Positions 1-64,000 of a stretch of 64,000 bases of DNA are shown here, piece after piece. The stretch is from Tricholoma matsutake. Lineage: Eukaryota > Basidiomycota > Agaricomycetes > Agaricales > Tricholomataceae. Position 1 is the first letter of the stretch. Every line of letters begins with the position of its first letter. The stretch is from the NCBI GenBank assembly GCA_026075535.2, contig AP026541.1:1612001-1676000 (forward strand). Direction: 5' to 3'. Position numbers and translations under genes: made by a program. The notes beneath the pieces are model-generated. The model ran no database searches and was not told the origin of the DNA. It worked only from the letters and a program-made list of their open reading frames with translations.

Positions 1-1209
1 AGAAATTTCCAGAGAAACCTGCAGGAAAATTAATGCCAAACCCTATACCTAAAGCGCCGTGGCGAGATATATCTGTGGATTTTATTACCGGATTACCTGA
101 GGCTCAAGGGTACGATGCAATATTTGTAGTATGCGACCGCTTTACAAAGGAGGTCCATATTATTCCTACTACTACAGAAACCTCATCATTGGGCTTGGTG
201 TGCCTCTATCTAAATTAGGTATGGCGGTTACATGGGTTACCCAATACCGTTATCTCCGATCGCAGACCACAATTTGCTTCTGCATTTATGTGAGAACTAA
301 ACAACATATTGGGAATTCAAACTAAATTATCTACGGCATATCACCCGCAGACTGATGGGCAGACAGAGAGAATGAATCAGGAGTTGGAGCAGTACCTACA
401 TATGTTTGTCAACTACCGACAAACCGACTGGCCCGAATGGTTGGCAATTGCCAAATTTTCCCACAATAACAAATTCCATTCGGCTACTCGTATGTCACCC
501 TTTTTCGCGAATTATGGATATCATCCTCGCATGGGAGTAGAACCCAGAAGGGAAGTCAGTAGAAGATTTTGTATCTAAGATGCAAAAGGTACAAGAGGAA
601 GCAGAGGTGGCATTGAAGAAAGCACGTGATAACATGATGTGACACGCGGATCGTACTCGAGCACGCGCTCCAGAGTACAAAGTTGGTGACTTGGTATGGC
701 TAAGTACCAAGGACCTGAACATTCCACGACCTTCAAAGAAACTTACGGAGAAACAAGTTGGCCCATATGCAATCTCTAAAGTGATCTCGCCTAATGTGGT
801 AGTGCTAAAATTACCCCAATCATTTAAGATTGATCCCCAGATTAACGTATCCCGCTTACGCCTTTACCGTCCGCCCACTATTCCTGGCCAACAAACTACT
901 CCACAACCTCCAATAATAGTAGAAGGTGCTCCAGAATACATAGTTGAAGAAATTTTAGACCCATGTCTTCGACGGAACAAATTGGAGTTCTTAATCAAGT
1001 GGAAAAACTATACCGATGAAAATAATTCATGGGAACCTGAAGAGAATTGTAAGTGAGCGCGTAACGCGATCGCCCAATTCTTTAAACGTAATCTGAATGC
1101 TCCACGTCGCATTGCAAGAATGGTGTATGAGGGGATGAAATTCCAGCCTTACCAAAATTTCACAGAGGGGACAAACATAATATTTTCTCGCCTGGAAGTC
1201 GAGGCATAA
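1..1209 (+). pseudogene. Ty3/gypsy pol 3' part: integrase core and chromodomain, broken
   Basis: This is the end of a gypsy polyprotein; the window edge removes protease, RT and RNase H. From about 40 there is an integrase core segment (DISVDFITGLPEAQGYDAIF), resuming in another frame at about 309 with the conserved [20 protein letters not shown] run. From about 690 an integrase C-terminal fold (GDLVWLSTKDL) leads to a chromodomain at 940-1050 (EYIVEEILDP, then WKNYTDENNSWEPEENC). Chromodomains in such integrases bind modified histones and steer integration. Breaks are a frameshift between about 215 and 310 and in-frame TGA codons near 640 and at 1054-1056; after the latter the same frame stays open to a TAA at 1207-1209. 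A 3' LTR follows at once. Dead copy; the family call is secure. Confidence 0.93.
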
Positions 1210-1220
1210 AAGGGGGGTAA
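1208..1220 (+). promoter_or_regulatory. polypurine tract of the gypsy element
   Basis: The purine run AAAAGGGGGG lies directly before the TG that opens the LTR at 1221, where plus-strand DNA synthesis is primed. The related copy at 26877-26889 has the same run before its LTR start. Confidence 0.7.
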
Positions 1221-1600
1221 TGTTAGGAAACCACCCCATTACCTAATAAACTTTCATTTTTATTTTATTATGTCAAATTATGCTACATTTTGATAGCGTG
1301 AGAATTTTATTTCGCACGCATCAAATGTACATGCATGTACGAGTGCGTCAGTAACAACAATGTACAATATATGTAACATAGTATATAAACCCTAAATATA
1401 TGCCTAGGGGACCCCAGTTGTGTTCTCTTAGGTATTCCACCTATGTTTTTGGTGTGAAAGGCCTATCTCAACAAACTCACCTATTAATAACCCCTCGCAT
1501 CAAAACCATCAATTCCCCATCATGAGCACAGATCCCGCCCCCTTCTTGTAGAGAGAACCCGCATGGTCTTAGCTAGCAGATAGTGGGTGTCGCCCTAACA
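1221..1600 (+). repeat. gypsy LTR, 380 bp, TGTTAGG...CCTAACA
   Basis: The LTR starts TGTTAGG and ends CCTAACA, a 7-bp terminal inverted repeat of the usual TG...CA type. Both ends are confirmed independently: the start recurs at 26890 and the end recurs inverted at 26259. A TATA-like TATATAAACC lies near 1381. Directly after the LTR comes TGGTGGCGCCGAT (1602-1614), which resembles a tRNA primer-binding site. If so, internal 5' sequence follows this LTR, so it may be the shared LTR of a tandem or recombined pair rather than a plain 3' LTR. Confidence 0.85.
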
Positions 1601-1925
1601 ATGGTGGCGCCGATACTCTGCATTGAAGTCTCTCTACCACCAAACAGAGATGTTTTTCAACCTTGAATGCACCAATGTGCTCTAATAGCTGCCTTGGCAG
1701 CCCCCATTTCACCATAAGCCTCTCCAGAATATTGAGAGTTGCCCAGCCACTCATTAACTGAGCCAAGAGTACAAACACTCCCCCCACCAGCAACAAACCT
1801 TTGAACAAAGGGATAAGTGCCACCCCCTGACATAGCTGGCCCTAATGTGCATGCACCCAAGAAATGCCACAATCAACACGCTCTGATGCTCAAAGGGATC
1901 ACCCCCATCTTTAGCACCACAACAT
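1601..1925. other. possible 5' leader of a gypsy copy; no gene seen
   Basis: The first bases resemble a primer-binding site. The rest has short shadow ORFs on the minus strand without recognisable domains. I see no host gene here. Confidence 0.35.
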
Positions 1926-2640
1926 GTGTTCTCGGCATCTGACGACCCAGTGACTGCATCTCGTACAAAAACTCCCCAGTCCACAACTGTGGCCCCGAGC
2001 CTTTTCCTTCTATCTGCAACAATCTCCACAACCCTTCACACGAGCTTTCCCATGCCTCCCTCTGAGTTTATGAACACCAACTCTGGCCCCAATAAATGCA
2101 GCCATTCTGGAAGCCACTCAGATGCCCGCATTGAGAAAGCAGCCAAAGACAAACAGGGTGCCTCCACCTCCTCAATGGCTGATAGCCACTCAGCTAACGA
2201 ACCGAATGCTGCCCCTCAGGTATGTCATCATCTTGCACTTCCAAAGTCTCTTCTCTGACCCCACCAAAGGACGACTCCTCATCCCCCCCTGCGAGGATTC
2301 CCCAAACAATTGAATGCCGGCCTCCCCATACCCGTCCCCCCTTTACCTTACAGGGCAAAATATGTAATGGCACCATGACACTCAATAATGGTCTCCAGAT
2401 CACTGCCCTCCCCTCTGATGGCTTCCCCACACCACAAATCTGCCGCCCCATCTGGCACAATGTGTCAGACGAGCTAGTCTTCCACTGGTCTCCCAAACCT
2501 GGCCCAAAACTCTGGGCTCACCCATGGCGCGCTCACTATGAGGAAAATGCCCAGGGCATCATAGGGAGGATCCTCTCTCTTATTTCCAAGACAAGCTTTT
2601 TGAATGTGCCTTCAGCACATGGGTGGTATTTATATTAGAG
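1926..2640 (+). pseudogene. Pro/Ser/Thr-rich ORF, probably the 5' half of a LINE ORF1
   Basis: Two overlapping frames (1926-2258 and 2222-2638) encode a Ser/Thr/Pro-rich leader followed by a more structured stretch with ICRPIWHNVSDELVFHWSPK and LWAHPWRAHYEENAQGIIGR. The reading frame is lost near 2600. The zinc-knuckle half of a LINE ORF1 starts near 6560 in the same orientation and is open at its 5' side, so I infer that these were one ORF1 now split by about 3.9 kb of other elements. No domain here is diagnostic; it could belong to another retroelement. Confidence 0.35.
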
Positions 2641-3086
2641 GTATTTATATATTGTACTACATTATACTTCGTATACATATTATAACACATTATACCTACT
2701 GGAAAGATGCCTGGTTTGGCAGCCTACACTAAACTTAGGGTGGACAGTAGTGACAGGATCAAATTATCTTCATTGCATGGAAGTGGGAACTATAAGCTAC
2801 TAAAAATAAAGGAATAATAGATTACTATACCTTTGTTGCACAGAAGTGGGAGCAAATATTAGGGAATAAAAAATGAGTGATTTATAAGAAAGATCAGCTG
2901 TGTAGGTAAAAGGCTGCATCAGGCATGGCGTGTGATGTAGGAAGGCCACATCAAACATAGTGTGTGATTTAGGAGGGCCACATCATACATAGTGTGTGAT
3001 TTAGGAAGGCCACCTTGAGCATAGTCACATAATAGAAAGGCACCACATCAGTGGTGTAAATGTCAGCACAGATGGGTGATTATAGG
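2641..3086. other. AT-rich repeat DNA without a gene
   Basis: No supported gene. Around 2800-2855 there is a segment (ACTATACCTTTGTTGCA and then GTGGGAGCAAA) that recurs diverged at about 28672-28707 (ACTATATCTTTGTTGCA and GTGGGAGCAAA), so it is dispersed-repeat DNA. Between 2930 and 3030 a short unit with GTGTGTGAT(T/G)TAGGA and GGCCACATCA is repeated about three times in tandem. Confidence 0.5.
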
Positions 3087-3513
3087 TAAGATAGACCTCA
3101 TTCATACTCGACTATGTCATGTGAATCTAGCAATTTGAATGTATTTCATCTATAAAAACCTTTCAGTGACCTTAGTGCAAATTCTGGCCCCAAGGAAATC
3201 TCTTGGCATATGTTATTAAGATGCCTCAGAAATATTGGGTGCAGCAAGCAAGTGTTGTGGGAGCATTGTAAATTTTTGTCTCAAAAGTTGAGATTTTGAT
3301 CATCTAGCTGATTGCCAACTTTGCAAACAACAATCCTCCACCACTTTTCTTTTCTTCGACATTTGGCTTCCACAATTGTTTTTAAAAATAGACAATAAAA
3401 CTTTCCTTGGGCACCATTTTTTTAAAAACCTTGTATGTTAGCCTCAATGCTGGCTTTCAACTCAATCTGAGCAAAATATGTGATGTAGTCGAGTATAAAT
3501 GAGGTCTATCTTA
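3087..3513. mobile_element. 427-bp MITE with 33-bp terminal inverted repeats
   Basis: The left end starts TAAGATAGACCTCATTCATA and the right end is its inverse, matching at 30 of 33 positions (3087-3119 and 3481-3513). Both ends border a TA, as expected of a Tc1/mariner-type target duplication. There is no ORF between them, so this is a non-autonomous element. The interior is AT-rich with several A/T tracts. Confidence 0.75.
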
Positions 3514-3818
3514 GGTGATAAGGTGTGTGTGTGTAACAGTGTGTTGCAAGCATGTTGGTTCTGGCAGCCAGTGCCAGTGGTGGCTGTGCTGGTCCCATAG
3601 GATGTTAGGATCTGTAATGACCATAATTCATCATAACACTGTCTGGTGTTGGTTTGAGTTGTTTCTGTACTGCTGGCAGCTGTTTCAGTGCCAGTGGCTG
3701 TGCTGGCCCAGCACCATGTTTGTCTCAGTGGCTGGGATATGTGTCAGCACCATGTATGGTTGTGTTGGCAGCTGGAATGTGTGTTGTGTTGGCAGCCTGT
3801 ATGCATGTTAAGGTCATA
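3514..3818. other. TG/CAGC-rich low-complexity segment
   Basis: A run of GT repeats is followed by imperfect repeats of GCTGTGCTGG, GTGCCAGTGG and TTGGCAGC. Overlapping ORFs here are all low complexity and I do not support a gene. Confidence 0.5.
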
Positions 3819-5412
3819 CAGTGGCCAACAAAACCATTCCAATGTTTTCAAACTTTTAACAAGTGTACTTGAATAAAATGAAATAAACTGTCATAAAATC
3901 TGAGAAAATTATGGAATATACCTTAACATCCAATCTGATCACCTGCATAGCCACAAGATCATGTGACATTATTTAATAAGTAAACTTCATCATATACTCT
4001 AGTGACTCATTGGAACAGTTTTGTTGCACTGATTTTTTGAGTATAAATTAGTACTTGGTATAGCCACCTTTTGTTTTAACTACTGCAGCAAGTCTTTTAG
4101 GCATGCTTTCAATCAATTTCTGACACTCCTCCTTTGGTATCTTCTCCCATTCCACCTGTACCCTCTCCCAAAGCTCTGTAACACTGTTGGCTGGTTCCTC
4201 ATACTCTCCAAGCTTCTTTTTGAGATGATGCCACAGATGTTCTATAGGATTGAGGTCAGGAGACTGTGCAGGCCACTTGAGGACAGTAATATCATTGTCT
4301 TCAAACCACTGCTTGGCCTTTTTGCTGGTATGTTTGGGGTCATTGTCCTGCTGAAATACCATATCATCAGTAGTTTTACCCCAAAGCTCCAGTGTTTGCT
4401 GAAGCTCATCATCCATAATGCTGACATAAAGTTCAGCATCCATCTTTCCTTCAATCCTAGTAGCATATCCAACCCCATCCCATCCCATGCACCCCCACAA
4501 CATCAAATTCCCTCCTCCAAACTTCACTGTTCCCTCAACAAGCCTATCACTCAGACCTTCATCACTATCTTTCCACACATATTTTCTTCCATCTGATCCC
4601 AAATGATTAATTTTAGTCTCATCTGACCATATGACCCTTTTCCAATCCTCAAGTGTCCACTCTGCATGCCGCTCAGCAAACTCCAATCATTCACATCAGT
4701 GATGAGGTTTGAGTAGTGGACATTTCTTCTTGACTACAGGTTTCATGCCATGTGATTTAAGATGTCAACAAAGGGTTTGGGAGGAGAAAGGGGTGTTGGT
4801 GATATCCTGAAGTGTTTGTGCAGCTTCGGTAGCATTATCAACCTTTCCCATGCAAATAATTTGACATGCATAGTCAACATTAGCAGTAGTAAGCTTCATA
4901 GGATGACCACCAAATGATTTCTGAAGCTCAGGTCGGTGCTCAGAGCAAGTACAGCTGATGGTAGCAATGCCATGACCAGTCTGATAAGAGATTTGTCAGA
5001 CAGAAAGACCAGAATCAAGCAAATTGAGAATGTGGAGTATTTGAGTGGATGATAGCTTCTGCATAATGAATTGGGGGGTAAGAATGAAGTTGCAAGAGAT
5101 CCAGTCACCTTAAATATATTGTATCACATGATATTGTTTACTTATGTTTGTAATAATCAACAAAGTCATGTGATTTGCATAAATTCTATACTCAAAAATC
5201 AGTACAACAAAACTGTTCCAATGAGTGACTAGACTATATGATGAAACTTACCTATTAAATAGTGTCACATGATCTTGTGGCTATGCAGGTGATCAGATAG
5301 GATGTTAAGGTATATTCCATAATTTTCTCAGATTTTATGACAATTTATTTCATTTTATTCAAGTACACTTATTAAAAGTTTGAAAACATTGGAATGGTTT
5401 TGTTGGCCACTG
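3819..5412 (-). mobile_element. Tc1-family DNA transposon, complete ends, 1594 bp
   Basis: Terminal inverted repeats begin CAGTGGCCAACAAAACCATT and extend about 230 bp on each side (3819-4050 and about 5184-5412), unusually long for Tc1. A TA lies just outside each end (3817-3818 and 5413-5414), the Tc1/mariner target duplication. The only gene is a transposase on the minus strand that is full length but has four TGA codons. The element lies between low-complexity DNA and a Helitron fragment. Confidence 0.95.
4048..5064 (-). pseudogene. Tc1 transposase (DD34E), 338 codons, four in-frame TGA
   Basis: Reading from the ATG at 5064 one frame runs to the stop at 4048-4050 without an indel, 338 codons, the usual length for a Tc1 transposase. 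The N-terminal third has helix-turn-helix-like sequence (GHGIATISCTCSEHRPEL, then FGGHP). The catalytic domain has VIWSDETKIN (first Asp), VFQQDNDPKHTS (second Asp) and SPDLNPIEHLW (Glu); 34 residues separate the second Asp and the Glu, hence DD34E. In-frame stops at about 4996-4998, 4765-4767, 4696-4698 and 4687-4689 are all TGA, as expected if CGA arginine codons lost a methylated C. Otherwise the gene is well preserved, so inactivation was probably recent. Confidence 0.93.
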
Positions 5413-5434
5413 TAAGTCTGTGGGGCCAGACTTA

Positions 5435-6557
5435 CATCTACCCATCTTTGATCAAAGCAAAGAACGACTCTGTGCTGTTGAGCTGGTGGCAACCTTCATG
5501 TAAGCTCATAGGCCTCCACTTGTATAATGCAACCCCAGGATAGCATATCCTGAAGTGTCACTACAGTCTCTCATTTCAGATGGGTATTTTCTGAGTGGTT
5601 TTTATGATAGTGAAGAGCTTAGGATCATAGATGTAGAGCTGAGCATATACAGGGTTTTCATCCTCTGATGGGAGAAGGGAATCTGCTTTATGAGTAAGCT
5701 CCCCATGTGGGTTGAAGACATAAGGGCCATCACCATCATTGACCTCCTCGACTGCACTTCAGCCAATGGAAGTCATTGCAAAGACATTGTTGTATTTTTG
5801 AACATGCTTGCAGAATTCTTTGCTGATATAATCCTGACTGGCCAAAAGTTGTGATAGCTCATGAGGAAGATTATACAGGTGAGGTAAGTTGATCTTTCTG
5901 CTACAGCAGCACATGCCAAATTTGGGCCCAGCATTGGATGAGCTAGTGAAGCCATCCAATGCAGTGCAGCACAGAAAGGGCACTGAACATTCATGCAATT
6001 CATGTTATGCACTGGCCAGTTGGGATTGAAAGGTTGGCATGCAATAGGCAGAGATGGAGCAGGTGGAACTGCATATTTTTCATCTAAAAAGATGCTATGA
6101 GATTATGAATCTATGCATGTGTCAGGACAATTTTACTCACAGAAGGTACAGGAGGTTGATCTGCATGTTGCATATTCTGCATGGCAAATGCCAACTGAAG
6201 AGGTTGTTGGTAGTGTGGCTCTACAGGAGCATCATGACCACAACCATAACCACAATCGCACCACTGACCATGACCATGCTGTTGACCATGACCACAACCC
6301 ACTGGCTGTTGTAGTGGAGGAAGTGCAGCAAGCTGTTGTGGAAGAGGTTGTGGTTGCAGTTGTTGTGGCACAACAGGAACTGCATGACCATGGCCATGAC
6401 CATGACCAACTGGCTGTTGGAATGGAGGGAGTGCAGCCAGCTGTTGTGCAAGAGCAGGTGGAAGATGGTTATACACAGGGCCATTCCCAGGAGGGAAAGG
6501 AGGATGTTGATTGTTTGGAGTAAATAGATCTTCATTTTCTTCACCCCCTTCCAACAA
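5435..6557 (-). pseudogene. Helitron Rep/helicase protein, N-terminal fragment
   Basis: On the minus strand a Gln/His/Gly/Pro-rich leader (6557 to about 6110) precedes the conserved block upstream of the Helitron rolling-circle replication domain: CPFCAALHWM, FGMCCCSRKINLPHLYNLP, KYNNVFAMTSIG, then PHGELTHKADSLLP and YAQLYIYDPKLF. Two or more frameshifts and several stops interrupt it. The HUH catalytic motif and helicase are absent: homology stops near 5435, next to the Tc1 insertion. The leader contains an imperfect tandem duplication of about 120 bp (about 6270-6345 and 6380-6450). Family recognition rests on the pattern of the Cys-rich block. Confidence 0.75.
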
Positions 6558-6574
6558 GTCCTACCCTCTTACAT

Positions 6575-7070
6575 CTGCACTGTTGAAAACCTAACTTACC
6601 CGAATGCTCCTGAGAGCAATGTGCTGGTCGCAGCCCTCGTTTGCTCCACAATAACCTCGAACCCAGACATCTCCTCTTTTATTCACAGCAGGCTCCCTGA
6701 CCCTGATGCAGAGGCAGCCATCAAAGTTCTCCGCTCCATCCGCATCTCAAGCTTAAGAATTGCCATCTCCCCCAACAATCTCCGCACAATCTGGAATGTC
6801 TACTGTGATGACCCCCCTCACCTATCCTTCGATGACTTCCATGCCTGGACTGACCTAATCAGAAACCTCCGTTTCAACTCCCTTGACTACGGTGTGGGTG
6901 CTGCCTGCCATTTCGACAACCAATTCTTTTGTTTGAACTGCAAATCCTATGACCACCCCTCCAGTCTCTGCCCCTTCCCCCACCTTGTGGGATGGCTTGG
7001 CCCATCTGCCAGCATCAAAGAAGATACCGACATCTACACTGTGACCTCCCCCAAATCACCCCCTGCCTGA
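6575..7070 (+). pseudogene. LINE ORF1 C-terminal half with CCHC zinc knuckle
   Basis: The frame is open from upstream of 6600 and ends at a TGA at 7068-7070. It contains CLNCKSYDHPSSLC, a C-X2-C-X4-H-X4-C knuckle typical of nucleic-acid-binding ORF1/Gag proteins, at about 6930-6972. Homology-like sequence seems to continue past the stop (GWVPHTPVRGRHGRGHK, to about 7133). It lies 0.8 kb upstream of the endonuclease start. Its 5' half is probably the ORF at 1926-2640. Confidence 0.7.
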
Positions 7071-7134
7071 TACAAAAACACTGGCTGGGTCCCTCACACC
7101 CCTGTCAGAGGAAGGCATGGAAGGGGTCATAAAT

Positions 7135-7880
7135 AAGATTCCATACATAATATATACCTTTGTTAAAACCTTCCACTCTACCATGTCCCTTTATGTCATA
7201 CAGTTTCCAATATATGAGCTCAATCACCTTATCGCAACAGCTGCCTTTTTGTGAGGGAATTGGCACCTTGCTCAAGAAATAGAAGGAATATTTGTTAATC
7301 ATGGTACCGCTGGGGGGCCTACATTTACTGGTCATTAGCTTGCTAACGAGACAGGAAAGCCCCTGGGTACAAACAAGTAAACAGCAACCTATTAAGGTCA
7401 ATGGATGAGCCATGCTGAGAAGCTGAAGTCCTAAGGATCAGTAAGTAATGCCTCACCCCTACTAACTGCTCTCCTTTATGACAGAGTCCTTTGACGCAAA
7501 TGAGATTTTGCACATCCCATAATCAAGGTTGTAAAAACGGGTATGTAATTGTTCAACTGCTAATAATACAGAAAATCACATGGGAGGATTGTATGGCCTG
7601 AACCCCAACCCAGCTTTGTCCAGAGGGGTTCAGGAAGCCGTCACCCATCACCCTGATGATGGTCAAGCTGGGAACCCAGATGGCTCCCAGGTGAGTGCCT
7701 CACATACTCCTTAGACTGATGCCCCCCCCACAGAATGAGCACACTGCTCCTCCCAAAATTACCCCAAGGGATTCAGGAACAAACTCCTTAGCCCCACAAG
7801 CTAATAACAGACCACATCGGTCTAGATGATGGAGACACCGTCTGTCCCAACTCCCTCACCAGGAGCAACCTCCCCAGACA
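7135..7880. other. inter-ORF region of the LINE, possible small insertion
   Basis: No supported gene. From about 7132 to 7430 the base composition becomes AT-richer and the ORF1-like reading ends abruptly, so a foreign insertion is possible. From about 7680 Pro-rich coding-like sequence leads into ORF2. Confidence 0.35.
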
Positions 7881-7884
7881 TTCC

Positions 7885-8915
7885 ACAAAAGAACAAAAGC
7901 TTCACTAAAATTAGCCTCGCTAAATATGAGAGGATGCTGGCATGGCAGCATTGACAAATGGAATCATGTTAACCAACTTGTCCAAACAGAGAAAATTGGT
8001 ATTCTAGCCCTCCAAGAAACTCATCTCACCCCTGTTGCAGAAATGAGCCTTAATAATTTATTCAAACAAAGACTTCACATCATTTCTTCCATTGATCCGC
8101 AACACACCATCTCTGGTGGTGTCGCAATTGTGCTAAACGAAAATATTGCTAATGTCCACAACATTAAGAAATATGTACTCATCCCAGGCTGTGCCATGCT
8201 AGTATCAGTCCCATGGCACCAAAGCATGGAGATTCACATCTTAGTTATTTATGCCCCCAATTCTGTGAATGAGAACCAACAATTCTGGTCTGACATTGTG
8301 TCCAAACTGAGAGATCCTCTAATTCCTCCCCCAGATATTTTGCTAGGTGACTTCAATTTTGTAGAAGATGCCCTTGACAGGCTCCCCTCCAGATGTGACA
8401 GTGAAAATATAACAGACTCCTTCTCAGTGCTCAAATCAAACCTTGACCTCCATGATGGCTGGCATCAAGCAAACCCTGACAATAATACCTTCACCTATTC
8501 CCAATCCCCTGCACAAGGTGGTAGCAGCTCCTGAATTGACAGAATCTATCTGTGTAATGCCCTAATACCATTCAGCAATGACTGGAACATTTCAGCCCCA
8601 GGAATCATGACAGACCACCAGCTAATATCAGCAAGAATCTCTGATAACCGCATGCCCAATATAGGGAAAGGTAGATGGACACTCCCACTTTTCATTCTGA
8701 AAGACAAAAACCTAACAAGAGAAATGATATCCCTTGGTGTAGACTTACACAAATCTCTAGAAGAAAATACTAACAACTGCACAGCATTGGAAAACCCCCA
8801 AACTATTTTCAAAGACTTTAAGGATAAAGCCTGTACTACTTGTAAAGCCTTTGCCAAAAAGGCGATTCTCCAAGCAAAAATTGAGATCCAGAAAATATGT
8901 GATAAGATGGACAAC
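7885..8915 (+). pseudogene. LINE ORF2: apurinic/apyrimidinic-type endonuclease domain
   Basis: This is the endonuclease/exonuclease/phosphatase fold that nicks target DNA to prime reverse transcription. Seen in order: a first strand with NMRGCWHGSIDKW, IGILALQETHL with the metal-binding Glu (about 8000-8030), the GGVAIVLNE segment, VIYAPN (about 8250), ILLGDFNFVEDALDRLPSR with the catalytic D-x-N (about 8338-8400), and IMTDHQLISARI carrying the terminal Asp-His pair (about 8607). A TGA at 8532-8534 interrupts the IDRIYL motif and a frameshift follows near 8850-8930. It joins the RT domain without spacing. Confidence 0.9.
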
Positions 8916-8929
8916 TGTCCAGCATGACT

Positions 8930-10068
8930 ACCTTAACCAGCCAATCGCTGGTGATGAAATTGCAATGGTCCTGAAAATGCTACCAAACAATAAAGCAACA
9001 GGTATTGATGGCCTCCCATATGAATTCTGGAAATGGCTAAATGAAACTGCAAAAACCTGCACAGATGAACAAGAAACAAATCCCCTTGACATTATTAAGT
9101 GCCTCACTATTGTCTTCAATGACATTGAAATCCACAGAGTTGATCCTGAATCTGGATTTTCAGATGGGTGGCTATGTCCATTATACAAAAAGAAAGACCA
9201 CCACAAAATTGAGAATTATCACCCCATAACCCTTCTAAATGGAGACTACAAAATCTTCACCAAGATCTTATCGTTACAACTAGCCAAAACTGCACCCAAT
9301 GTAATTCATCCAAACCAAGCAGGTTTCATACAAGGCCAAAGCATTACAGACCAAATAAGACTTACACAGATGATTCTTAACTATGCTGAAGTAGAGAACC
9401 TCAATGGGGCAATTATAGCACTTGACCAAGAAAAAGCCTACGACAAGATTGCACATGACTATGTGTGGAAAGTCCTATCCCACTGTAACTTCCCCCCTCA
9501 TTTCATAAACACCGTCCAAACCTTATATGCCCATGCTGAAACAGTAGTAATTATCAATGGAATTTGAAGCTCCCCTTTCTGAGTTACTAGAGGAGTAAGA
9601 CAAGGAGACCCACTATCATGCCTCCTCTTCAACCTTGCAATTGAACCCCTAGCAGAAGCATTATGTAAATCTAATCTCCAAGGCTTCTAAGCCCCAGGCA
9701 TGGAATACCACACTGTAGTTTCCATGTTTGCAGATGACACCACTGTCTATCTGACAAAAGACAATGACTACACCTCCCTCCAATCCATTTTACATAAATG
9801 GTGTACTGCATCCAGTGCCAAGTTCAATACAACTAAGACGGAAATAATCCCAATTGGCTCACACGACTACCGTGAAAATTTATACAACACACACATACTT
9901 AATCCCAACCATCCTCCCCTACCAGCAAACCTCCAAATTGCAAAAGATGGCAGAATCCTAGGTGCCTGGCTAGGAAATAATGTAGATGAAAATACCATCT
10001 GGTCCCCAATCCTAGAAAAGATTGACAAATGTTTAGGAAGATGGGAAAAGAAACCACACATCGGTTGA
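8930..10068 (+). pseudogene. LINE ORF2: reverse transcriptase domain
   Basis: The RT fingers and palm are clear: LPNNKATGIDGLPYEFWKWL, WLCPLYKKKDHHKIENYHPI, ILSLQLAKTAPNVIHPNQAG with FIQGQSITDQIRL, ALDQEKAYDKI (first catalytic Asp), GVRQGDPLSCLLFNLAIEPL and SMFADDTTVYL (FADD, catalytic pair). The last two lie after in-frame stops at about 9565 and 9584, and another at 9688, with the frame otherwise maintained. It is inactive as it stands. Confidence 0.93.
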
Positions 10069-12345
10069 TGGGAGAAAAACTATAATACAATGGACAATCA
10101 GCAGCATGACCCAATACCTTACGAAAGCACAAGGTATGCCAAAAATTATTGAACAAAAACTTGAATGGAAAATCAAAGCTTTTATCTGGGACAGTGAAGG
10201 AGAACCTCCCATCAGCATTGAGACAATGTATGCTCCTATACACAAAGGAGGGAAACAAGTCCTCAATTTAGCACAGCACAATGATGCCATAGAACTCACC
10301 TGGCTACATGATCTCCTAGCTCCAACAGCTAAATGCCCACCTTGGGCCTTTTTTGCACATGCCCTGTTTAACCACTTTACTCAGAAATCTCCCATTGTCC
10401 ATGAAGAAGCAAGGGTAAATGTTTTTGCACAAACCTGGACACTGTGACTCCGCAGCTTGCCCCAGTCACTCCAATGAATCACCAAAGCTGCAAGAAAATA
10501 CAACCTAAACCTTGAAGCCCTATCCTATGCAAGTGATACACTAGACACATTCCCTGTTTGGTTTCACATCGGAGCTGATGAGATAATAAGTAAACAAAAC
10601 AATACCCATGCTGCTAATTGCCTTTGCACACGTCATAAAGTTACAACAGTGGAACAGCTACGAAAAATTGCCAACCGTGATATGTCTGGTCATGCAGACT
10701 CACAATTCTGCAACTGCCCAAATTGCATAGAAGATGGGATACACCTTGGATGTACTCACCCCAACAATTGCTGGAAACATGCCATACAAATTCTAAATCA
10801 CCTCCACCCAAAATGGAACCCAGACCACCCTCTGAATAGAGATGCCTTGGCTTCACCTGAAAACCCCTCTCCTGACCTGCTAACAGAAGCAATCAAGAAA
10901 AAATCTGAGCTTACATTCTTTGCATACTCAACCTCATGTGGCCCCTATGAAGACAGCTTCTGTATCCTCTCTTCACCACCCCCAATGCACCCAATGCAAC
11001 CATATCCAATAGCCCCCAGGTTATTGCTCCTGACCCCCAACAACCTGCCTCTCTCCTTATCTCAGCAGGTTGCAGCCATATAAACCAAGATGGTGACTAT
11101 GAAAATGGTGGAGGTTTCCTCCTACAAATGCAAGATGAATATCAAGGCTCCATCAAAATGCCAGAAAACATGACATCCCCATCCTGTGGTGAATTAGGTG
11201 CTCTAATATGCACTCTCTGATCAACCCCTCCACATCTCCCACTAAAAATATACATACAGCAAAAAACAATCCTATCAGAGATTACCATTAACCTCGCAAG
11301 AAATGAGGACTCTGATTGGGCACACACCAACAACAAGAACCTTTAAAAATCCCTTGTCTCCAACCTCTGCCAATGATCAGCCCCAACCAAGCTCCAACAA
11401 TGGTCTAAAACGACCCCAGCAGATGGAAAAGCAACTGCCCAACACCTTGCAAAAGCTGCACTTGAGAAGCCACAATGCAATGAAATTGACATTAGTACTG
11501 ACCATAAATGGACCTTGGCAGGGATGAAACTAAAGAATGGCACCCAACGCTCCCTATACCAAGGTATCACCAAATGGAAACTAGCAAACAAGCCTAGATG
11601 ACAAACAGAGATACAACTGGCAACTATGACTTACACTGTCCAAGATCTAACAGGTGAAACACCAACACCTGATAAAATATGGTCAGCAATCTGTAAATGT
11701 GACCTCTCAAAACAGATCAGAAACTACCTCTGGAAAAATTTACATAATGCCTATAAAATAGGCAGTTTTTGGAGTAGAATCCCTAATATGGAACACCATG
11801 ACAGATGCATACTATGTGGAGAGTCTGAATCAATGGAACACATCACCATTGAATGTCCCAATTCAAATGCCATTAGTATCATCTGGAATTTAGCAAAAAA
11901 CCTATGGTTAAGACATGAAGAATCCTGGCCAGAAATACAGTTCGGAACCATCCTAGGTTGCGTACTAGCAGACTTCAAAAGTGAAAAGGGCAAGAAGCTC
12001 CATGACAAGAACCACCTTTTTGAGATCCTCGTAACTGAGTCAGCACACCTGATATGGAAGCTATGATGTGAAAAAGTCATTAAATTTGAAGGGGTTCCAG
12101 ACAAGTTCCACTCACCAGACAAGATCCACAATAGATGGGTAGCACAAGTAAACCAATGACTACACTTAGACATCCTGTCCACAAACAGGAAGCTGCAAGA
12201 CAGAAGTGCTCTGACACAGGGAATTGTACTCCAAACCTGGAGTGCAGTCCTAAAGGATGAAGACAGTCTGCTGAATGGCTGGATCTGGCAGCAAGGGGTT
12301 TTAGTTGGTATTTCATCTTGCCGCCCTCTGGGGCAGAATAGATAA
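10069..12345 (+). pseudogene. LINE ORF2: Cys-rich linker, RNase H and zinc-binding tail
   Basis: After the RT, the frame from 10106 contains an aromatic-rich thumb (KAFIWDSEGEPPISIETMYA). Around 10700-10800 there is a Cys/His cluster, CNCPNCIEDGIHLGC followed by HPNNCW. From about 11080 to 11480 degenerate RNase H sequence is seen (INQDGDYENGGGFLLQ, CGELGALI, LQQWSKTTPADGKATAQHLA). From about 11626 the tail has IWSAICKCDLSKQIRNYLWK and then HDRCILCGESESMEHITIEC, the zinc-binding signature found at the ends of RT proteins. Stops occur near 10445, 10480, 11085, 11218 and 11600. Confidence 0.8.
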
Positions 12346-12548
12346 TAGTTTAGGGCCATGGCCCTATCCTATAATCTTTGAGATGATGAGTCCAACACTG
12401 CTGGCACATGGTAGTGTATGTAAAGGTATTTCCCCTAGGTGATATTCTTGGGTCTTCAGCAATGATTTCCCTAACTCAACACATCCTCCCATGCTGACCT
12501 TGTCAGTTGTTGGAGTTGACCGGAGCTTTGGGCTCAAGTGTTCCACCC

Positions 12549-12566
12549 AAAAAAAAAAAAAAAAAA
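12549..12566 (+). other. poly(A) tail of the LINE
   Basis: An 18-base A run after a CCACCC terminates the LINE 3' region, as expected of target-primed reverse transcription. Confidence 0.75.
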
Positions 12567-12567
12567 G

Positions 12568-13856
12568 GAAAAATGTTACACATACTTGGTTTTTCGCTGT
12601 GTTCTGATTCTCTCTCACTTTGTTGTGCTTAGATTGTGGTGAGAGAAGGTATTTTTATGCATAATGAAGCACATTGATGAGCATAAATCATGATTACAAA
12701 ACCCAGATAAGGTCACATGAGGCCCCCCCCTCCCCACATACTGTCTCAGAATCTGCTGGCAGTCTCAAGCAATATGACCCTTTAGAAAACAGATCACATG
12801 AGTAAAGCCTGAGCACGTGAGTGTGTCCCGAGTTTGTTTACTCACTTCATGACTTTTAATTTCTCTTGCTCCTCACATCACCTAACCGGATAGCTGACTA
12901 AGACTTGTGCACTTGCCACGGCCTCTCCTGAGGACATGTCATATCTTTTCCACTGCCTCTGGACTCTCAGCCCCCTCTTCTCCTCAAGGATCACTCAACC
13001 TGATGAGACACATGGTCACACACTTAGCCATCCCCTCAACAACTCAGTACTCAGTGGTTGAGGCTGCATGAAGTCCAGATCACAGCTGCAGATGCCACCT
13101 CTGTCACCATAACACTGCTTTGTCAAACCTTATACTCAGCATGGATGTACCTGTCTAGGTGTTTAGAGCTGGTGGGATTTTGGATTAGCAGGGCACTGTA
13201 CACTGTACTAGTAGGGTGGAAACACATGGTGTCAATGGGGGGTCTCTACTGGCAGTATGCTATCTTCCACGAGGCATCAAGAGTTGTCATGACACGTCGC
13301 CCAGATTTTTTGTTACATTCCCATGTAAATTATTGGCCAATACACATGTTTTCTCCCTAGAACCTTAGGACAAATTCATTTCCACTAGTTTACTGCACTG
13401 TTTGATGTCATACTGTCTTGATTCACCCACTGAATGCTTAAACTTTGAAACTTCTTGCTTGTACATGTGATGTGAGTGTCATGTGATCTGTTTTCTATTG
13501 CCGGCGAGTACCCCTTTGTAATTCTTAGTTCCAATAAAATTTGCTCGTGTTTTTTTGTGAGACTTCCTTTTTCGGCCTGACATTTCCTTTTTTGGGGGGT
13601 AGGTGAGGGGGCCAGGCCGCCCAGGCCGCCACCCGTGCCTACCCCGGGCAATTTTTGCAATCCCGGTTCCCCCTTGAACAACACTCTAGTACAGACTGCA
13701 GTCATTTAATGACGATTTTTTTTCCGATTTTATTTTAGAACAACCCCCTAATCCCATATACTTTCAGCTGGTTGGTTTATGGGAGTGTCGACTGTAATGC
13801 TTTTTTTTTTAAGTCTACACAATAATATCAAGAGTCTTCAGAGTTAAGATCGTTCA
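12568..13856. other. non-coding region between LINE and acyl-CoA synthetase
   Basis: No gene is supported. ORFs of about 100 codons at 13058-13360 (+) and 13385-13705 (-) lack domains and compositional support. A GC-rich stretch at 13600-13675 (GCCAGGCCGCCCAGGCCGCC) sits just outside the CpG-normal host island. Confidence 0.5.
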
Positions 13857-14279
13857 ATGATCGTTGATCGACGGCTGGCATGCCAGCGGTACAGATCGCC
13901 GCCGGTGTTTCCATTTCATTTCAGATATGCCCTCATCGATGCGAGAGTACGCATGCGGTCGGGTTTTTCTCTCAAGAGGAGTTCAAGTTTTCTATTTACT
14001 GTACTCTCCAGCATTCTCCATTTATCCCCGTTGTCTGCACTTCCACCTCTCATGCCCGCTCATCCCTGGTCAAACCCCGTTCTCACCCTTTTTCCTTTCC
14101 AACCACGGTTCTCCCGTACTCTTTCCTCGGAGTTTCGACGACCTGAACGGAACCCCACCTTTGCTCCGATTTCCCGACCGCGTCCATATTAGTGCTTAGA
14201 CCAGGGTTACCAGTTAAAATTGACAACACCATGCTGATGAGTGAAGTGTGCTCCCTCAATCCCCTCCGAGTCGACTGCT

Positions 14280-16673
14280 ATGTCGCTCTTTATCCCAACA
14301 GTCCGACCAGGTCATTTTGGCCCGGGGTCTGCTGAGGTTGCACCCCCTGCTGCACCTGGCGAAGGCCCAACCCGTCGTCTTGCGATTGCTCGTGATAAGC
14401 TCCTCACACAACCTATGGAAGGAATAGATACCGCGCGTGATGTGCTTGAGTATGCTGCGCGCACGTATGGCAGGAAGAACGCTATGGGGTGGCGGGATAT
14501 TGTCGATGTTCATGAAGAAAGAAAGGAGTTGATAAAAGTTGTGGATGGCAAGGAGATCATCGAGGTGAAGACATGGAAGTACTTTGAGCTGAGCGATTGC
14601 AAGTATCTCTCGTATGTGGAGATGGAGGAGCAGGTAACGACCATAGCATGTGCGATGTTGGATTTGGGTTTCACGCCTGAGCATGTTTTCAACATTTATG
14701 CCCAGACGAGGTAAGCAAATCTGCAAGCCCCGTTGTGCATATCTACTTAATCGAACACGGTCTGTAGTATCAACTGGCAGCTCATGTCTCACGCTTGCGC
14801 ATCGATTTCAACCACAATTGCTACAGCCTACGACACACTAGGCGAATCAGGCCTTACCCACTCCCTAAACGAACCAAACTGCATTGGTCTCTTCACTAAC
14901 GCCGAGCTGTTGCCCACAGTCGCCAATGTCCTCCCTTCCACCCCCTCCGTCGAATTCGTCATCTACGACGGCACACCCTCCCCTGCTGTCCTCACTAAAC
15001 TCCGCAGTATCCGCTCCAGCATCCAAGTCATCCACATCAACTCTCTCCTCTCCGCAGGCGCAAGCGAAAACCGTACATTGCCCGTTGACCGGCGCCCCAC
15101 TCGAGACACCCTCGCCTGTATCATGTACACGAGCGGGAGCACAGGGCCTCCGAAGGGCGTATGTCTAACGCACGGTAACCTGGTCGCATCCGTAAGCTCT
15201 GTATCCGTCGTCTTTGGGCACCATCTTCGGCCGGGTGACACATATTTAGCATACTTGCCTCTAGCGCACGTCCTGGAGTACATTGTCGAGCTTTGCGCTG
15301 TGTTCGTCGGGATCATGTCAGGATACGCGCGCCCGAAGACACTCACCGACGCGTCAGTTCGGAATTGTAAGGGCGATTTGACGGCTTTCAGGCCGCACAT
15401 CATGTTTGGAGTGCCGACGGTGTGGGAGACGATTCGAAAAGGTATTTTGGCGAAGCTTCAGGAGGGAGGAGTGGTTAAACAGTTGGCGTTTTCTGCTGCT
15501 ATGCGTTTGAAAAGGGCAGGTGTACCGGTGTTAGCGGGTCTGGCGGATAGTCTGGTGCTGGGAAAGGTGCGATCTGCGACGGGTGGGAGGCTGCTCTTCA
15601 CAATGAACGGGGGTGCTTCGATCAGCCGGGACACTCAGGATTTTCTGAGTCATGCCTTGGTGCCCATGATGCAAGGTGATTGATTCCTCTATCGTCTCAA
15701 CCTAATACTTTTGGTGGCTGATATGTATTTCTGCCACAGGCTATGGCATGACGGAAACCTGCGGGATGTGCACGCTTCTGCCCCCAGAACTGATGCAATG
15801 TGGGGCAGTGGGACTCCCAGTTCCATCCGTCGAGATTAAGTTGCTCGATGTACCTAGTGCTGGGTATCTATCGACGAACAACCCGCCGCGGGGAGAAGTG
15901 TGTATTCGGGGGCCATCTGTCACTAAGGGGTATTTCAAACGCCCTGATTTGAATGCAGATGAAAATGTGTTCACGAAAGAGGGGTGGCTAAGGACTGGGG
16001 ATGTGGGACAGTGGAATGAGGACGGGACCCTTTCGATAATAGATAGGTGGGGTTTTTTTTTTCTAATGGCTCCTCTCAATCTCACATGTTGCTTGTTGTG
16101 CAATAGGATAAAGAATCTGGTGAAGTTACAGAGTGGAGAGGCTAGTATCATTCTCTTTTCTCTTTTATTCTTTTATTCAAAAAAAGAAAAGAAAACTGAT
16201 TTGGCCGGGTGAACAGTACATCGCCCTCGAGCACCTCGAATCCATTTATAAATCCTGCACCCTGGTTGCCAACATCTGCGTGCACGCTACGCCTGCTGCA
16301 AAGCAGCCCATCGCTATCATCATCCCGCATGAGCCCAACGTCCGGCTCGCGCTCGCTGATGTCGGGGTTGAGCACGGAGTATTGAGTTTGCAGGACCTGT
16401 GCAAGGGGCGCGGGATTAGGGAGCTGGTGACGAAGGAGTGTAATGTGGTAGGTCGTGCGGCTGGGTTTCGAGAGGTGGAGCTGTTGTGTGGGGTTGTGTT
16501 GGCGCATGAGGAGTGGACCCCGGAGAATGGGCTTGTTACGCCAGCGCAGAAGATTCAGAGGGCTAGGATCGCGAAGGAGTTTGAGGAAGAGATTAAGGTG
16601 AGTTTTCTTTTTCCTTTTGGTTTTTGTGATGGAGGCTGATGGTGTGTTTCAGGAAGTATATCGGGACAAGTAG
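14280..16673 (+). CDS. long-chain fatty acid-CoA ligase (acyl-CoA synthetase), 693 aa, six exons
   Basis: It activates fatty acids to acyl-CoA with ATP and CoA, for lipid synthesis and beta-oxidation. Exons: 14280-14710, 14768-15675, 15740-16046, 16107-16140, 16217-16597, 16653-16673; together 2082 nt, exactly 694 codons with the stop. The ATP-binding P-loop YTSGSTGPPKG lies near residue 263, GYGMTETCG near 447, GWLRTGD near 527 and the fatty-acyl signature end DRIKNLVKLQSGEYIALE near 548-565. Length and order match yeast Faa-type and peroxisomal ligases; I cannot say which. Other introns are GT-AG, but the fourth (16141-16216) starts GC (GCTAGT) with a CTGAT branch point; no GT donor keeps the frame. 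The ATG at 14280 is the first in frame after a stop at 14238. No break is seen. Confidence 0.96.
16141..16216 (+). other. GC-AG intron in the acyl-CoA synthetase
   Basis: The exon before it ends KLQSGE and the next begins YIALEHLES, a contiguous conserved block, so the boundaries are fixed by protein and phase. The donor reads GAG|GCTAGT; G at +5 and T at +6 are kept. A CTGAT branch point lies about 24 nt before the CAG acceptor. Confidence 0.85.
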
Positions 16674-16935
16674 TGTTGGAATAATGATTTTTCTTCTCCC
16701 CTGGAATTGTACCTCAGATCTCGAAATTAAGTATTTATAACAGATACTTGGACGTAGTGTGTGAGGTCGTAGTGAGAGATGGTAAAGAAGAATTAAAAAG
16801 CAGATAAACATAACAAGTCCGTGGATGTTGATACAGTGGTGTAGTAAACCATGTTTACAAACGGCTGCTAAAATACTGGTTATCATAGAAAAAGCCTATT
16901 ATCGTACAATTTCGTTCTACTTCGATCTCAGGCTT
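16674..16935. other. intergenic region between convergent host genes
   Basis: 262 bp separate the stop codons of two tail-to-tail genes, so both terminators must lie here. It is AT-rich, with ATTAAAAAGCAG on the plus strand, but I cannot place polyadenylation sites. Confidence 0.5.
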
Positions 16936-18464
16936 TCAAGGTGAAGAAGTATGGACATAGGAAGATTTGGGACGACTTCCAAGGCCAGTCTAGATTTGAA
17001 GAAATGTAAAGCCAACCACAGAGAAAGAGAATATGGACAAACCTTCGCATAAATCTTCTCTATCCATTCCATATTTGTCACTGAGTCCTCCATGTCGACC
17101 CATGTCTGCGGAGTCCTTCCTTTAAGACGGTCCACGAATGCCTCCAACTGATATCGATATGTCGTCCACCAGTCCTCACCTTTGGCATCCATCCTTACGT
17201 CCGTAAATTTGTACACTTTCTCTACCCTAGTCTTCTTGTTGTGCACGTTGACTTTGATCGAGTGGTATAAGGTCGGCATAACGAAATTAATCATCTCCAC
17301 CTTGCCGCCTTCGCACTCGACGGTAACGGTAACATCTGGCATGGGCGGAATGAAGCCCAAATAATAAGGGAGCCGAAAATTGCAGTTCAACGTGGCTACC
17401 ACATTGTTCGGGAGCGACAGTGTCGCAGTGGTCGCCTGATCGGTGTTGGGTACATAATCCTTTGCGGATGATGAAGGGGTATGAAGGATGTGATTTGCGG
17501 ACAGTACTGAGATGGGGTTAGACGAGCACAAATAGCGAATACAGTTCAAGGTGTAGCCTGTAAGAGCAAGCCTAAGCAGCGTGATGGAAAGCATTGTTTA
17601 AATATGCTCACAGCCCATATCCATGAGTGCGCCTCCGCCTAAATCGTAATTGAATCGAATATCGGTCTCCTTGATTAAATTCAAGTTTGGTAACGCTAAG
17701 TTCGCTGTAATACTTTTGATAGCGCCTAGCTCCCCACTGTCGAGTATTGCTTTAACTCGTTGGGTGGCCGGATGGAATCTAATCACACAACCATACGAAG
17801 ATCAGAATTGGATGCGTTGATGACAGGGGGTAAGTACCGATAATGGAAGGCCTCCATGAGCACCAGACCTTTGCGTTCTGCAAACTCAAACATCGCCCTT
17901 GTCTCTTCGGCAGTGTCGGCGGCAGGTTTCTCCAGGAGGACATGCTTGCCGGCAGCTAAAGCTTTCATTGTCCACTCATAATGTAACCCGTTTGGCAACT
18001 AAACACACAGGTCGTCAACATTTGCTAGCGGGAAGGAAAACTTCACACACGGGATTGTACACGACCTCCACGTCTGGGTCGTTCAATAAAGCTAGATCAC
18101 GATTCCCATCAGCTTCGTGTTTCTGGCTTTTCAAGGGGGTTTACATGCATTGATATCCATTATGTCCCCCATAAATCTTCGGGATTCCATGCTTCTTCCC
18201 AAAATCAAGAGCCCTTCTCTCGTCCCGTGCTGCAACCGCATATACCTCGACCTCTGGATGACTTTTGGCCGGAGATATGAGCGCGAAGGGTGCAATTTTT
18301 GCTGCTCCAAGGATGCCGAATTTGATTGGCTTAGAGGCGGAGTATGCCTCCACTTGAGGTGGACTCAACAGTGCCTGCGGTACATATGTCAAAAGACAAG
18401 ACGGCTCGAGAGTAGAATACCATACCTTGTATACTCTCTGGACAAAACCGATGATTGTCGACAT
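16936..18464 (-). CDS. Gfo/Idh/MocA-family NAD(P)-dependent oxidoreductase, 400 aa, seven exons
   Basis: Exons on the minus strand: 18464-18426, 18374-18149, 18091-18051, 17998-17838, 17778-17612, 17557-17043 and 16989-16936, total 1203 nt. The Rossmann motif FGILGAAKIA is near residue 32, the EKP motif of the family near 125 (GKHVLLEKPAADTAEETR), and the C-terminal sheet domain has FNYDLGGGALMDMGCYTLN and EGGKVEMINFVMP. Closest known types are dimeric dihydrodiol dehydrogenases and D-xylose 1-dehydrogenases; the substrate cannot be told from sequence. Six introns of 51-59 bp. The second (18092-18148) begins GC (GCATGT) with CTGAT and TAG; no GT donor gives a continuous protein. The 51-bp first intron reads through, so a protein with 17 extra residues is formally possible. 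It looks intact. Confidence 0.94.
18092..18148 (-). other. GC-AG intron in the oxidoreductase
   Basis: The flanking peptide is GYQ, then LLNDPDVEVVYNP. Only a donor at CAAT|GCATGT joins the two in frame; the nearby GTAAAC would shift the frame or need an 18-nt intron. Branch point CTGAT and acceptor CTAG are normal. Confidence 0.75.
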
Positions 18465-19659
18465 TTGCGAACAAGGAAAACCGTGGCATGTAATCGCGGC
18501 ATTAAACCGCGCATTGCATAGTCACATCACCGACACTGGGAGATAGAAGGCCCCACCATGACAGGTTGACAGCACCCTCAACTCCCACAGTGTGAAAATT
18601 TCCATGATGGCAACCCGCTCAACCATGGGGCAAATTCGATGTAAGCAGTGATGGGAAGACTGGACTTCGAAGCCCTCGGGCCCGGGCCGCAGAGCGCTTG
18701 AAGGCCGAGCCAGAGCCAGGACGTAGCAGGCGGTTTCATAGGGCCTAGGGCTCGGCTTTGGATACTTGCGCTAGAGAGCCGCCGCTTTGCACGGCATGTT
18801 TGAGTTCTCGAGCGGGCGGGGGGCTGCACTATGAAACCATACCACTTCAGTGCCTGTAATCACGCGAGAAGTGAGGTTCTCGTTGTGTAGGTAACTGAGG
18901 GTAATCGAACGCGAGCATTACTGAACGCTATTCTCCGAGAGATTTGAGTTTGTAACATGTGTAGACCGAAGAATAGGAGAAAGCGAGTCGTACCCACTCT
19001 CTTATCCCTGCATAAGCTCTCGGTGTTTATTTGGTACTTCTCATGTTTTTGAGGGTATGATATAGTCAATGGCTGTGTATTGTAGTCAGTCAGTCTGTTG
19101 CTTCTGTTTAGATAGGATGAGAACGGTCTTAACCGGTGAGACCCCCTCCTATGTTTCAATCACGTGTACATGTTATTTTTTCTTTCAGACATCAATGTGT
19201 GAATCAGCGATCAATGTCAGGCCAGTGGTGACCCCGGCTGAGTGTTCATTACTAGGGCTGTACACCGTCTGTTCAACGGTTATGGCCGTACGATTGACAG
19301 TTGAATACGGTACAGTTGAGCTGTCGACCGTCCATCAATGTGAGTTGTCTTGATAAACACGTTGAAGTGGTGAGCGATGTTGATGAAAAAAAATAAAGTT
19401 TGATACACCTAATCCGTCAACCGTGACTCGCGGAAAGATTCTAAAGAATGTGATGCCGCTGACGCGACTGTTTCGTTAATTGGTTGATTTCTTGGATGTG
19501 ATGCTATTTAGTTCAAGATCCCCACACATAAACAAACTAGATCTTGAGTACATCAGCGTAAGAACACTCACTCGCTTACATCCAGATAGTAATTGACACA
19601 ATCCAATGTTATGAGTGCTTTACCAAGTCCTTTCAGGGCTTTACTATGTTAAACCAACA
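18465..19659. other. upstream region of the oxidoreductase; no gene seen
   Basis: GC content is high to about 18850, then falls. ORFs (for example 18578-18829 and 18860-19159, minus) have no domain and I leave them out. At 19251-19345 a TAGGGCTGTACACCGTC start followed by short CGGT/ACCG and GTTGA/TCAAC repeats resembles a hAT transposon end with subterminal repeats, but no partner end was found. Confidence 0.4.
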
Positions 19660-19773
19660 CTCAAACGACACCTATCAGCATTGTTTTCACCATGGTCAAA
19701 AAAAAATTTCAGCCTCCGGCAGGACCCCCCCTCCCTACGTCTGGTTTGGGATTCCCATCCTGACACCCCCTTG
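19660..19773 (+). repeat. dispersed C-tract repeat, copy 1
   Basis: Starts CTCAAACGACACCTATCAGC, then an A/T tract, CAGCCTCCGGCAGGACCCCC, TGGTTTGGGATTCCCATCCT and CACCCCCTTG. The same ordered blocks occur at 32105-32222. Nature unknown. Confidence 0.65.
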
Positions 19774-19992
19774 AGCATGCAATTCTTACTGAGCTCAACG
19801 AGGACAGGGGATATGAAGAGATTATGAATGTATAAAGCAGATTATGAGATACTTCACTGGCAGGCAGGAGAAACCAACTGGGCAGGGGTAATGGCAAACC
19901 CTCAAATGCTGCCTGACTGCATCGTGTTCTTCACCACATCATACTAGCTCCCTTCCCACCCTCTTATTGATGTATCACACATGTGTGGTATA

Positions 19993-20298
19993 TGTAGAAA
20001 ATCAATCCTAGTACAACAAGAGTGAACTATAAGTACAGTAAGTAATCATTCACTACTGAATAATAAGTCGTTACTCACCTCAGTCTCTGTATAAGTGACT
20101 GAGGTGATCTGGTATCCATCTACTCTATATATATGAGTCAGATTAGATAAAGAAGAATGGTATAAAGGTATCCGTGACATGGATACAAACACGTGCATCA
20201 AAGGGATGCACCAATTATAGGACATGCATCAATTAACATCCTGAGATCTGTATTTGGTAATACGGCGTTTGCATGTGCTCACGGTGTCATTCTCAACA
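19993..20298 (-). repeat. copia 3' LTR, 306 bp
   Basis: In element sense it runs TGTTGAGAATGACACC...TTTCTACA. It has TATATATAG-like sequence (rc of about 20124-20135) and, about 20-28 nt downstream, the hairpin at 20076-20106 shared with other LTRs. A polypurine tract (element sense GGTGAGGAGGAG) abuts it at 20299-20310. Confidence 0.93.
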
Positions 20299-20440
20299 CT
20301 CCTCCTCACCGTGAATATCCTCCTCGCATGGAATCAAGTTAGTGGAGGCTGAGGAAGCCATGTAGGTAAGTGAATTGTTTGACATCTAGTGCCTTCGTGA
20401 ACATGTCTGCAACATTCTCGTGGGTGTTGATGTAGGTAAG

Positions 20441-21822
20441 TCATAATTCATTTGATTGGATGCACTCATGAAGGAAATGGTATTTGATGTCAACATGTTT
20501 AACATGGGAATGAAGGGGAGGGTCTTCAGATAAGGTCTTGGTAGCAGAGTTATCACAGTAGATTATTGTTGGGGGCAATTGCTGATGATTGATGGAATGA
20601 AGTAATGTTCGCAACCAGATACATTCCTTGGCTGTCTCAAATGCAGCAACATACTCAGCTTCACAGGATGAAGTTGCAATGACCTTTTGTTTACATGCCG
20701 TCCAGGAGATGGCACCTGAACTGAGGGAGCATATATATCCACCTACACTGCAATGTGTATTGAGGCAGTTGGCCCAATCAGAATCACTAAATGCATAGAG
20801 GGATATGGGTTGATCGCCACCAAGATGAAGTTGAAGGTCCCTGGTACCTTTGATGTAACACACTAGCCTAGTTGCTGCCTGCCAATGTACAAAGGAAAAA
20901 CAATCAAGGTATTGCGAGAGTTGCTGGATGGCATAAGAAATATCAGGGCACATACTGATGGCTAAGTAGAGTAGACAACCCATGAGTGACTGGTAGGGGA
21001 GCTTGTTGAGTTGAGCCTGGTCCTCTGGACACAAAGATTGTCGATCTGCACAGCATAATTTGGTACCAGGCTCTAAAGGCACAGATACTGGATGGGCATC
21101 TTTTTGACCAAACTGTTTGACAATTTTATCAATCAGTGCTGTCTGTGATAGCGCGACAGTTCTGTTAGCCCTGTCCCAGGTGACAGCAACCCCGACGATA
21201 AAACACGCCGTGCCCAACTCAGAAATTGTCCATACCTTTCTCATCTGATCCTTGAAGCATTCATTTTCACTCATGGAGTCTGCAATGGACAGATAGTCAT
21301 CAATGTGGATGGCTGCAATAATAGTCCCAGAGTCTGACTTGCGGTAGTATATGCAGGATTCACAAGATAAGTGAGTGAACCCCCAATTGATCATTTGGGC
21401 GTTGAGGGTTTGATTCCATATCTGTCCACTTTGTTTCATGCCATACAAACCACATTGTAGTTGCCAAACCCAGTCCTCTTTACCAGGTTCCTGAAACCCA
21501 GCAGGTTGTGCACTTCATCATCCGGCAGTAACCCATAGAGGAATGCCATTTTGACATCTATCTGTTGTGCATCCCAACCAAGGGACACCGCTAAATGAAG
21601 GAGTATCCTCCACGATTCCATGTGTGTGGTCAGTGAGGTAGTCTTAGTATAGTCTTTGCCATAGATTTGTTCAAAACCCTTGAAAACCAGATGGTCCTTC
21701 CACCTGACAGCCTTCCCAGTCTCATCACACTTAATATGGAAAACTGGTTTCCCTTTATGGATCTGCTTTCCTTGGGGAATGTTGCTATGGGGAATCAGTT
21801 TGTAAACACCCATATCCCTCAA
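20441..21822 (-). pseudogene. copia reverse transcriptase and RNase H
   Basis: Minus-strand RT begins near 21822 with YKLIPHSNIPQGKQIHKGKP and QIDVKMAFLYGLL (first catalytic Asp), then after a frameshift near 21440 MYGMKQSGQIWNQTLN, the catalytic AIHIDDYLSIA, LPYQSLMGCLLYLA, and RNase H with LYAFSDSDWANC, SSCEAEYVAAFETAKECIW, IYCDNSATKTLSEDP and HVKHVDIKYHFLHE. The 335-codon second part is intact to its stop at 20441. One frameshift is the main lesion. Confidence 0.95.
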
Positions 21823-21888
21823 GGATTGAAGCTCATCTATGTATCCATCTGTCCATCGATCTGCATCAACTGAGTTCTTAGCCTCCTC

Positions 21889-23690
21889 CTATGTCTGAGG
21901 ATTGTCTTCAAATTCAAGTGATTCCAGATCAAAATCCCCCATCTCCAAAATCAGGGCCTGGAATTGATGCACTTGATCTCCAAGATCAAGGTTATTGAGT
22001 GATTGCCAGAGTTCCTCAATGACATCACAATCATGATTGATTGTGGAATCTGGTCCTGGCAGCCAATGTTGCTGCTTGTTGTTCTCATTGTGCTTCCTTA
22101 ACTCATGTGGCACTTTCCTGGGATGTTTTGACAGCAGCAGCAGTTCTGGTAACAGTTGGACCACCACTGGGATTCTTCTCAGTGGGAATGGGTGTGTGTG
22201 AAGAGCGACGTGGGAGGGGTGTAAGTGATTGGACTTGTTGTACATCTGTATCATGAGTGCCCCTGTCCAGAGAGTTGCAATCGACAACTGGGTCTTCATT
22301 GTCCTCATTATCCAGGGATAGGGGGCTGAAGTTTGATGTAGAGCCTTCAGTCTCGACCCCCCCATTTTCCATGGTAGGCATAGGCAGTGCCAGTGAGTGA
22401 CCATCATGACTTTCGAGGAATCTAACATGGTAGGAACTGTGGATTTTTCTTGTCACACAGTCATAGCATCAATACAATTTTGATTTTGAATCATACCCTA
22501 CCAATATGCATTCAATGGAGTGTTCGAAGATTTTAGGGTTGTCCTTCCTGGGGATAAGGACAAAAGCTCAGCAACCGATTTCTTTCAGGTAAGAGTAGTC
22601 AGGCTTTCTTTTGTACCATAGTTCCCAAGGTGTGGTTCCTTTGAGGGAGCGAGTAGTGGGTTTTGCATGTAAATGGGAGGCTGTTAAATAGAATTTGTCC
22701 CATAAATAGCTGTTAATCCAGAGTAAATCTGCATTGTATGGGCCTTAGCCATGAGTGTCCTGTGCATATGTTTGATGTGCCCGATGTGTGCAGAGGTATG
22801 GGGAGTGGTATCATTGCTCTGTTCCCCAAGTCTTCAACCAGGCCTCCATTTCATGCAACTTAAGCTCCCCATTATCGGTGATGTAGATTTCAACTTTAAG
22901 ACCCATTTCAGTTTCTTGGGTTTGTTTATGGACTCATCTCAAACATATACATATATTGGGTCATATTATGCTAAGTAGAATAAGCTGGATATAAGGCACA
23001 TTTATGTTATGCTATGCTATGTTAGACTATTGTAAGTCTGCCCCTACAGACTCACGACACACATCGATGAACAATCACAAACAATAGTCACGTGATGGAC
23101 AAACAATTGACGAACAATTGACATACAGCATTTCTGGTCCTGGACTGCTTTACTTCCTGGCTTCCCTGGACTAATTCATAACCTCAGCAGGCTTTAAGTT
23201 CAGGAAAAGAATCATATTTGTTGTGAAGGGGTATTGACCAAGGAAAGGAGGTGTAGTCATCAACTCTATCCATTACATATGAATTCCCGGTACGAGACTT
23301 CACTGCATGCGGTCCTGACAAATCAACCCATACTTTCTGCAACTTCCTCATCACCTTGTGACCAGGCCCCTCCTCACGTCTTTTTGGGACAGGTGTCTTT
23401 GTCTGTTTTTCAAACACACATGATTCGCACTTAGGTGGTTTTGGTGAAGAAACAAGAGGTGCACCTGTGAATGTCCCTTTTTTGGCCATATCCCAGATGG
23501 ATTGGTAGTTGGCATGGCCAAGATGGCAGTGCCATGTTTCCAAGTTTGGGGATTTGTGTATGGAAAAGGCATGGTCGACAGCAGCAGAGTGGAGGTTGAG
23601 TGAGTAGAGTTTCTTGGAGAGTCTGGATCCTCATGCAACTAGTGCACCGGTGGACTTGTCCGTAATCCAACACTCTGTGTTATCAAAGTG
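21889..23690 (-). pseudogene. copia integrase, split by an insertion
   Basis: On the minus strand the zinc-binding region WHCHLGHANYQSIWDMAKKG plus CESCVFEKQTKTPVP (HHCC) leads to the core VWVDLSGPHAVKSRTGNSYV (first Asp of DDE). The protein breaks after FPELKA near 23197 and resumes near 22925 with ETEMGLKVEIYITDNGELKL (second Asp) and, in degenerate form, the region around HTPHTSAHIGHIKR. The Pro/Ser/Thr-rich stretch at 21889-22456 links integrase to RT. Several stops. Confidence 0.85.
22925..23195. mobile_element. unidentified insertion inside the copia integrase
   Basis: Coding homology stops and restarts around this segment, so it is a secondary insertion. It contains the palindrome at 23035-23056 (GTAAGTCTG...CAGACTCAC), also found beside the Tc1 element at 5413-5434. 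No clear terminal repeats or target duplication could be read. Confidence 0.5.
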
Positions 23691-23789
23691 TGTGGCAACA
23701 TTTGAGTCGTCAGCCAATACTCCTACAGAGATGAGTCAGACAGTCGAGTTTGGGATATAGAGCACGTTACATAAGAGAATTGATGTGCC

Positions 23790-25275
23790 TCAGGCTATCC
23801 AGAGTTTGATATCCCTGACACCAATGGCAGCTATTGAGGAACCTCCCACCCCTCTAATGGTACATGGTTGAGTTGGACAAAGGGTAAGGAAATCCAATCT
23901 GTCAGGTGAAATATGTACAGTTGCACCAGAGTCAACAATAAAGGGATGCTCATCCAGTGAAAGGTGAGATTGACGGGTCTGAGTAAGTGGTTCAACAGTG
24001 AACGCATCATCAGTATGCATGGATGTATGTTGGTTCCAGTCAAGAGTTGTAGACACCTCCTCCTCAACAACAATCCATCCCTTGTATTCAACCTCTTTGA
24101 TGGAAGCAGTGGGAAGGGGATCACATGCAAGGCCAGCAAATTCTGGGTGGGAGGCGATGGGCGTAGGGGATTCAGAATCGACCATGACCGTGAAGGCACC
24201 TCCTTTGACATCCTTTACTGTAATTGAGATCCTGGAGCTAGCAGTACCCAGTGCTTTCTTCTTGAGCACCAGCTTCTGTGTGGCTTTGGATTCATCAATG
24301 GTCTTCCTGGCCATGCTGCCTCCAGGCTTGATGCAGTACTCCATAGTACACCCAGTCTTTTTACAGACAGATTCCCACAAGTGGGTGCATTAGGCACTTT
24401 GTTTGGTTTGGTCCAGGCAGTAAGTGCAATGGTGGAGCGAGAATCATGACACTGGTCATTCTGAAGGAGTGACTGTTCATTCTCCAGGAACAGGCGGATG
24501 TCCTTTGACCCATATGGGGAACTGGCAGTCGAGGCAGCAATGTCGTGGGATATAATGGATCGTGCATGTGGGAAGTTGTCGCTAAGGGAATTAAGGAGGG
24601 CAATACAACAGAGTAGGTCTGCTTTTATGTCCCCCATGGCAAAAGCATGCTCAATGAGAGTGCAAATCCTCTCTGCTGTTTCAGGGAGTGGCACATCCTT
24701 TGAGCACTGGATGGAAAGCACTTGTTGGAGCAATTGGACCTGGTGGACTGGACCTTCCTTCTGATGATGATCTTGGAGAGTTTTCCAATTTACATCAGGG
24801 CCCTTCTTGATATCAAGGAATGGGTGCTCGGATGGGGAAACACTGGAAGCAAGAAAGGCATACGCAAGATGCGAGTTAGCTGCCCAGTTCACAAGAGCAT
24901 GGGTTTCTGTAGATGTAGGTGAGGTAATATCACTGGTCGCATCTTCTTAGAGTCCATTCAGCGAGAGGGCGATTGTGATTTCCTTGCACCATTCTTTGTA
25001 ATTAGACTTAAGTTTGTCCAACTTCTCCCCTGAGTACTGAACTGACAACTTGATGAGAGAAATAGAAGGTGGGTTTGTTTCAGCAACCATAGTGTAGAAA
25101 GCAGAAGTGGTAATGGCAGGTGAGCATCGAGTAAGACAATGTCAAAGAAGACAAAGGGGAGAGACAGGTTGGGTAGTCTGATCCCGTTAAGTTGTGATCC
25201 GAGATCTAAGTGATCTAGGGGTCCAATCAAAAATGGCATAGGTAAACACTGAGTGGCTAGGAGATTTTCTACCAT
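23790..25275 (-). pseudogene. copia gag and protease
   Basis: Gag starts at the ATG at 25275 (MVENLLATQCL) soon after the primer-binding region. The central gag (24892-24215) has an intact 225-codon frame with LLCCIALLNSLSDNFPHARS. Frameshifted to 24380, a Cys/His segment around CKKTGCTMEYCIKPGG resembles a retroviral zinc knuckle, followed by the protease motif HPFIVDSGATVHISPDR (aspartic protease DSGA) near 23925. At least two frameshifts make it inactive. Confidence 0.9.
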
Positions 25276-25284
25276 TGTCTAAAT

Positions 25285-25306
25285 ATGACGGGAGTGGCCC
25301 ATAACC
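25285..25306 (-). promoter_or_regulatory. candidate primer-binding site of the copia element
   Basis: Immediately inside the 5' LTR the element sense reads GGTTATGGGCCACTCC. A tRNA-complementary primer site is expected exactly here; I cannot assign the tRNA. Confidence 0.5.
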
Positions 25307-25665
25307 TGTAGAAAATCAATCCTAGTACAACAAGAGTGAACTCAGTCTCTGTATAAGTGACTCTATTATTACTGTACCTAGTACAGCAAGAGTGAACTAT
25401 AAGTACAGTAAGTAATCATTCACTACTGAATAATAAGTTGTTACTCACCTCAGTCTCTGTATAAGTGACTGAGGTGATCTGGTATCCATCTACTGTATAT
25501 ATACGAGTCAGGTTAGATAAAGAAGAATGGTATAAAGGTATCCATGACATGGATACAAACACACGCATCAAAGGGATGCACTAAGTATACATGCATCAAT
25601 TAACATGCCGAGATCTGTATTTGGCAATATGGCATTCGCATGCACTCATGGTGTCATTCTCAACA
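25307..25665 (-). repeat. copia 5' LTR, 359 bp, with internal duplication
   Basis: It matches the other LTR except for single changes and a 53-bp duplication near its outer-left part (about 25325-25395), which repeats the AACAAGAGTGAACT segment and a partial copy of the TSS hairpin. The extra copy arose after insertion in one LTR only. Confidence 0.92.
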
Positions 25666-25670
25666 GTATA

Positions 25671-26258
25671 TAGTGGCAAAAGCAATAGGTGCTGCGAGAG
25701 GGATGGCATGGCCTGGGTGTAGTGTTGTTATGTGGCTGAGCAGGCACACTGGCAGCAGTGGTATCACAAGGTGATTATGCTTACCACTGGCACACTACCA
25801 GCCTGAGTAATCCGGATCCTCTCTACAACATCGTACATAGGCCAGTGGGTAGAAATGTGGGTCAGTGAGGAGCCAGGAGGGATTATCAGGCAAGTTTGGA
25901 TGTTTGGATGTTCAGACATCCCCAGACAGTCGGAATTTTCAATATTGAGATGTCCTCTTTTTATCTGTCTTTCAGAATCTTAGAAGCCTTGGAGACTGGA
26001 ACTGGAAACCAATGAACCTGAAATGATTGTTTGCTCTTTTGCTCCTGTCTGGTTTCAGTCTTTTTTCTGGTTTGATCAACTTGGACCCTCCAAACACTAG
26101 GCAGGCACCATGTATGAGAAGACAGCTGACCAAGGTTGATATATGCAGTGTCATTGTAGTTTCCAGGTGGTTTCAATAAACCATCATGATAATTGCAAGC
26201 ATTCTGCCTAACTCTTCATCATGATACATGTCACAACTGCCAGTGATGATGACCAGTG
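25671..26258. other. no supported gene
   Basis: Short ORFs only. Nothing recognisable between the copia target duplication and the gypsy remnant. Confidence 0.5.
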
Positions 26259-27050
26259 TGTTAGGGTGACACCCACTATCTGCTAGCTAAGACTGTGCGG
26301 GTTCTCTCTACAAGAAGGGGGCAGGATGCATGCGCATGATGGGGGAACTGATGGTTTTGATGCGAGGGGTTTGGGAACCTGAAGAGAATTGTAAGTGAGC
26401 ACATAATGCAATCGCCCAATTCTTTAAACGTAATCCAAATGCTCTGTGTTGCATTGCGAGAATGGTTTATGAGGGGATGAAATTCTGGCCTTACCAAAAT
26501 TTCATGGAGGGGACAGATTGTTAGGATTGATGGGCACCACAGACACTCTTTGTGTGTGTCGATCATTTTGGTATGCCACCCTTTCTTTACTCATCTGACA
26601 AAGACCCTTTATCATAGAATTACTTATATATTCCCTCTTACCTATACATGCACCCTCAGTCACTTATACACAGTGCTGAGGGTGAGCCACTTTATTTTTC
26701 TTTATGCACAAACTATTACTGCTCGTACCACAGTCTAATCTGTGTTATCTTAGGTATGATCTTATCAATAAAGTCACTTATACACAGTGCTGAGGTCTAA
26801 TCTGTGTTATCTTAGTCAATCTACGGTATTGATTCTAACACAGATACAATATTTTCTCACCTGGAAGTTGAGGCATAAAAGGGGGGTAATGTTAGGAAAC
26901 AGCCCCATTACCTAATAAAATTTCATTTTATTTTATTATGTCAAATTATGCTACATTACACCAAATGATGCTATACTTTGATAGCATGAGAATTTTATTT
27001 CACATGCATCAATATGTATGTGCATGTACGAGCACATCAGTAACAACAAT
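26259..27050 (+). mobile_element. rearranged gypsy remnant: inverted LTR end, pol end and LTR start
   Basis: 26259-26371 is the inverted 3' end of the 1221-1600 LTR type (starts TGTTAGGGTGACACCC). It is fused directly to forward pol-end sequence (26373-26885) homologous to 1030-1209, then a polypurine tract and the LTR start at 26890, which stops at 27050. Relative to the 1-1.6 kb copy most differences are CpG to TpG or CpA. A solo LTR is nested inside. The mixed orientation needs at least one inversion or template switch. Confidence 0.85.
26514..26845 (+). mobile_element. solo LTR, 322 bp, nested in gypsy remnant, CAGAT target duplication
   Basis: The LTR 26519-26840 begins TGTTAGGATTGATGGG and ends TTGATTCTAACA, flanked by perfect CAGAT (26514-26518 and 26841-26845). 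Removing it and one CAGAT restores the gypsy sequence seen at 1170-1185. It has a TATA-like site (26623-26630) and the shared TSS hairpin at 26651-26684, partly repeated at 26771-26796. Confidence 0.93.
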
Positions 27051-27500
27051 GTCCATAACAATAACCAAATTTGGAAGTGGAAAAGGTTGCATGTGATCCA
27101 ACAGACCATCAATGAAATCATCGAAGTGGCGTGCTGTGAAAGATCCCTCGACAATTTTACTATAGATCACTCCATTCACTGAAAGTGCTGGAAGCAATGA
27201 GTAGCTGTAATGCCAATAGTTTTGAGGGATTGTTCAATAGATATATTGATTTGATTGACACACTGCTTCCCTCGAACAAAAAAGCATTTTTTCGTTGCAC
27301 ATTCATTATGATATGCCCAAGCACGACACCATAAAGATGTTCGTCTATTGAATGAGCTTTCATCAACAAACACAGTCTGTTTGGCAGTGTACCTGAGTCC
27401 ATAGTTATAGCAGAAATTTGCATGCTTGGCCTCATTGTGTTCCAGGGCATGTCATGTAAGCTAGTAAGTAAGTAAGGTGATATCTGCACCATTGTCAAAC
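27051..27500 (-). pseudogene. DDE-type (Tc1/mariner-like) transposase fragment
   Basis: Minus-strand frames give KQTVFVDESSFNRRTSLW (first catalytic Asp), CATKKCFFVRGKQ, then LLPALSVNG-like MLPALSVNGVIYSKIVEGSF, FIDGLLDHMQPFPLPN and VIVMD (second Asp). The sequence then jumps into gypsy LTR at 27050, so the catalytic Glu region is missing. A frameshift separates the two blocks. It is the same broad family as the transposase at 60.4-61.5 kb. Confidence 0.85.
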
Positions 27501-28600
27501 AGTCTTTGCATGCTTAGAAAGATGGTTCTGAACCGTCACATGCATTGAATAAATTGATTATCGACAATTGTTCCACTTACTTGGGGGTCTGAATATGGAG
27601 GAAATACTGAAAATATAGGTTTCATGAGTTTCTGCAAGAATGAGGCATTCAAAAATCTGGTTTTCCTGACAGTTAGTCTTGGAACATGTCCCAGTAAGTC
27701 AGAAAAATGGTTTGGTAATTTTTACTATCTTACATAAGTTCTGAAGGAGGTAATCATGAAATTATGACAACTTGAAGTTGTATCTTCAGCACTACACATG
27801 CAAAATTCATGATTTTCACTGTTCCCAAGTCCCTCAGGCCTATCAAAGTTGGGAACATAGGTATCTCAATTTTCAGTGGCCCGAGTCGCCTGTACTATCT
27901 AGATGTCAAATGTGCATGTGATGGTTCTGAACCATCATGTGCATTAAGATGCATGTGACAGTTTCTCGACAACATTACTTTTGATGTGAGACAGACATCA
28001 TGTGTAGCCACTTTGGAAAACTTATGTATAAGTAGTGCTGTGCATTTAGTCACCACTACTTTTGTACAATGTTGTACATCAATAGTAACATTGTCGACAA
28101 TAAATTTATTCAATGCACATGTTGGTCAAATGGCCAAGTCCTGTAGTGGAAGCAGAGGTGCAACCCTTCAGGAAAGTGGTTGAAGGCAAAGACCAATCCA
28201 TCCAGTAAGTGTGGTGTTCTGCCCAACTCTGTCCATGACCCACCCTCGGCCAGTAATGGTTGAGTTCCAACATGCCTGTACTATACCCACCTTTATAGTC
28301 ATCGGTCATGACCATTTGTGATAGCTTTGCTTAGTGTCATAGCTTAGTGTAACATATAGTAACATAGCATATCATAGTAACCAAGTGTAGTTGTATCTTG
28401 ATCTTTACATATCCTAAATTCATAATTCCAACTGCTCTTGGGTCCCTCAGATTTACTAAGGTTTGAATCATAGGTATCTTGAATTCTGGTGTCTGGAGTC
28501 CATTGCAATAGCTTGTACTCTGCAGCTGCCAACTGTGTTGTAAGTATTAGCATCACAGCTTAGTGTAACATAGTTGGAAGGCTGCAGGTTAGGTATCCTC
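27501..28600. other. repeat-rich non-coding region with inverted repeats
   Basis: CACATGCATTGAATAAATT at about 27537 recurs inverted at about 28086-28122, and perfect small palindromes GATGGTTC/GAACC(G/A)TC lie at 27521 and 27914. These may be ends of the adjacent mariner-like element. No gene is supported. Confidence 0.4.
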
Positions 28601-29620
28601 ACTGAGTCGGAATGGTGAGACCAGAGTTACAAAGTGGGAATGTAAGTTACTACCAATGGGCAATATAGAAACTACTATATCTTTGTTGCATGGAAAAGTG
28701 GGAGCAAAGGTATCTAATTAAAAGGTGAAATATATACATGAAAAGATGGAAAGGCCAGCCATCTGTTTTAATAGGGCTGCATCGGGCCTAGCCATTGTAA
28801 GTAATTAGTCCGCATCAGAAAACCATGCCGGTGAGTCTATGTTTGGAAAAGGTGATGTGTCGAGGAGTACAGTGACATGTTATTGTGTTGGGGAGCTGTC
28901 ATAGTATATTGTGTCCTGCACCAGGACTGGGTCAAGTTATTCCAGGACCAGAAACAGTCTCGCCAGCCTCCACACGGCGCGTTGCGAATCGTTTCAGATG
29001 AAGTGCCCAAAACACGAGAACAGGTAGTGGCACATACAAGTCCTACGGTTGAGCATTGAGCAATACGAGGCAGGTGTCACTGATCAAATACCGAATTACT
29101 TTTCGTTTACAATAGTCGGTCTGGTCACGAGGGAGGTTCAACTTCCATTTCCAACTGCTACTATGCACAGTGTGATTGGTGTGACATGTATGTACAATGT
29201 AAAGGAGTGTGTGTGCGCGCGCGCTGGTGTGGTAAGTGTGGTAAGGTTATGGATATGGATACAGGGTCATGTGCGTCAATCGTGGTAGTAAGAGTCCTGA
29301 TCATGAGGGAATGTGCGGTCGTAATCATGTTGCATCGAGGATGGAGTGTAAGAATAACACATTGAAGATGCGGGTGGTGGATACATATGTACGTCATAGC
29401 ACGAGAGCGATGCGAGGAAGAGACAAAGCAGAAAGCGATGCAATATGCGATGCGAAGTTGAACGCGAACAGCGAATGTTAAAGGGAAAATGAGATGTCAA
29501 ACCAGCATCGAGTTGAGAACGGGATCCGTATCAAGCAGGGAGGCAGGCGCCGTCAAGACTTGCACTCTACCCGCGAAGCAGACCTTGGAAAAAAGAGAAA
29601 ACGTGAAATGAAAAGGGTAG
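28600..29620. other. entry to host island 2; no gene seen
   Basis: 28640-28720 repeats the dispersed segment of about 2800-2855. From about 28960 CpG frequency becomes normal. A purine/CG alternating tract GTGTGTGTGCGCGCGCGC is at about 29208-29224. ORFs here lack support. Confidence 0.4.
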
Positions 29621-30475
29621 CTAGCTATCGAGTTTGGCAAGCGGGGACACTGTCCGTCTTCCTTTTGAAAATACCTCAGTTCCAGCACGATCGGAGCCCA
29701 GCGCATTGGAGCGTACAGCAAGACGGGATCGATGCCGTAGTATGAGGGAAGCAACTAGCTGTGGAGGGGATAAAGTCGGAGCAGTGGAAGTGGATGCACG
29801 GGAGGGCGATGGAGAGCGGTAAGGGGCACATCGAGTTGATTTGGATTTGGAGGAGCGCTTCTCGTGTGGCTCAACGTCGACATCCATATCGACGAAGTCT
29901 ACAGGCGAAGGTTCACACACATCGACATCATCAACTTGCATCTGCATCTCCACGTCCTCATTCGCGCCATCAACATCAACCACATCATAATCCCGGTACC
30001 CCTTCTTGAGGAGGTAGGTCCTCAAACGACATGCCAGCTGTCTATCCTGGGCCAACAACTCCGAGTCCAACCCACTTCTATCTGATACGTAGAGCCGATC
30101 CAGGACACCACATGCAACACTCCGCTGGAGCACCGCCAAGAAGGGTAGGTCTGGCGTAATTTGTGACGACGCGTCTCTGCATTTTGTAGAGGTATTCTTG
30201 GACTTGTTTTTGGATGATTTGTGTAGCCTGGGACGTTTACGAGGTGGTTGATCTGAAGTCTGAGATAAAGGAAGTAGAATAGGATGGCATATACGTTTTC
30301 TGCGGGATTGGGAGTTGAGGGAAGACGGGGGATCAGGTTGGCTGGAAGGAAAAGGAATGATGCTAGTGGCGTTGGTAAGAGAGAGAGTACAAGTAGCAGG
30401 AGACTTGCTTAGTAATGGACGTGTTATCCATCGATTTGTGGAATCACCAAACGCTGCTCGAGACGCCAGCATCGT
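29621..30475 (-). CDS. uncharacterised protein, 284 aa, probably nuclear
   Basis: I do not recognise this protein. The frame is open from 30646, but I choose the ATG at 30475 (MLASRAAFGDSTNRW) because a TATA-like ATATATAAAAG lies at about 30527-30537 on the minus strand, about 55 bp upstream. It is Ser/Arg/Pro-rich, with basic clusters like a nuclear localisation signal (SRRKRICHP, PPRKRPRLHKSSKNKSK), an apparently structured centre (FLAVLQRSVACGVLDRLYVS, then LRTYLLKKGYRDYDVVDVDG), an acidic Asp/Val segment and a basic Ser/Arg tail. GC-rich, CpG-normal sequence and one long uninterrupted frame suggest a host gene rather than a TE. No intron is needed in this model. Confidence 0.6.
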   Translation of the reverse strand, partial: TMLASRAAFGDSTNRWITRPLLSKSPATCTLSLTNATSIIPFPSSQPDPPSSLNSQSRRKRICHPILLPLSQTSDQPPRKRPRLHKSSKNKSKNTSTKCRDASSQITPDLPFLAVLQRSVACGVLDRLYVSDRSGLDSELLAQDRQLACRLRTYLLKKGYRDYDVVDVDGANEDVEMQMQVDDVDVCEPSPVDFVDMDVDVEPHEKRSSKSKSTRCAPYRSPSPSRASTSTAPTLSPPQLVASLILRHRSRLAVRSNALGSDRAGTEVFSKGRRTVSPLAKLDS

Positions 30476-30664
30476 AGCGAGAAAGAGAAAGGTGTGAGTC
30501 ACCGTTGCCAAACCCTTGTTCGTCGCTTTTATATATTTCCATGTGACCGTGGTCCATTCCGAATCTCCGAGTAGATCTAGCCTCGAGGCGCTACATGATC
30601 GATTCACATCCATGATAACAAGAACGCTGTCTCCCATGGCGAACATGATAGGATTCCTGGAATA

Positions 30665-31123
30665 TCAACACGACGCGAATAACGCGTTTTGATACTTGTT
30701 CACGTATCGGTCGCTATTTGAGATAACTAACGAAGCTGTATTTAACTCCTCTTCTTGCGGATCTCCGCCTGATATTCCACAGGAACGTGTCGAGGCTCGA
30801 GGCTCAACTATGGATGCCCAGCTTTCCTGGAGACTGGCACCATGGCCCGCGTGACTGTTCCGCAAAACGTGTTGACACCATACTGCCGAGTTTCTCATTT
30901 GCCCCTGAGTTCGCGACTGAAAATACCACGGTGTGTAGAGTACGTGCACCTCGTCCACATCGAGACGAGGTGAGGCATCGGGAACACCAATGAGATCACA
31001 TTCACGTGATGGGACCGCAGGTGGCGGTGCATTGCCCGCGTCACATTGGAAGAGCACTTGAATGATGTCAATCGGAAGTGGCCAAATGTTCAAGATAAAA
31101 CAAAGTAAACTCAAGGAGCACAT
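30665..31123 (-). CDS. doubtful small ORF upstream of the 284-aa gene
   Basis: 152 codons, in CpG-normal DNA. Residues about 26-50 (CDAGNAPPPAVPSRECDLIG) look protein-like, and the ECDLIGVPD part faintly recalls the DWIGPPD segment of mitochondrial COA8-type assembly factors, but the rest does not. GT and AG sites near 30945 and 30917 could remove an intron and change the downstream frame. It could be a real small gene with an unrecognised intron, a decayed gene or chance. Confidence 0.25.
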   Translation of the reverse strand: MCSLSLLCFILNIWPLPIDIIQVLFQCDAGNAPPPAVPSRECDLIGVPDASPRLDVDEVHVLYTPWYFQSRTQGQMRNSAVWCQHVLRNSHAGHGASLQESWASIVEPRASTRSCGISGGDPQEEELNTASLVISNSDRYVNKYQNALFASC

Positions 31124-32104
31124 TCCAGACCCAGAGCTTCTCCCTGGGGCCTGGACAGTTGGATTCTTCCGTTCTGCAAAGTCTATGGCTTAGCGACTTG
31201 CATGGGAGGCAGATCTCAAGGGGGTGGCGGAACGGGAAAAACCGACATCCACTCACCTTTTTTATTTCACGACCTCCATCGACCCCCTCCCCCCCCCTTC
31301 CTGCCATATATGGTAATTTCCCATCACGTGCAATGATTTTTCCCAAGTAATTTTCACAAAACTTTTTGTCGCTGACTATAGTATTGACTTCCTAGCGCAG
31401 CCCTTGTGCTTCCTACTATGCTAGCTATGATTTTGGATTTGACGTCGCTATGTCCTGCATGCCGCCATTTGGAGGATGATCTGTATTCAATTGGAAAGTG
31501 TGTCATCATGCTCAAACCTTGCTGATGACGTGTCACTGGCATCTCCCTCGACTACAAGCGACTTCCCCCAGCTAACTGTCCTAGCTTGGTCCCCTAAGCA
31601 CTGCCAATTCCTTCCTCTTGCCAGATTCCAAATCCTGTTGTGTTTTACACTGTGGTAACATTGGTAACATTGTCCAAATGCTTAAGTGTCATAATCTCCA
31701 AATACTGGCATCAAGTCGACATCGCATGTACCACAACCCATGGAACTCATACAAAATCAGTTAACCAGATGAAGTCCATGAATTATCTACCAGGCACCAT
31801 GTCACATGTGGGATCGTGGGGAGCAAGGTTGCCTAGTGAGGGGGAACAGTCATGGCTGAGCTCCAAGGCATGGTGCTGAAAGCATGAGAGATCAGGCAGT
31901 AGACTGGAGATTGAGATGTGGCAGCCGGCCACATTGAATTGGGGGCCAAGCATGGATTGGGTTGATATGACATATATTTGCAGTAAATCTATCTGTTTAT
32001 ACGAGTTAGAAAACTATTCGACACCCATTCTAAGTGATTCATGGCCAAACAAAGCATTCTGGATAGTTTACAAGTCTATAGAACTGTAATAGAACCTATT
32101 TGGT
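31124..32104. other. no supported gene
   Basis: GC-rich to about 31350, then repeat-like. A C tract is at 31285-31295. I see nothing else to name. Confidence 0.45.
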
Positions 32105-32222
32105 GGCTCAACGACACCTATCAGCACCATATATACCCTAGTACAATTTTTTTTTCAGCCTCTGGCAGGACCCCCCCCCCCCCCCTACCCATGGTTCAGG
32201 ATTCCCATTCCGCCACCCCCTT
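32105..32222 (+). repeat. dispersed C-tract repeat, copy 2
   Basis: Same block order as 19660-19773: CTCAACGACACCTATCAGCA, T tract, CAGCCTCTGGCAGGA, C(15) run, CATGGTTCAGGATTCCCATT and CACCCCCTTG. Confidence 0.65.
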
Positions 32223-32459
32223 GGCAGACCTATTGGTTTTCCATCCACTCTACTGGGTATACATAAATAGATGCAAATATCAGAAAAAGAACTAAAAATC
32301 AGAGGAATTGTTAGCTCATTCTGCAACTGTTTGCTGTTCATGGAAAAACAACTATGGACTGAGGATTTTTCTTTCATGTCTTTTTTGTGTTACCAGTAGT
32401 ATATATACCTTAGAAATAAGCAAAACAATGAACATTTTACTGAACAAGTCAATCTGTCT

Positions 32460-33528
32460 CTCTCAGACTACCAGAGGATGACAGTTGCGACTACATTGTG
32501 ACATTTACTGACTGTTTAAACAGCGACATTCATATTGTGGCAATGCAGATGGACCTTTCAGCTGAAGAATTCTCTGTGATATTCTTTGATGAGTGGTACT
32601 GTGAAAATGGCTTACCGTTGGAGATCATCTTGGATCGCGATAAGCTGATAAGGTGTTCATGTCAAAATTCTGGCAGGCATTGCACAGGTTGACTGGTGTA
32701 AAGCTCAAGATGTCGACCACTTACCATCCTCAGTCTGACAGTGCTAGCAAATGTTCCAACAAGATGATTAACCAATGTCTATGTTATCATGTGGAATGAA
32801 ATCAGTCAGGCTGGCAAAGGGTGCTACCCTGTGTGCATTTTGATATCATGAATTCTATCAATGCCTCGACAGGGTTCTCACCATTCCAACTTTGTGTGGG
32901 GCAAAGCCCTCGGGTGATACTGCCTCTGGTGAGGGGTGATGACAGTGCTGTTGAGGACATCCAAGTGTCTAGCATGATTGAAAGGCTGCGACAGGACTTG
33001 AAGGAGGCTCAAGACAACTTGCTTCGAGCAAAGATTTCACAATCTCTTTCTGCTAATTGTCATTGTTCTAATGAGTTTCCTTTCAAGGCTGGAAGTCAGG
33101 TGGTTTTATCAATGCTACATAGACGACAAGAGTACAAGAAGAAGAGTGAACATTGGGTGGCAAAATTCATGCCTCATTATGATGGCCCCTACATGGTGAC
33201 AGATACCTGCCCAGAGATCTTGATTGTATCCCTGGATCTGCCAAACATGAGGAACACCTTCCTAACTTTTCATATGTTGCAGGTGCTGCCATTTGTGGAA
33301 AACAATAAGGATTTGTTCCCTGGATGTGAAGCGAGCCATCCTCTGCCAGTCATGATCTACTCCAAAGAGTTAAATTACATTGACTGTATTTTGGACAAGC
33401 AAAGATGTGGCTGTGGGATCCAGTACCTTGTGAGGTGGCAAGGTTATGACCCTGAAGAAGTCAGGTGGCTGCCTGGAAGCAAACTGGCAAATTGTGAAGC
33501 ATTGGAACTTGGATATCTGGTTGGCTAG
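32460..33528 (+). pseudogene. second Ty3/gypsy pol end: integrase and chromodomain
   Basis: Integrase core from about 32465 (DYIVTFTDCLNSDIHIV, FFDEWYCENGLPLEIILDRD), then STTYHPQSDSASKCSN-like sequence with TGA codons and a frameshift to 32821. There SINASTGFSPFQLCVGQSPR and KSEHWVAKFMPHYDGPYMV belong to the integrase C-terminal region, and about 33373-33500 is a chromodomain (YIDCILDKQRCG, IQYLVRWQGYDPEEVRWLPG). This family is distinct from the 0-1.2 kb copy. The 5' part of the element is absent. Confidence 0.92.
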
Positions 33529-33709
33529 GAACAGTTCAGGTGTTTTATGTAGTCTTTAACCTTCTTTGCCAGCTGGTAGCTTTTCCCCACTGGGGTTTTT
33601 AATGCACCTGTGCTTTTGGCCTTTTTACTTACATTTGCAGTTTTTTTGTTTTTCCTTTTTTTCTCTTTTTTGTTGGGTTATTTTTTATGGGTGGGGTCCA
33701 TGGGGAGGG

Positions 33710-34113
33710 TGTAAGGATGCTTACTACTATTGATGACTGTCTAATAAGTACAATACAGACACACACTGCATTCACATCATCAGGATCCCTTCTCTCCTTT
33801 TTCCCCATCATCATCACGATCTTCTTTCCCCTCTAGCTAGAGTTTCTCTTTTCACCTCTCAATATATACATTGAGCCTGTTCTGTCTTGTCCAATCTCTT
33901 TCCGTTTCCCTGTCTTGGTGAACCCTGCACAACAGGGTTACACTTTCTCCCATTATCTCTTTGTTTAACTGAACATATATATAGGTAGATAGATATTTGG
34001 TCACCTCAGTCACTTATACAAGTTCTGAGGTGAGTGTTAACTTGTATCCATTGCTATGGATTACTTACTGTACCTTAGTGTACACCTTTGTATTCTAGAA
34101 TTGATTCTCTACA
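33710..34113 (+). repeat. 3' LTR of the second gypsy element, 404 bp
   Basis: Starts TGTAAGGATGCTTACTACT and ends TTGATTCTCTACA. A G-rich polypurine tract (GGTCCATGGGGAGGG) precedes it. It contains TATA-like ATATATATAGG at 33974-33984 and the shared hairpin at 34002-34032. The right flank cannot be tested for a target duplication because the 5' LTR is missing. Confidence 0.82.
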
Positions 34114-35049
34114 GGGTAAACTGCACCTGAGTAGCTTTTGGACCTCAACATGTGAAGTAGCCTCCCAGTAGTTTTAAAGTATATTCATGGAAAAATATAG
34201 GGTGCATAGGTTATTGAGGAGTGACCAAGGAAAGAGATGATTTTAAGCAGAGTCTTGTCTCATTTTTAAATTCCAGCAGGGGATATTGAATGGAATACAT
34301 TTGAAATGAACTTGAATGGTTGGTTTGGAAGATACAGCCATAGATCCAGAGTGAAGGCCAGCAATAGCAGTGGATGGCTAATAACTGGCAGATGACTTGT
34401 GGCAGTGCCACAGGCCAATAACATTAGATTCATTTCCTCAGTCCATAGAACACCAAATAATCTTTGGAAAAAAAACAGAAACACAATATTATTGTTGTAG
34501 TATTTTCATGCAAAGCAAGGTGGTATTACAAGTAGAATTACAGTGAAGAGAGATGAATATTGGAGTGTGCATGGACAATTGCCATGGCTAATAGCATTAT
34601 CAGACACCCAGCAGAGTCATCAGTAAGCTGATCTATCTAACTCAAAAGTTGAATTGTGTCTCAGTTTGGTGGGGTCACAGTATGTCACATTTGTGAAGCA
34701 TTTTTGTCATACATATACAAGAAGGTGGCACAACAGGAATCCCAAACTGTGGGTAGGGGGGGTCCCACTGAGGCTGGGAGAAATAATGACCCACCCATGT
34801 AAAAGTGACATACAGTTGTGGACAAACAAACACAACAATGTTGGTGAACTGAATTTTGGACACTGCCACCAGATGTGGGTGAAGCCGATCAGAATCATCC
34901 ACTCACAGCATTTTTGGGGGATCTTGTGGGATGTGTTGGGCATGGGAGAAATTTGATGGACCATTGAACACACTACTCCAAAGGCCACCTGAGAAGCTCT
35001 GAGACCTGGTTTGGGTGGGTGAGAGAGAGGCCTCATTCAACTCTGCTGT
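34114..35049. other. non-coding, with two repeat fragments
   Basis: 34720-34790 is an inverted copy of the C-tract repeat. 34815-34865 starts CAGTTGTGGACAAACAAAC after a TA, a Tc1-type end that recurs at 54034. No gene is supported. Confidence 0.5.
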
Positions 35050-38000
35050 TTGCTGGAATATCTCATGATGCACCATAAACTTAGTGGATTCCTATTTGAA
35101 GGAAAGTTAGAATGATTAATGGGTGCAATAGCTGAAATGCAAGTGAGCTGTCATTCCCAGATTACCCCCTATATTTAATAGATTACAGATCACCACCTAA
35201 ACTGTTACCACCCAGTGAACCAACAAATCCTAGCACCAATGTCATTGCTGACATGCCTAGCAATGTGAGATACCCATCAGCCATAGATGTGGGTGCACTT
35301 CAGGATCAACCTTAAAGCAATGTTCTGGAATTCGGATTACATTCCCAGCAGGGGTGAGTCCACATTCATCATACCCTTATGACATTCATGATGAGCTTGT
35401 GGATCCATGGGAATATGCTGTGAGAGGAGGTGTCATGATAATATACTCCAAACAATGTTTAAATACTTCATGGCAGCTCAGTGGTTCAGGATGCTGTAAG
35501 CACTGCAAGATGCTTACTGAAAATGCAAATCTTCAAGGAGCCATTTGATGGATCAAAACAGGCATACATGAAAACATATTCCTGGTGTATCACAGTATTG
35601 GTGGGCTCATAACACTGGTTAGGAGAAAAACTAGTGAAGTACATGCATTACATCTGAGGAGACTGAATGATGCCCAGAAACTTGCTGGCAAGGCTGTAGC
35701 ACTGGATGACATGAAGCAATAGGTGATGGCTGTTGGCAGTGGGAAGGTGGAACAAGTAGATCACCTGGTCAGAGTGAATTTTTCAAGGAAGGGTGGCATT
35801 TGAAATCTCCTCAATTTATATGATTGTGCTGCAACACAAGTAATCACCTGTGGAACTATACAGAAGAAGATGATCTACAAGGGCTTTTGTTATGGAGACT
35901 TGGTGGTGCCAGAGTTTCAGGGATTGCTCACTGCACTTTGAACCTTCCATCATTAAGTGTGCTTCACAGTCACATGTTCATCCCTCAACTACTAGTATTT
36001 CCACTTACACCAACCAGGCTTGAAGTTGAAACAAATGTTATCAGCAACTTTGAAAATGTATACAATCTTCTTGAGACCCACCAAGCTGCACATCAAATCT
36101 TCATGCTTGATGAACTGAAGACCAAGGAGAGACTTTGACATGATCCTGATAGAAACAAGATCCAGGGGGTGTGCCATGAGCATGGACACAAAACCAGTCT
36201 GGAGTTCAATTCTGAGAAGGAAGTCGATCTGTTACTGAAAGCCATCAATAACAAGAATGTCCATCTGGCAGTTGAGGTTAGTGTTTGTTGACATTTCAAG
36301 TTGTTGGCACATTCTCATGACTCACCATCAGAGCGCTCAGCATTTTGAGTGGTGAAACATGGTTATATAGTGCCCATCCAATTCTTATATCAGGTTCATG
36401 CAAACATGAGACAGGAATTCAACATGTCACCATGATCAATACAGGTTATCTAGCCAGCTGCAAATCCAAGTGCAGAATGATTTCAATTGCTTCAGATGGT
36501 GAATCTTGATGTGGGGAAGCACTTGTTCAGATGACATTCAAACATCAACTTGATCCCACATCTCCTATCTATGATATGCTGTGTGCTCTCCCACTCATGA
36601 ACCTAGAAGTGGGAGATGATGATTTAACTGCTGACAAAGACTATAAGCATGTTTTTAAGTGTCTTTGGAACTTGATGCTTTGGGATGAAGGCTTTCATGT
36701 CCATGAGGTCTATATAAAGCCTTCTGTTATTCACTAACACTTGGCATCCAATAATCTGACTTCAACTTGGATCGACTACCTTGCTCAATCCAAATAACCA
36801 CCAAGATGTCAAGCTGGCATACGATATGCTCCAGGACATTTGGTCCCTTCCTGATCCACCTCCAGACATGTTACCTGGGTTTACCCAAGCAAGAGGCTCT
36901 TTCAAGATTCTCAGGCAGTTGTTTTACCACATTCTCACTGCCTACATCTGCATCAATGTCTCACTTCCTGAACAGCTTGTACACCTCAGTGCAGCTGCTC
37001 ATCTCCTGCTTGCATTATTTTATGAGGATGTGATGAAACTGATGCCCACACAACTCTATGATGACATCATGATAATGATCAAGAATGTATATTTCTGTGT
37101 TGCAAAGACAAAAGCAGATGATCCATGAGGCAATTTTGGGATCATTCTATTGGGGACTGACCATCTGGAAGTGCTCTGGTCTATGGTTGGACATAGTGCA
37201 AACCTTGATCTCCTGCAGCTAGGTCTATGCCTTACAGGGAATATTGAAGTATCAATAATTCTTGCAAAGTATCCCTACTGGGATAGAGCTCCCTGATGAC
37301 TCAAACTCCCCACCTTATCAAAAGATGGACTTGTAATTCACAATTATGTTGATCCCATCAATCCTTCATCATGGGATGGGAATGTGGATGTTTCTCAAGT
37401 CATTCTTCAGACTTTTGGAAGTTGGGAAGGCAACGGATTGAAGAGGATTTCCCATTTCTTGCTCCTGTTTTACATGATGCTACCAATGCTTAATTTGACA
37501 TCTTTTCACCATTTGGCAAGGATTTAGTCAAGGGCCCACATGATCCAGATGATTATGACAATACACTAGAGGGTCTTCATGCAGAAGTGTCAGAAAATGC
37601 TGAACTGCCACTGAGCCCAGATCTAGAGGATACTATTGCAGAAGAAGATCCACAAGGAAAGCATAGTCCATGCTTTGAGCTTGATGGAAAACAAATCTAC
37701 AAAGTTTGATACCTGAATCAAGTGTTCACTGGAAGGGAGTTGGGTCTCCCTACACTCAAGAACAGAACAAGACTAAAGATGAACGTAGTATGGAATTAAG
37801 AAAGGTGAAGGTTTACAAGTTCTGTACTATGATAATCTCAACGTAGGACACGTGATTAGCATGTGACCGTGTTGTAGTCGATCAATTGGGATCATGTTGT
37901 AGTGTAATGCTCGTTGTAACAGAGCCACCTCTGTTACATTCACTAAGTACAAAAAGACTGGATCTACTGATTGCCTAAATCAAGTGGCCAATATTCAATG

Positions 38001-39150
38001 TTATGCTGTCAAATCACCTAATACTCACATCAATATTCTTGAGCACAATCCAACTTCTGGTGAGAATCAGGTTCAAATGGACTGACCTATTGGATCATTG
38101 CTACAATGTGATGGATGTGTGTTCTTGTGCATTAGTGAAGTCACTGACATCACAGTTGACAATCAGTATACTGATCATGTTGCTGTGGAATACCTCACTA
38201 AGCCTTCAGTGTTCATATCATATCAAATGCTTTACATTGTTCCAGCTAGAGTCAAGGATGAACCCAATCTCAAATATGACTGGAAGTGATATGGTAAGAG
38301 GGCCCTCGCATTGAGTTGCTGGTCATATCATTCAACCTATCAATCTGAGCATCTTTATGGGTGTAACTGGAAATCCATTTTATTTGTTTAAAAGTAGTTT
38401 TCTGATGGTCATTGGAGCAACAATATTTGAGTGGCTTGGATCTGTGACAGGAAACCTTTTACCAGAGGTCAGAAAATCAGATCAGTTTCTGTATCATGAA
38501 GAGACAGGTATGTAAAACCTCTGATATCTCGGCATGGATAGTACTCACCTCAGATGATTCAAACAGGCAAGGCATGTTTTCTTTGCAGGGATGAACAAGC
38601 AGAGTGAAATTTTGCAGTTGCCAATAAATGCATGACATGCAGTCCTTCAGTCACTCTTCCAAAGCAAGCTACAAGAATCCTGGAACACATGGCCACACAC
38701 ATTCTCTTTGATTCCAGCATCAAGCAAAGTGAGGAGCCATGTAGCTTATGCCTTTGGCCATACCCTCTCTGCAAGTTATATCTTAAAAAGGGGAAGGGCA
38801 CTGGCACAAGCAATCAGGTTGACTTTGCATGGTCTTTGTGCATGAACAAGGTACATTTTTCTTATGCAGTGGCTAGCTCATCAACATCATCAAGTCCCTG
38901 TTCCAACATCCCACTCTGTTGTCCCTTATGCCCATCAATCAAACCATGTATATGGTGATACAATCTTGCACACCATATGTGAGCAAAACACCCAACAATC
39001 TCCTTAACCCCACATGAGCCACTTTGGAAAATTACAAGCACTGAGCAGTGGTTACTGAAGAAAGTGTGGGAGAGCCATCATAAGGAGAAGAAGACATACA
39101 AGTCTAAGAAAAGTCAGTTGACATCTTTAATTATATCAGAGGCACATAGT
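35050..39150 (+). pseudogene. large decayed transposon protein with C-terminal zinc-finger region
   Basis: Coding-like blocks on one strand are joined by stops, mostly TGA, and small indels: SPHSSYPYDIHDELVDPWEY (35356), IGGLITLVRRKTSEVHALHL (35600), LAGKAVALDDMKQ (35690), EEDDLQGLLLWRLGGARVSG (35865), QGVCHEHGHKTSLEFNSEKE (36165), VGDDDLTADKDYKHVFK (36610), LAYDMLQDIWSLPDPP (36812), DIMIMIKNVYFCVAKTKADD (37065), EYLTKPSVFISYQMLY (38190) and, near the end, CSLCLWPYPLCKLYLKKGKG (38737) and CCPLCPSIKPCIW (38921), likely zinc-binding. It resembles long uncharacterised ORFs that recur in basidiomycete repeats; I cannot name the superfamily or see a catalytic triad. No ends were found. Confidence 0.6.
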
Positions 39151-39157
39151 TCACAGT

Positions 39158-39272
39158 GGAGTAGGGTGTGTGGGCACCTACTCCAAGTAGTCACACATGT
39201 CTGTAGAGTCATGATCATCCTATCACTAGTGCATCCCACCACTCTGCTATAGGAGATGCATCTGGCATCTCC
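39158..39272 (+). repeat. two-hairpin dispersed repeat, copy 1
   Basis: GGAGTAGG...CCTACTCC at the start and GGAGATGCATC...GCATCTCC at the end form two hairpins separated by TGTCTGTAGAGTCATGATCA and AGTGCATCCCACCACTCT. It is nearly identical to 43460-43598. Confidence 0.75.
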
Positions 39273-39626
39273 ATCTTGGTGATGAGAGTGTGATTTGATG
39301 CACACATTACTGCTTTGTTCTATTTTCATCACTTCTGCTATCCATTCTCATGCACCACATCAATGCACAACTTTGCATCTAGCTTTGCTTCCTATTATTG
39401 CTCTCAAGTCTTCAGTCCTAGCACCCAGGTATACCCCCAGAACCCCAGTCCAGCAGCCCCCCCAGCATTCCAGTCACACAGAACCCAGCACTAGTCTACC
39501 AGCTCTCCTCAGGTTTTTTCTCTCACACTCAGTATACTGGGACCTGGCCAAGGCAAATGTTCTCAAAAGAAGAAATGGCCTGAGCGCACATCCAACTTGA
39601 ATGTGAACATAACGGCTGTAAATGCC

Positions 39627-40360
39627 ATAATGATTAGTGTTTTAAGGTCCAGTTCGGTCTGGTTTTTCGACCCCCAACAGGGGCAACCGGGACTGCAACC
39701 GGTCCAGACCAACACTCCAAATTGTAGGACCACAACCAAACCTAATAGAACGGTCCTATTTGGTTCAGTTGCCACCTGAAGACTGGTTTTAACTGGTTTT
39801 ACTGCTATTTTTTCGAGTCTAACTAAATTCTATTATATAGTAAATAATACTAATTACATTTACACCCTGCAAGCAGTTGCTTGCAGTGGTGGGGTGATGC
39901 CAACAGAAGTAATAAAAAAAAGAAGACAAAAAACCCTCCCCCATGCAGAGGAGGGGTGGAAAGTGTCCGTTAGTTACATAGTAAAGGTAGACAAAAAAAC
40001 TGCCCCACTGTCTCATGTTTGTAGTGAGGGTGGGGCATTGGGTGGCTGCATGGCATGATATCATTGTCATCACTGTCATGGTGTTGCTGTCCATTGTCGG
40101 TTGCTGCTGCTTCCTGTGGTGTTGCTGTTCATCATCCATGTTGCACAGTTGGTTGGCATGGTCATCCCTGTTTGCATTGGATGCTTGTTCTCCCATTGCA
40201 TTGTTGTCCCCTCATCCCCATCAGCATCAGCGTCAACACCTCCATCCCCCCTATGACTGATGGCTCCTTGGCAGTGTGGTGACGTGGCATTGTTCATTGT
40301 TGGTGTGGGTGCTGGGGTTGGTGTTGTTTGTTGTTGGCATTCATTGTTCATCTGATTATA
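39627..40360 (+). mobile_element. hAT-type end with subterminal repeats and hairpin module
   Basis: TAGTGTTTTAAGGTCCAGTT at 39635 matches the ends of the hAT element at 55208-56585. It is followed by many GGTC/GACC and AACTGG/CCAGTT repeats, usual subterminal hAT motifs, and by a GCAAGCAGTTGCTTGC palindrome at 39869-39886 plus further GC-rich palindromes (about 39931 and 39994). The adjacent 8 bp are ATAATGAT. The matching right end was not found. Confidence 0.55.
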
Positions 40361-40597
40361 GTATAAATGGACTTATCATTGGGTGACTTTCCATAAGGTT
40401 TTAGTCTTTAGAATAGATTATGTGAGAGATCCATGTTTCCGATTGTTTGATGGCCACTTTAATCCGATAATCTATTGCCAATCTATTGCATCAATTAAAC
40501 CAGAAGATATCCAATATAAATATTATTAAGGCATGACAGGGGTATGAAAAATGCATGGCAGGGGTAACCGTATGGCCATATTTTGAGAATGTTATTA

Positions 40598-42163
40598 CTA
40601 ACTACCTAGCAAGAGTTTTACTTGTGCTAGTGGGCCATCGCACTGCATGGCATATCCGAGTTCTTTCGAGAAGCGCATATTATTCTGAGCGCACATACAG
40701 ACCCATGATTGCATTTTCCTGAGGAATACCGTGCCCTCATAGACAAGTGACTGACCAGTCAGTAATCCATCGTGATACCAGACCATCCCCAATTGAGCGA
40801 TGAAATGTGCTGTGAAATGTTCTGCTGCATAGTATATCAACCCTTGTAAGTGATATTTCTGTTGGACACCACCAGACGTGATGTCCAATTCCTCCAGAGT
40901 AGAAGGGTCTTCATGGAGTTTGATTGTGATGAGAGGGGGATGCAGGAGGGCAGAGCAAGAGCCTTGGGGCTCAGGCTGGGGGTCAGCAATGATAGTGGGG
41001 TTCGAGCTCATTGACACTTCAACATCTTTTGATGTACACAACTGTTCCTCATCCAGGGGCTCCATCTGTGTTGCAGCTGTTCTCCGTTCAGTCCTGTGCA
41101 TAGCCTAGGTGCTCACTACTAGGCAATAGCACTGGTAGGGGTAACCAGCTTGTTTACAGGGTGTCTGGGGTGTGCTGGGGGGTTGAAACAGGCTGTGGGG
41201 GTGTTCTGATGGCTCTAGTACCATGTTCCATCATTTCAGAGCTGCAGCTGGTGGTCCAGGGTGGGGCAGAGCAGGGAGTTTGGTCATTGTTGACAAATAC
41301 ATTGACGATGACATGGCTGTCATGTTTGGTGGCTCGAGGTGCAGAACGGGGGACAGGGGTACAATCTGTGGGGTATCCTTAGTTTGGGTAGCTGTCTCAT
41401 AGGTACTGGGGGTCATCTGGGTACTGGAGTCAGCATACAACATTGTCTTCACAATTTCCATTGCACTGAGGTGTTCATCATAAGGTAGCTCTATTTGCAG
41501 GGCGGCACACCTACAATTGGGGGCAGCAGTGGTCTGTGTATCCATTTCATTGATCCCGGGGTTTGTCTGGATGTTAGTATTGGCTTGGGCTGGTAGTACT
41601 GCAAACTGGTCCATGTGCCTGGGCTGCCATCAATAGGCAGAGCCCAGGGCCATGTCCCTCTGTTAGCCATCTCTGGTGCTCATCTCCCTTTCCATCCTGT
41701 GTCCTGAGCCTGTAGCCTTCCAGGTGCCCCTTCCTCCATGCTTTCTCTTCTTTCTCCTGGCCTAGTTTCTCCCTTGCTTCATGACCCCTCCTTGTAGCCA
41801 TCTTCTTTTCCTTCTTTGTGCCCTGTTCTCCTCCCTGTTCTGTAAACCCTTCTTGGTATCCTTCTAGTTTTGCATCTTCTAGTAGTTGTTGTACTTCTCC
41901 ATGGCTAAACAATAGTGGTTGCAAGGTTTTGTCATTTGTTGATGATGTGGCTGTGTGTCAATGTGCATCTCATTGTTGGCATTGTTTGCGGCTGCATCTG
42001 CTGTGGTACTCAATGTAGTTGCTGTAAATTGTGTAGCCATGTGTGAGTTTGTGATTGTTGCTGTCTTGCTTGTGAGTGAGTCTGTGGTAGTGGTGTCATT
42101 GGGTGGTAATAGTGTTGATGTAGCTGTTCTTGCATTTGGAGGCACTGTGCTCGATGCCATCAT
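40598..42163 (-). pseudogene. transposon-associated protein of unknown function, about 480 codons
   Basis: Minus-strand blocks: a Thr-rich start (MMASSTVPPNARTATSTLLP), a charged Glu/Gly/Lys repeat region (KLEGYQEGF-like LEGYQEGFTEQGGEQGTKK), HQRWLTEGHGPGLCL, and after frameshifts a folded-looking C-terminal domain at 40598-40900 (YHLQGLIYYAAEHFTAHFIA, then VWYHDGLLTGQSLVYEG). That HFTA...WYHDG pattern is one I associate with proteins carried by large fungal DNA transposons; no function is assigned. The start codon lies 3 bp from a hAT-type end. Confidence 0.45.
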
Positions 42164-42660
42164 TATTAGTGTTTAAAGGTCCAGTTCAATGAACTGGAAA
42201 AAAGACTGCAACCCAACCAAACCCAACCAAATGCAACCAAACCATCGGTTGCGGTTGCTCAGTTTTGAGGGCAGTTGGGTTGCCAGTTGCCTCTATTTCA
42301 GAATATTTCAAAACCAGTTGCAACTGGTCTTCTTGCAGTGCTACATATCCTATACTAATGAAGTAAACCTATGTAATGTATTCGAAAAATACAACTAATA
42401 TAAACTATTTATACTTATATTACAGTATACAAAAGGGCAATGGGAACCCTGGGGGCAAAAAGTGCTCATTTTATGAGTGCTTATATACCCTGTGGTTGTG
42501 CACAGACCATTTGGTCATGCTTGCGCCCAGTAAAAGAAAGTGGCACCACTTGCCAAACAATTCCCATGACCACCAATAACCCACAACATCGCTTCCTCTC
42601 AACCTTCTACTCTCACCGCCAACAACACTCACACTGCCTACCTTGAAATCACCTCAATGA
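42159..42660 (+). mobile_element. second hAT-type end with subterminal repeats
   Basis: TAGTGTTTAAAGGTCCAGTT starts at 42167, followed by dense AACTGG/CAACC repeats. The preceding 8 bp, ATCATTAT, are the exact reverse complement of the 8 bp next to the end at 39635. Confidence 0.55.
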
Positions 42661-42669
42661 CTGCAAAGT

Positions 42670-42854
42670 GGGCCCAAATGACAAGGTAGTCATTGTTTGG
42701 GTCCCAGGTATGGTTTTTATCATTGATTTCTTTTTACTAACTAATACATTTTCTTCTTTTTAGGGTCACCCACCTGAGACCTGCCCCACTCTGCACTGAT
42801 GACAACAACAATGATGCAGCACCACCACCCCACCTGTGAGCCTCTGCTCACAGG
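42670..42854 (+). repeat. hairpin-intron-hairpin unit 1
   Basis: Palindrome A 42670-42705 (GGGCCCAAATGAC...GTCATTGTTTGGGTCCC); intron-like 42708-42763 with GTATGG donor, ACTAAC branch point and TTTTTAG acceptor; palindrome B 42833-42854 (CCTGTGAGC...GCTCACAGG). Confidence 0.7.
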
Positions 42855-42859
42855 GGGAG

Positions 42860-43459
42860 ATGGAGGTGTTGGCTTCATTGTGAACAACAAATGACCAGCA
42901 ATGAACAACGAACACCAATCATGAAGAGACATTTGAGCCCCTACCAGACCCTGTCATTGTACAATCACCCCCCACACATTTCAATTGGGCAGATTATGCC
43001 AAATCCATACCCATTATCTCTAAGTCGCCACCATGAGATCTTTCAGCACTATGTTCTAATATCCCCCAACCTTTTGACTCCATACAAAGGCAAACTCATT
43101 GTTGTAATTAAGTGAGGAACTCCCTGACCCACTCATTCACTCGACAAGGTTGGCTGGTGTGGACCACAGGTCCTATCATCACCCACAGGTATCCATTTGG
43201 ACTAGGCTCAGGCAAACCAACTGCATCTATTCCAAGTCCCATATGAACCCCTTCTGAAACTTGATTGGGATAGTGATCCTCATTTAGGAGAGCTGAGTAG
43301 AGTGCTTTGAGCTTTGGGATGGGCACCAACTTCTTGAGTTTTTCTTTACTTTATTTTGATATCAACCATAGTTCATTGTCTATATTATTGCTACTTATTG
43401 TTCTGTTTTTTCTCTTTCCTGTGGTGACAGGGACATTGCCTTTGTGGAGGTGGGCAGAT
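42860..43459. other. no supported gene
   Basis: Short ORFs only; nothing recognised between hairpin unit 1 and the two-hairpin repeat. Confidence 0.45.
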
Positions 43460-43598
43460 GGAGTAGGGCGTGGGGGCACCTACTCCAAGTAGTCATGTGA
43501 CCATGTAGTCAGTAGTCATGCATGTCTGTAGAGTCATGATCATCCTATCACTAGTGCATCCCACCACTCTGGTATAGGAGATGCATCCAGCATCTCCA
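43460..43598 (+). repeat. two-hairpin dispersed repeat, copy 2
   Basis: Direct copy of 39158-39272, with an extra 25 bp after the first hairpin. Both hairpins are intact. Confidence 0.75.
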
Positions 43599-43661
43599 AC
43601 AGCTCACCTTGTGGTTAGTTTCTTCAGTTCTACTTTGGTCCTAAGCACTAAGCACTGATGC

Positions 43662-44213
43662 ATGACCAGGAATGTTGCTGAGGATGACAGATCTGATGTA
43701 GAAGATCAATATGAAGATGACCTTTATCCAGATGGAGAGGCAGAAGATGATGACATTGGAAGTGATCCTGATGCAGAGGATGAGCTTGTTGAAGTGATCC
43801 CAGACTCAGTGTGGGACATGAATGATGCTAGATGGTGCTTACCAGGGTCTCTCTCATCTCCAATGCCAGGGCCAACACTACCTCAGGAAGCTCCTACAAG
43901 TTCAGTAGCACCACCCACATCAACTACAGACCCATCGGTATCAGATCCACACACAGATAGCCAAACAGACAACAAGCATGATCACTTCACAGGGCTGGTA
44001 ATGCACATTGGATGAAAACAAAGGGCCAGAGACTTGCAGGCCATCCTGGAAGTTTGTACTTGCAGCAGTGCTGTGACACACAAAGATATATTGAGAGCAC
44101 AGAGTGTCATTGAGTGTGGATGCAAGACCAGATGGGTGAGTGAAATGTTTTCTGTACAGTGGAACCACAGGGTTGATAGTGCATCCAGTACCACTTACAA
44201 TGAGTTGATCTAG
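43662..44213 (+). pseudogene. acidic transposon-type ORF with Cys-rich end
   Basis: 117 codons of Asp/Glu-rich then Pro/Ser/Thr-rich sequence, a TGA at 44013-44015, then the same frame continues to a TAG at 44211. The continuation has VCTCSSAVTHKDILRAQSVI and ECGCKTRW, a Cys pattern that could be the start of a zinc-binding (PHD-like) domain. I do not recognise a family. Confidence 0.35.
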
Positions 44214-45115
44214 AGTATGTCATCAATGGCTGGGCTGTGAAGCATGTGAGGCAAGCAGGAATAGTCAGAGACATGGTGGAAAGCAGTGGCAAGGATAATG
44301 TGATAATGGCAGTGATAAAATTTCCTTATATAGTAACTACTTCTCACACCTAGTTAGTTAGTTCATTGTAAAGGTGGGTTCCAAAGGTAAGGTGGGTTCC
44401 AAAGATAGGGAGCCTTTGCAGGCTATGGTCTCGAATTCGCAAACCACATTTGAAGTGGCACATTTGTAGCAACGGGGTTTGCTATTTAGCCAGGCCAAAG
44501 GGTGCAGCAGTGGTTGAAATGGCCAGTTATGAAGAAGATGGGATGGTGGGCATGATGGGGAGAGTGGGGAATGATGTGACCACATCATTGTTGGAAGGAT
44601 CATGGGATTGTTTTCAAACAGCACATGATTGAAACATACCATATATGGCAGGAGGGGGGAGGGGGGTCTGGCGAGCTGTGAAAAAAAAAAACTGATGTCA
44701 TATGAAAAATTCCCGTCCCACCACCCCCTTGCATGAGATGACACCATATTCAAAAAGTTATGCCACTGTGCTGGTGGTACAGTCAATTCATCAATTTGAA
44801 CACATCTCTGCTCAATATGTTGATTCTACATCAACCTTGCAACATCTATATTCTTCTGAGTCTATCATTGAATCTCATGTATTTTGCAGTGCTAGCTCAG
44901 CCCAATAGTTTAACAACATATCTAGTTAAAATTCTGTAGGAAGCTCCAATTTCACTGTCATAAGTTGCCAAATCTTACCAGCTTTAACATCAGGATGAAA
45001 TCAGGGCAAAATAGCATTCAGAAATATGTCCAGAGTGCAGTAAGCACTCCATAAATGATGAAACACATATTACATAATACTAATTAACATGATGAGATGT
45101 GTTCATTAGAGTCTG
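44214..45115. other. repeat debris; C-tract repeat copy 4 at 44645-44734
   Basis: G(6) and A(11) tracts, then AAATTCCCGTCCCACCACCC and CCTTG, recall the C-tract repeat with its first half inverted. The minus-strand ORF across it (44358-44786) has CYKCATSNVVCEF but spans the repeat, so I do not call a gene. Confidence 0.4.
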
Positions 45116-45415
45116 GTACATGTAAGGGGACAAGCCTCCCAGGTATATATGTTTCCCTACCTACTGTTCATACTCTATGGAAACCTCTCATTCATTCCTA
45201 TCTTACATATCTATTTGTTATTGTTTGGCTACAGCCTTATACCTGCCAGCTCACAGTAGTTACACTCTTAAATTGAACATCTAAGTATCTCCCCAGTATT
45301 ACTGCTTTATAGCTGTCATTACATAGTCTTTATAGACTCTTTGTGCCCTTTGTGGCCTCTTTGTGCCCTTGTCCACCCTATATCCTCTTCTTCTGGGTCT
45401 TTCTCTTACAGTACA
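45116..45415 (+). mobile_element. solo LTR, 290 bp, GTACA target duplication
   Basis: 45121-45410 begins TGTAAGGGGACAAGCC and ends TTTCTCTTACA (6-bp inverted termini TGTAAG/CTTACA), with perfect GTACA on both sides (45116-45120, 45411-45415). Inside, CTCTTTGTGCCCTTTGTGGC shows a short tandem repeat, and GGTATATATG at about 45142 is TATA-like. Orientation is assumed. Confidence 0.88.
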
Positions 45416-45900
45416 CGTCTATCTGAGATTATACATGTATTGTATTTGATGGATTTTCAATATCTTATCTGGATTGGCTTGGAGGCATCTCACTTGAAAC
45501 ACTGAACATGCACATTTCCATACCTTGGTAAGATATTGAAATTCTGCCAAATACAATACATGTACATAATATTTCTTAACACTTTTCTCCATATAAAGTT
45601 CTTGCTAAAATGTGTCATTCCTGCTGCACTATTTATCGCCATAAAATGCACATCTTTTGTAGATGGGAACTCTGATGTAGGCATTGGCACAGGTAACCCC
45701 TGGGTACCTGAGACTTGACCCATACCCCTACCCTCAAGTACCCACACCTGCTAACCCATGGGTTTTCACCAAGGGTCATGGGGGGTACAGGTATTACAAG
45801 TGGGTACAGTCATTTCCATAGCTAAGATCATAGATTCCTAAACTACAATATAATATGGTACCAGCCATCTTCAAGTTCTGGCTCCTCATCCCCTTCAACC
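45416..45900. other. probable 3' side and end region of the hAT element
   Basis: At 45690-45800 there are repeated GGGTACC, TACCC and CTCAAGTACCC motifs with CAGGTAACCCCTGGGTACCT, resembling hAT termini; similar motifs recur at 51853-51905. The other end of the element was not found. Confidence 0.4.
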
Positions 45901-48854
45901 TCATCTAGCACACCAACTGCAAGAACATCTGAGTCCTAACAAACTCCATGATCCTAAACAAATCAATGCCCGAGTTGATTGTGCCGAGAGCCGACTGTGA
46001 ACATGAGATAAAATTAGACAGCCATGGCTGAAAATATGCTTGACATCAACAGAAGTGGCTAATGAGGCATTAGTCTGAGAAAAAAATATGAAGTAACTGT
46101 ACTTACCAGGAATTGTCAGATAATCCAAAGCCATACATGACAAATGAGGATACATCGCACGCCATTCAGACCACCACAACAAAACATCATCCACCGCCTT
46201 GGAGTCCATGCTGAGATATTGTTCATACTCATCCCATAGTTCAGCACATGTGGGAGCACACAGTGATGCAAGATTATTGAACACATTTTTAGATTTTGTT
46301 GGCACTTGAGCATTGTAAGTCCTAGGAATAGAAGAGAAGACTCAAACCACATACCTCCTTTGGGGAAGGGGAAGGAGATTCCTCATTTTCACTACCACTG
46401 TCCTGCTTGTAAGATCGTTCAAATTCCTCATGCACCAATTCCCACGCAGTGTCAATCCAATCCTGTTCCCAATTAGCCTTCTCAAAATACTTCAACTTAT
46501 GATGGGGGTGTAGAACTGCATCCAGGGCGAGTTACATGTATCAATGCAAACCCACAACACACCCATAGCAATGTGATACACCTCTGAGGAATCAGTAAGC
46601 GAGTAATAACAGTTCAGTGTTCTTTTGCCAAGTCCAAGAGAAGCCTTGATAGCGGGGGAAAGAGCACAATTCTTTGAGTGAGCAATAAAGTGGTCATTGA
46701 TGTAGTCCATAGCAGGAATAACAGTGGCAAGGTTGGGTGTACCATGAGAGAAGAATTGAGTCACGTCCTTGAGAACCTGTAGTAATTGATGACAAAGTGA
46801 TCCATGGAATTGTGATGCTGTGACTCACTGAAAGTATGTTGCACAACTGTTGCGCAATAATCCACTCCATCTTGCTCAGCTCATACATTCAAAGGTCATT
46901 CACTCAATCTGCAGTTAGAACATCAATGGCCTTCCGATACTCAAGAGCAAACTTCAACATGTCATAAGTTGAGTTCCAGCGGGTTGTCACATCGTGTGGC
47001 ATGATTTGGTCACACATTTTGAGCTCCTTGAGATGTTTGTACCATGCAGGAAGGACAATCATTGTCAAGTTGATGATCTTGAAAGCAATTTTCCAAAGCT
47101 ATCAAAAGGTGAGTGTAGTTCTCTCAGTCAATTCTACAACTCACTTTAACCAAAACCAGTTTTACAGGGTGAATACTTTCCTCCAACCCTGTGCACAAGT
47201 AGCACCATCTCATTGATCCATCCCTCCATATCATCGTCCTCATCCTCCTCCCCTGCTTCATGCTGTCCATCAATTTGATGCTGGGCCATTGCCTAGATGG
47301 TCTGCTGTTCCTCAAGTTCCTGGTCACCAGCAAGACCTTGGAGCTTGTTGTCATCTCGCAGCTCATGCACAGCCTCATCTAGATGCTCATCCTCCTTTTT
47401 CTTTGGTACATCAAATTGTTTTATGATTGATTTTGTGCAGAGGTTAACAATGTGCAGGAAGCATCGAGTATGGTTGACCTGGGAGAAGTCAGGAAGTATC
47501 TTGGCAAGCTTGGAGATCATGACATTGTTACAGGATGCGTTATCGCAGGTGATACTCAGGATCTGCTTGAAGGTAAGTCATTTCCCTCTGCCAAACAACA
47601 GTGATACTAACTTTGTGTGCTATTCTGAAATCTTCTAGGATGTTTGTGAACACTATCACAAGGTTTAGGCCAGAATGCGACTAGAGCACAGGGTTATAAG
47701 CAGCTGGTGCAAACATCAAGTTTTATGTACCTGTGCAACCTCGATAACATCTAACATGAGGGTGAGTGGCACACCATCCTTCTTGAGATGGACTGTGATG
47801 GCAATGAATGCTCAATGGTTGGGAGAGGTCCATGCATCTGTGGAAGAGTTGAGATCCCCATCATATTCCTGTGGGATGGTTAGTGTTCATCTTGTTATAT
47901 CATAGTTAGCCTTGCTTACATGTAGCATCTTAGGAATCCATTGGCAGGTACATGCAAAGACCAAACAAACATCATGAGAAACTGTTGAGGGGGAAGGTAT
48001 GTAGTATTCAGGTCATCCCATCTTTATTAACGACTGAAATACCTGGTCTTTGACAATTACAAAGGGATGCACATTTTCCAATACCCATCGAATGATTTCT
48101 GCTCTGTCAAAAAAAACTTCCAAGGTCATCAAAGGATCTCTGTTAACTGATCACGTACTTGGTCTGAGTTTTTGTATGTTGTTGGTGTGAGTATGTAACC
48201 TTCCCTTTGCCAACCCATTCAAATATAGCTGTGATTAATGCATCTTTCCCCAGTGGTTTTACTACTGAGTCCCATGCTTCTGATACATCCTTGGTTTGGT
48301 CTGCAGCCTTGACAGCCTCAGTTCCCCAACAGCTCTTTGCATGCTTTTGTAAGTTGCTCATGGATTTTGCATCTGACTTATCTAAGTAATGGTGTACTTA
48401 CTTTTTACAGCCCTTGGCAGCACATAAAAATCCATGGAAGTGATGGCCCTTAGAATGCATAAATTGGTGCATTCCAGTCCTTTTTTAGTTGTTCTGTTGA
48501 TGCTGATGTTAGTATTCTCCTGCTTCCAGATCAAGAGGAGCATGATATACCTAACTCAGCCTCTGCATCTTCCTCGGTACCATCCTCTGATTTCTCATTG
48601 TCGTCATCACCATCAATGTCAATCACCTCAGGCTGTCTCGGATCATGTGAGTTTGTGTTACAATTACCATTGTCCGACTCTTCAGCTGATGACAGTGACA
48701 GTGTATCTCCATCAGGTGCTTTCTTTTTTTTCTTCTTTGCTAGAACAGCTTTAATAAGCTTTGAGGCTTTGCGTTTGAGAGTTCCCTTTAGGGACTTGAG
48801 GGATGACTTTGATGACTTCACTGATGCATCTGATTTGCGTGAGTTCTCTGGCAT
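45901..48854 (-). pseudogene. hAT-superfamily transposase, near full length, decayed
   Basis: From the ATG at 48854: a Lys/Ser-rich and acidic leader, a BED-type zinc finger (FLCAAKGCKK, then NLQKHAKSC), the linker GKGKVTYSHQQHTKTQTK (48190), DLNSSTDAWTSPNH followed by AFIAITVHLKKDG (47840; first catalytic Asp), ITCDNASCNNVMISKLAKIL (47540; second Asp), NHTRCFLHIVNLCTKSI, FFSHGTPNLATVIPAMDYI, SPAIKASLGLGKRTLNCYYS (46640), and the C-terminal dimerisation region ILSHVHSRLSAQSTRALICL (45960). Introns, frameshifts and stops separate these blocks; one stop replaces the expected Arg in SPNHRAF (CGA to TGA). Confidence 0.88.
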
Positions 48855-49030
48855 GGTGATTCAGAAGGTTGACAGGTGTCAAGATGTTGGGTTGATATTC
48901 CCCTTTTTGTGATTGCTGTGTGGTGATATAACTGTACAGTTCTGATGCTTATGGAGTTGGCCATGATGTATCATGTAGATTATGTGTTTATTATTACATT
49001 ATATGTACATACATGGGTATATGCCAGTAC

Positions 49031-49388
49031 TTTACACTCCCCCCCCCCCCCAGTCCGAGCAGACTCCGCTTGGACACACTCAGACACTTGGACTCTGCTC
49101 AGACTCTGCTCGGACACTTGGACTGTCCTAGGACTGTCCAAGTTGTCTGAGTAAAGTCTGAGGACTGCACTCGGACTGCACTCAGACTTTGCTTGGACAA
49201 CATCAATTGTGCATTTATTTACACCTTCTAAAGTACTGTCCAAGTAAAGTCTGAGTTCCAGTCTTAGAGAAAGTCTTATAAGTCTCACAAAATGATGTGT
49301 GCACAGCAGGAATTGAACCAACAGCCTTTTGGACTAGCAATCACATGACGACAAAACATGCACATGCTACCACTGAAGCCAAGTAGTC
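49031..49388 (-). mobile_element. tRNA-headed SINE with CGGACTC body, copy 1
   Basis: Element sense is minus. Head: A-box-like TGGCTTCAGTGGTAGCATG (about 49363-49381) and B-box-like GGTTCAATTCCTG (about 49309-49321). Body 49045-49260 of degenerate units such as GAGTCCGAGTG and CGGACTC. It ends in G(14) and AGTGTAAAG. Compare copies 2-4. Confidence 0.7.
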
Positions 49389-49439
49389 ATTTAAAGTTGC
49401 ATACATTATATCTATTTATTACTGAAATCTAATTTTTAT

Positions 49440-49716
49440 ATATCATGAATAGATTATTAAATTGACCCCCTCGCATCTGTGTGAGGGGTAATTAATATGG
49501 GTAATTAATATGTATAATACTAAGCCCTCCCCTCGCAAGCTCAAGGGGAGGGGGCCGTAACTATCAATTATAAAAATAAATTAAAAACACCCACCACGAG
49601 CAGTTGCTTGTGGTGGCATTCGTCTCTCCCCAGGTTGTCCCCTGGCCGTCTCGCTCTCCTGTCCCCATTCTTCTCCCCCCCAAACCACCCCACAAGCAGA
49701 TGCTCGTAGGCATGGG
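49440..49716. repeat. GC-rich palindromes, B-type modules
   Basis: CCCCTC...GAGGGG (49468-49490), CCCTCCCCT...AGGGGAGGG (49526-49553), then B palindromes at 49591-49616 (CCACCACGAGCAGTTGCTTG) and about 49685-49717, separated by AT-rich spacers. Confidence 0.65.
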
Positions 49717-50500
49717 GCAGGTGTCATCGTGGGTGTCCCCACTCTCGTCATCATCTCCCTTCCCTGTTAAGGGCAAAGCCTCAACCACTCGATCTAGTTG
49801 CTGTCGTTCGACGAGGTGCTTCCTTGATGAGTCATTCAGCACTAGTCTTACTCAGAGCGTCCGATGTAAGATGGGTAGTGCACTCTAGCAGGGCTTCTGC
49901 GTAGAGTTGTTCAGGTTCATGCACTAAGGGGCTTCCTTAGTGGTTTCGAGTAAGTTCACGAGTTGCAAGTTAAGGCTGTTAATTGCCTAGATCTAAACTA
50001 AGGACATCCCTACTACGAGTTGCAGTACTTATACTACAAGGGAGGTCCTTATCGTCCAATCGGAAAGGTAGATGCGTATCAAGTAAGAATAGAAACAATA
50101 AGCCTCATGCAAGGCATGAGGCGTCCGATGTCATGGAGTGCTGCAGCGCAGCATGTCAGGGAACAATAAGAGATAAGCTTCATGCCTAGCATGAGGCGTC
50201 CAATGTCATGGACCTCATGTCAAGAAGCTGTCATATCACAGCATGTGTGGGAGTGGGTTCTGGTGCATGGAGTCACCATGCGTCAAGGGTGCCTTCCACG
50301 GGAAGGGGATCAAATGCATGCAGTTGGCATGCGTCATATGTGTGTCTGGTGTCAAGGACATGCCCTAGGCATGAGTCATGGAGTGCCTCCTGTCTGGAGG
50401 GGATTGTCAGGTCGGTTGGGCTGGTCGGGTTCCATGAGTTACAAGGAAAATTGTAACATTCCCTCTCATCTCCTTCCCCCTCGTCTCTTCCCCCTCACCT
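49717..50500. other. repetitive, no gene; CATGAGGCGTC units
   Basis: Between 50105 and 50350 a loose repeat with CATGAGGCGTCC(G/A)ATGTCATGGA and GGCATG(C/A)GTCAT recurs four to five times. ORFs follow the repeat and are not supported. Confidence 0.45.
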
Positions 50501-50502
50501 TC

Positions 50503-50668
50503 CACCCTGTGAGCAGGGGCTTGCAGCAGTGGTGGTGGTGGTGTTGTCATCGTTGTTGTCGCCAGTAGTAGTTTGTACCTATAAAAAGTTAGTTAGGATC
50601 GAAAAATGAAATGAGAAAAGAAAAAAAAACTTACCTAGGACCCAAGAGATGTTGACGTCTCTTGGGTC
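50503..50668 (-). repeat. hairpin-intron-hairpin unit 2
   Basis: Element sense minus: palindrome A 50668-50639 (GACCCAAGAGACG...CATCTCTTGGGTC), intron-like 50634-50579 (GTAAGT, CTAAC, TATAG), palindrome B 50535-50503. Confidence 0.7.
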
Positions 50669-50697
50669 TCCCCTAATTGTGGTCGTTCCACCCGTCG

Positions 50698-51036
50698 TCC
50701 ACCCTATGAGCAGTGGCTCATACGGCTGGGGCGGGTGCTGTTGTCATTCCCTGCCATCGTTGTCATTCCACCCACCATCCACCCCATGAGCAGTTGCTTG
50801 TGAGGCTGGAGGCGGGTGGTGTGTCCTGGGTGGTGGGCATGAGTAGCCGTTCTTGTCATTTCAAAGTTGCACCCATTCCCACCCCGTGAGCAGCTGCTCG
50901 CAGCAGTGGTTCTGAGTGCTCATCATCGTCGTTGTCAGCAGTACTAGATAATACCTAAAAAAGTTCATTAGTAACAAAAACAAGAAAAAAAAACTTACCA
51001 ACGGCCCAAGAGACGTCAAATGATGTCTCTTGGGCC
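50698..51036 (-). repeat. hairpin-intron-hairpin unit 3 with three B palindromes
   Basis: Palindrome A 51036-51003 (GGCCCAAGAGACATCA...), intron-like 50998-50955 (GTAAGT...TTTTTTAG, 44 nt), then B palindromes at about 50910-50878, 50815-50779 and 50730-50698. Confidence 0.7.
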
Positions 51037-51196
51037 TTTTCTTTGTTTGCTTTGCCTTCCTTTCATTGTTTCCTGCTCGTCCCCTTGTCATTCCATCTCC
51101 CAGTCCCAGTCATCTCCAGTCACCTCATTGTGTTGTTGTTCTGTTTGGCCAAGTCGGTGTCGCCATTGTCTTGCCATTTTGCAGTTGTACCTGTTC

Positions 51197-51405
51197 CCAC
51201 CCCGCAAGCAGTTGCTTGCAGCGGTGGTTCTGGGTCCTAGGGTGGTGGCTGTGTCAGCCGTTGTTGTGGTTTTGAGGCTGCGGCATCGTTATAACATAGA
51301 TAAAACCTATCATTAAGGAAATTTCAGTTAGTTAAACAAAACAACAAAAATCATGTAAAAAAACACTTACAAGTGAGCCCAAATGACAATGCCATCGTTT
51401 GGGCT
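51197..51405 (-). repeat. hairpin-intron-hairpin unit 4
   Basis: Palindrome A 51405-51376 (AGCCCAAACGATG...GTCATTTGGGCT), intron-like 51370-51307 (GTAAGT, ACTAAC, GATAG, 64 nt), palindrome B 51229-51197 (GCAAGCAACTGCTTGC). Confidence 0.7.
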
Positions 51406-51534
51406 TGTTCCCATTGTTGGTTATTGGGGTAGGAGGTAAGGAGGAGGCAGTGCCATTGCCAGCGTTGTTGATGACATGGCTGTGTTGATTTGTCATCACA
51501 GCCAGGGTGGTACATAGAGAGATATAACTACTTA

Positions 51535-51830
51535 TCTGTAATGATGCTTTAGTCTAACTGTTATATTGCTGACTTAATTGTACTTTATCATGTGACTATG
51601 AGGGTTCAATCCCTGCAGTAGCCACAGATTTTTCAGTCAATTATATAAGCAACTCAGACAGTCCTAGGACTGTACGAGTGCTGGTCCACTCGGACTCCAC
51701 TCGGACAGTCCGAGGACTCAGCTCAGACTCCGCTCGGACTGGATATTTAGTTTGGCAGGACTTTCAGCCAAAGAAGTCCGAGTGTCTGAGCGGAGTCCGC
51801 TCGGATTGGGGGGGGGGGAGTGTAAAGACC
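51535..51830 (+). mobile_element. tRNA-headed SINE, copy 2
   Basis: B box GGGTTCAATCCCTG at 51602-51615 with a weak A-box region near 51545; body 51655-51800 of CGGACTC-type units; G(12) and AGTGTAAAGACCTCAT at the end. It is inverted relative to copy 1, which is why the outer ends look like terminal inverted repeats. Confidence 0.7.
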
Positions 51831-53155
51831 TCATATATGCAAGGGCCAGGGGTATCTGGAATTATACCTGTACCCTTGCCCCCAACCCTCAAGGGTACTG
51901 TGAACCCATGCTTATGCCTACTCTGATGTTGAAGTTTAAAGTTGGCAGGGATTGCCCACCACCACATAAAGCATCTGGCCCCCTTTTGCATGGTCTGTGT
52001 TTTGGTGCTAGGGGCTAGCAGTTGCTGAAACACAGACAGTTTATATGCAGCTAGGGGGTCCCTGTTTTGCTTTCCTTCTGCTCCCATCTTGTTGACAAGC
52101 AACACAGGTAAGTGCACCATGCTTTTTCATGGATCAGTTTCTTACATTCTCAGTAGTTGATTATCTAAGGCCCACCTTAAGGATATCATCTACTCACATC
52201 ATAAGAGCTCCCACCATATCTAGAATAATCATTTTAACTAGGTTCTCACTTTACAGGACTCACTGGTACAATCTTATAGCTGTTGCTATTGTACCCAGTT
52301 GAATCTTAACAAGTAAGCAGTGTTCCCACCATTTCCTATCTGATTTGATTTCTCACATGGCCACATCTACTAGATTGATTCCAGATTAATCTACTCATCT
52401 CATTGTTTATCAATTTTTGTGCACCTCACCTTCTATGGAACATAACAGAGTTATGTACATTTGTACACTCCCTTGCATGGCCACTCCCTTGCCTATAAAA
52501 TTTTGGAATCTGTCTAGGTGGACTCTATTTTCTGCTAAACTATCTCAACTTGAGCATGCAGCAGAGGTCCCCCAGCAAGGCTGTTAAGAAAATTCAACAT
52601 GATATGCTTAAATTTTTTTCTGACACCCCCTTGACAAGGATGTGATTTTTTCCTGATATTGATTTCTGTCATAACTCAGATCAGAGAGAACAAATCATTG
52701 CCAACAATGTCAAGAAGTTGATCAATGAATCCCTTTTCCTGCAAGGACCACCTGATGCCCAAGTAAGTTTCCCTTTCATGGCTGAGCAGCCCCACCAATG
52801 CTTTCCAACTTGCACTGTGAGGGCCACTGCTTTGCACAACATGTCCAAGTTCTTTAAGGGGAGGAGGAATATAAATCTGAATCCTTGCAAGTGTTTTGGC
52901 CCAGGGATCATGATTGGCAACAGTGATTACTTGCAGAATTGACTGACCACATGGTTCATGCTGCACTCTCCTACACTGGAAGCTCTGTCAGTAACAATGA
53001 CTGCAAGCACCCATCTTCACATACCCTAGTTTGCCAATGTCAAAGAGCTTGAAGTCAATGTTGTAGGTGGGCTTTGGGCACAAGGAAATGTTCAAGCAAC
53101 AATGGCCTTGCCAAACTTTGTTGCAGTATCCTTCCAGCTCACACATCTTTGAATC
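51831..53155. other. no supported gene
   Basis: 51853-51905 has hAT-end-like TACCC/GGGTA motifs. CTGTGTTT...AAACACAG flanks 51995-52037. Other ORFs are short and unrecognised. Confidence 0.4.
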
Positions 53156-53893
53156 TTGATCGACCTTGGGGAGCACACCATGAGGGTGCACCAACATCCT
53201 CCACCTCCCCAACTTATTGAATCTTCTTATATGCACTGTTGGTGTCCCATGCAATGTAGAACCTCAGGCAAGTATCATCATCAAGGCACCCAAGTTAAAG
53301 CAGCACATTTCATGCTCACTAACACCCACACCATCACATTTCATGAAGGTGTACTCCCTTCCACTATCAAGCATGTGGCAATCTCCACTCCTCATTCTTT
53401 GATAATGCAAGTTGATGTCCCAACACTCTTGCAGGGATCAGGTCCTTGTTCTATTTGCCATGATTTCATCATCCACCTGCCACACATGAAGGAGGCTATA
53501 TTGCAGTCCATGGCCTGCTGCACAAACATCTATACAGACAACAGTGTATTGGCATATACTCAAAAACCTCATCATTGCATTTGAAATTCTAATAGTGGAC
53601 TTCCTCAGACACATAGAGATGCCCACAGTCAAAGTGATATGGCTAATTTATCTGGAGTGGCTGCTCTGGTTACTGTCAAGACTCAAGACCACTGCAACCA
53701 TCTTACCCATCATTCTTGCAGACAACTGTTACATATGTACTACAGTGGTAACTCTGATGACTCCAACAATGACAGTGACAATGAATCTAGCCAGTATGAT
53801 TCTGTTGATGATTACCATGCTGGGTCAGATGGTAGTCATGGTGGTTACATATCTGCAGATCACACACCACAGCATGATGCAATGCTTGTGTGA
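53156..53893 (+). pseudogene. unrecognised ORF, 245 codons with one TGA
   Basis: A single frame from 53156 to 53893 is broken only by a TGA at 53582-53584. The first half has a Cys/His content (MHCWCPMQC, CSICHDFIIHLPH) and the last 50 codons are Asp/Ser/Asn-rich (SGNSDDSNNDSDNESSQYDS). The start is uncertain. No known family seen; probably TE-derived given the surroundings. Confidence 0.3.
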
Positions 53894-53957
53894 ACCCTTG
53901 TCCTTTCCTATAAGGAAGAAAGAAAAAACAATAGCCTACCATATCTCTCACTGTTAG

Positions 53958-54027
53958 GCTTAGGGCCCAAACATAGGCATGTCTTTTAACACATTTTTAG
54001 AAAGGACTGGACATTATCTACAAGATT
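53958..54027 (+). repeat. dispersed repeat also at 59846-59923
   Basis: ACATTTTTAGAAAGGAC(T/C)(G/A)GAC and ATTATCTACA, with upstream CATAGGCA and CTTTTAAC, occur in both places. Confidence 0.6.
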
Positions 54028-54033
54028 ACTACA

Positions 54034-54085
54034 GTTGTGGACAAACAAACACAACAATTTTTGGTGACTGAATTTTGTAAGCTGG
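54034..54085 (+). repeat. Tc1-type end CAGTTGTGGACAAAC, copy 2
   Basis: Begins after a TA and matches 34815-34865 for about 50 bp (TTGGTGA(A)CTGAATTTTG). Confidence 0.6.
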
Positions 54086-54107
54086 CACAAACATCCAGAT
54101 CAATGAG

Positions 54108-54486
54108 GTCTTTACTGCCCCCCATATATTCTGCATGGACTGCATGGACTCCGTGTGGACTCTGCACAGACTATCTCGGACTGGCACCCACTCATTTGGC
54201 TCAAATGTCCTGTATAGCAGTTGCTCGGACTCCTAGAGAGTCCGCATGGACTTTCATGGAGTCCAAGCTATTTTTCGACTTTACTCTGAGTGCGCATGGA
54301 TTTTGTCTGAGCAACATCAATTTACTCGGACTTGGACAGATACATGTCTGAGTCAAGTCCATGGATGCATAGCAGAGGCTCAGTTGACTACAGAAAAATT
54401 ATGTACTAAAGTAGAATTGAACCCAAAGCCTTGTCACCAAGTGTAAATAGCAGCAATTAACCACTACACCACAGAGCCATTATCAG
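54108..54486 (-). mobile_element. tRNA-headed SINE, copy 3
   Basis: Element sense minus: A-box-like ATGGCTCTGTGGTGTAGTGG (about 54479-54460), B-box GGGTTCAATTCTAC (about 54426-54412), body of GAGTCCATG and CGGACT units to about 54130, then GGGGGGCAGTAAAGACCTCAT. GCAACATCAATT inside the body is shared with copy 1. Confidence 0.7.
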
Positions 54487-54701
54487 TATGTGCAAACAAT
54501 TGCATTATCTAACCATAATTATTTGAATCACATGACTCATGTGCAAGTTCAAGACATGTCAACAATCATTGTTGATGTTGACCACCATCACCACTCTCGA
54601 CACCACTGCCTCCCACCTCCCTCTACCACCACCACTGCCCAGTCAGCCCCCTCCTCTGATGCCTCTTGCACCAACAGCAACACAAACAGCATGGAACAAA
54701 T

Positions 54702-54734
54702 GGGCCCAAATGACATCCAACGTTGTTTGGGCCC
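54702..54734 (+). repeat. A-type palindrome without usable intron donor
   Basis: GGGCCCAAATGACATCC...TTTGGGCCC, followed by a T tract and TTTTCTTAG but no GT at the usual place; a decayed unit. Confidence 0.55.
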
Positions 54735-54828
54735 CTCTTTTTTTTACCTTTCTTTATTTTATGAACTATTTTCTTAGCAAACTAACTGAGCTGATGCAAT
54801 GGGCCCAAATGAGCCGAGCCTACACAAT

Positions 54829-55037
54829 GGGCCAAAACAATAATAATCGTTGTTTTGGCCCCAAGTAAGTCTTTTTTTTTTTACTTTTCTTCCATTGTTT
54901 TATCAACTCATTAACTATTTTCTTTCTTTTTTTTTTAGGTTAACAATGATTTCTAAACCCTGAAATGGCATGCCATACACCCAGCCACCCAACACTCCCA
55001 TCCCCATGGCTGCAAGCACCTGCTTGCAGCGTGGATG
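54829..55037 (+). repeat. hairpin-intron-hairpin unit 5
   Basis: Palindrome A 54829-54862 (GGGCCAAAACAA...TTGTTTTGGCCCC), intron-like 54865-54938 (GTAAGT, TTAAC, T(10)AG, 74 nt), palindrome B about 55011-55037 (CTGCAAGCACCTGCTTGCAG). A second intron-like stretch lies at 55142-55205 (GTAAGT...TTTAG). Confidence 0.7.
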
Positions 55038-55199
55038 TGCCTACCTCAATAGAACATGCAGGGATGCAGGGGGATGCCAGGAGGCCCATGAAGTGGGGTA
55101 CCCATAAGGTATGCACCCGATCCCTTGACACAATGGCCAAAGTAAGTTTTTTTCTTTCTTTTTTGTTTCTATAAAACTACTAATTATATTTCCATTATT

Positions 55200-56593
55200 A
55201 TTTAGACTAGCGCTTTAAAGTCTGGTTCAGTCTGGTTTTTCGCCCTTGCAAGCCAAGCCCGTGGACCAAACCGGTTTTACATTTTTCATAATACTACAAA
55301 ACTGTGACCAAAACTGTGATAAACCATTTATCAGCGGTTCGACCATGGTTTATGAACCAGTTCTGACCAGTGATAAACCGGACCCAGTCCTAACCAGTGC
55401 AGCACTGGTCAGGACCAGTTATGGGACCAGTGCTACCTACTAACTACATCATAACATCTGTATTGTATGTATGTAGTTAAGAAAGAATAAAAATTATCCA
55501 CCCCACGAAGCTCGTGGGGCTGGGTGTAGGTGATGGTAGTCGTCCATCATCCATTCGTTATCCCAGTAATCGTTGGTCGTCCCCCATGGTTGTTGTTGGT
55601 CATCCCCTGTCGATCGTCGTCGTCCCCCCCCAGCTTGCACCTGCAATCCATCCCACGAGCAGTGGCTCGTGGGTCTGGGGATGGGTGCTGGCCATTCAGT
55701 GTGTGGTGCCATTTGGTGTTATCGTCGGGCCTTGGTGCTTGTCAATGTTGTCATCGTATGGCCCTGGTGATCCCCAGTGTCATCAGAGGCTGATTAGCAC
55801 CTGTGATCCACCCTGCGAGCAGTTGCTCACAGGCATGGGGGCGGGTGCTGGGTCATCCATCATGGGAATCCAGTGGTGCTGGTAGGCCATGTTGTTGTTG
55901 TTGTCAATTGCATGCACTCACGATCCATCCTATGAGCAGTGGCTTGCAGGCATGGGGTGGGTGTGTTGTTGGTTCTGGGTGTTCATAGGTGTTGGGGGGG
56001 GTTAGTGACGTGGCGCAGGTGGAGCGGTCTGGTGTTGCTTACCAGGTGCATACTGCAATATTGCTCGATACTAGTTCGGAACTCATCGACAATGTTCCAG
56101 GTGTATGTCCTGAGCTGTACAAAGGTCGGGGGAATTGTATTATGGCGGCCGAAGGCATACAAAGAATTTCGAGGTGTTGTGAAGAATTTCAAAGCATTCT
56201 CGTGACTTTGTAGAGGTTCGTAGAGCTTTGGAGGGGTTCATATGGGCTCATAGAGCTTCGACAACAATTGTAGATGTGTTTTCTGAGCTTGAATGACAAG
56301 GTGGTGGAGGTGAGACAAGGGAGGGAGGGAACATCATCGAGGGTGGTGGTGGTAGGATCAGTGTGTGTGAGAAAATAATGCAAACAATCACCTACCTTGG
56401 CAACCAGCAACATGATCTGGAACTGCAGTTCCAATCGGTGTTAACTGGTTTTGGACGGTCTAGAGCCATCACACGATCTGCCAAAACTGCAACTGCAAGG
56501 TCTCGAACATTTGAAAACCGTAACTGAAAGTTCAGTCCAGTTTGCGGTTATTTTGCGGTCCTATGCACTGGACCTTAAAGTGCTAATTTAGAC
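55200..56593. mobile_element. non-autonomous hAT element with 8-bp target duplication
   Basis: 55208-56585 (1378 bp) has inverted ends TAGCGCTTTAAAGTCTGG and TAGCACTTTAAGGTCCAG, flanked by perfect ATTTAGAC (55200-55207, 56586-56593), the 8-bp duplication diagnostic of hAT. Both subterminal regions are packed with GGTC/ACCAGT/AACTGG repeats. The interior carries four B palindromes (about 55499, 55647, 55808, 55926) and no transposase. Confidence 0.92.
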
Positions 56594-56960
56594 TCCATTT
56601 TAGTAGTAATGATGGACACCAATGTGACATGACCCACATATGCCACACCACTGGCCCCCAGCCTCATGAGCGACTGCTCGTGGGGTGGATCGCAGGTGGA
56701 ACAATGATGACAATGACTGAGGGGGATGGGGGTGCCACCACCACCACCACCACCACCACCACCACCACCACTGCTGCAAGCCCCTGCTCACCGAGTGGAT
56801 GGGCAAGGGTGAGGGGACAAGGAGGGGAGGGGAGGGGGAAAGGGAGGGCACAATGCATGGTGAGGGGATGACAGGGCAATATCCACCACCACCACCACCA
56901 CCACCACTGCAGGGACAATGACGACACAGACAACAAACCAAAACAACAACATCAATGCGA
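56594..56960. repeat. ACC triplet tracts and B palindromes
   Basis: (ACC)n at 56732-56770 and 56883-56910 with B palindromes at about 56659-56690 and 56770-56797. ORFs here are triplet artefacts. Confidence 0.6.
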
Positions 56961-56987
56961 CGAGAAGGGAAGCTGAACGAAAAAAAG

Positions 56988-57370
56988 GCCCAAGAGACAT
57001 CATTGATGTCTCTTGGGCCAGGTATTTTTTTCTTTTTTCTTTTTTATGAACAAACTTTTTTAGATACCAATTTGAACTATAGACAATGAGAGGGGACAAG
57101 GAAGATAACAAGAGGGGGGGAGCTGATGAGCACCACCTGCCTCCAGCCTCACGAGCAACTGCTCATGGGGTGGATGGTGGGTGGAACAACAATGAGAAGA
57201 TGGCCAAAAAATGATGACAGGATGCCCATGGCACCACACCCCTCTGCTATGAGCAACTGCTTGTAGGGAGGAAGGGGGTGCATACAGACCAATGGGGGAC
57301 AAGAGGGGGACAAGAGGGGGCCACAAGAGAGGGCCAACGATGAACGCACCCACCCCATGCCTACGAGCAT
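56988..57370 (+). repeat. hairpin-intron-hairpin unit 6 with three B palindromes
   Basis: Palindrome A 56988-57020 (GGCCCAAGAGACATCATTGA...), intron-like 57023-57063 (GTATTT...TTTTTTAG, 41 nt), B palindromes at about 57142-57172, 57240-57268 and 57354-57385. Confidence 0.7.
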
Positions 57371-57459
57371 CTGCTCATAGGGTGGTTTGTGGGTGCAGCC
57401 CCTGCCATCTCACATGCTAGCGAGATGGTGGGATATTTTATTTTATTCTATACTCTACT

Positions 57460-57540
57460 GCCCCCCTCTTCAGCAGGGGGGCAACTTTTTTTGTATTTAA
57501 TACTACCAATAAAATGTCCCCCATTGTGGGGGCATCCTTG
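57460..57540. repeat. two GC-rich palindromes at the end of the hairpin cluster
   Basis: GCCCCCCTCTTCAGCAGGGG (57461-57484) and GTCCCCCATTGTGGGGGC (57517-57534), in AT-rich spacers as at 49.5 kb. Confidence 0.6.
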
Positions 57541-57605
57541 TTTTTTTTTGATGTTGAAAATATTTTAAATAGTTAATAAATAACATAAAGTGTTTGTTTA
57601 TCATT

Positions 57606-57845
57606 GTCTGTATGGCAGAGTGGTTAATTTGCTGGGTGATAACATTGTTGTGACATTGAGGTTGAGAGTTCGAGGCTGCTCTTAGTACAAAACCTTTGTG
57701 CAGCTGTGGCCTTGAAAATTGCAAGTTGACAATTAATTACCTGGAATCTGTCTGTGCGAAATCTGTGTAGAGTCTGAGCTAGTCTGTGCAGACTCCTAGC
57801 TAGTCTGTGTGGAGTCCATGTGGAGTGCACAAGGACATGTGGGAT
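57606..57845 (+). mobile_element. tRNA-headed SINE, copy 4 (3' truncated)
   Basis: A box TGGCAGAGTGGTTAATT at 57613-57629, B box GAGAGTTCGAGGC at 57664-57676, then body units TAGTCTGTGCAGACTCC and GTGTGGAGTCC at 57735-57840. The G tract is absent. Confidence 0.65.
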
Positions 57846-60260
57846 CAATCACAAACCATCTAAACATATAGAATAAAGTGTAATGAGGATACTTCTATGA
57901 GCAGATTTCCCTATTTGAAAAATTTGGGTTAGGTACCTCAAAAATTTGGCCACCCTCTGAGAAATTAGTAAAATCATGAGAAATAGTGCAATTAACTCAT
58001 TTTGGTTAGCTGCATCTAATCCTGTGATAAAATTGAGGTTACATCAAATTGATCACCCATAATAAAATGAAAAAAACTTCACCAAAAAGGGGAACACCAA
58101 GTAACCTATGGAATCAATTTTTTCCATCTTCCTAGGTTTGTCATTGCTTCTGGAAGTGCCTAGATATTTGTCAAGGGATTATAAAGGAGTAAGATAACCT
58201 GTCATAACTGTTGCATGCTTTAAAATAATCACATGACATTGATGCAATACAATATGTATGTAGCTGAGTAGTTGAAAGTCCAAACTTCAGAAGTGTGTAG
58301 TAACATAGGTGACCACAGTTGGACTAATAATAAATACACTTTGTGGGTAGCCAAACCACTGGCAAGGGGAGACAACATGATGTAACAACACATACATTGA
58401 GTTGGAAATAAGCTAAAAATAGCTGAATGAAAAGAAAGACTCTTGATGAGGGCAGCAGAAAACAGGTAAAGCACAAATGTAGAAAGAACAATAAACAATC
58501 ATAGCAGTACATATTTGAGGCATCAATGAGAGATCAGAGAATAATCATTAAATAGCAGGATGTGAGAATTTGATGGCATTCAGGTGGCTCAGCATTCAAT
58601 ATTCAGGTGTTGGTAGCCTTGCCATTCCAACAGTGCATTGTTCATGCAGTGATTGTACTCAACATGTATAAGATAGAAACCTAAAAATAGCAGGCCATGG
58701 CTAACAAATTTCACCAGCTACACAATAAACACTGCAATATTAATTTACAAGGGTTACATTCCATTATTTTGAGCATAGGACAACTTCAAAACATTTTCAT
58801 GTAATTATGACAGGCTGTTGAACTTGAAACCAAGCTTCAAGTTGAATGTTGATCTCACTGTTCATGGAAGGAACCAATTCTGTGACTCAAAAAGCTGCCA
58901 AAAGGAGTGATTACATAAACAGGGTTCCATCAATTACACATTGATCAAGTTAGGGATTCAACTATTTTTGCTATTCAAATCCCTTAAAAGGGGTGCAAAA
59001 TGTTGCGAAATTTTATTTAAAAAATTTGGCCGCCCTATGGTGCCAATCACTTACACACCACTACATATGTACAACTGCCAATTTGGGTGGCCCCCTGCCC
59101 CCCCCCAAAAAAACTGTAACTTTAAAACTTAAAGGAGAATATGCTGAAAGCACGGGAATCTGTACAGTTGTGAACAATCTGGTGATGGAAGCATCAGATG
59201 TTTCAGTGGATGGATGCTTACAGAGCAGGTATGGGAATGACAGATGCCCAGAAACAGGTGAAGAAATTTAGTTCCACAAAGTACAAGTCACATCGGCATG
59301 TTCCTGAGATGGTGGCTTGTACTTTTGACCAGTAATAATTGGATTTTGTGGTTCACACCATAGTTCATTGCAAAACCATCATATCTCTTCCAGTTTATGT
59401 CATATCAGGATTCTGTCAATACAACCTCTTCAAAACACATATAAGAGTGTTTATACAAGAGGAATAAGAACTACCCTTTTTTTTGCAAGTTGTAGAGGCA
59501 GAAATGTAACCACCTGCCAAATTCAAGTCTGCTCAAGAAATTTTCTCACTCAGTTTTGAAGCTAATAAGAAATCCTTAATAAAATATCTTTTTATCACTA
59601 AAAGGAGTGTTTCTACAAGATGAATAAGAGAATGGCTGTTTTTTGGAGGACCAGAAAAGTTTGTACAAAGGTAGCAAGCAGTGTGTAAGTGATGGGCAAC
59701 ATAAAATGTCATGGGAAAAACTTTGGGAATAGGTTTTTTGACCAGCTGGATCTGAATGTGAAGTCAATTTGTCCCAGAAAAATCCTGATCACAAGATATC
59801 AAAAATGCCATGTTTACTTGTCCACAACTATACATTAAATAACATGTTGTGCTTAGGTTATGAACATAGGCACATCTTTTAACACATTTTTAGAAAGGAC
59901 CAGACATTATCTACATATTAAAAAACATGTTGTTTGTGTGGTGTCAAACTCAGTGGCAATTGCCCTGCAGCATTGCGTAAACATTTTTTTTGCGTGGCAA
60001 TTGCTGCAATGTTAGCAAAGGCAAGCACATGCAAGCATTGATGTCTCGCATAAGTATCAGCAAACACCACAACATTGGTGCAAACATATTCCCATGCATC
60101 CCCAAGTTGAGGGATAAACCTCATTCTCAATACTGAGAACTCAAAAAACAGGCTCACTCAGAAAACTTTGGACACAATGCAATTTTTGACCTTCTCAAGC
60201 ATTTTTACTATAACAGAAGTCAAATTGCGTCTGTTGGATTATATAATCTGTCACTGCTTA
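57846..60260. other. no intact gene; Tc1-type ends near 59163 and 59830
   Basis: TA then CAGTTGTGAACAATCTGG at 59165 and an inverted GTCCACAACTA at 59820-59830 could bound a small element related to 34815 and 54034. A minus-strand ORF at 59918-60157 has protein-like sequence (IPQLGDAWEYVCTNVVVFAD) but no recognised family. Confidence 0.35.
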
Positions 60261-60379
60261 CAGCAGTTCCCGAAAGTAATGAGATTACAAAATCTTTTTT
60301 TTTGTAAATCCCAAAAAGGAAAACAGTGAATTTTCAATTCCCACTGTCTGAACACAATCATGGTCAACCATTGAATCAG

Positions 60380-61497
60380 CTCTGATCTCAAAGAATGTGC
60401 TCTACAACTTTGGGAACTTGGTTGGGACAAGACATGGTTCCTGAAAGCCTCTGTGTATCTTGTGCCAGTGTCTACCGATGGAGGAAAATCTTTTTGGAAC
60501 ACAATTCAGTCAACAAGCCTCATTCTCCACTCATCGGATGCTGCTGCCTCATCATCCATGCTGTAATGACTGCAATCAAACAGGTTTACCATAATGAAGC
60601 TGATGTCTATCTCGATGAACTCATCTGGTGGCTCGCTATTCAACATGATATCATCATCTCACATTCTGCATTACAACGTAACCTTGCAGATGTAGGCCTC
60701 ACACATAAGCTAAGATTGCAGCAGAATGCCATGAAGAACTTCGAGCTGATTTCATTGCAACTGTTAGGGAACATTCTGCTGGGCAGGGTGATGAATTCTT
60801 GTTCCTTGATGAGATGAGTAAGAATGACCACAATGTTGCACGATGCTATGGCCAATCCATGCAAGGAGAGCGAGCAGATTTCATCAACAACTTTGTCCGA
60901 GGTGACAGATACTCACTTCTTGCCAGCATCATGACTGATGGATATGTTGCATGTTGGGCTGTGCTGGGTTCATTTGACTCAGTGGAGTTCTATGATTTCA
61001 TAGCCAAGCAAGTTGTATGTGCATATCCTACTATGTCTCAAGTCCTATTGACAGTATACTGGCATTTTTCTAGATCCTGGAAATGAACGCATACCCTGGG
61101 AATCATAGCATACTTGTCCTTGACAACTGCAGGATCCATCACAATGTTGCACTGGTTGATCTTGTCAATGCTGCTGGTAATGATCCACAATTGATGGTTG
61201 CATCTCGAAGCTGACAATAATTACATGATCAGGTTGTCTTCTTCTGTATCTACCGCCATATTCCCCTGACCTGAACCCCATTGAAGAGTCATTCAGTACC
61301 TGTATGGTTGTTTATTTTTCTGTCTGATCATTCGCTCACTATCATCATATGTAGTAAAAGCTTTCTTATGACGACATGGCTATGAATTTCGAGAGAATGA
61401 CAATCCTGAAGGTGCTCTAATGGAGGCATGTGGCTGCATAACAGGGGAGATGGCAAAGGTGTGGTTCAGGCATGCTGGTTACATGTGGAACAGATAA
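60380..61497 (+). pseudogene. transposase (DD34E), four exons, lightly damaged
   Basis: N-terminal DNA-binding region with LKECALQLWELGWD, CVSCASVYRWRKIFLEHNSV and NEADVYLDELIWWLAIQHDI; catalytic FLFLDEMSKNDHNVA (first Asp, 60808), NHSILVLDNCRIHHNVALVD (second Asp, 61120) and YLPPYSPDLNPIEESFS (Glu, 61283), spacing 34 residues after splicing. Introns 61015-61073, 61177-61232 and 61302-61354 restore one frame with normal GT-AG sites. Lesions: small frameshifts near 60430 and 60710 and a CGA-to-TGA in FLxRHGYEF near 61367. The stop is at 61495-61497. Confidence 0.9.
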
Positions 61498-61563
61498 CAC
61501 AAAGGGAAGAGTCAGAATGTAGAAGCTTGTATCAGACAAGAAAATTGAATGAGAAACACAATG

Positions 61564-63224
61564 CTAGAGCAAGCTTGGGGCCCACATACCGCTCTTCAAG
61601 TCAACAATGAATTGTTTATGCTTTTGTAAAAAGTCATCCCAAGAGAGCCAAGAAAACCCTGCATGTCCATGCCAATCTTTGTGCTCAAGTTGAGTAACAC
61701 GGCGGTCACCTGGAAGGAATTTCAGTTTGATCAATCCAGCCTTATCATCGTCATCAATCTCATAAGCTTCACAGAATTGATCCAGCAATACAGGGCATGG
61801 TAAGGTCATCTTGAGTGGAGACAATGGTACAGAGCCAGGATTATCAAGCAATGTGGATGGAGTTTGAGGACGTGGCACATGTGGAAATACAATGTGAGAA
61901 TCATTGGCTGAATGTTGAGCAGGTGGTGGTGATGCATGAAAGGGGGATATCCATAGTATGGTCCAGGTATATAGGGAGGGTAGCCATGGAAAGGTAGAGC
62001 ATGAGGCAGTTGAAAAGTGGCAAGACCATTACCGATGGTTGGAACAGGTCCGTTCGATGGGGTAGGCGCAGGCACTCTAAGCTGTTGTGATTCAGAGAAG
62101 TGAACACTCGTAGGAGGCTCACTAAGAGTGGCAGTGTTTTGCACCTAAAAATGCTCAGGCCCAATTTCCCATCATAAAATGCATATATGTGCATCAAATG
62201 TACCGCCCAGACCTGCAACCTGATGTTGTTCAGTTCCCAGCACCTTCCATCATTGGCTGCATATACATGCTTCATCAGAAAGCGAGGGTCTGCCCCAATC
62301 AGATACTTCAAGCATAGCTGCTCAATCAGCAGTGCATTTGTGCGGTTCAGACAGTCCTAATGCATCATACAATAATGCGTGATAAACACATACATTTTGT
62401 TCACGTATCAAAGATCCGCTTGGTCCTTGTGCAAATTCTTCCATCTCGGCGTTGAAGCCACCCCCAACAGTATCTCCTGGCTGTAATGATGCAAGTAACA
62501 ATACTTCTCAAGACCTTTGGTGAGTACTGACCTGCAGTGCGACTCATAGCAAAGGCAGCAAAGTGAGAGTGATTGTTGTGTCCTTGTTCTTGGCCAGAAG
62601 CTCACTGAGTTTTGTAGTCATTGCACAAAATCCTGAAGGGTTGCCAAGCGGCTTCTGCTTGTCATTTGCAGGAACATTGAGTTTCCAGAAGAGTTTGAGC
62701 TGATTGATTGATTGTATGCCTGCCATGGGCTGGGTGGTCTTTGCAAGCGCAGTAAGAAAATCATTGTGTGTTGATTCAAGCATGAAAAAGAAAGGGCTGC
62801 ATGCATCAATGGTCAGCTTGAGTTTTGGGGTTTGTGCAGGGGTTTTGACATTGATATAAGCCATAATCTCAGTAGTCCAGGCTTTCTTGGTGGGTCAATT
62901 GAGAGAGGAATCACCATCAGAGTCTGAGGTGTTGCCTACTAGAAGATCAAGTTCATCACCATCACCACGATCCAAATCATGGGATGTCCTGGTGGCCTTG
63001 ACCTTGGAAGCTGCAGCTTTCTTCCCTGCCTTACGCTTGTTCCTTTGTTCCCACTCCTTCCGTCGTTTTGCTTCCAGTTGCAGCTTCGAGCGGAACCACT
63101 TCATTACTGGCAGAATGATCAGATATGCCTTGAAAATGGATCGATACATCTCACAAGTGGGGTTTTCTGCTATTATATCCATCATGTCGCATTCCAGGGC
63201 TTCAGTAATGTTGTTGTCCAACAT
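61564..63224 (-). pseudogene. transposon passenger protein of unknown function
   Basis: Minus strand from the ATG at 63224. Exon 1 has FKAYLIILPVMKWFRSKLQL, a Lys/Arg-rich likely coiled coil (EAKRRKEWEQRNKRKAGKKA), an Asp-rich stretch, a TGA at about 62897, then the same frame through KLKLTIDACSPFFFMLEST and SINQLKLFWKLNVPANDKQ. Candidate introns near 62483-62533, 62344-62380 and 62144-62205 lead to LIEQLCLKYLIGADPRFLMK, a Pro/His/Tyr-rich segment, a frameshift near 61930 and DQFCEAYEIDDDDKAGLIKL plus FLPGDRRVTQLEHKDW. I recognise no enzyme motif. Its place between the inverted ends, opposite the transposase, suggests an accessory role. Confidence 0.65.
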
Positions 63225-63351
63225 TAGTTGGACGGACGGACGAGGTTATCGTTGGAAGGGAGAGATTCAAATGATCTGATTGATAGATTTCCTTTTTGGG
63301 ATTACAAAAAAAAAAGATTTCATAATCTCATTACTTTCGGGAACCGCTGTA

Positions 63352-64000
63352 ATCAGTACTTAACAGACCATAGTTTGCACACACACACACTAAAATCTAT
63401 AATAAAGGGAGGATGGTCAGGTGACAGGCCACATTTGGGGTCGTGGGACTTTTTTGGCAGACTGGGAATTTCTGTTTTCCATGGGAGTTTTTTGGGGGAT
63501 GGGAATCTCGAGGTTGTGGGAACTTTCCACTGTATTATGTCAGCATCATTCCCAGCGCATCACCTGGCTGCAAACATTTTTTCTTGCCTACACACTCACT
63601 TTTTCTTGGGCTCTTTTCCAGTGGGGGTGTTGTTGCATTCTTGGGAAAATCAGTAGTTCAAGGTGAAGCTCTGTGAAGTCCTACCTCCCTGGCTTCTCTT
63701 TTTTCAACAAAAGGAGTGTCTGCCAGTTGCTTTTTTGGACTTCTCTCAGGGCACAGCATGCAGGGAGATTGGGCTGGCAGGTTTACAGTTGCCTCCCCTT
63801 CCATTTTTGGAAGTCGCTCCACTTTCAACTGCCACTGTTAGCACTGATTTCACTGCTTCTTCCAAGGATCTCCCATCTCTGCTGCTGTAAAAGTGGTCCC
63901 CCCTCCTTTTACCTTTTTGTGGACTGTTGATTCTGCTGGGTGCTATCATGTATGTAGATATACATATGACCTTTTGTTTTTTTTTTGTCTCACTTCCGAC
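63352..64000. other. no supported gene
   Basis: A short CA repeat at 63377-63389 and T-rich DNA. Overlapping ORFs on both strands (63421-63930) are unrecognised. Confidence 0.4.

Follow-up and report, generated by a model that had tools for sequence, protein, structure and literature searches.

The question at this locus, a 64,000-nucleotide window of the Tricholoma matsutake genome, is what sort of element repeatedly places a hairpin directly before an intron-like stretch, and where it came from. The sequence-only reading had listed six units made of a hairpin A, an intron and one to three further hairpins B, and called their origin unknown. All six hairpin A plus intron units lie where it had put them (Table 1). 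Hairpin A is 28 to 34 nt long, and the copy at 56988 has the strongest fold among the six (z −7.1). The intron end there is set by the first AG, and the parser took a longer intron. Tandem copies of the module stand about 150 bp apart.

Table 1. Hairpins, predicted introns and host elements, in window positions
Feature	Position	Strand	Remarks
Hairpin A of unit 1, ATGAC class	42672–42702	+	About 505 bp inside the hAT3-type terminus at 42167
Predicted 56-nt intron of unit 1	42708–42763	+	GTATGG...CTAAC...TAG, 5 nt past hairpin; from sequence alone
Hairpin A, GAGAC class	50640–50667	-	Predicted intron 50579–50634
Hairpin A, GAGAC class	51004–51035	-	Predicted intron 50955–50998
Hairpin A, ACGAC class, 6-nt spacer	51377–51404	-	Predicted intron 51307–51370
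Hairpin A, AACAA class	54829–54861	+	Predicted intron 54865–54938; in element starting GAGGTCTTTACTGCCCCCC at 54105
Hairpin A, GAGAC class	56988–57018	+	Predicted intron 57022–57063
Orphan hairpin A, no splice donor	54704–54732	+	
Host element of three units	49025–51832	-	Ends CAGTACTTTACACTCCCCC / GAGGTCTTTACACTCCCCC; flanks GTATATGC / ATATATGC (7 of 8)
hAT element	45678–51920	-	8-bp duplication CTCTGATG; hAT dimerisation domain about 46108–46230
hAT3-type nonautonomous element	55208–56585		Duplication ATTTAGAC; three B hairpins
B hairpins of host element 49025–51832	49598–51217	-	Cores 49598, 49694, 50511, 50708, 50788, 50888, 51206
B hairpins, NNCT on +	55014–57376	+	Cores 55014, 56668, 56778, 57153, 57251, 57365
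C-type hairpin CCCTCCCC...GGGGAGGG	49525–49552	-	AT-rich 3' part of element 49025–51832

The gap between hairpin and intron, earlier given as 2 to 5 nt, is indeed short, and it is mostly a fixed 5 nt from GGGC to GT. When the finder asks for the hairpin alone, a donor is present at 41 of 50 distinct sites, in a sample that we read row by row and in which many loci had been fetched for holding A. The spacing scored 5 nt at 34 of these 41 and 3, 6, 6 and 7 nt at four, and the 3 sites scored at offset 1 also have GTAAGT at 5. Eight of the 9 donor-less sites carry the hexamer with AT for GT (at 5 nt in 7 of them and at 9 nt in one), leaving 54704, which has no donor. Splice signals in 93 units, 87 of which came from a finder requiring the 5-nt spacer, are GTRAGT in 59, CTAAC in 77 and TAG or CAG in 83, with 3 unparsed; AT replaces GT in 20 of the 93 donors. 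Approached from the intron side, 34 of 40 predicted sense-strand introns directly follow a hairpin (at least 10 of 12 arm positions paired, at most 8 nt 5' of the donor) in 20 elements picked by their ends and 2 hAT-like elements chosen for holding A, compared with 12 of 220 random positions; the antisense strand gave a single predicted intron, with 11 of 12 positions paired. We also considered whether an extended stem hides the donor. Over the 93 units, the mean probability that the donor G is paired to the exon before it is 0.51, against 0.39 with shuffled upstream letters; it falls to 0.40 against 0.33 when each of 26 spacer classes is counted once. In the best folds, 36 of the 93 units have both letters of the donor unpaired. 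Hence such pairing is common in some spacer classes (CCTAT, CTTAT) and is not a constant feature.

The B hairpins had been counted at about 19 between 39.8 and 57.4 kb. The cluster is real and the exact number is 18 cores, from 39,871 to 57,376, where a block-of-two shuffle gives 0.98. The loop is AGNN or NNCT in 18 of 18, and within the element at 49025–51832 it is NNCT on the A-sense strand, 50888 having the symmetric AGCT. Among 73 cores in the 20 end-picked elements, 71 have an NNCT loop in the sense of A, 7 of these being the symmetric AGCT, and 2 are reversed; one core lies upstream of the first A. An AGNN tetraloop of the Rnt1 type was set aside as a reading of B, since AGNN falls on the strand opposite the sense of A.

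Hairpin-intron units occur genome-wide, beyond the window, with the motif present well over a thousand times in the T. matsutake assembly of 161,040,721 bases. The pattern TTGGGC-N5-GTAAGTTTTTT has 1,652 matches, and its reversed control has 0. Spacings of 0 to 4 nt give 258 matches (96 of the 100 listed are at 4) and spacings of 6 to 10 nt give 17 (14 at 6, 3 at 8), again with controls of 0. A fixed spacing could also reflect common descent. The A pattern has 1265 forward and 1250 reverse matches (control 0/0), and because by our count the 100 matches listed fall in 61 distinct places, this suggests about 1,500 A sites. The B pattern has 13,962 strand matches (7010 + 6952; control 0), a total in which symmetric AGCT loops are counted twice.

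The earlier suggestion of a structured repeat with intron signals carried in transposons agrees with the hairpin-preceded introns and with the 8-bp duplications of the hosts; an unknown origin or an unknown transposon does not, as many units lie in nonautonomous elements whose ends are those of a CxC5-encoding element or are hAT-like. All 20 elements fetched by paired ends contain A hairpins, about 0.5 to 1.7 kb inside, with two listed hairpins that looked spurious (L050, L053) left out of the count. Their 8-bp target duplications match at 7 or 8 of 8 positions in 18 of the 20 (L055 has 4/8 and L057 3/8), a donor-like hexamer stands 5 nt past an A hairpin in 20 of 20, and at least one intact GT is found in 17. 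The CxC5-encoding element is L045, 6.3 kb long, which encodes a KDZ-associated protein (PF18718, 1.8e-30). Its CxC6 match is at 26.9 bits, just below the cut-off of 27.5, and the KDZ catalytic domain PF18758 had no match among the six L045 ORFs scanned. Alignments to L045 reach its first base in 20 of 24 elements, spanning 49 to 271 bp at 77 to 100%; L051–L053 and the element of the window fall outside this group, the last having its terminal 19 bases in common with L045. Compared by eye, 165 KDZ-domain matches (best candidates scored) and the ends among the matches listed on contig C1 show no association. Outside the end-picked set, host ends could be established for roughly half of the units.

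The hAT-like elements have 8-bp duplications and terminal inverted repeats beginning TAGGCA, TAGGGC or TAGTGTTTTAAGG. The TAGGCA ends match the window's hAT element carrying PF05699 (5e-9, element 45678–51920); L014 has ends of that type and L016 looser ones, and for the TAGTGTTTTAAGG kind no known transposase was found among the elements here. Transposons of the hAT superfamily also make 8-bp target duplications, so this length does not discriminate KDZ from hAT. Helitrons make no target duplication and end in a 3' hairpin followed by CTRR; the 8-bp duplications rule against them, and CTRR beside hairpin A was checked by eye. The hAT element harbors the element at 49025–51832 in the interval that separates its apparent start codon (about 48857) from its right end, and an intron-like stretch within the 54105 element harbors the one at 55208–56585. 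The right end of the 54105 element and the partner of the terminus at 42167 were not found. Rfam had no match at gathering score in window positions 39000–59000, and a viral_contigs scan gave 4 matches, none with the hairpin by eye.

Alignment shows that homologous A-intron modules occur in KDZ-associated-type and hAT-like elements with unrelated ends. L014 matches the 50668 unit at 82% in an alignment of 162 columns, which starts 2 nt ahead of hairpin A and runs to about 170 nt past it, and L016 matches two tandem L030 modules at 81% over 228 columns. By our count 10 of 17 A-to-A alignments, including all five with L014, begin between −16 and +1 of the outer edge of hairpin A, and the other 7 begin between −20 and −350. 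Elements with a third kind of ends (L013 and L027, hAT3-type) hold look-alike modules with spacers of 7 and 6 nt. Since the L013 module had no alignment to another family's A at the cut-off used, and L027 lay outside that comparison, their kinship rests on anatomy. The motif TATATACCC...CACAGACCA is found in L014, L027 and near 42481, and is absent from most elements scanned.

Arms that vary and still pair had been taken as compensatory change. That is so between subfamilies (AAACGAC/GTCGTTT versus AAGAGAC/GTCTCTT), and not at CpG-bearing pairs, which vary nearly independently: at pairs 9, 11 and 12 of A, Watson-Crick counts are 56, 50 and 43, where the columns predict 53.7, 43.0 and 42.8. In the first 100 of 7010 forward places of B, the inner pairs are Watson-Crick in 64 and 53 (60.3 and 51.3 expected), and wobble runs G.T 49 to A.C 60. 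With the sense strand set by the intron, A pairs 8, 9, 11 and 12 have G.T 70 to A.C 38, an excess that we reject as RNA selection because the columns alone predict 74 to 43. Present copies therefore carry no clear sign of RNA-level selection, the CpG-bearing pairs being near column expectation and G.T in B being not above A.C. The CpG position across the donor, in three spacer classes, reads T|G in 22, C|A in 15, C|G in 5 and T|A in 1. The hairpin is inverted in place in CTTAT modules, with loops reversed in 9 of 9, and also in 2 of 20 for CCTAC, and such an inversion is a DNA-level event.

Taking as observed the anatomy of the elements examined, the copy number, the preferred donor spacing, the duplications and the homologous modules across unrelated ends, we hold at even confidence that the units belong to a leader cassette, non-coding and probably spliced, which several nonautonomous T. 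matsutake DNA transposons have exchanged. From its presumed 5' end the cassette would run through one to five A-intron modules and B hairpins to C hairpins near the 3' terminus, each module being an exon with hairpin A at its end, then a gap of mostly 4 to 5 nt, then a predicted intron of about 57 nt. The GAGGTC end, or what corresponds to it in the hAT-like elements, would be where transcription starts, with splicing to follow. Hairpin A may form while the RNA is being made, just 5' of the U1 site, and keep the exon end free of competing structure, so that transcripts would be spliced efficiently; modules may have passed from one element to another through recombination or template switching. 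The benefit could be escape from RNAi set off by stalled spliceosomes, by analogy with Cryptococcus, the consulted part of PMC6643885 stating that in a basidiomycete the RNAi pathway can be supplied by stalled spliceosomes. The larger claim, a mobile non-coding RNA cassette across unrelated superfamilies whose exonic hairpins 4 to 5 nt from the donor act in cis on recognition by U1 and so, through clean splicing, allow escape from spliceosome-coupled RNAi, we regard as doubtful.

Normal short fungal introns look like the ones predicted here, and the units might on that ground be fragments of one ordinary coding gene. We give this next to no chance, as hairpins of 28 to 34 nt keep no single frame, and the mean longest ORFs of the 24 elements are 104 aa in sense, 109 with introns removed, 115 in antisense and 83 when shuffled. 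Sense ORFs are thus no longer than antisense ones, and the elements are non-coding in the sense of having no ORF signal, a call made on ORF lengths. Hairpin plus intron could instead be mobile in its own right, making introns at new sites in the manner of introners, to which the alignment starts near the hairpin edge and the tandem copies would be suited. This is quite improbable: no target duplication was seen by eye around the module itself, the module is mostly exonic or flanks an ordinary intron, and introners, in the part of PMC9860276 that we draw on, insert into genes. Somewhat better placed, though still unlikely, is a role in DNA, with A and B as dyads bound by a transposase or by a host factor, or as cruciforms, and the intron linked by descent. 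The strong symmetry of the hairpins, the abundance of B and the lack of preference for G.T in B are all in its favor, yet hairpin A holds one orientation and phase relative to the donor, and the hairpins are well inside the elements, when transposase sites are expected at transposon termini.

The strong rival to the spliced cassette is a passive relic, in which the modules go back to the leader at the 5' end of an old transposase gene and were carried along as filler of nonautonomous elements with no current role, and the palindromes persist by DNA-level template switching that re-copies the arms from each other. Taken together we think this possible, short of an even chance. It would account for the nearly independent CpG decay on the two arms, for the donor-spanning CpG outcomes, which are as decay would give, for the in-place inversion, and for a similar first intron, GTAAGTTTTTTTTG, in L045. 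The tight genome-wide spacing and the homologous modules with unrelated ends are hard to obtain by drift alone.

Compared with known systems, the units share termini with KDZ-associated (CxC5/CxC6) transposons through L045 and differ from derivatives of these by a hairpin-intron interior without coding signal. Zisupton and Dileera have the same 8-bp target duplications, a value from the part of PMC12730594 consulted. Nonautonomous hAT-like elements of MITE type have the same duplications and terminal inverted repeats, but in L014 and L016 the cassette is homologous to one in a family with unrelated ends. Introners, as the consulted part of PMC9860276 presents them, are also repeated intron-like units spread by transposons, whereas here the intron would belong to the presumed transcript of the transposon itself, with the hairpin in an exon. 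The consulted part of PMC12730594 further describes the capture of TET/JBP genes by many lineages of fungal transposons, again one cargo in unrelated superfamilies; that cargo is an enzyme gene, whereas the cassette here is non-coding. hAT elements of Marasmius oreades are the subject of PMC9674265, to go by the part available. Among the open-access listings searched, none showed a description of these hairpin-intron units.

According to the part of PMC10211490 consulted, 25.4% of the T. matsutake genome is unclassified repeats. Because repeat annotation leaves so much unclassified, non-coding modules common to unrelated transposons may escape recognition. If the doubtful larger claim of U1 aid and RNAi escape were true, the cassette would parallel, in non-coding form, the anti-silencing TET/JBP genes borne by transposons. 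If the phasing of hairpin and donor is functional, the genome would offer well over a thousand natural hairpin variants beside a splice donor, a library with which to ask how the structure of an exon governs the use of U1, and whether mushroom transposons adapt their introns to RNAi surveillance.

Hairpin A, the palindrome just before a predicted intron, is found in all six of the units (42670, 50668, 51036, 51405, 54829 and 56988) in which the sequence-only reading had placed it in the window (C4:1612001-1676000). Hairpin B lies 3' of the intron; the claimed cluster of about 19 B copies at 39.8-57.4 kb stands as a cluster, shuffles giving 0.98 cores each, but the count is 18, at 39.9-57.4 kb. 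The T. matsutake assembly is reported as 13 telomere-to-telomere sequences with 25.4% unclassified repeats (PMC10211490). Across the 13 contigs searched (161,040,721 bases), the A pattern has 1265 forward and 1250 reverse matches and the B pattern 7010 + 6952, with 0 in either control, and the stricter B core GAGCANNTGCTC has 5891 matches versus 32. The first 100 A matches listed occupy 61 distinct places, which by extrapolation suggests about 1,500 A sites in the genome. Another hairpin, TCACCTCAGTC...GACTGAGGTGA, occurs at window positions 20075-20107 and 25445-25477, in a 213-bp repeat whose two copies are 95% identical.

Because the finder behind 87 of the 93 intron units demanded a 5-nt spacer, we base the spacing statistics on a hairpin-only search and on genome pattern counts. 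The search yields 50 distinct A sites in 189,639 bases of the window and genome loci, overlapping loci included and many chosen for holding A. At 41 sites one strand, and never both, has a donor with a pyrimidine-rich stretch and AG after it; at 9 neither strand does, and 8 of these have the donor hexamer with GT as AT. With rows read by eye, the donor stands exactly 5 nt past GGGC in 37 of the 41, the remaining four being at 3, 6, 6 and 7. Genome-wide, TTGGGC-N5-GTAAGTTTTTT has 815 + 837 matches, TTGGGC-N0-4-GTAAGTTTTTT 125 + 133 (N4 in 96 of 100 matches listed), and TTGGGC-N6-10-GTAAGTTTTTT 11 + 6 (14 at 6, 3 at 8); every reversed control gives 0. An intron-first test used 20 elements chosen by paired ends (end-picked) and 2 hAT-like elements, asking for at least 10 of 12 arm positions paired at most 8 nt before the donor. 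On the sense strand a hairpin precedes 34 of 40 predicted introns (31 of 36 in the end-picked elements alone), the single antisense predicted intron has 11 of 12 positions paired, and 12 of 220 random positions pass.

The predicted introns of the 93 A units have a median length of 57 nt and 77% T at +7 to +26. GTAAGT is the donor of 52 units and GTGAGT of 7, and 20 have an AT-type donor. CTAAC is present in 77; 83 end in a TAG or CAG acceptor and 7 in AAG; 3 units have no intron parse. The AT donors are mostly spacer CCTAC followed by ATAAGT, the pattern expected from decay of a CpG that straddles the putative exon-intron boundary. When folded as RNA, the six window units score z = -1.3 to -7.1.

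Two loci carrying A arrays, L018 and L029, are bounded by the same ends, CAGTACTTTACAGTCCCCC and GAGGTCTTTACACTCCCCC, and by 8-bp duplications; L030 has these ends as well, without a clear duplication; the two ends number 347 + 353 (searched as CAGTACTTTACASTCCCCC) and 464 + 477 in the genome. The end-picked set comes from ends paired by eye on C1, 20 of 42 short pairs being taken blind to hairpins, and the four pairs shorter than 1.1 kb being left out. Each of the 20 contains at least one A hairpin with a donor hexamer 5 nt on; 17 have at least one intact GT donor, and L049, L055 and L057 have AT only among listed units. AT donors also occur in L030 and other loci. Target duplications have 7 or 8 matches in 18 elements (8 in 14), two being without, and B cores read NNCT on the A-sense strand in 71 of 73. 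Outside this set, a GAGGTC-type end lies within 1.4 kb upstream of 18 of 42 A units and downstream of 5 of 42 (at most 1 mismatch in 11). Among longer end pairs, L046 is a B-bearing element split by a gypsy-type retrotransposon, and L047 has two A units. Near the CAGTAC end of L059, at about 2119-2750 in element orientation, repeats every ~22 bp form an alignment ladder. The window element at 49025-51832 (-) mixes modules of the ACGAC and GAGAC arm subfamilies.

A further long pair, L045 (6.27 kb, flanks TTTAAAGT/TTTAAAGC), encodes CxC5 (1.8e-30), with a CxC6 match just below the cut-off; 496 database proteins match its CxC5 reading frame at E <= 0.001. Among alignments listed, at least 20 of 24 elements match L045 from its first base on, for 49-271 bp and with 77-100% identity; L051, L052, L053 and the window element do not appear there and share the 19-base end. 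Since no KDZ catalytic domain is detected in the six L045 ORFs scanned, the family is named KDZ-associated and not filed as KDZ. Zisupton and one family of Dileera are reported to have 8-bp target duplications, Kyakuja 7-bp ones (PMC12730594). The KDZ transposase domain PF18758 has 165 genome matches, many with internal stops (only the best candidates scored). L045 also has a 10-bp palindrome, GCCATCCTGT-GCTG-ACAGGATGGC, at about 1346-1369 in an intron-like stretch, right before its T-tract and AG, and an Asn/Asp-rich low-complexity frame at 1500-2400, upstream of the CxC5 domain.

Elements with other ends that carry A modules
Locus	Extent	Ends	Duplication	Description
L014	1,774 bp	TAGGCAATAGCA	AACTCAGG	hAT-like
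L016	1.1 kb	TAGGGCAC	ATACCCAT	hAT-like
L013	600-1978	TAGTGTTTTAAGG (third kind)	7/8	A module, 7-nt spacer
L027	636-2064	TAGTGTTTTAAGG (third kind)	7/8	A module, 6-nt spacer

TAGGCA ends match those of window element 45678-51920, which bears a hAT dimerisation domain. L014 and the window 50668 unit belong to elements with unrelated ends and align at 82% identity; the 162 columns run from 2 nt upstream of hairpin A to about 170 nt past it, that is to hairpin B. Two tandem L030 modules match L016 in register (81% over 228 columns). Of these last two the comparison covered L013, whose module has no A-to-A alignment to other families at the cut-off used; window unit 42672 is located about 500 bp in from an end of the same kind. 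Of 17 A-to-A alignments, 10 start between positions -16 and +1 relative to the outer edge of the hairpin, the other 7 farther out. At window 55140-56594 a hAT3-type nonautonomous element sits within an intron-like stretch of the 54105 element, and the bases of its duplication ATTTAGAC include a TTTAG acceptor.

Compensatory change in the arms, as the sequence-only reading proposed, is borne out in part. In 60 distinct 31-nt A hairpins, 93.5% of cells are paired, against 89.8 after shuffling. Covariation scores 0.246, with 0.165 after shuffling and lower values for every slid version; relatedness can also yield scores of this kind. Changes on both sides are seen in 46 cells (shuffled 22); pairs with both-side change, 6 versus 5.6, are not in excess. 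A set of 79 distinct hairpins traces the signal to pairs 7-8, which distinguish ACGAC from GAGAC, and to pair 13 (50 paired, 34.6 expected), whereas pairs 9, 11 and 12 lie near the column product (56/53.7, 50/43.0, 43/42.8). B behaves similarly, with inner pairs at 64/60.3 and 53/51.3 and outer pairs at 80/51.3 and 94/50.5. CTTAT-spacer modules (e.g. L029, L056, L063, L064, L066) have loop GATCT, the reverse complement of the usual AGATC, in 9 of 9 with similar flanks, so the hairpin has been flipped on the spot, at the DNA level. The picture is of constraint or symmetric copying while elements were active, then mostly neutral CpG decay. Existing copies give no clear sign of selection, and for that reason the alternative that hairpin-intron modules are passive relics with no current role is still strong.

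What the sequences show is a non-coding module with its hairpin in preferred phase to the donor, in one sense, homologous in KDZ-associated and hAT-like elements. That homology is shown for two kinds of ends, not three, which lowers our confidence slightly: we give the non-coding hairpin-intron cassette, as an overall explanation, an even chance. Nonautonomous transposons are already known, as are elements of the hAT-like and KDZ-associated kinds and cargo common to several transposon lineages; our literature searches, which covered open-access papers, turned up no description of a shared non-coding hairpin-intron cassette. If the cassette explanation holds, the module would be transcribed, its predicted intron would be spliced, and hairpin A may affect the adjacent donor. 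In the basidiomycete Cryptococcus, stalled spliceosomes are reported to be able to trigger siRNA production (PMC6643885); by analogy clean splicing would be rewarded, and the transposon would benefit from the module.
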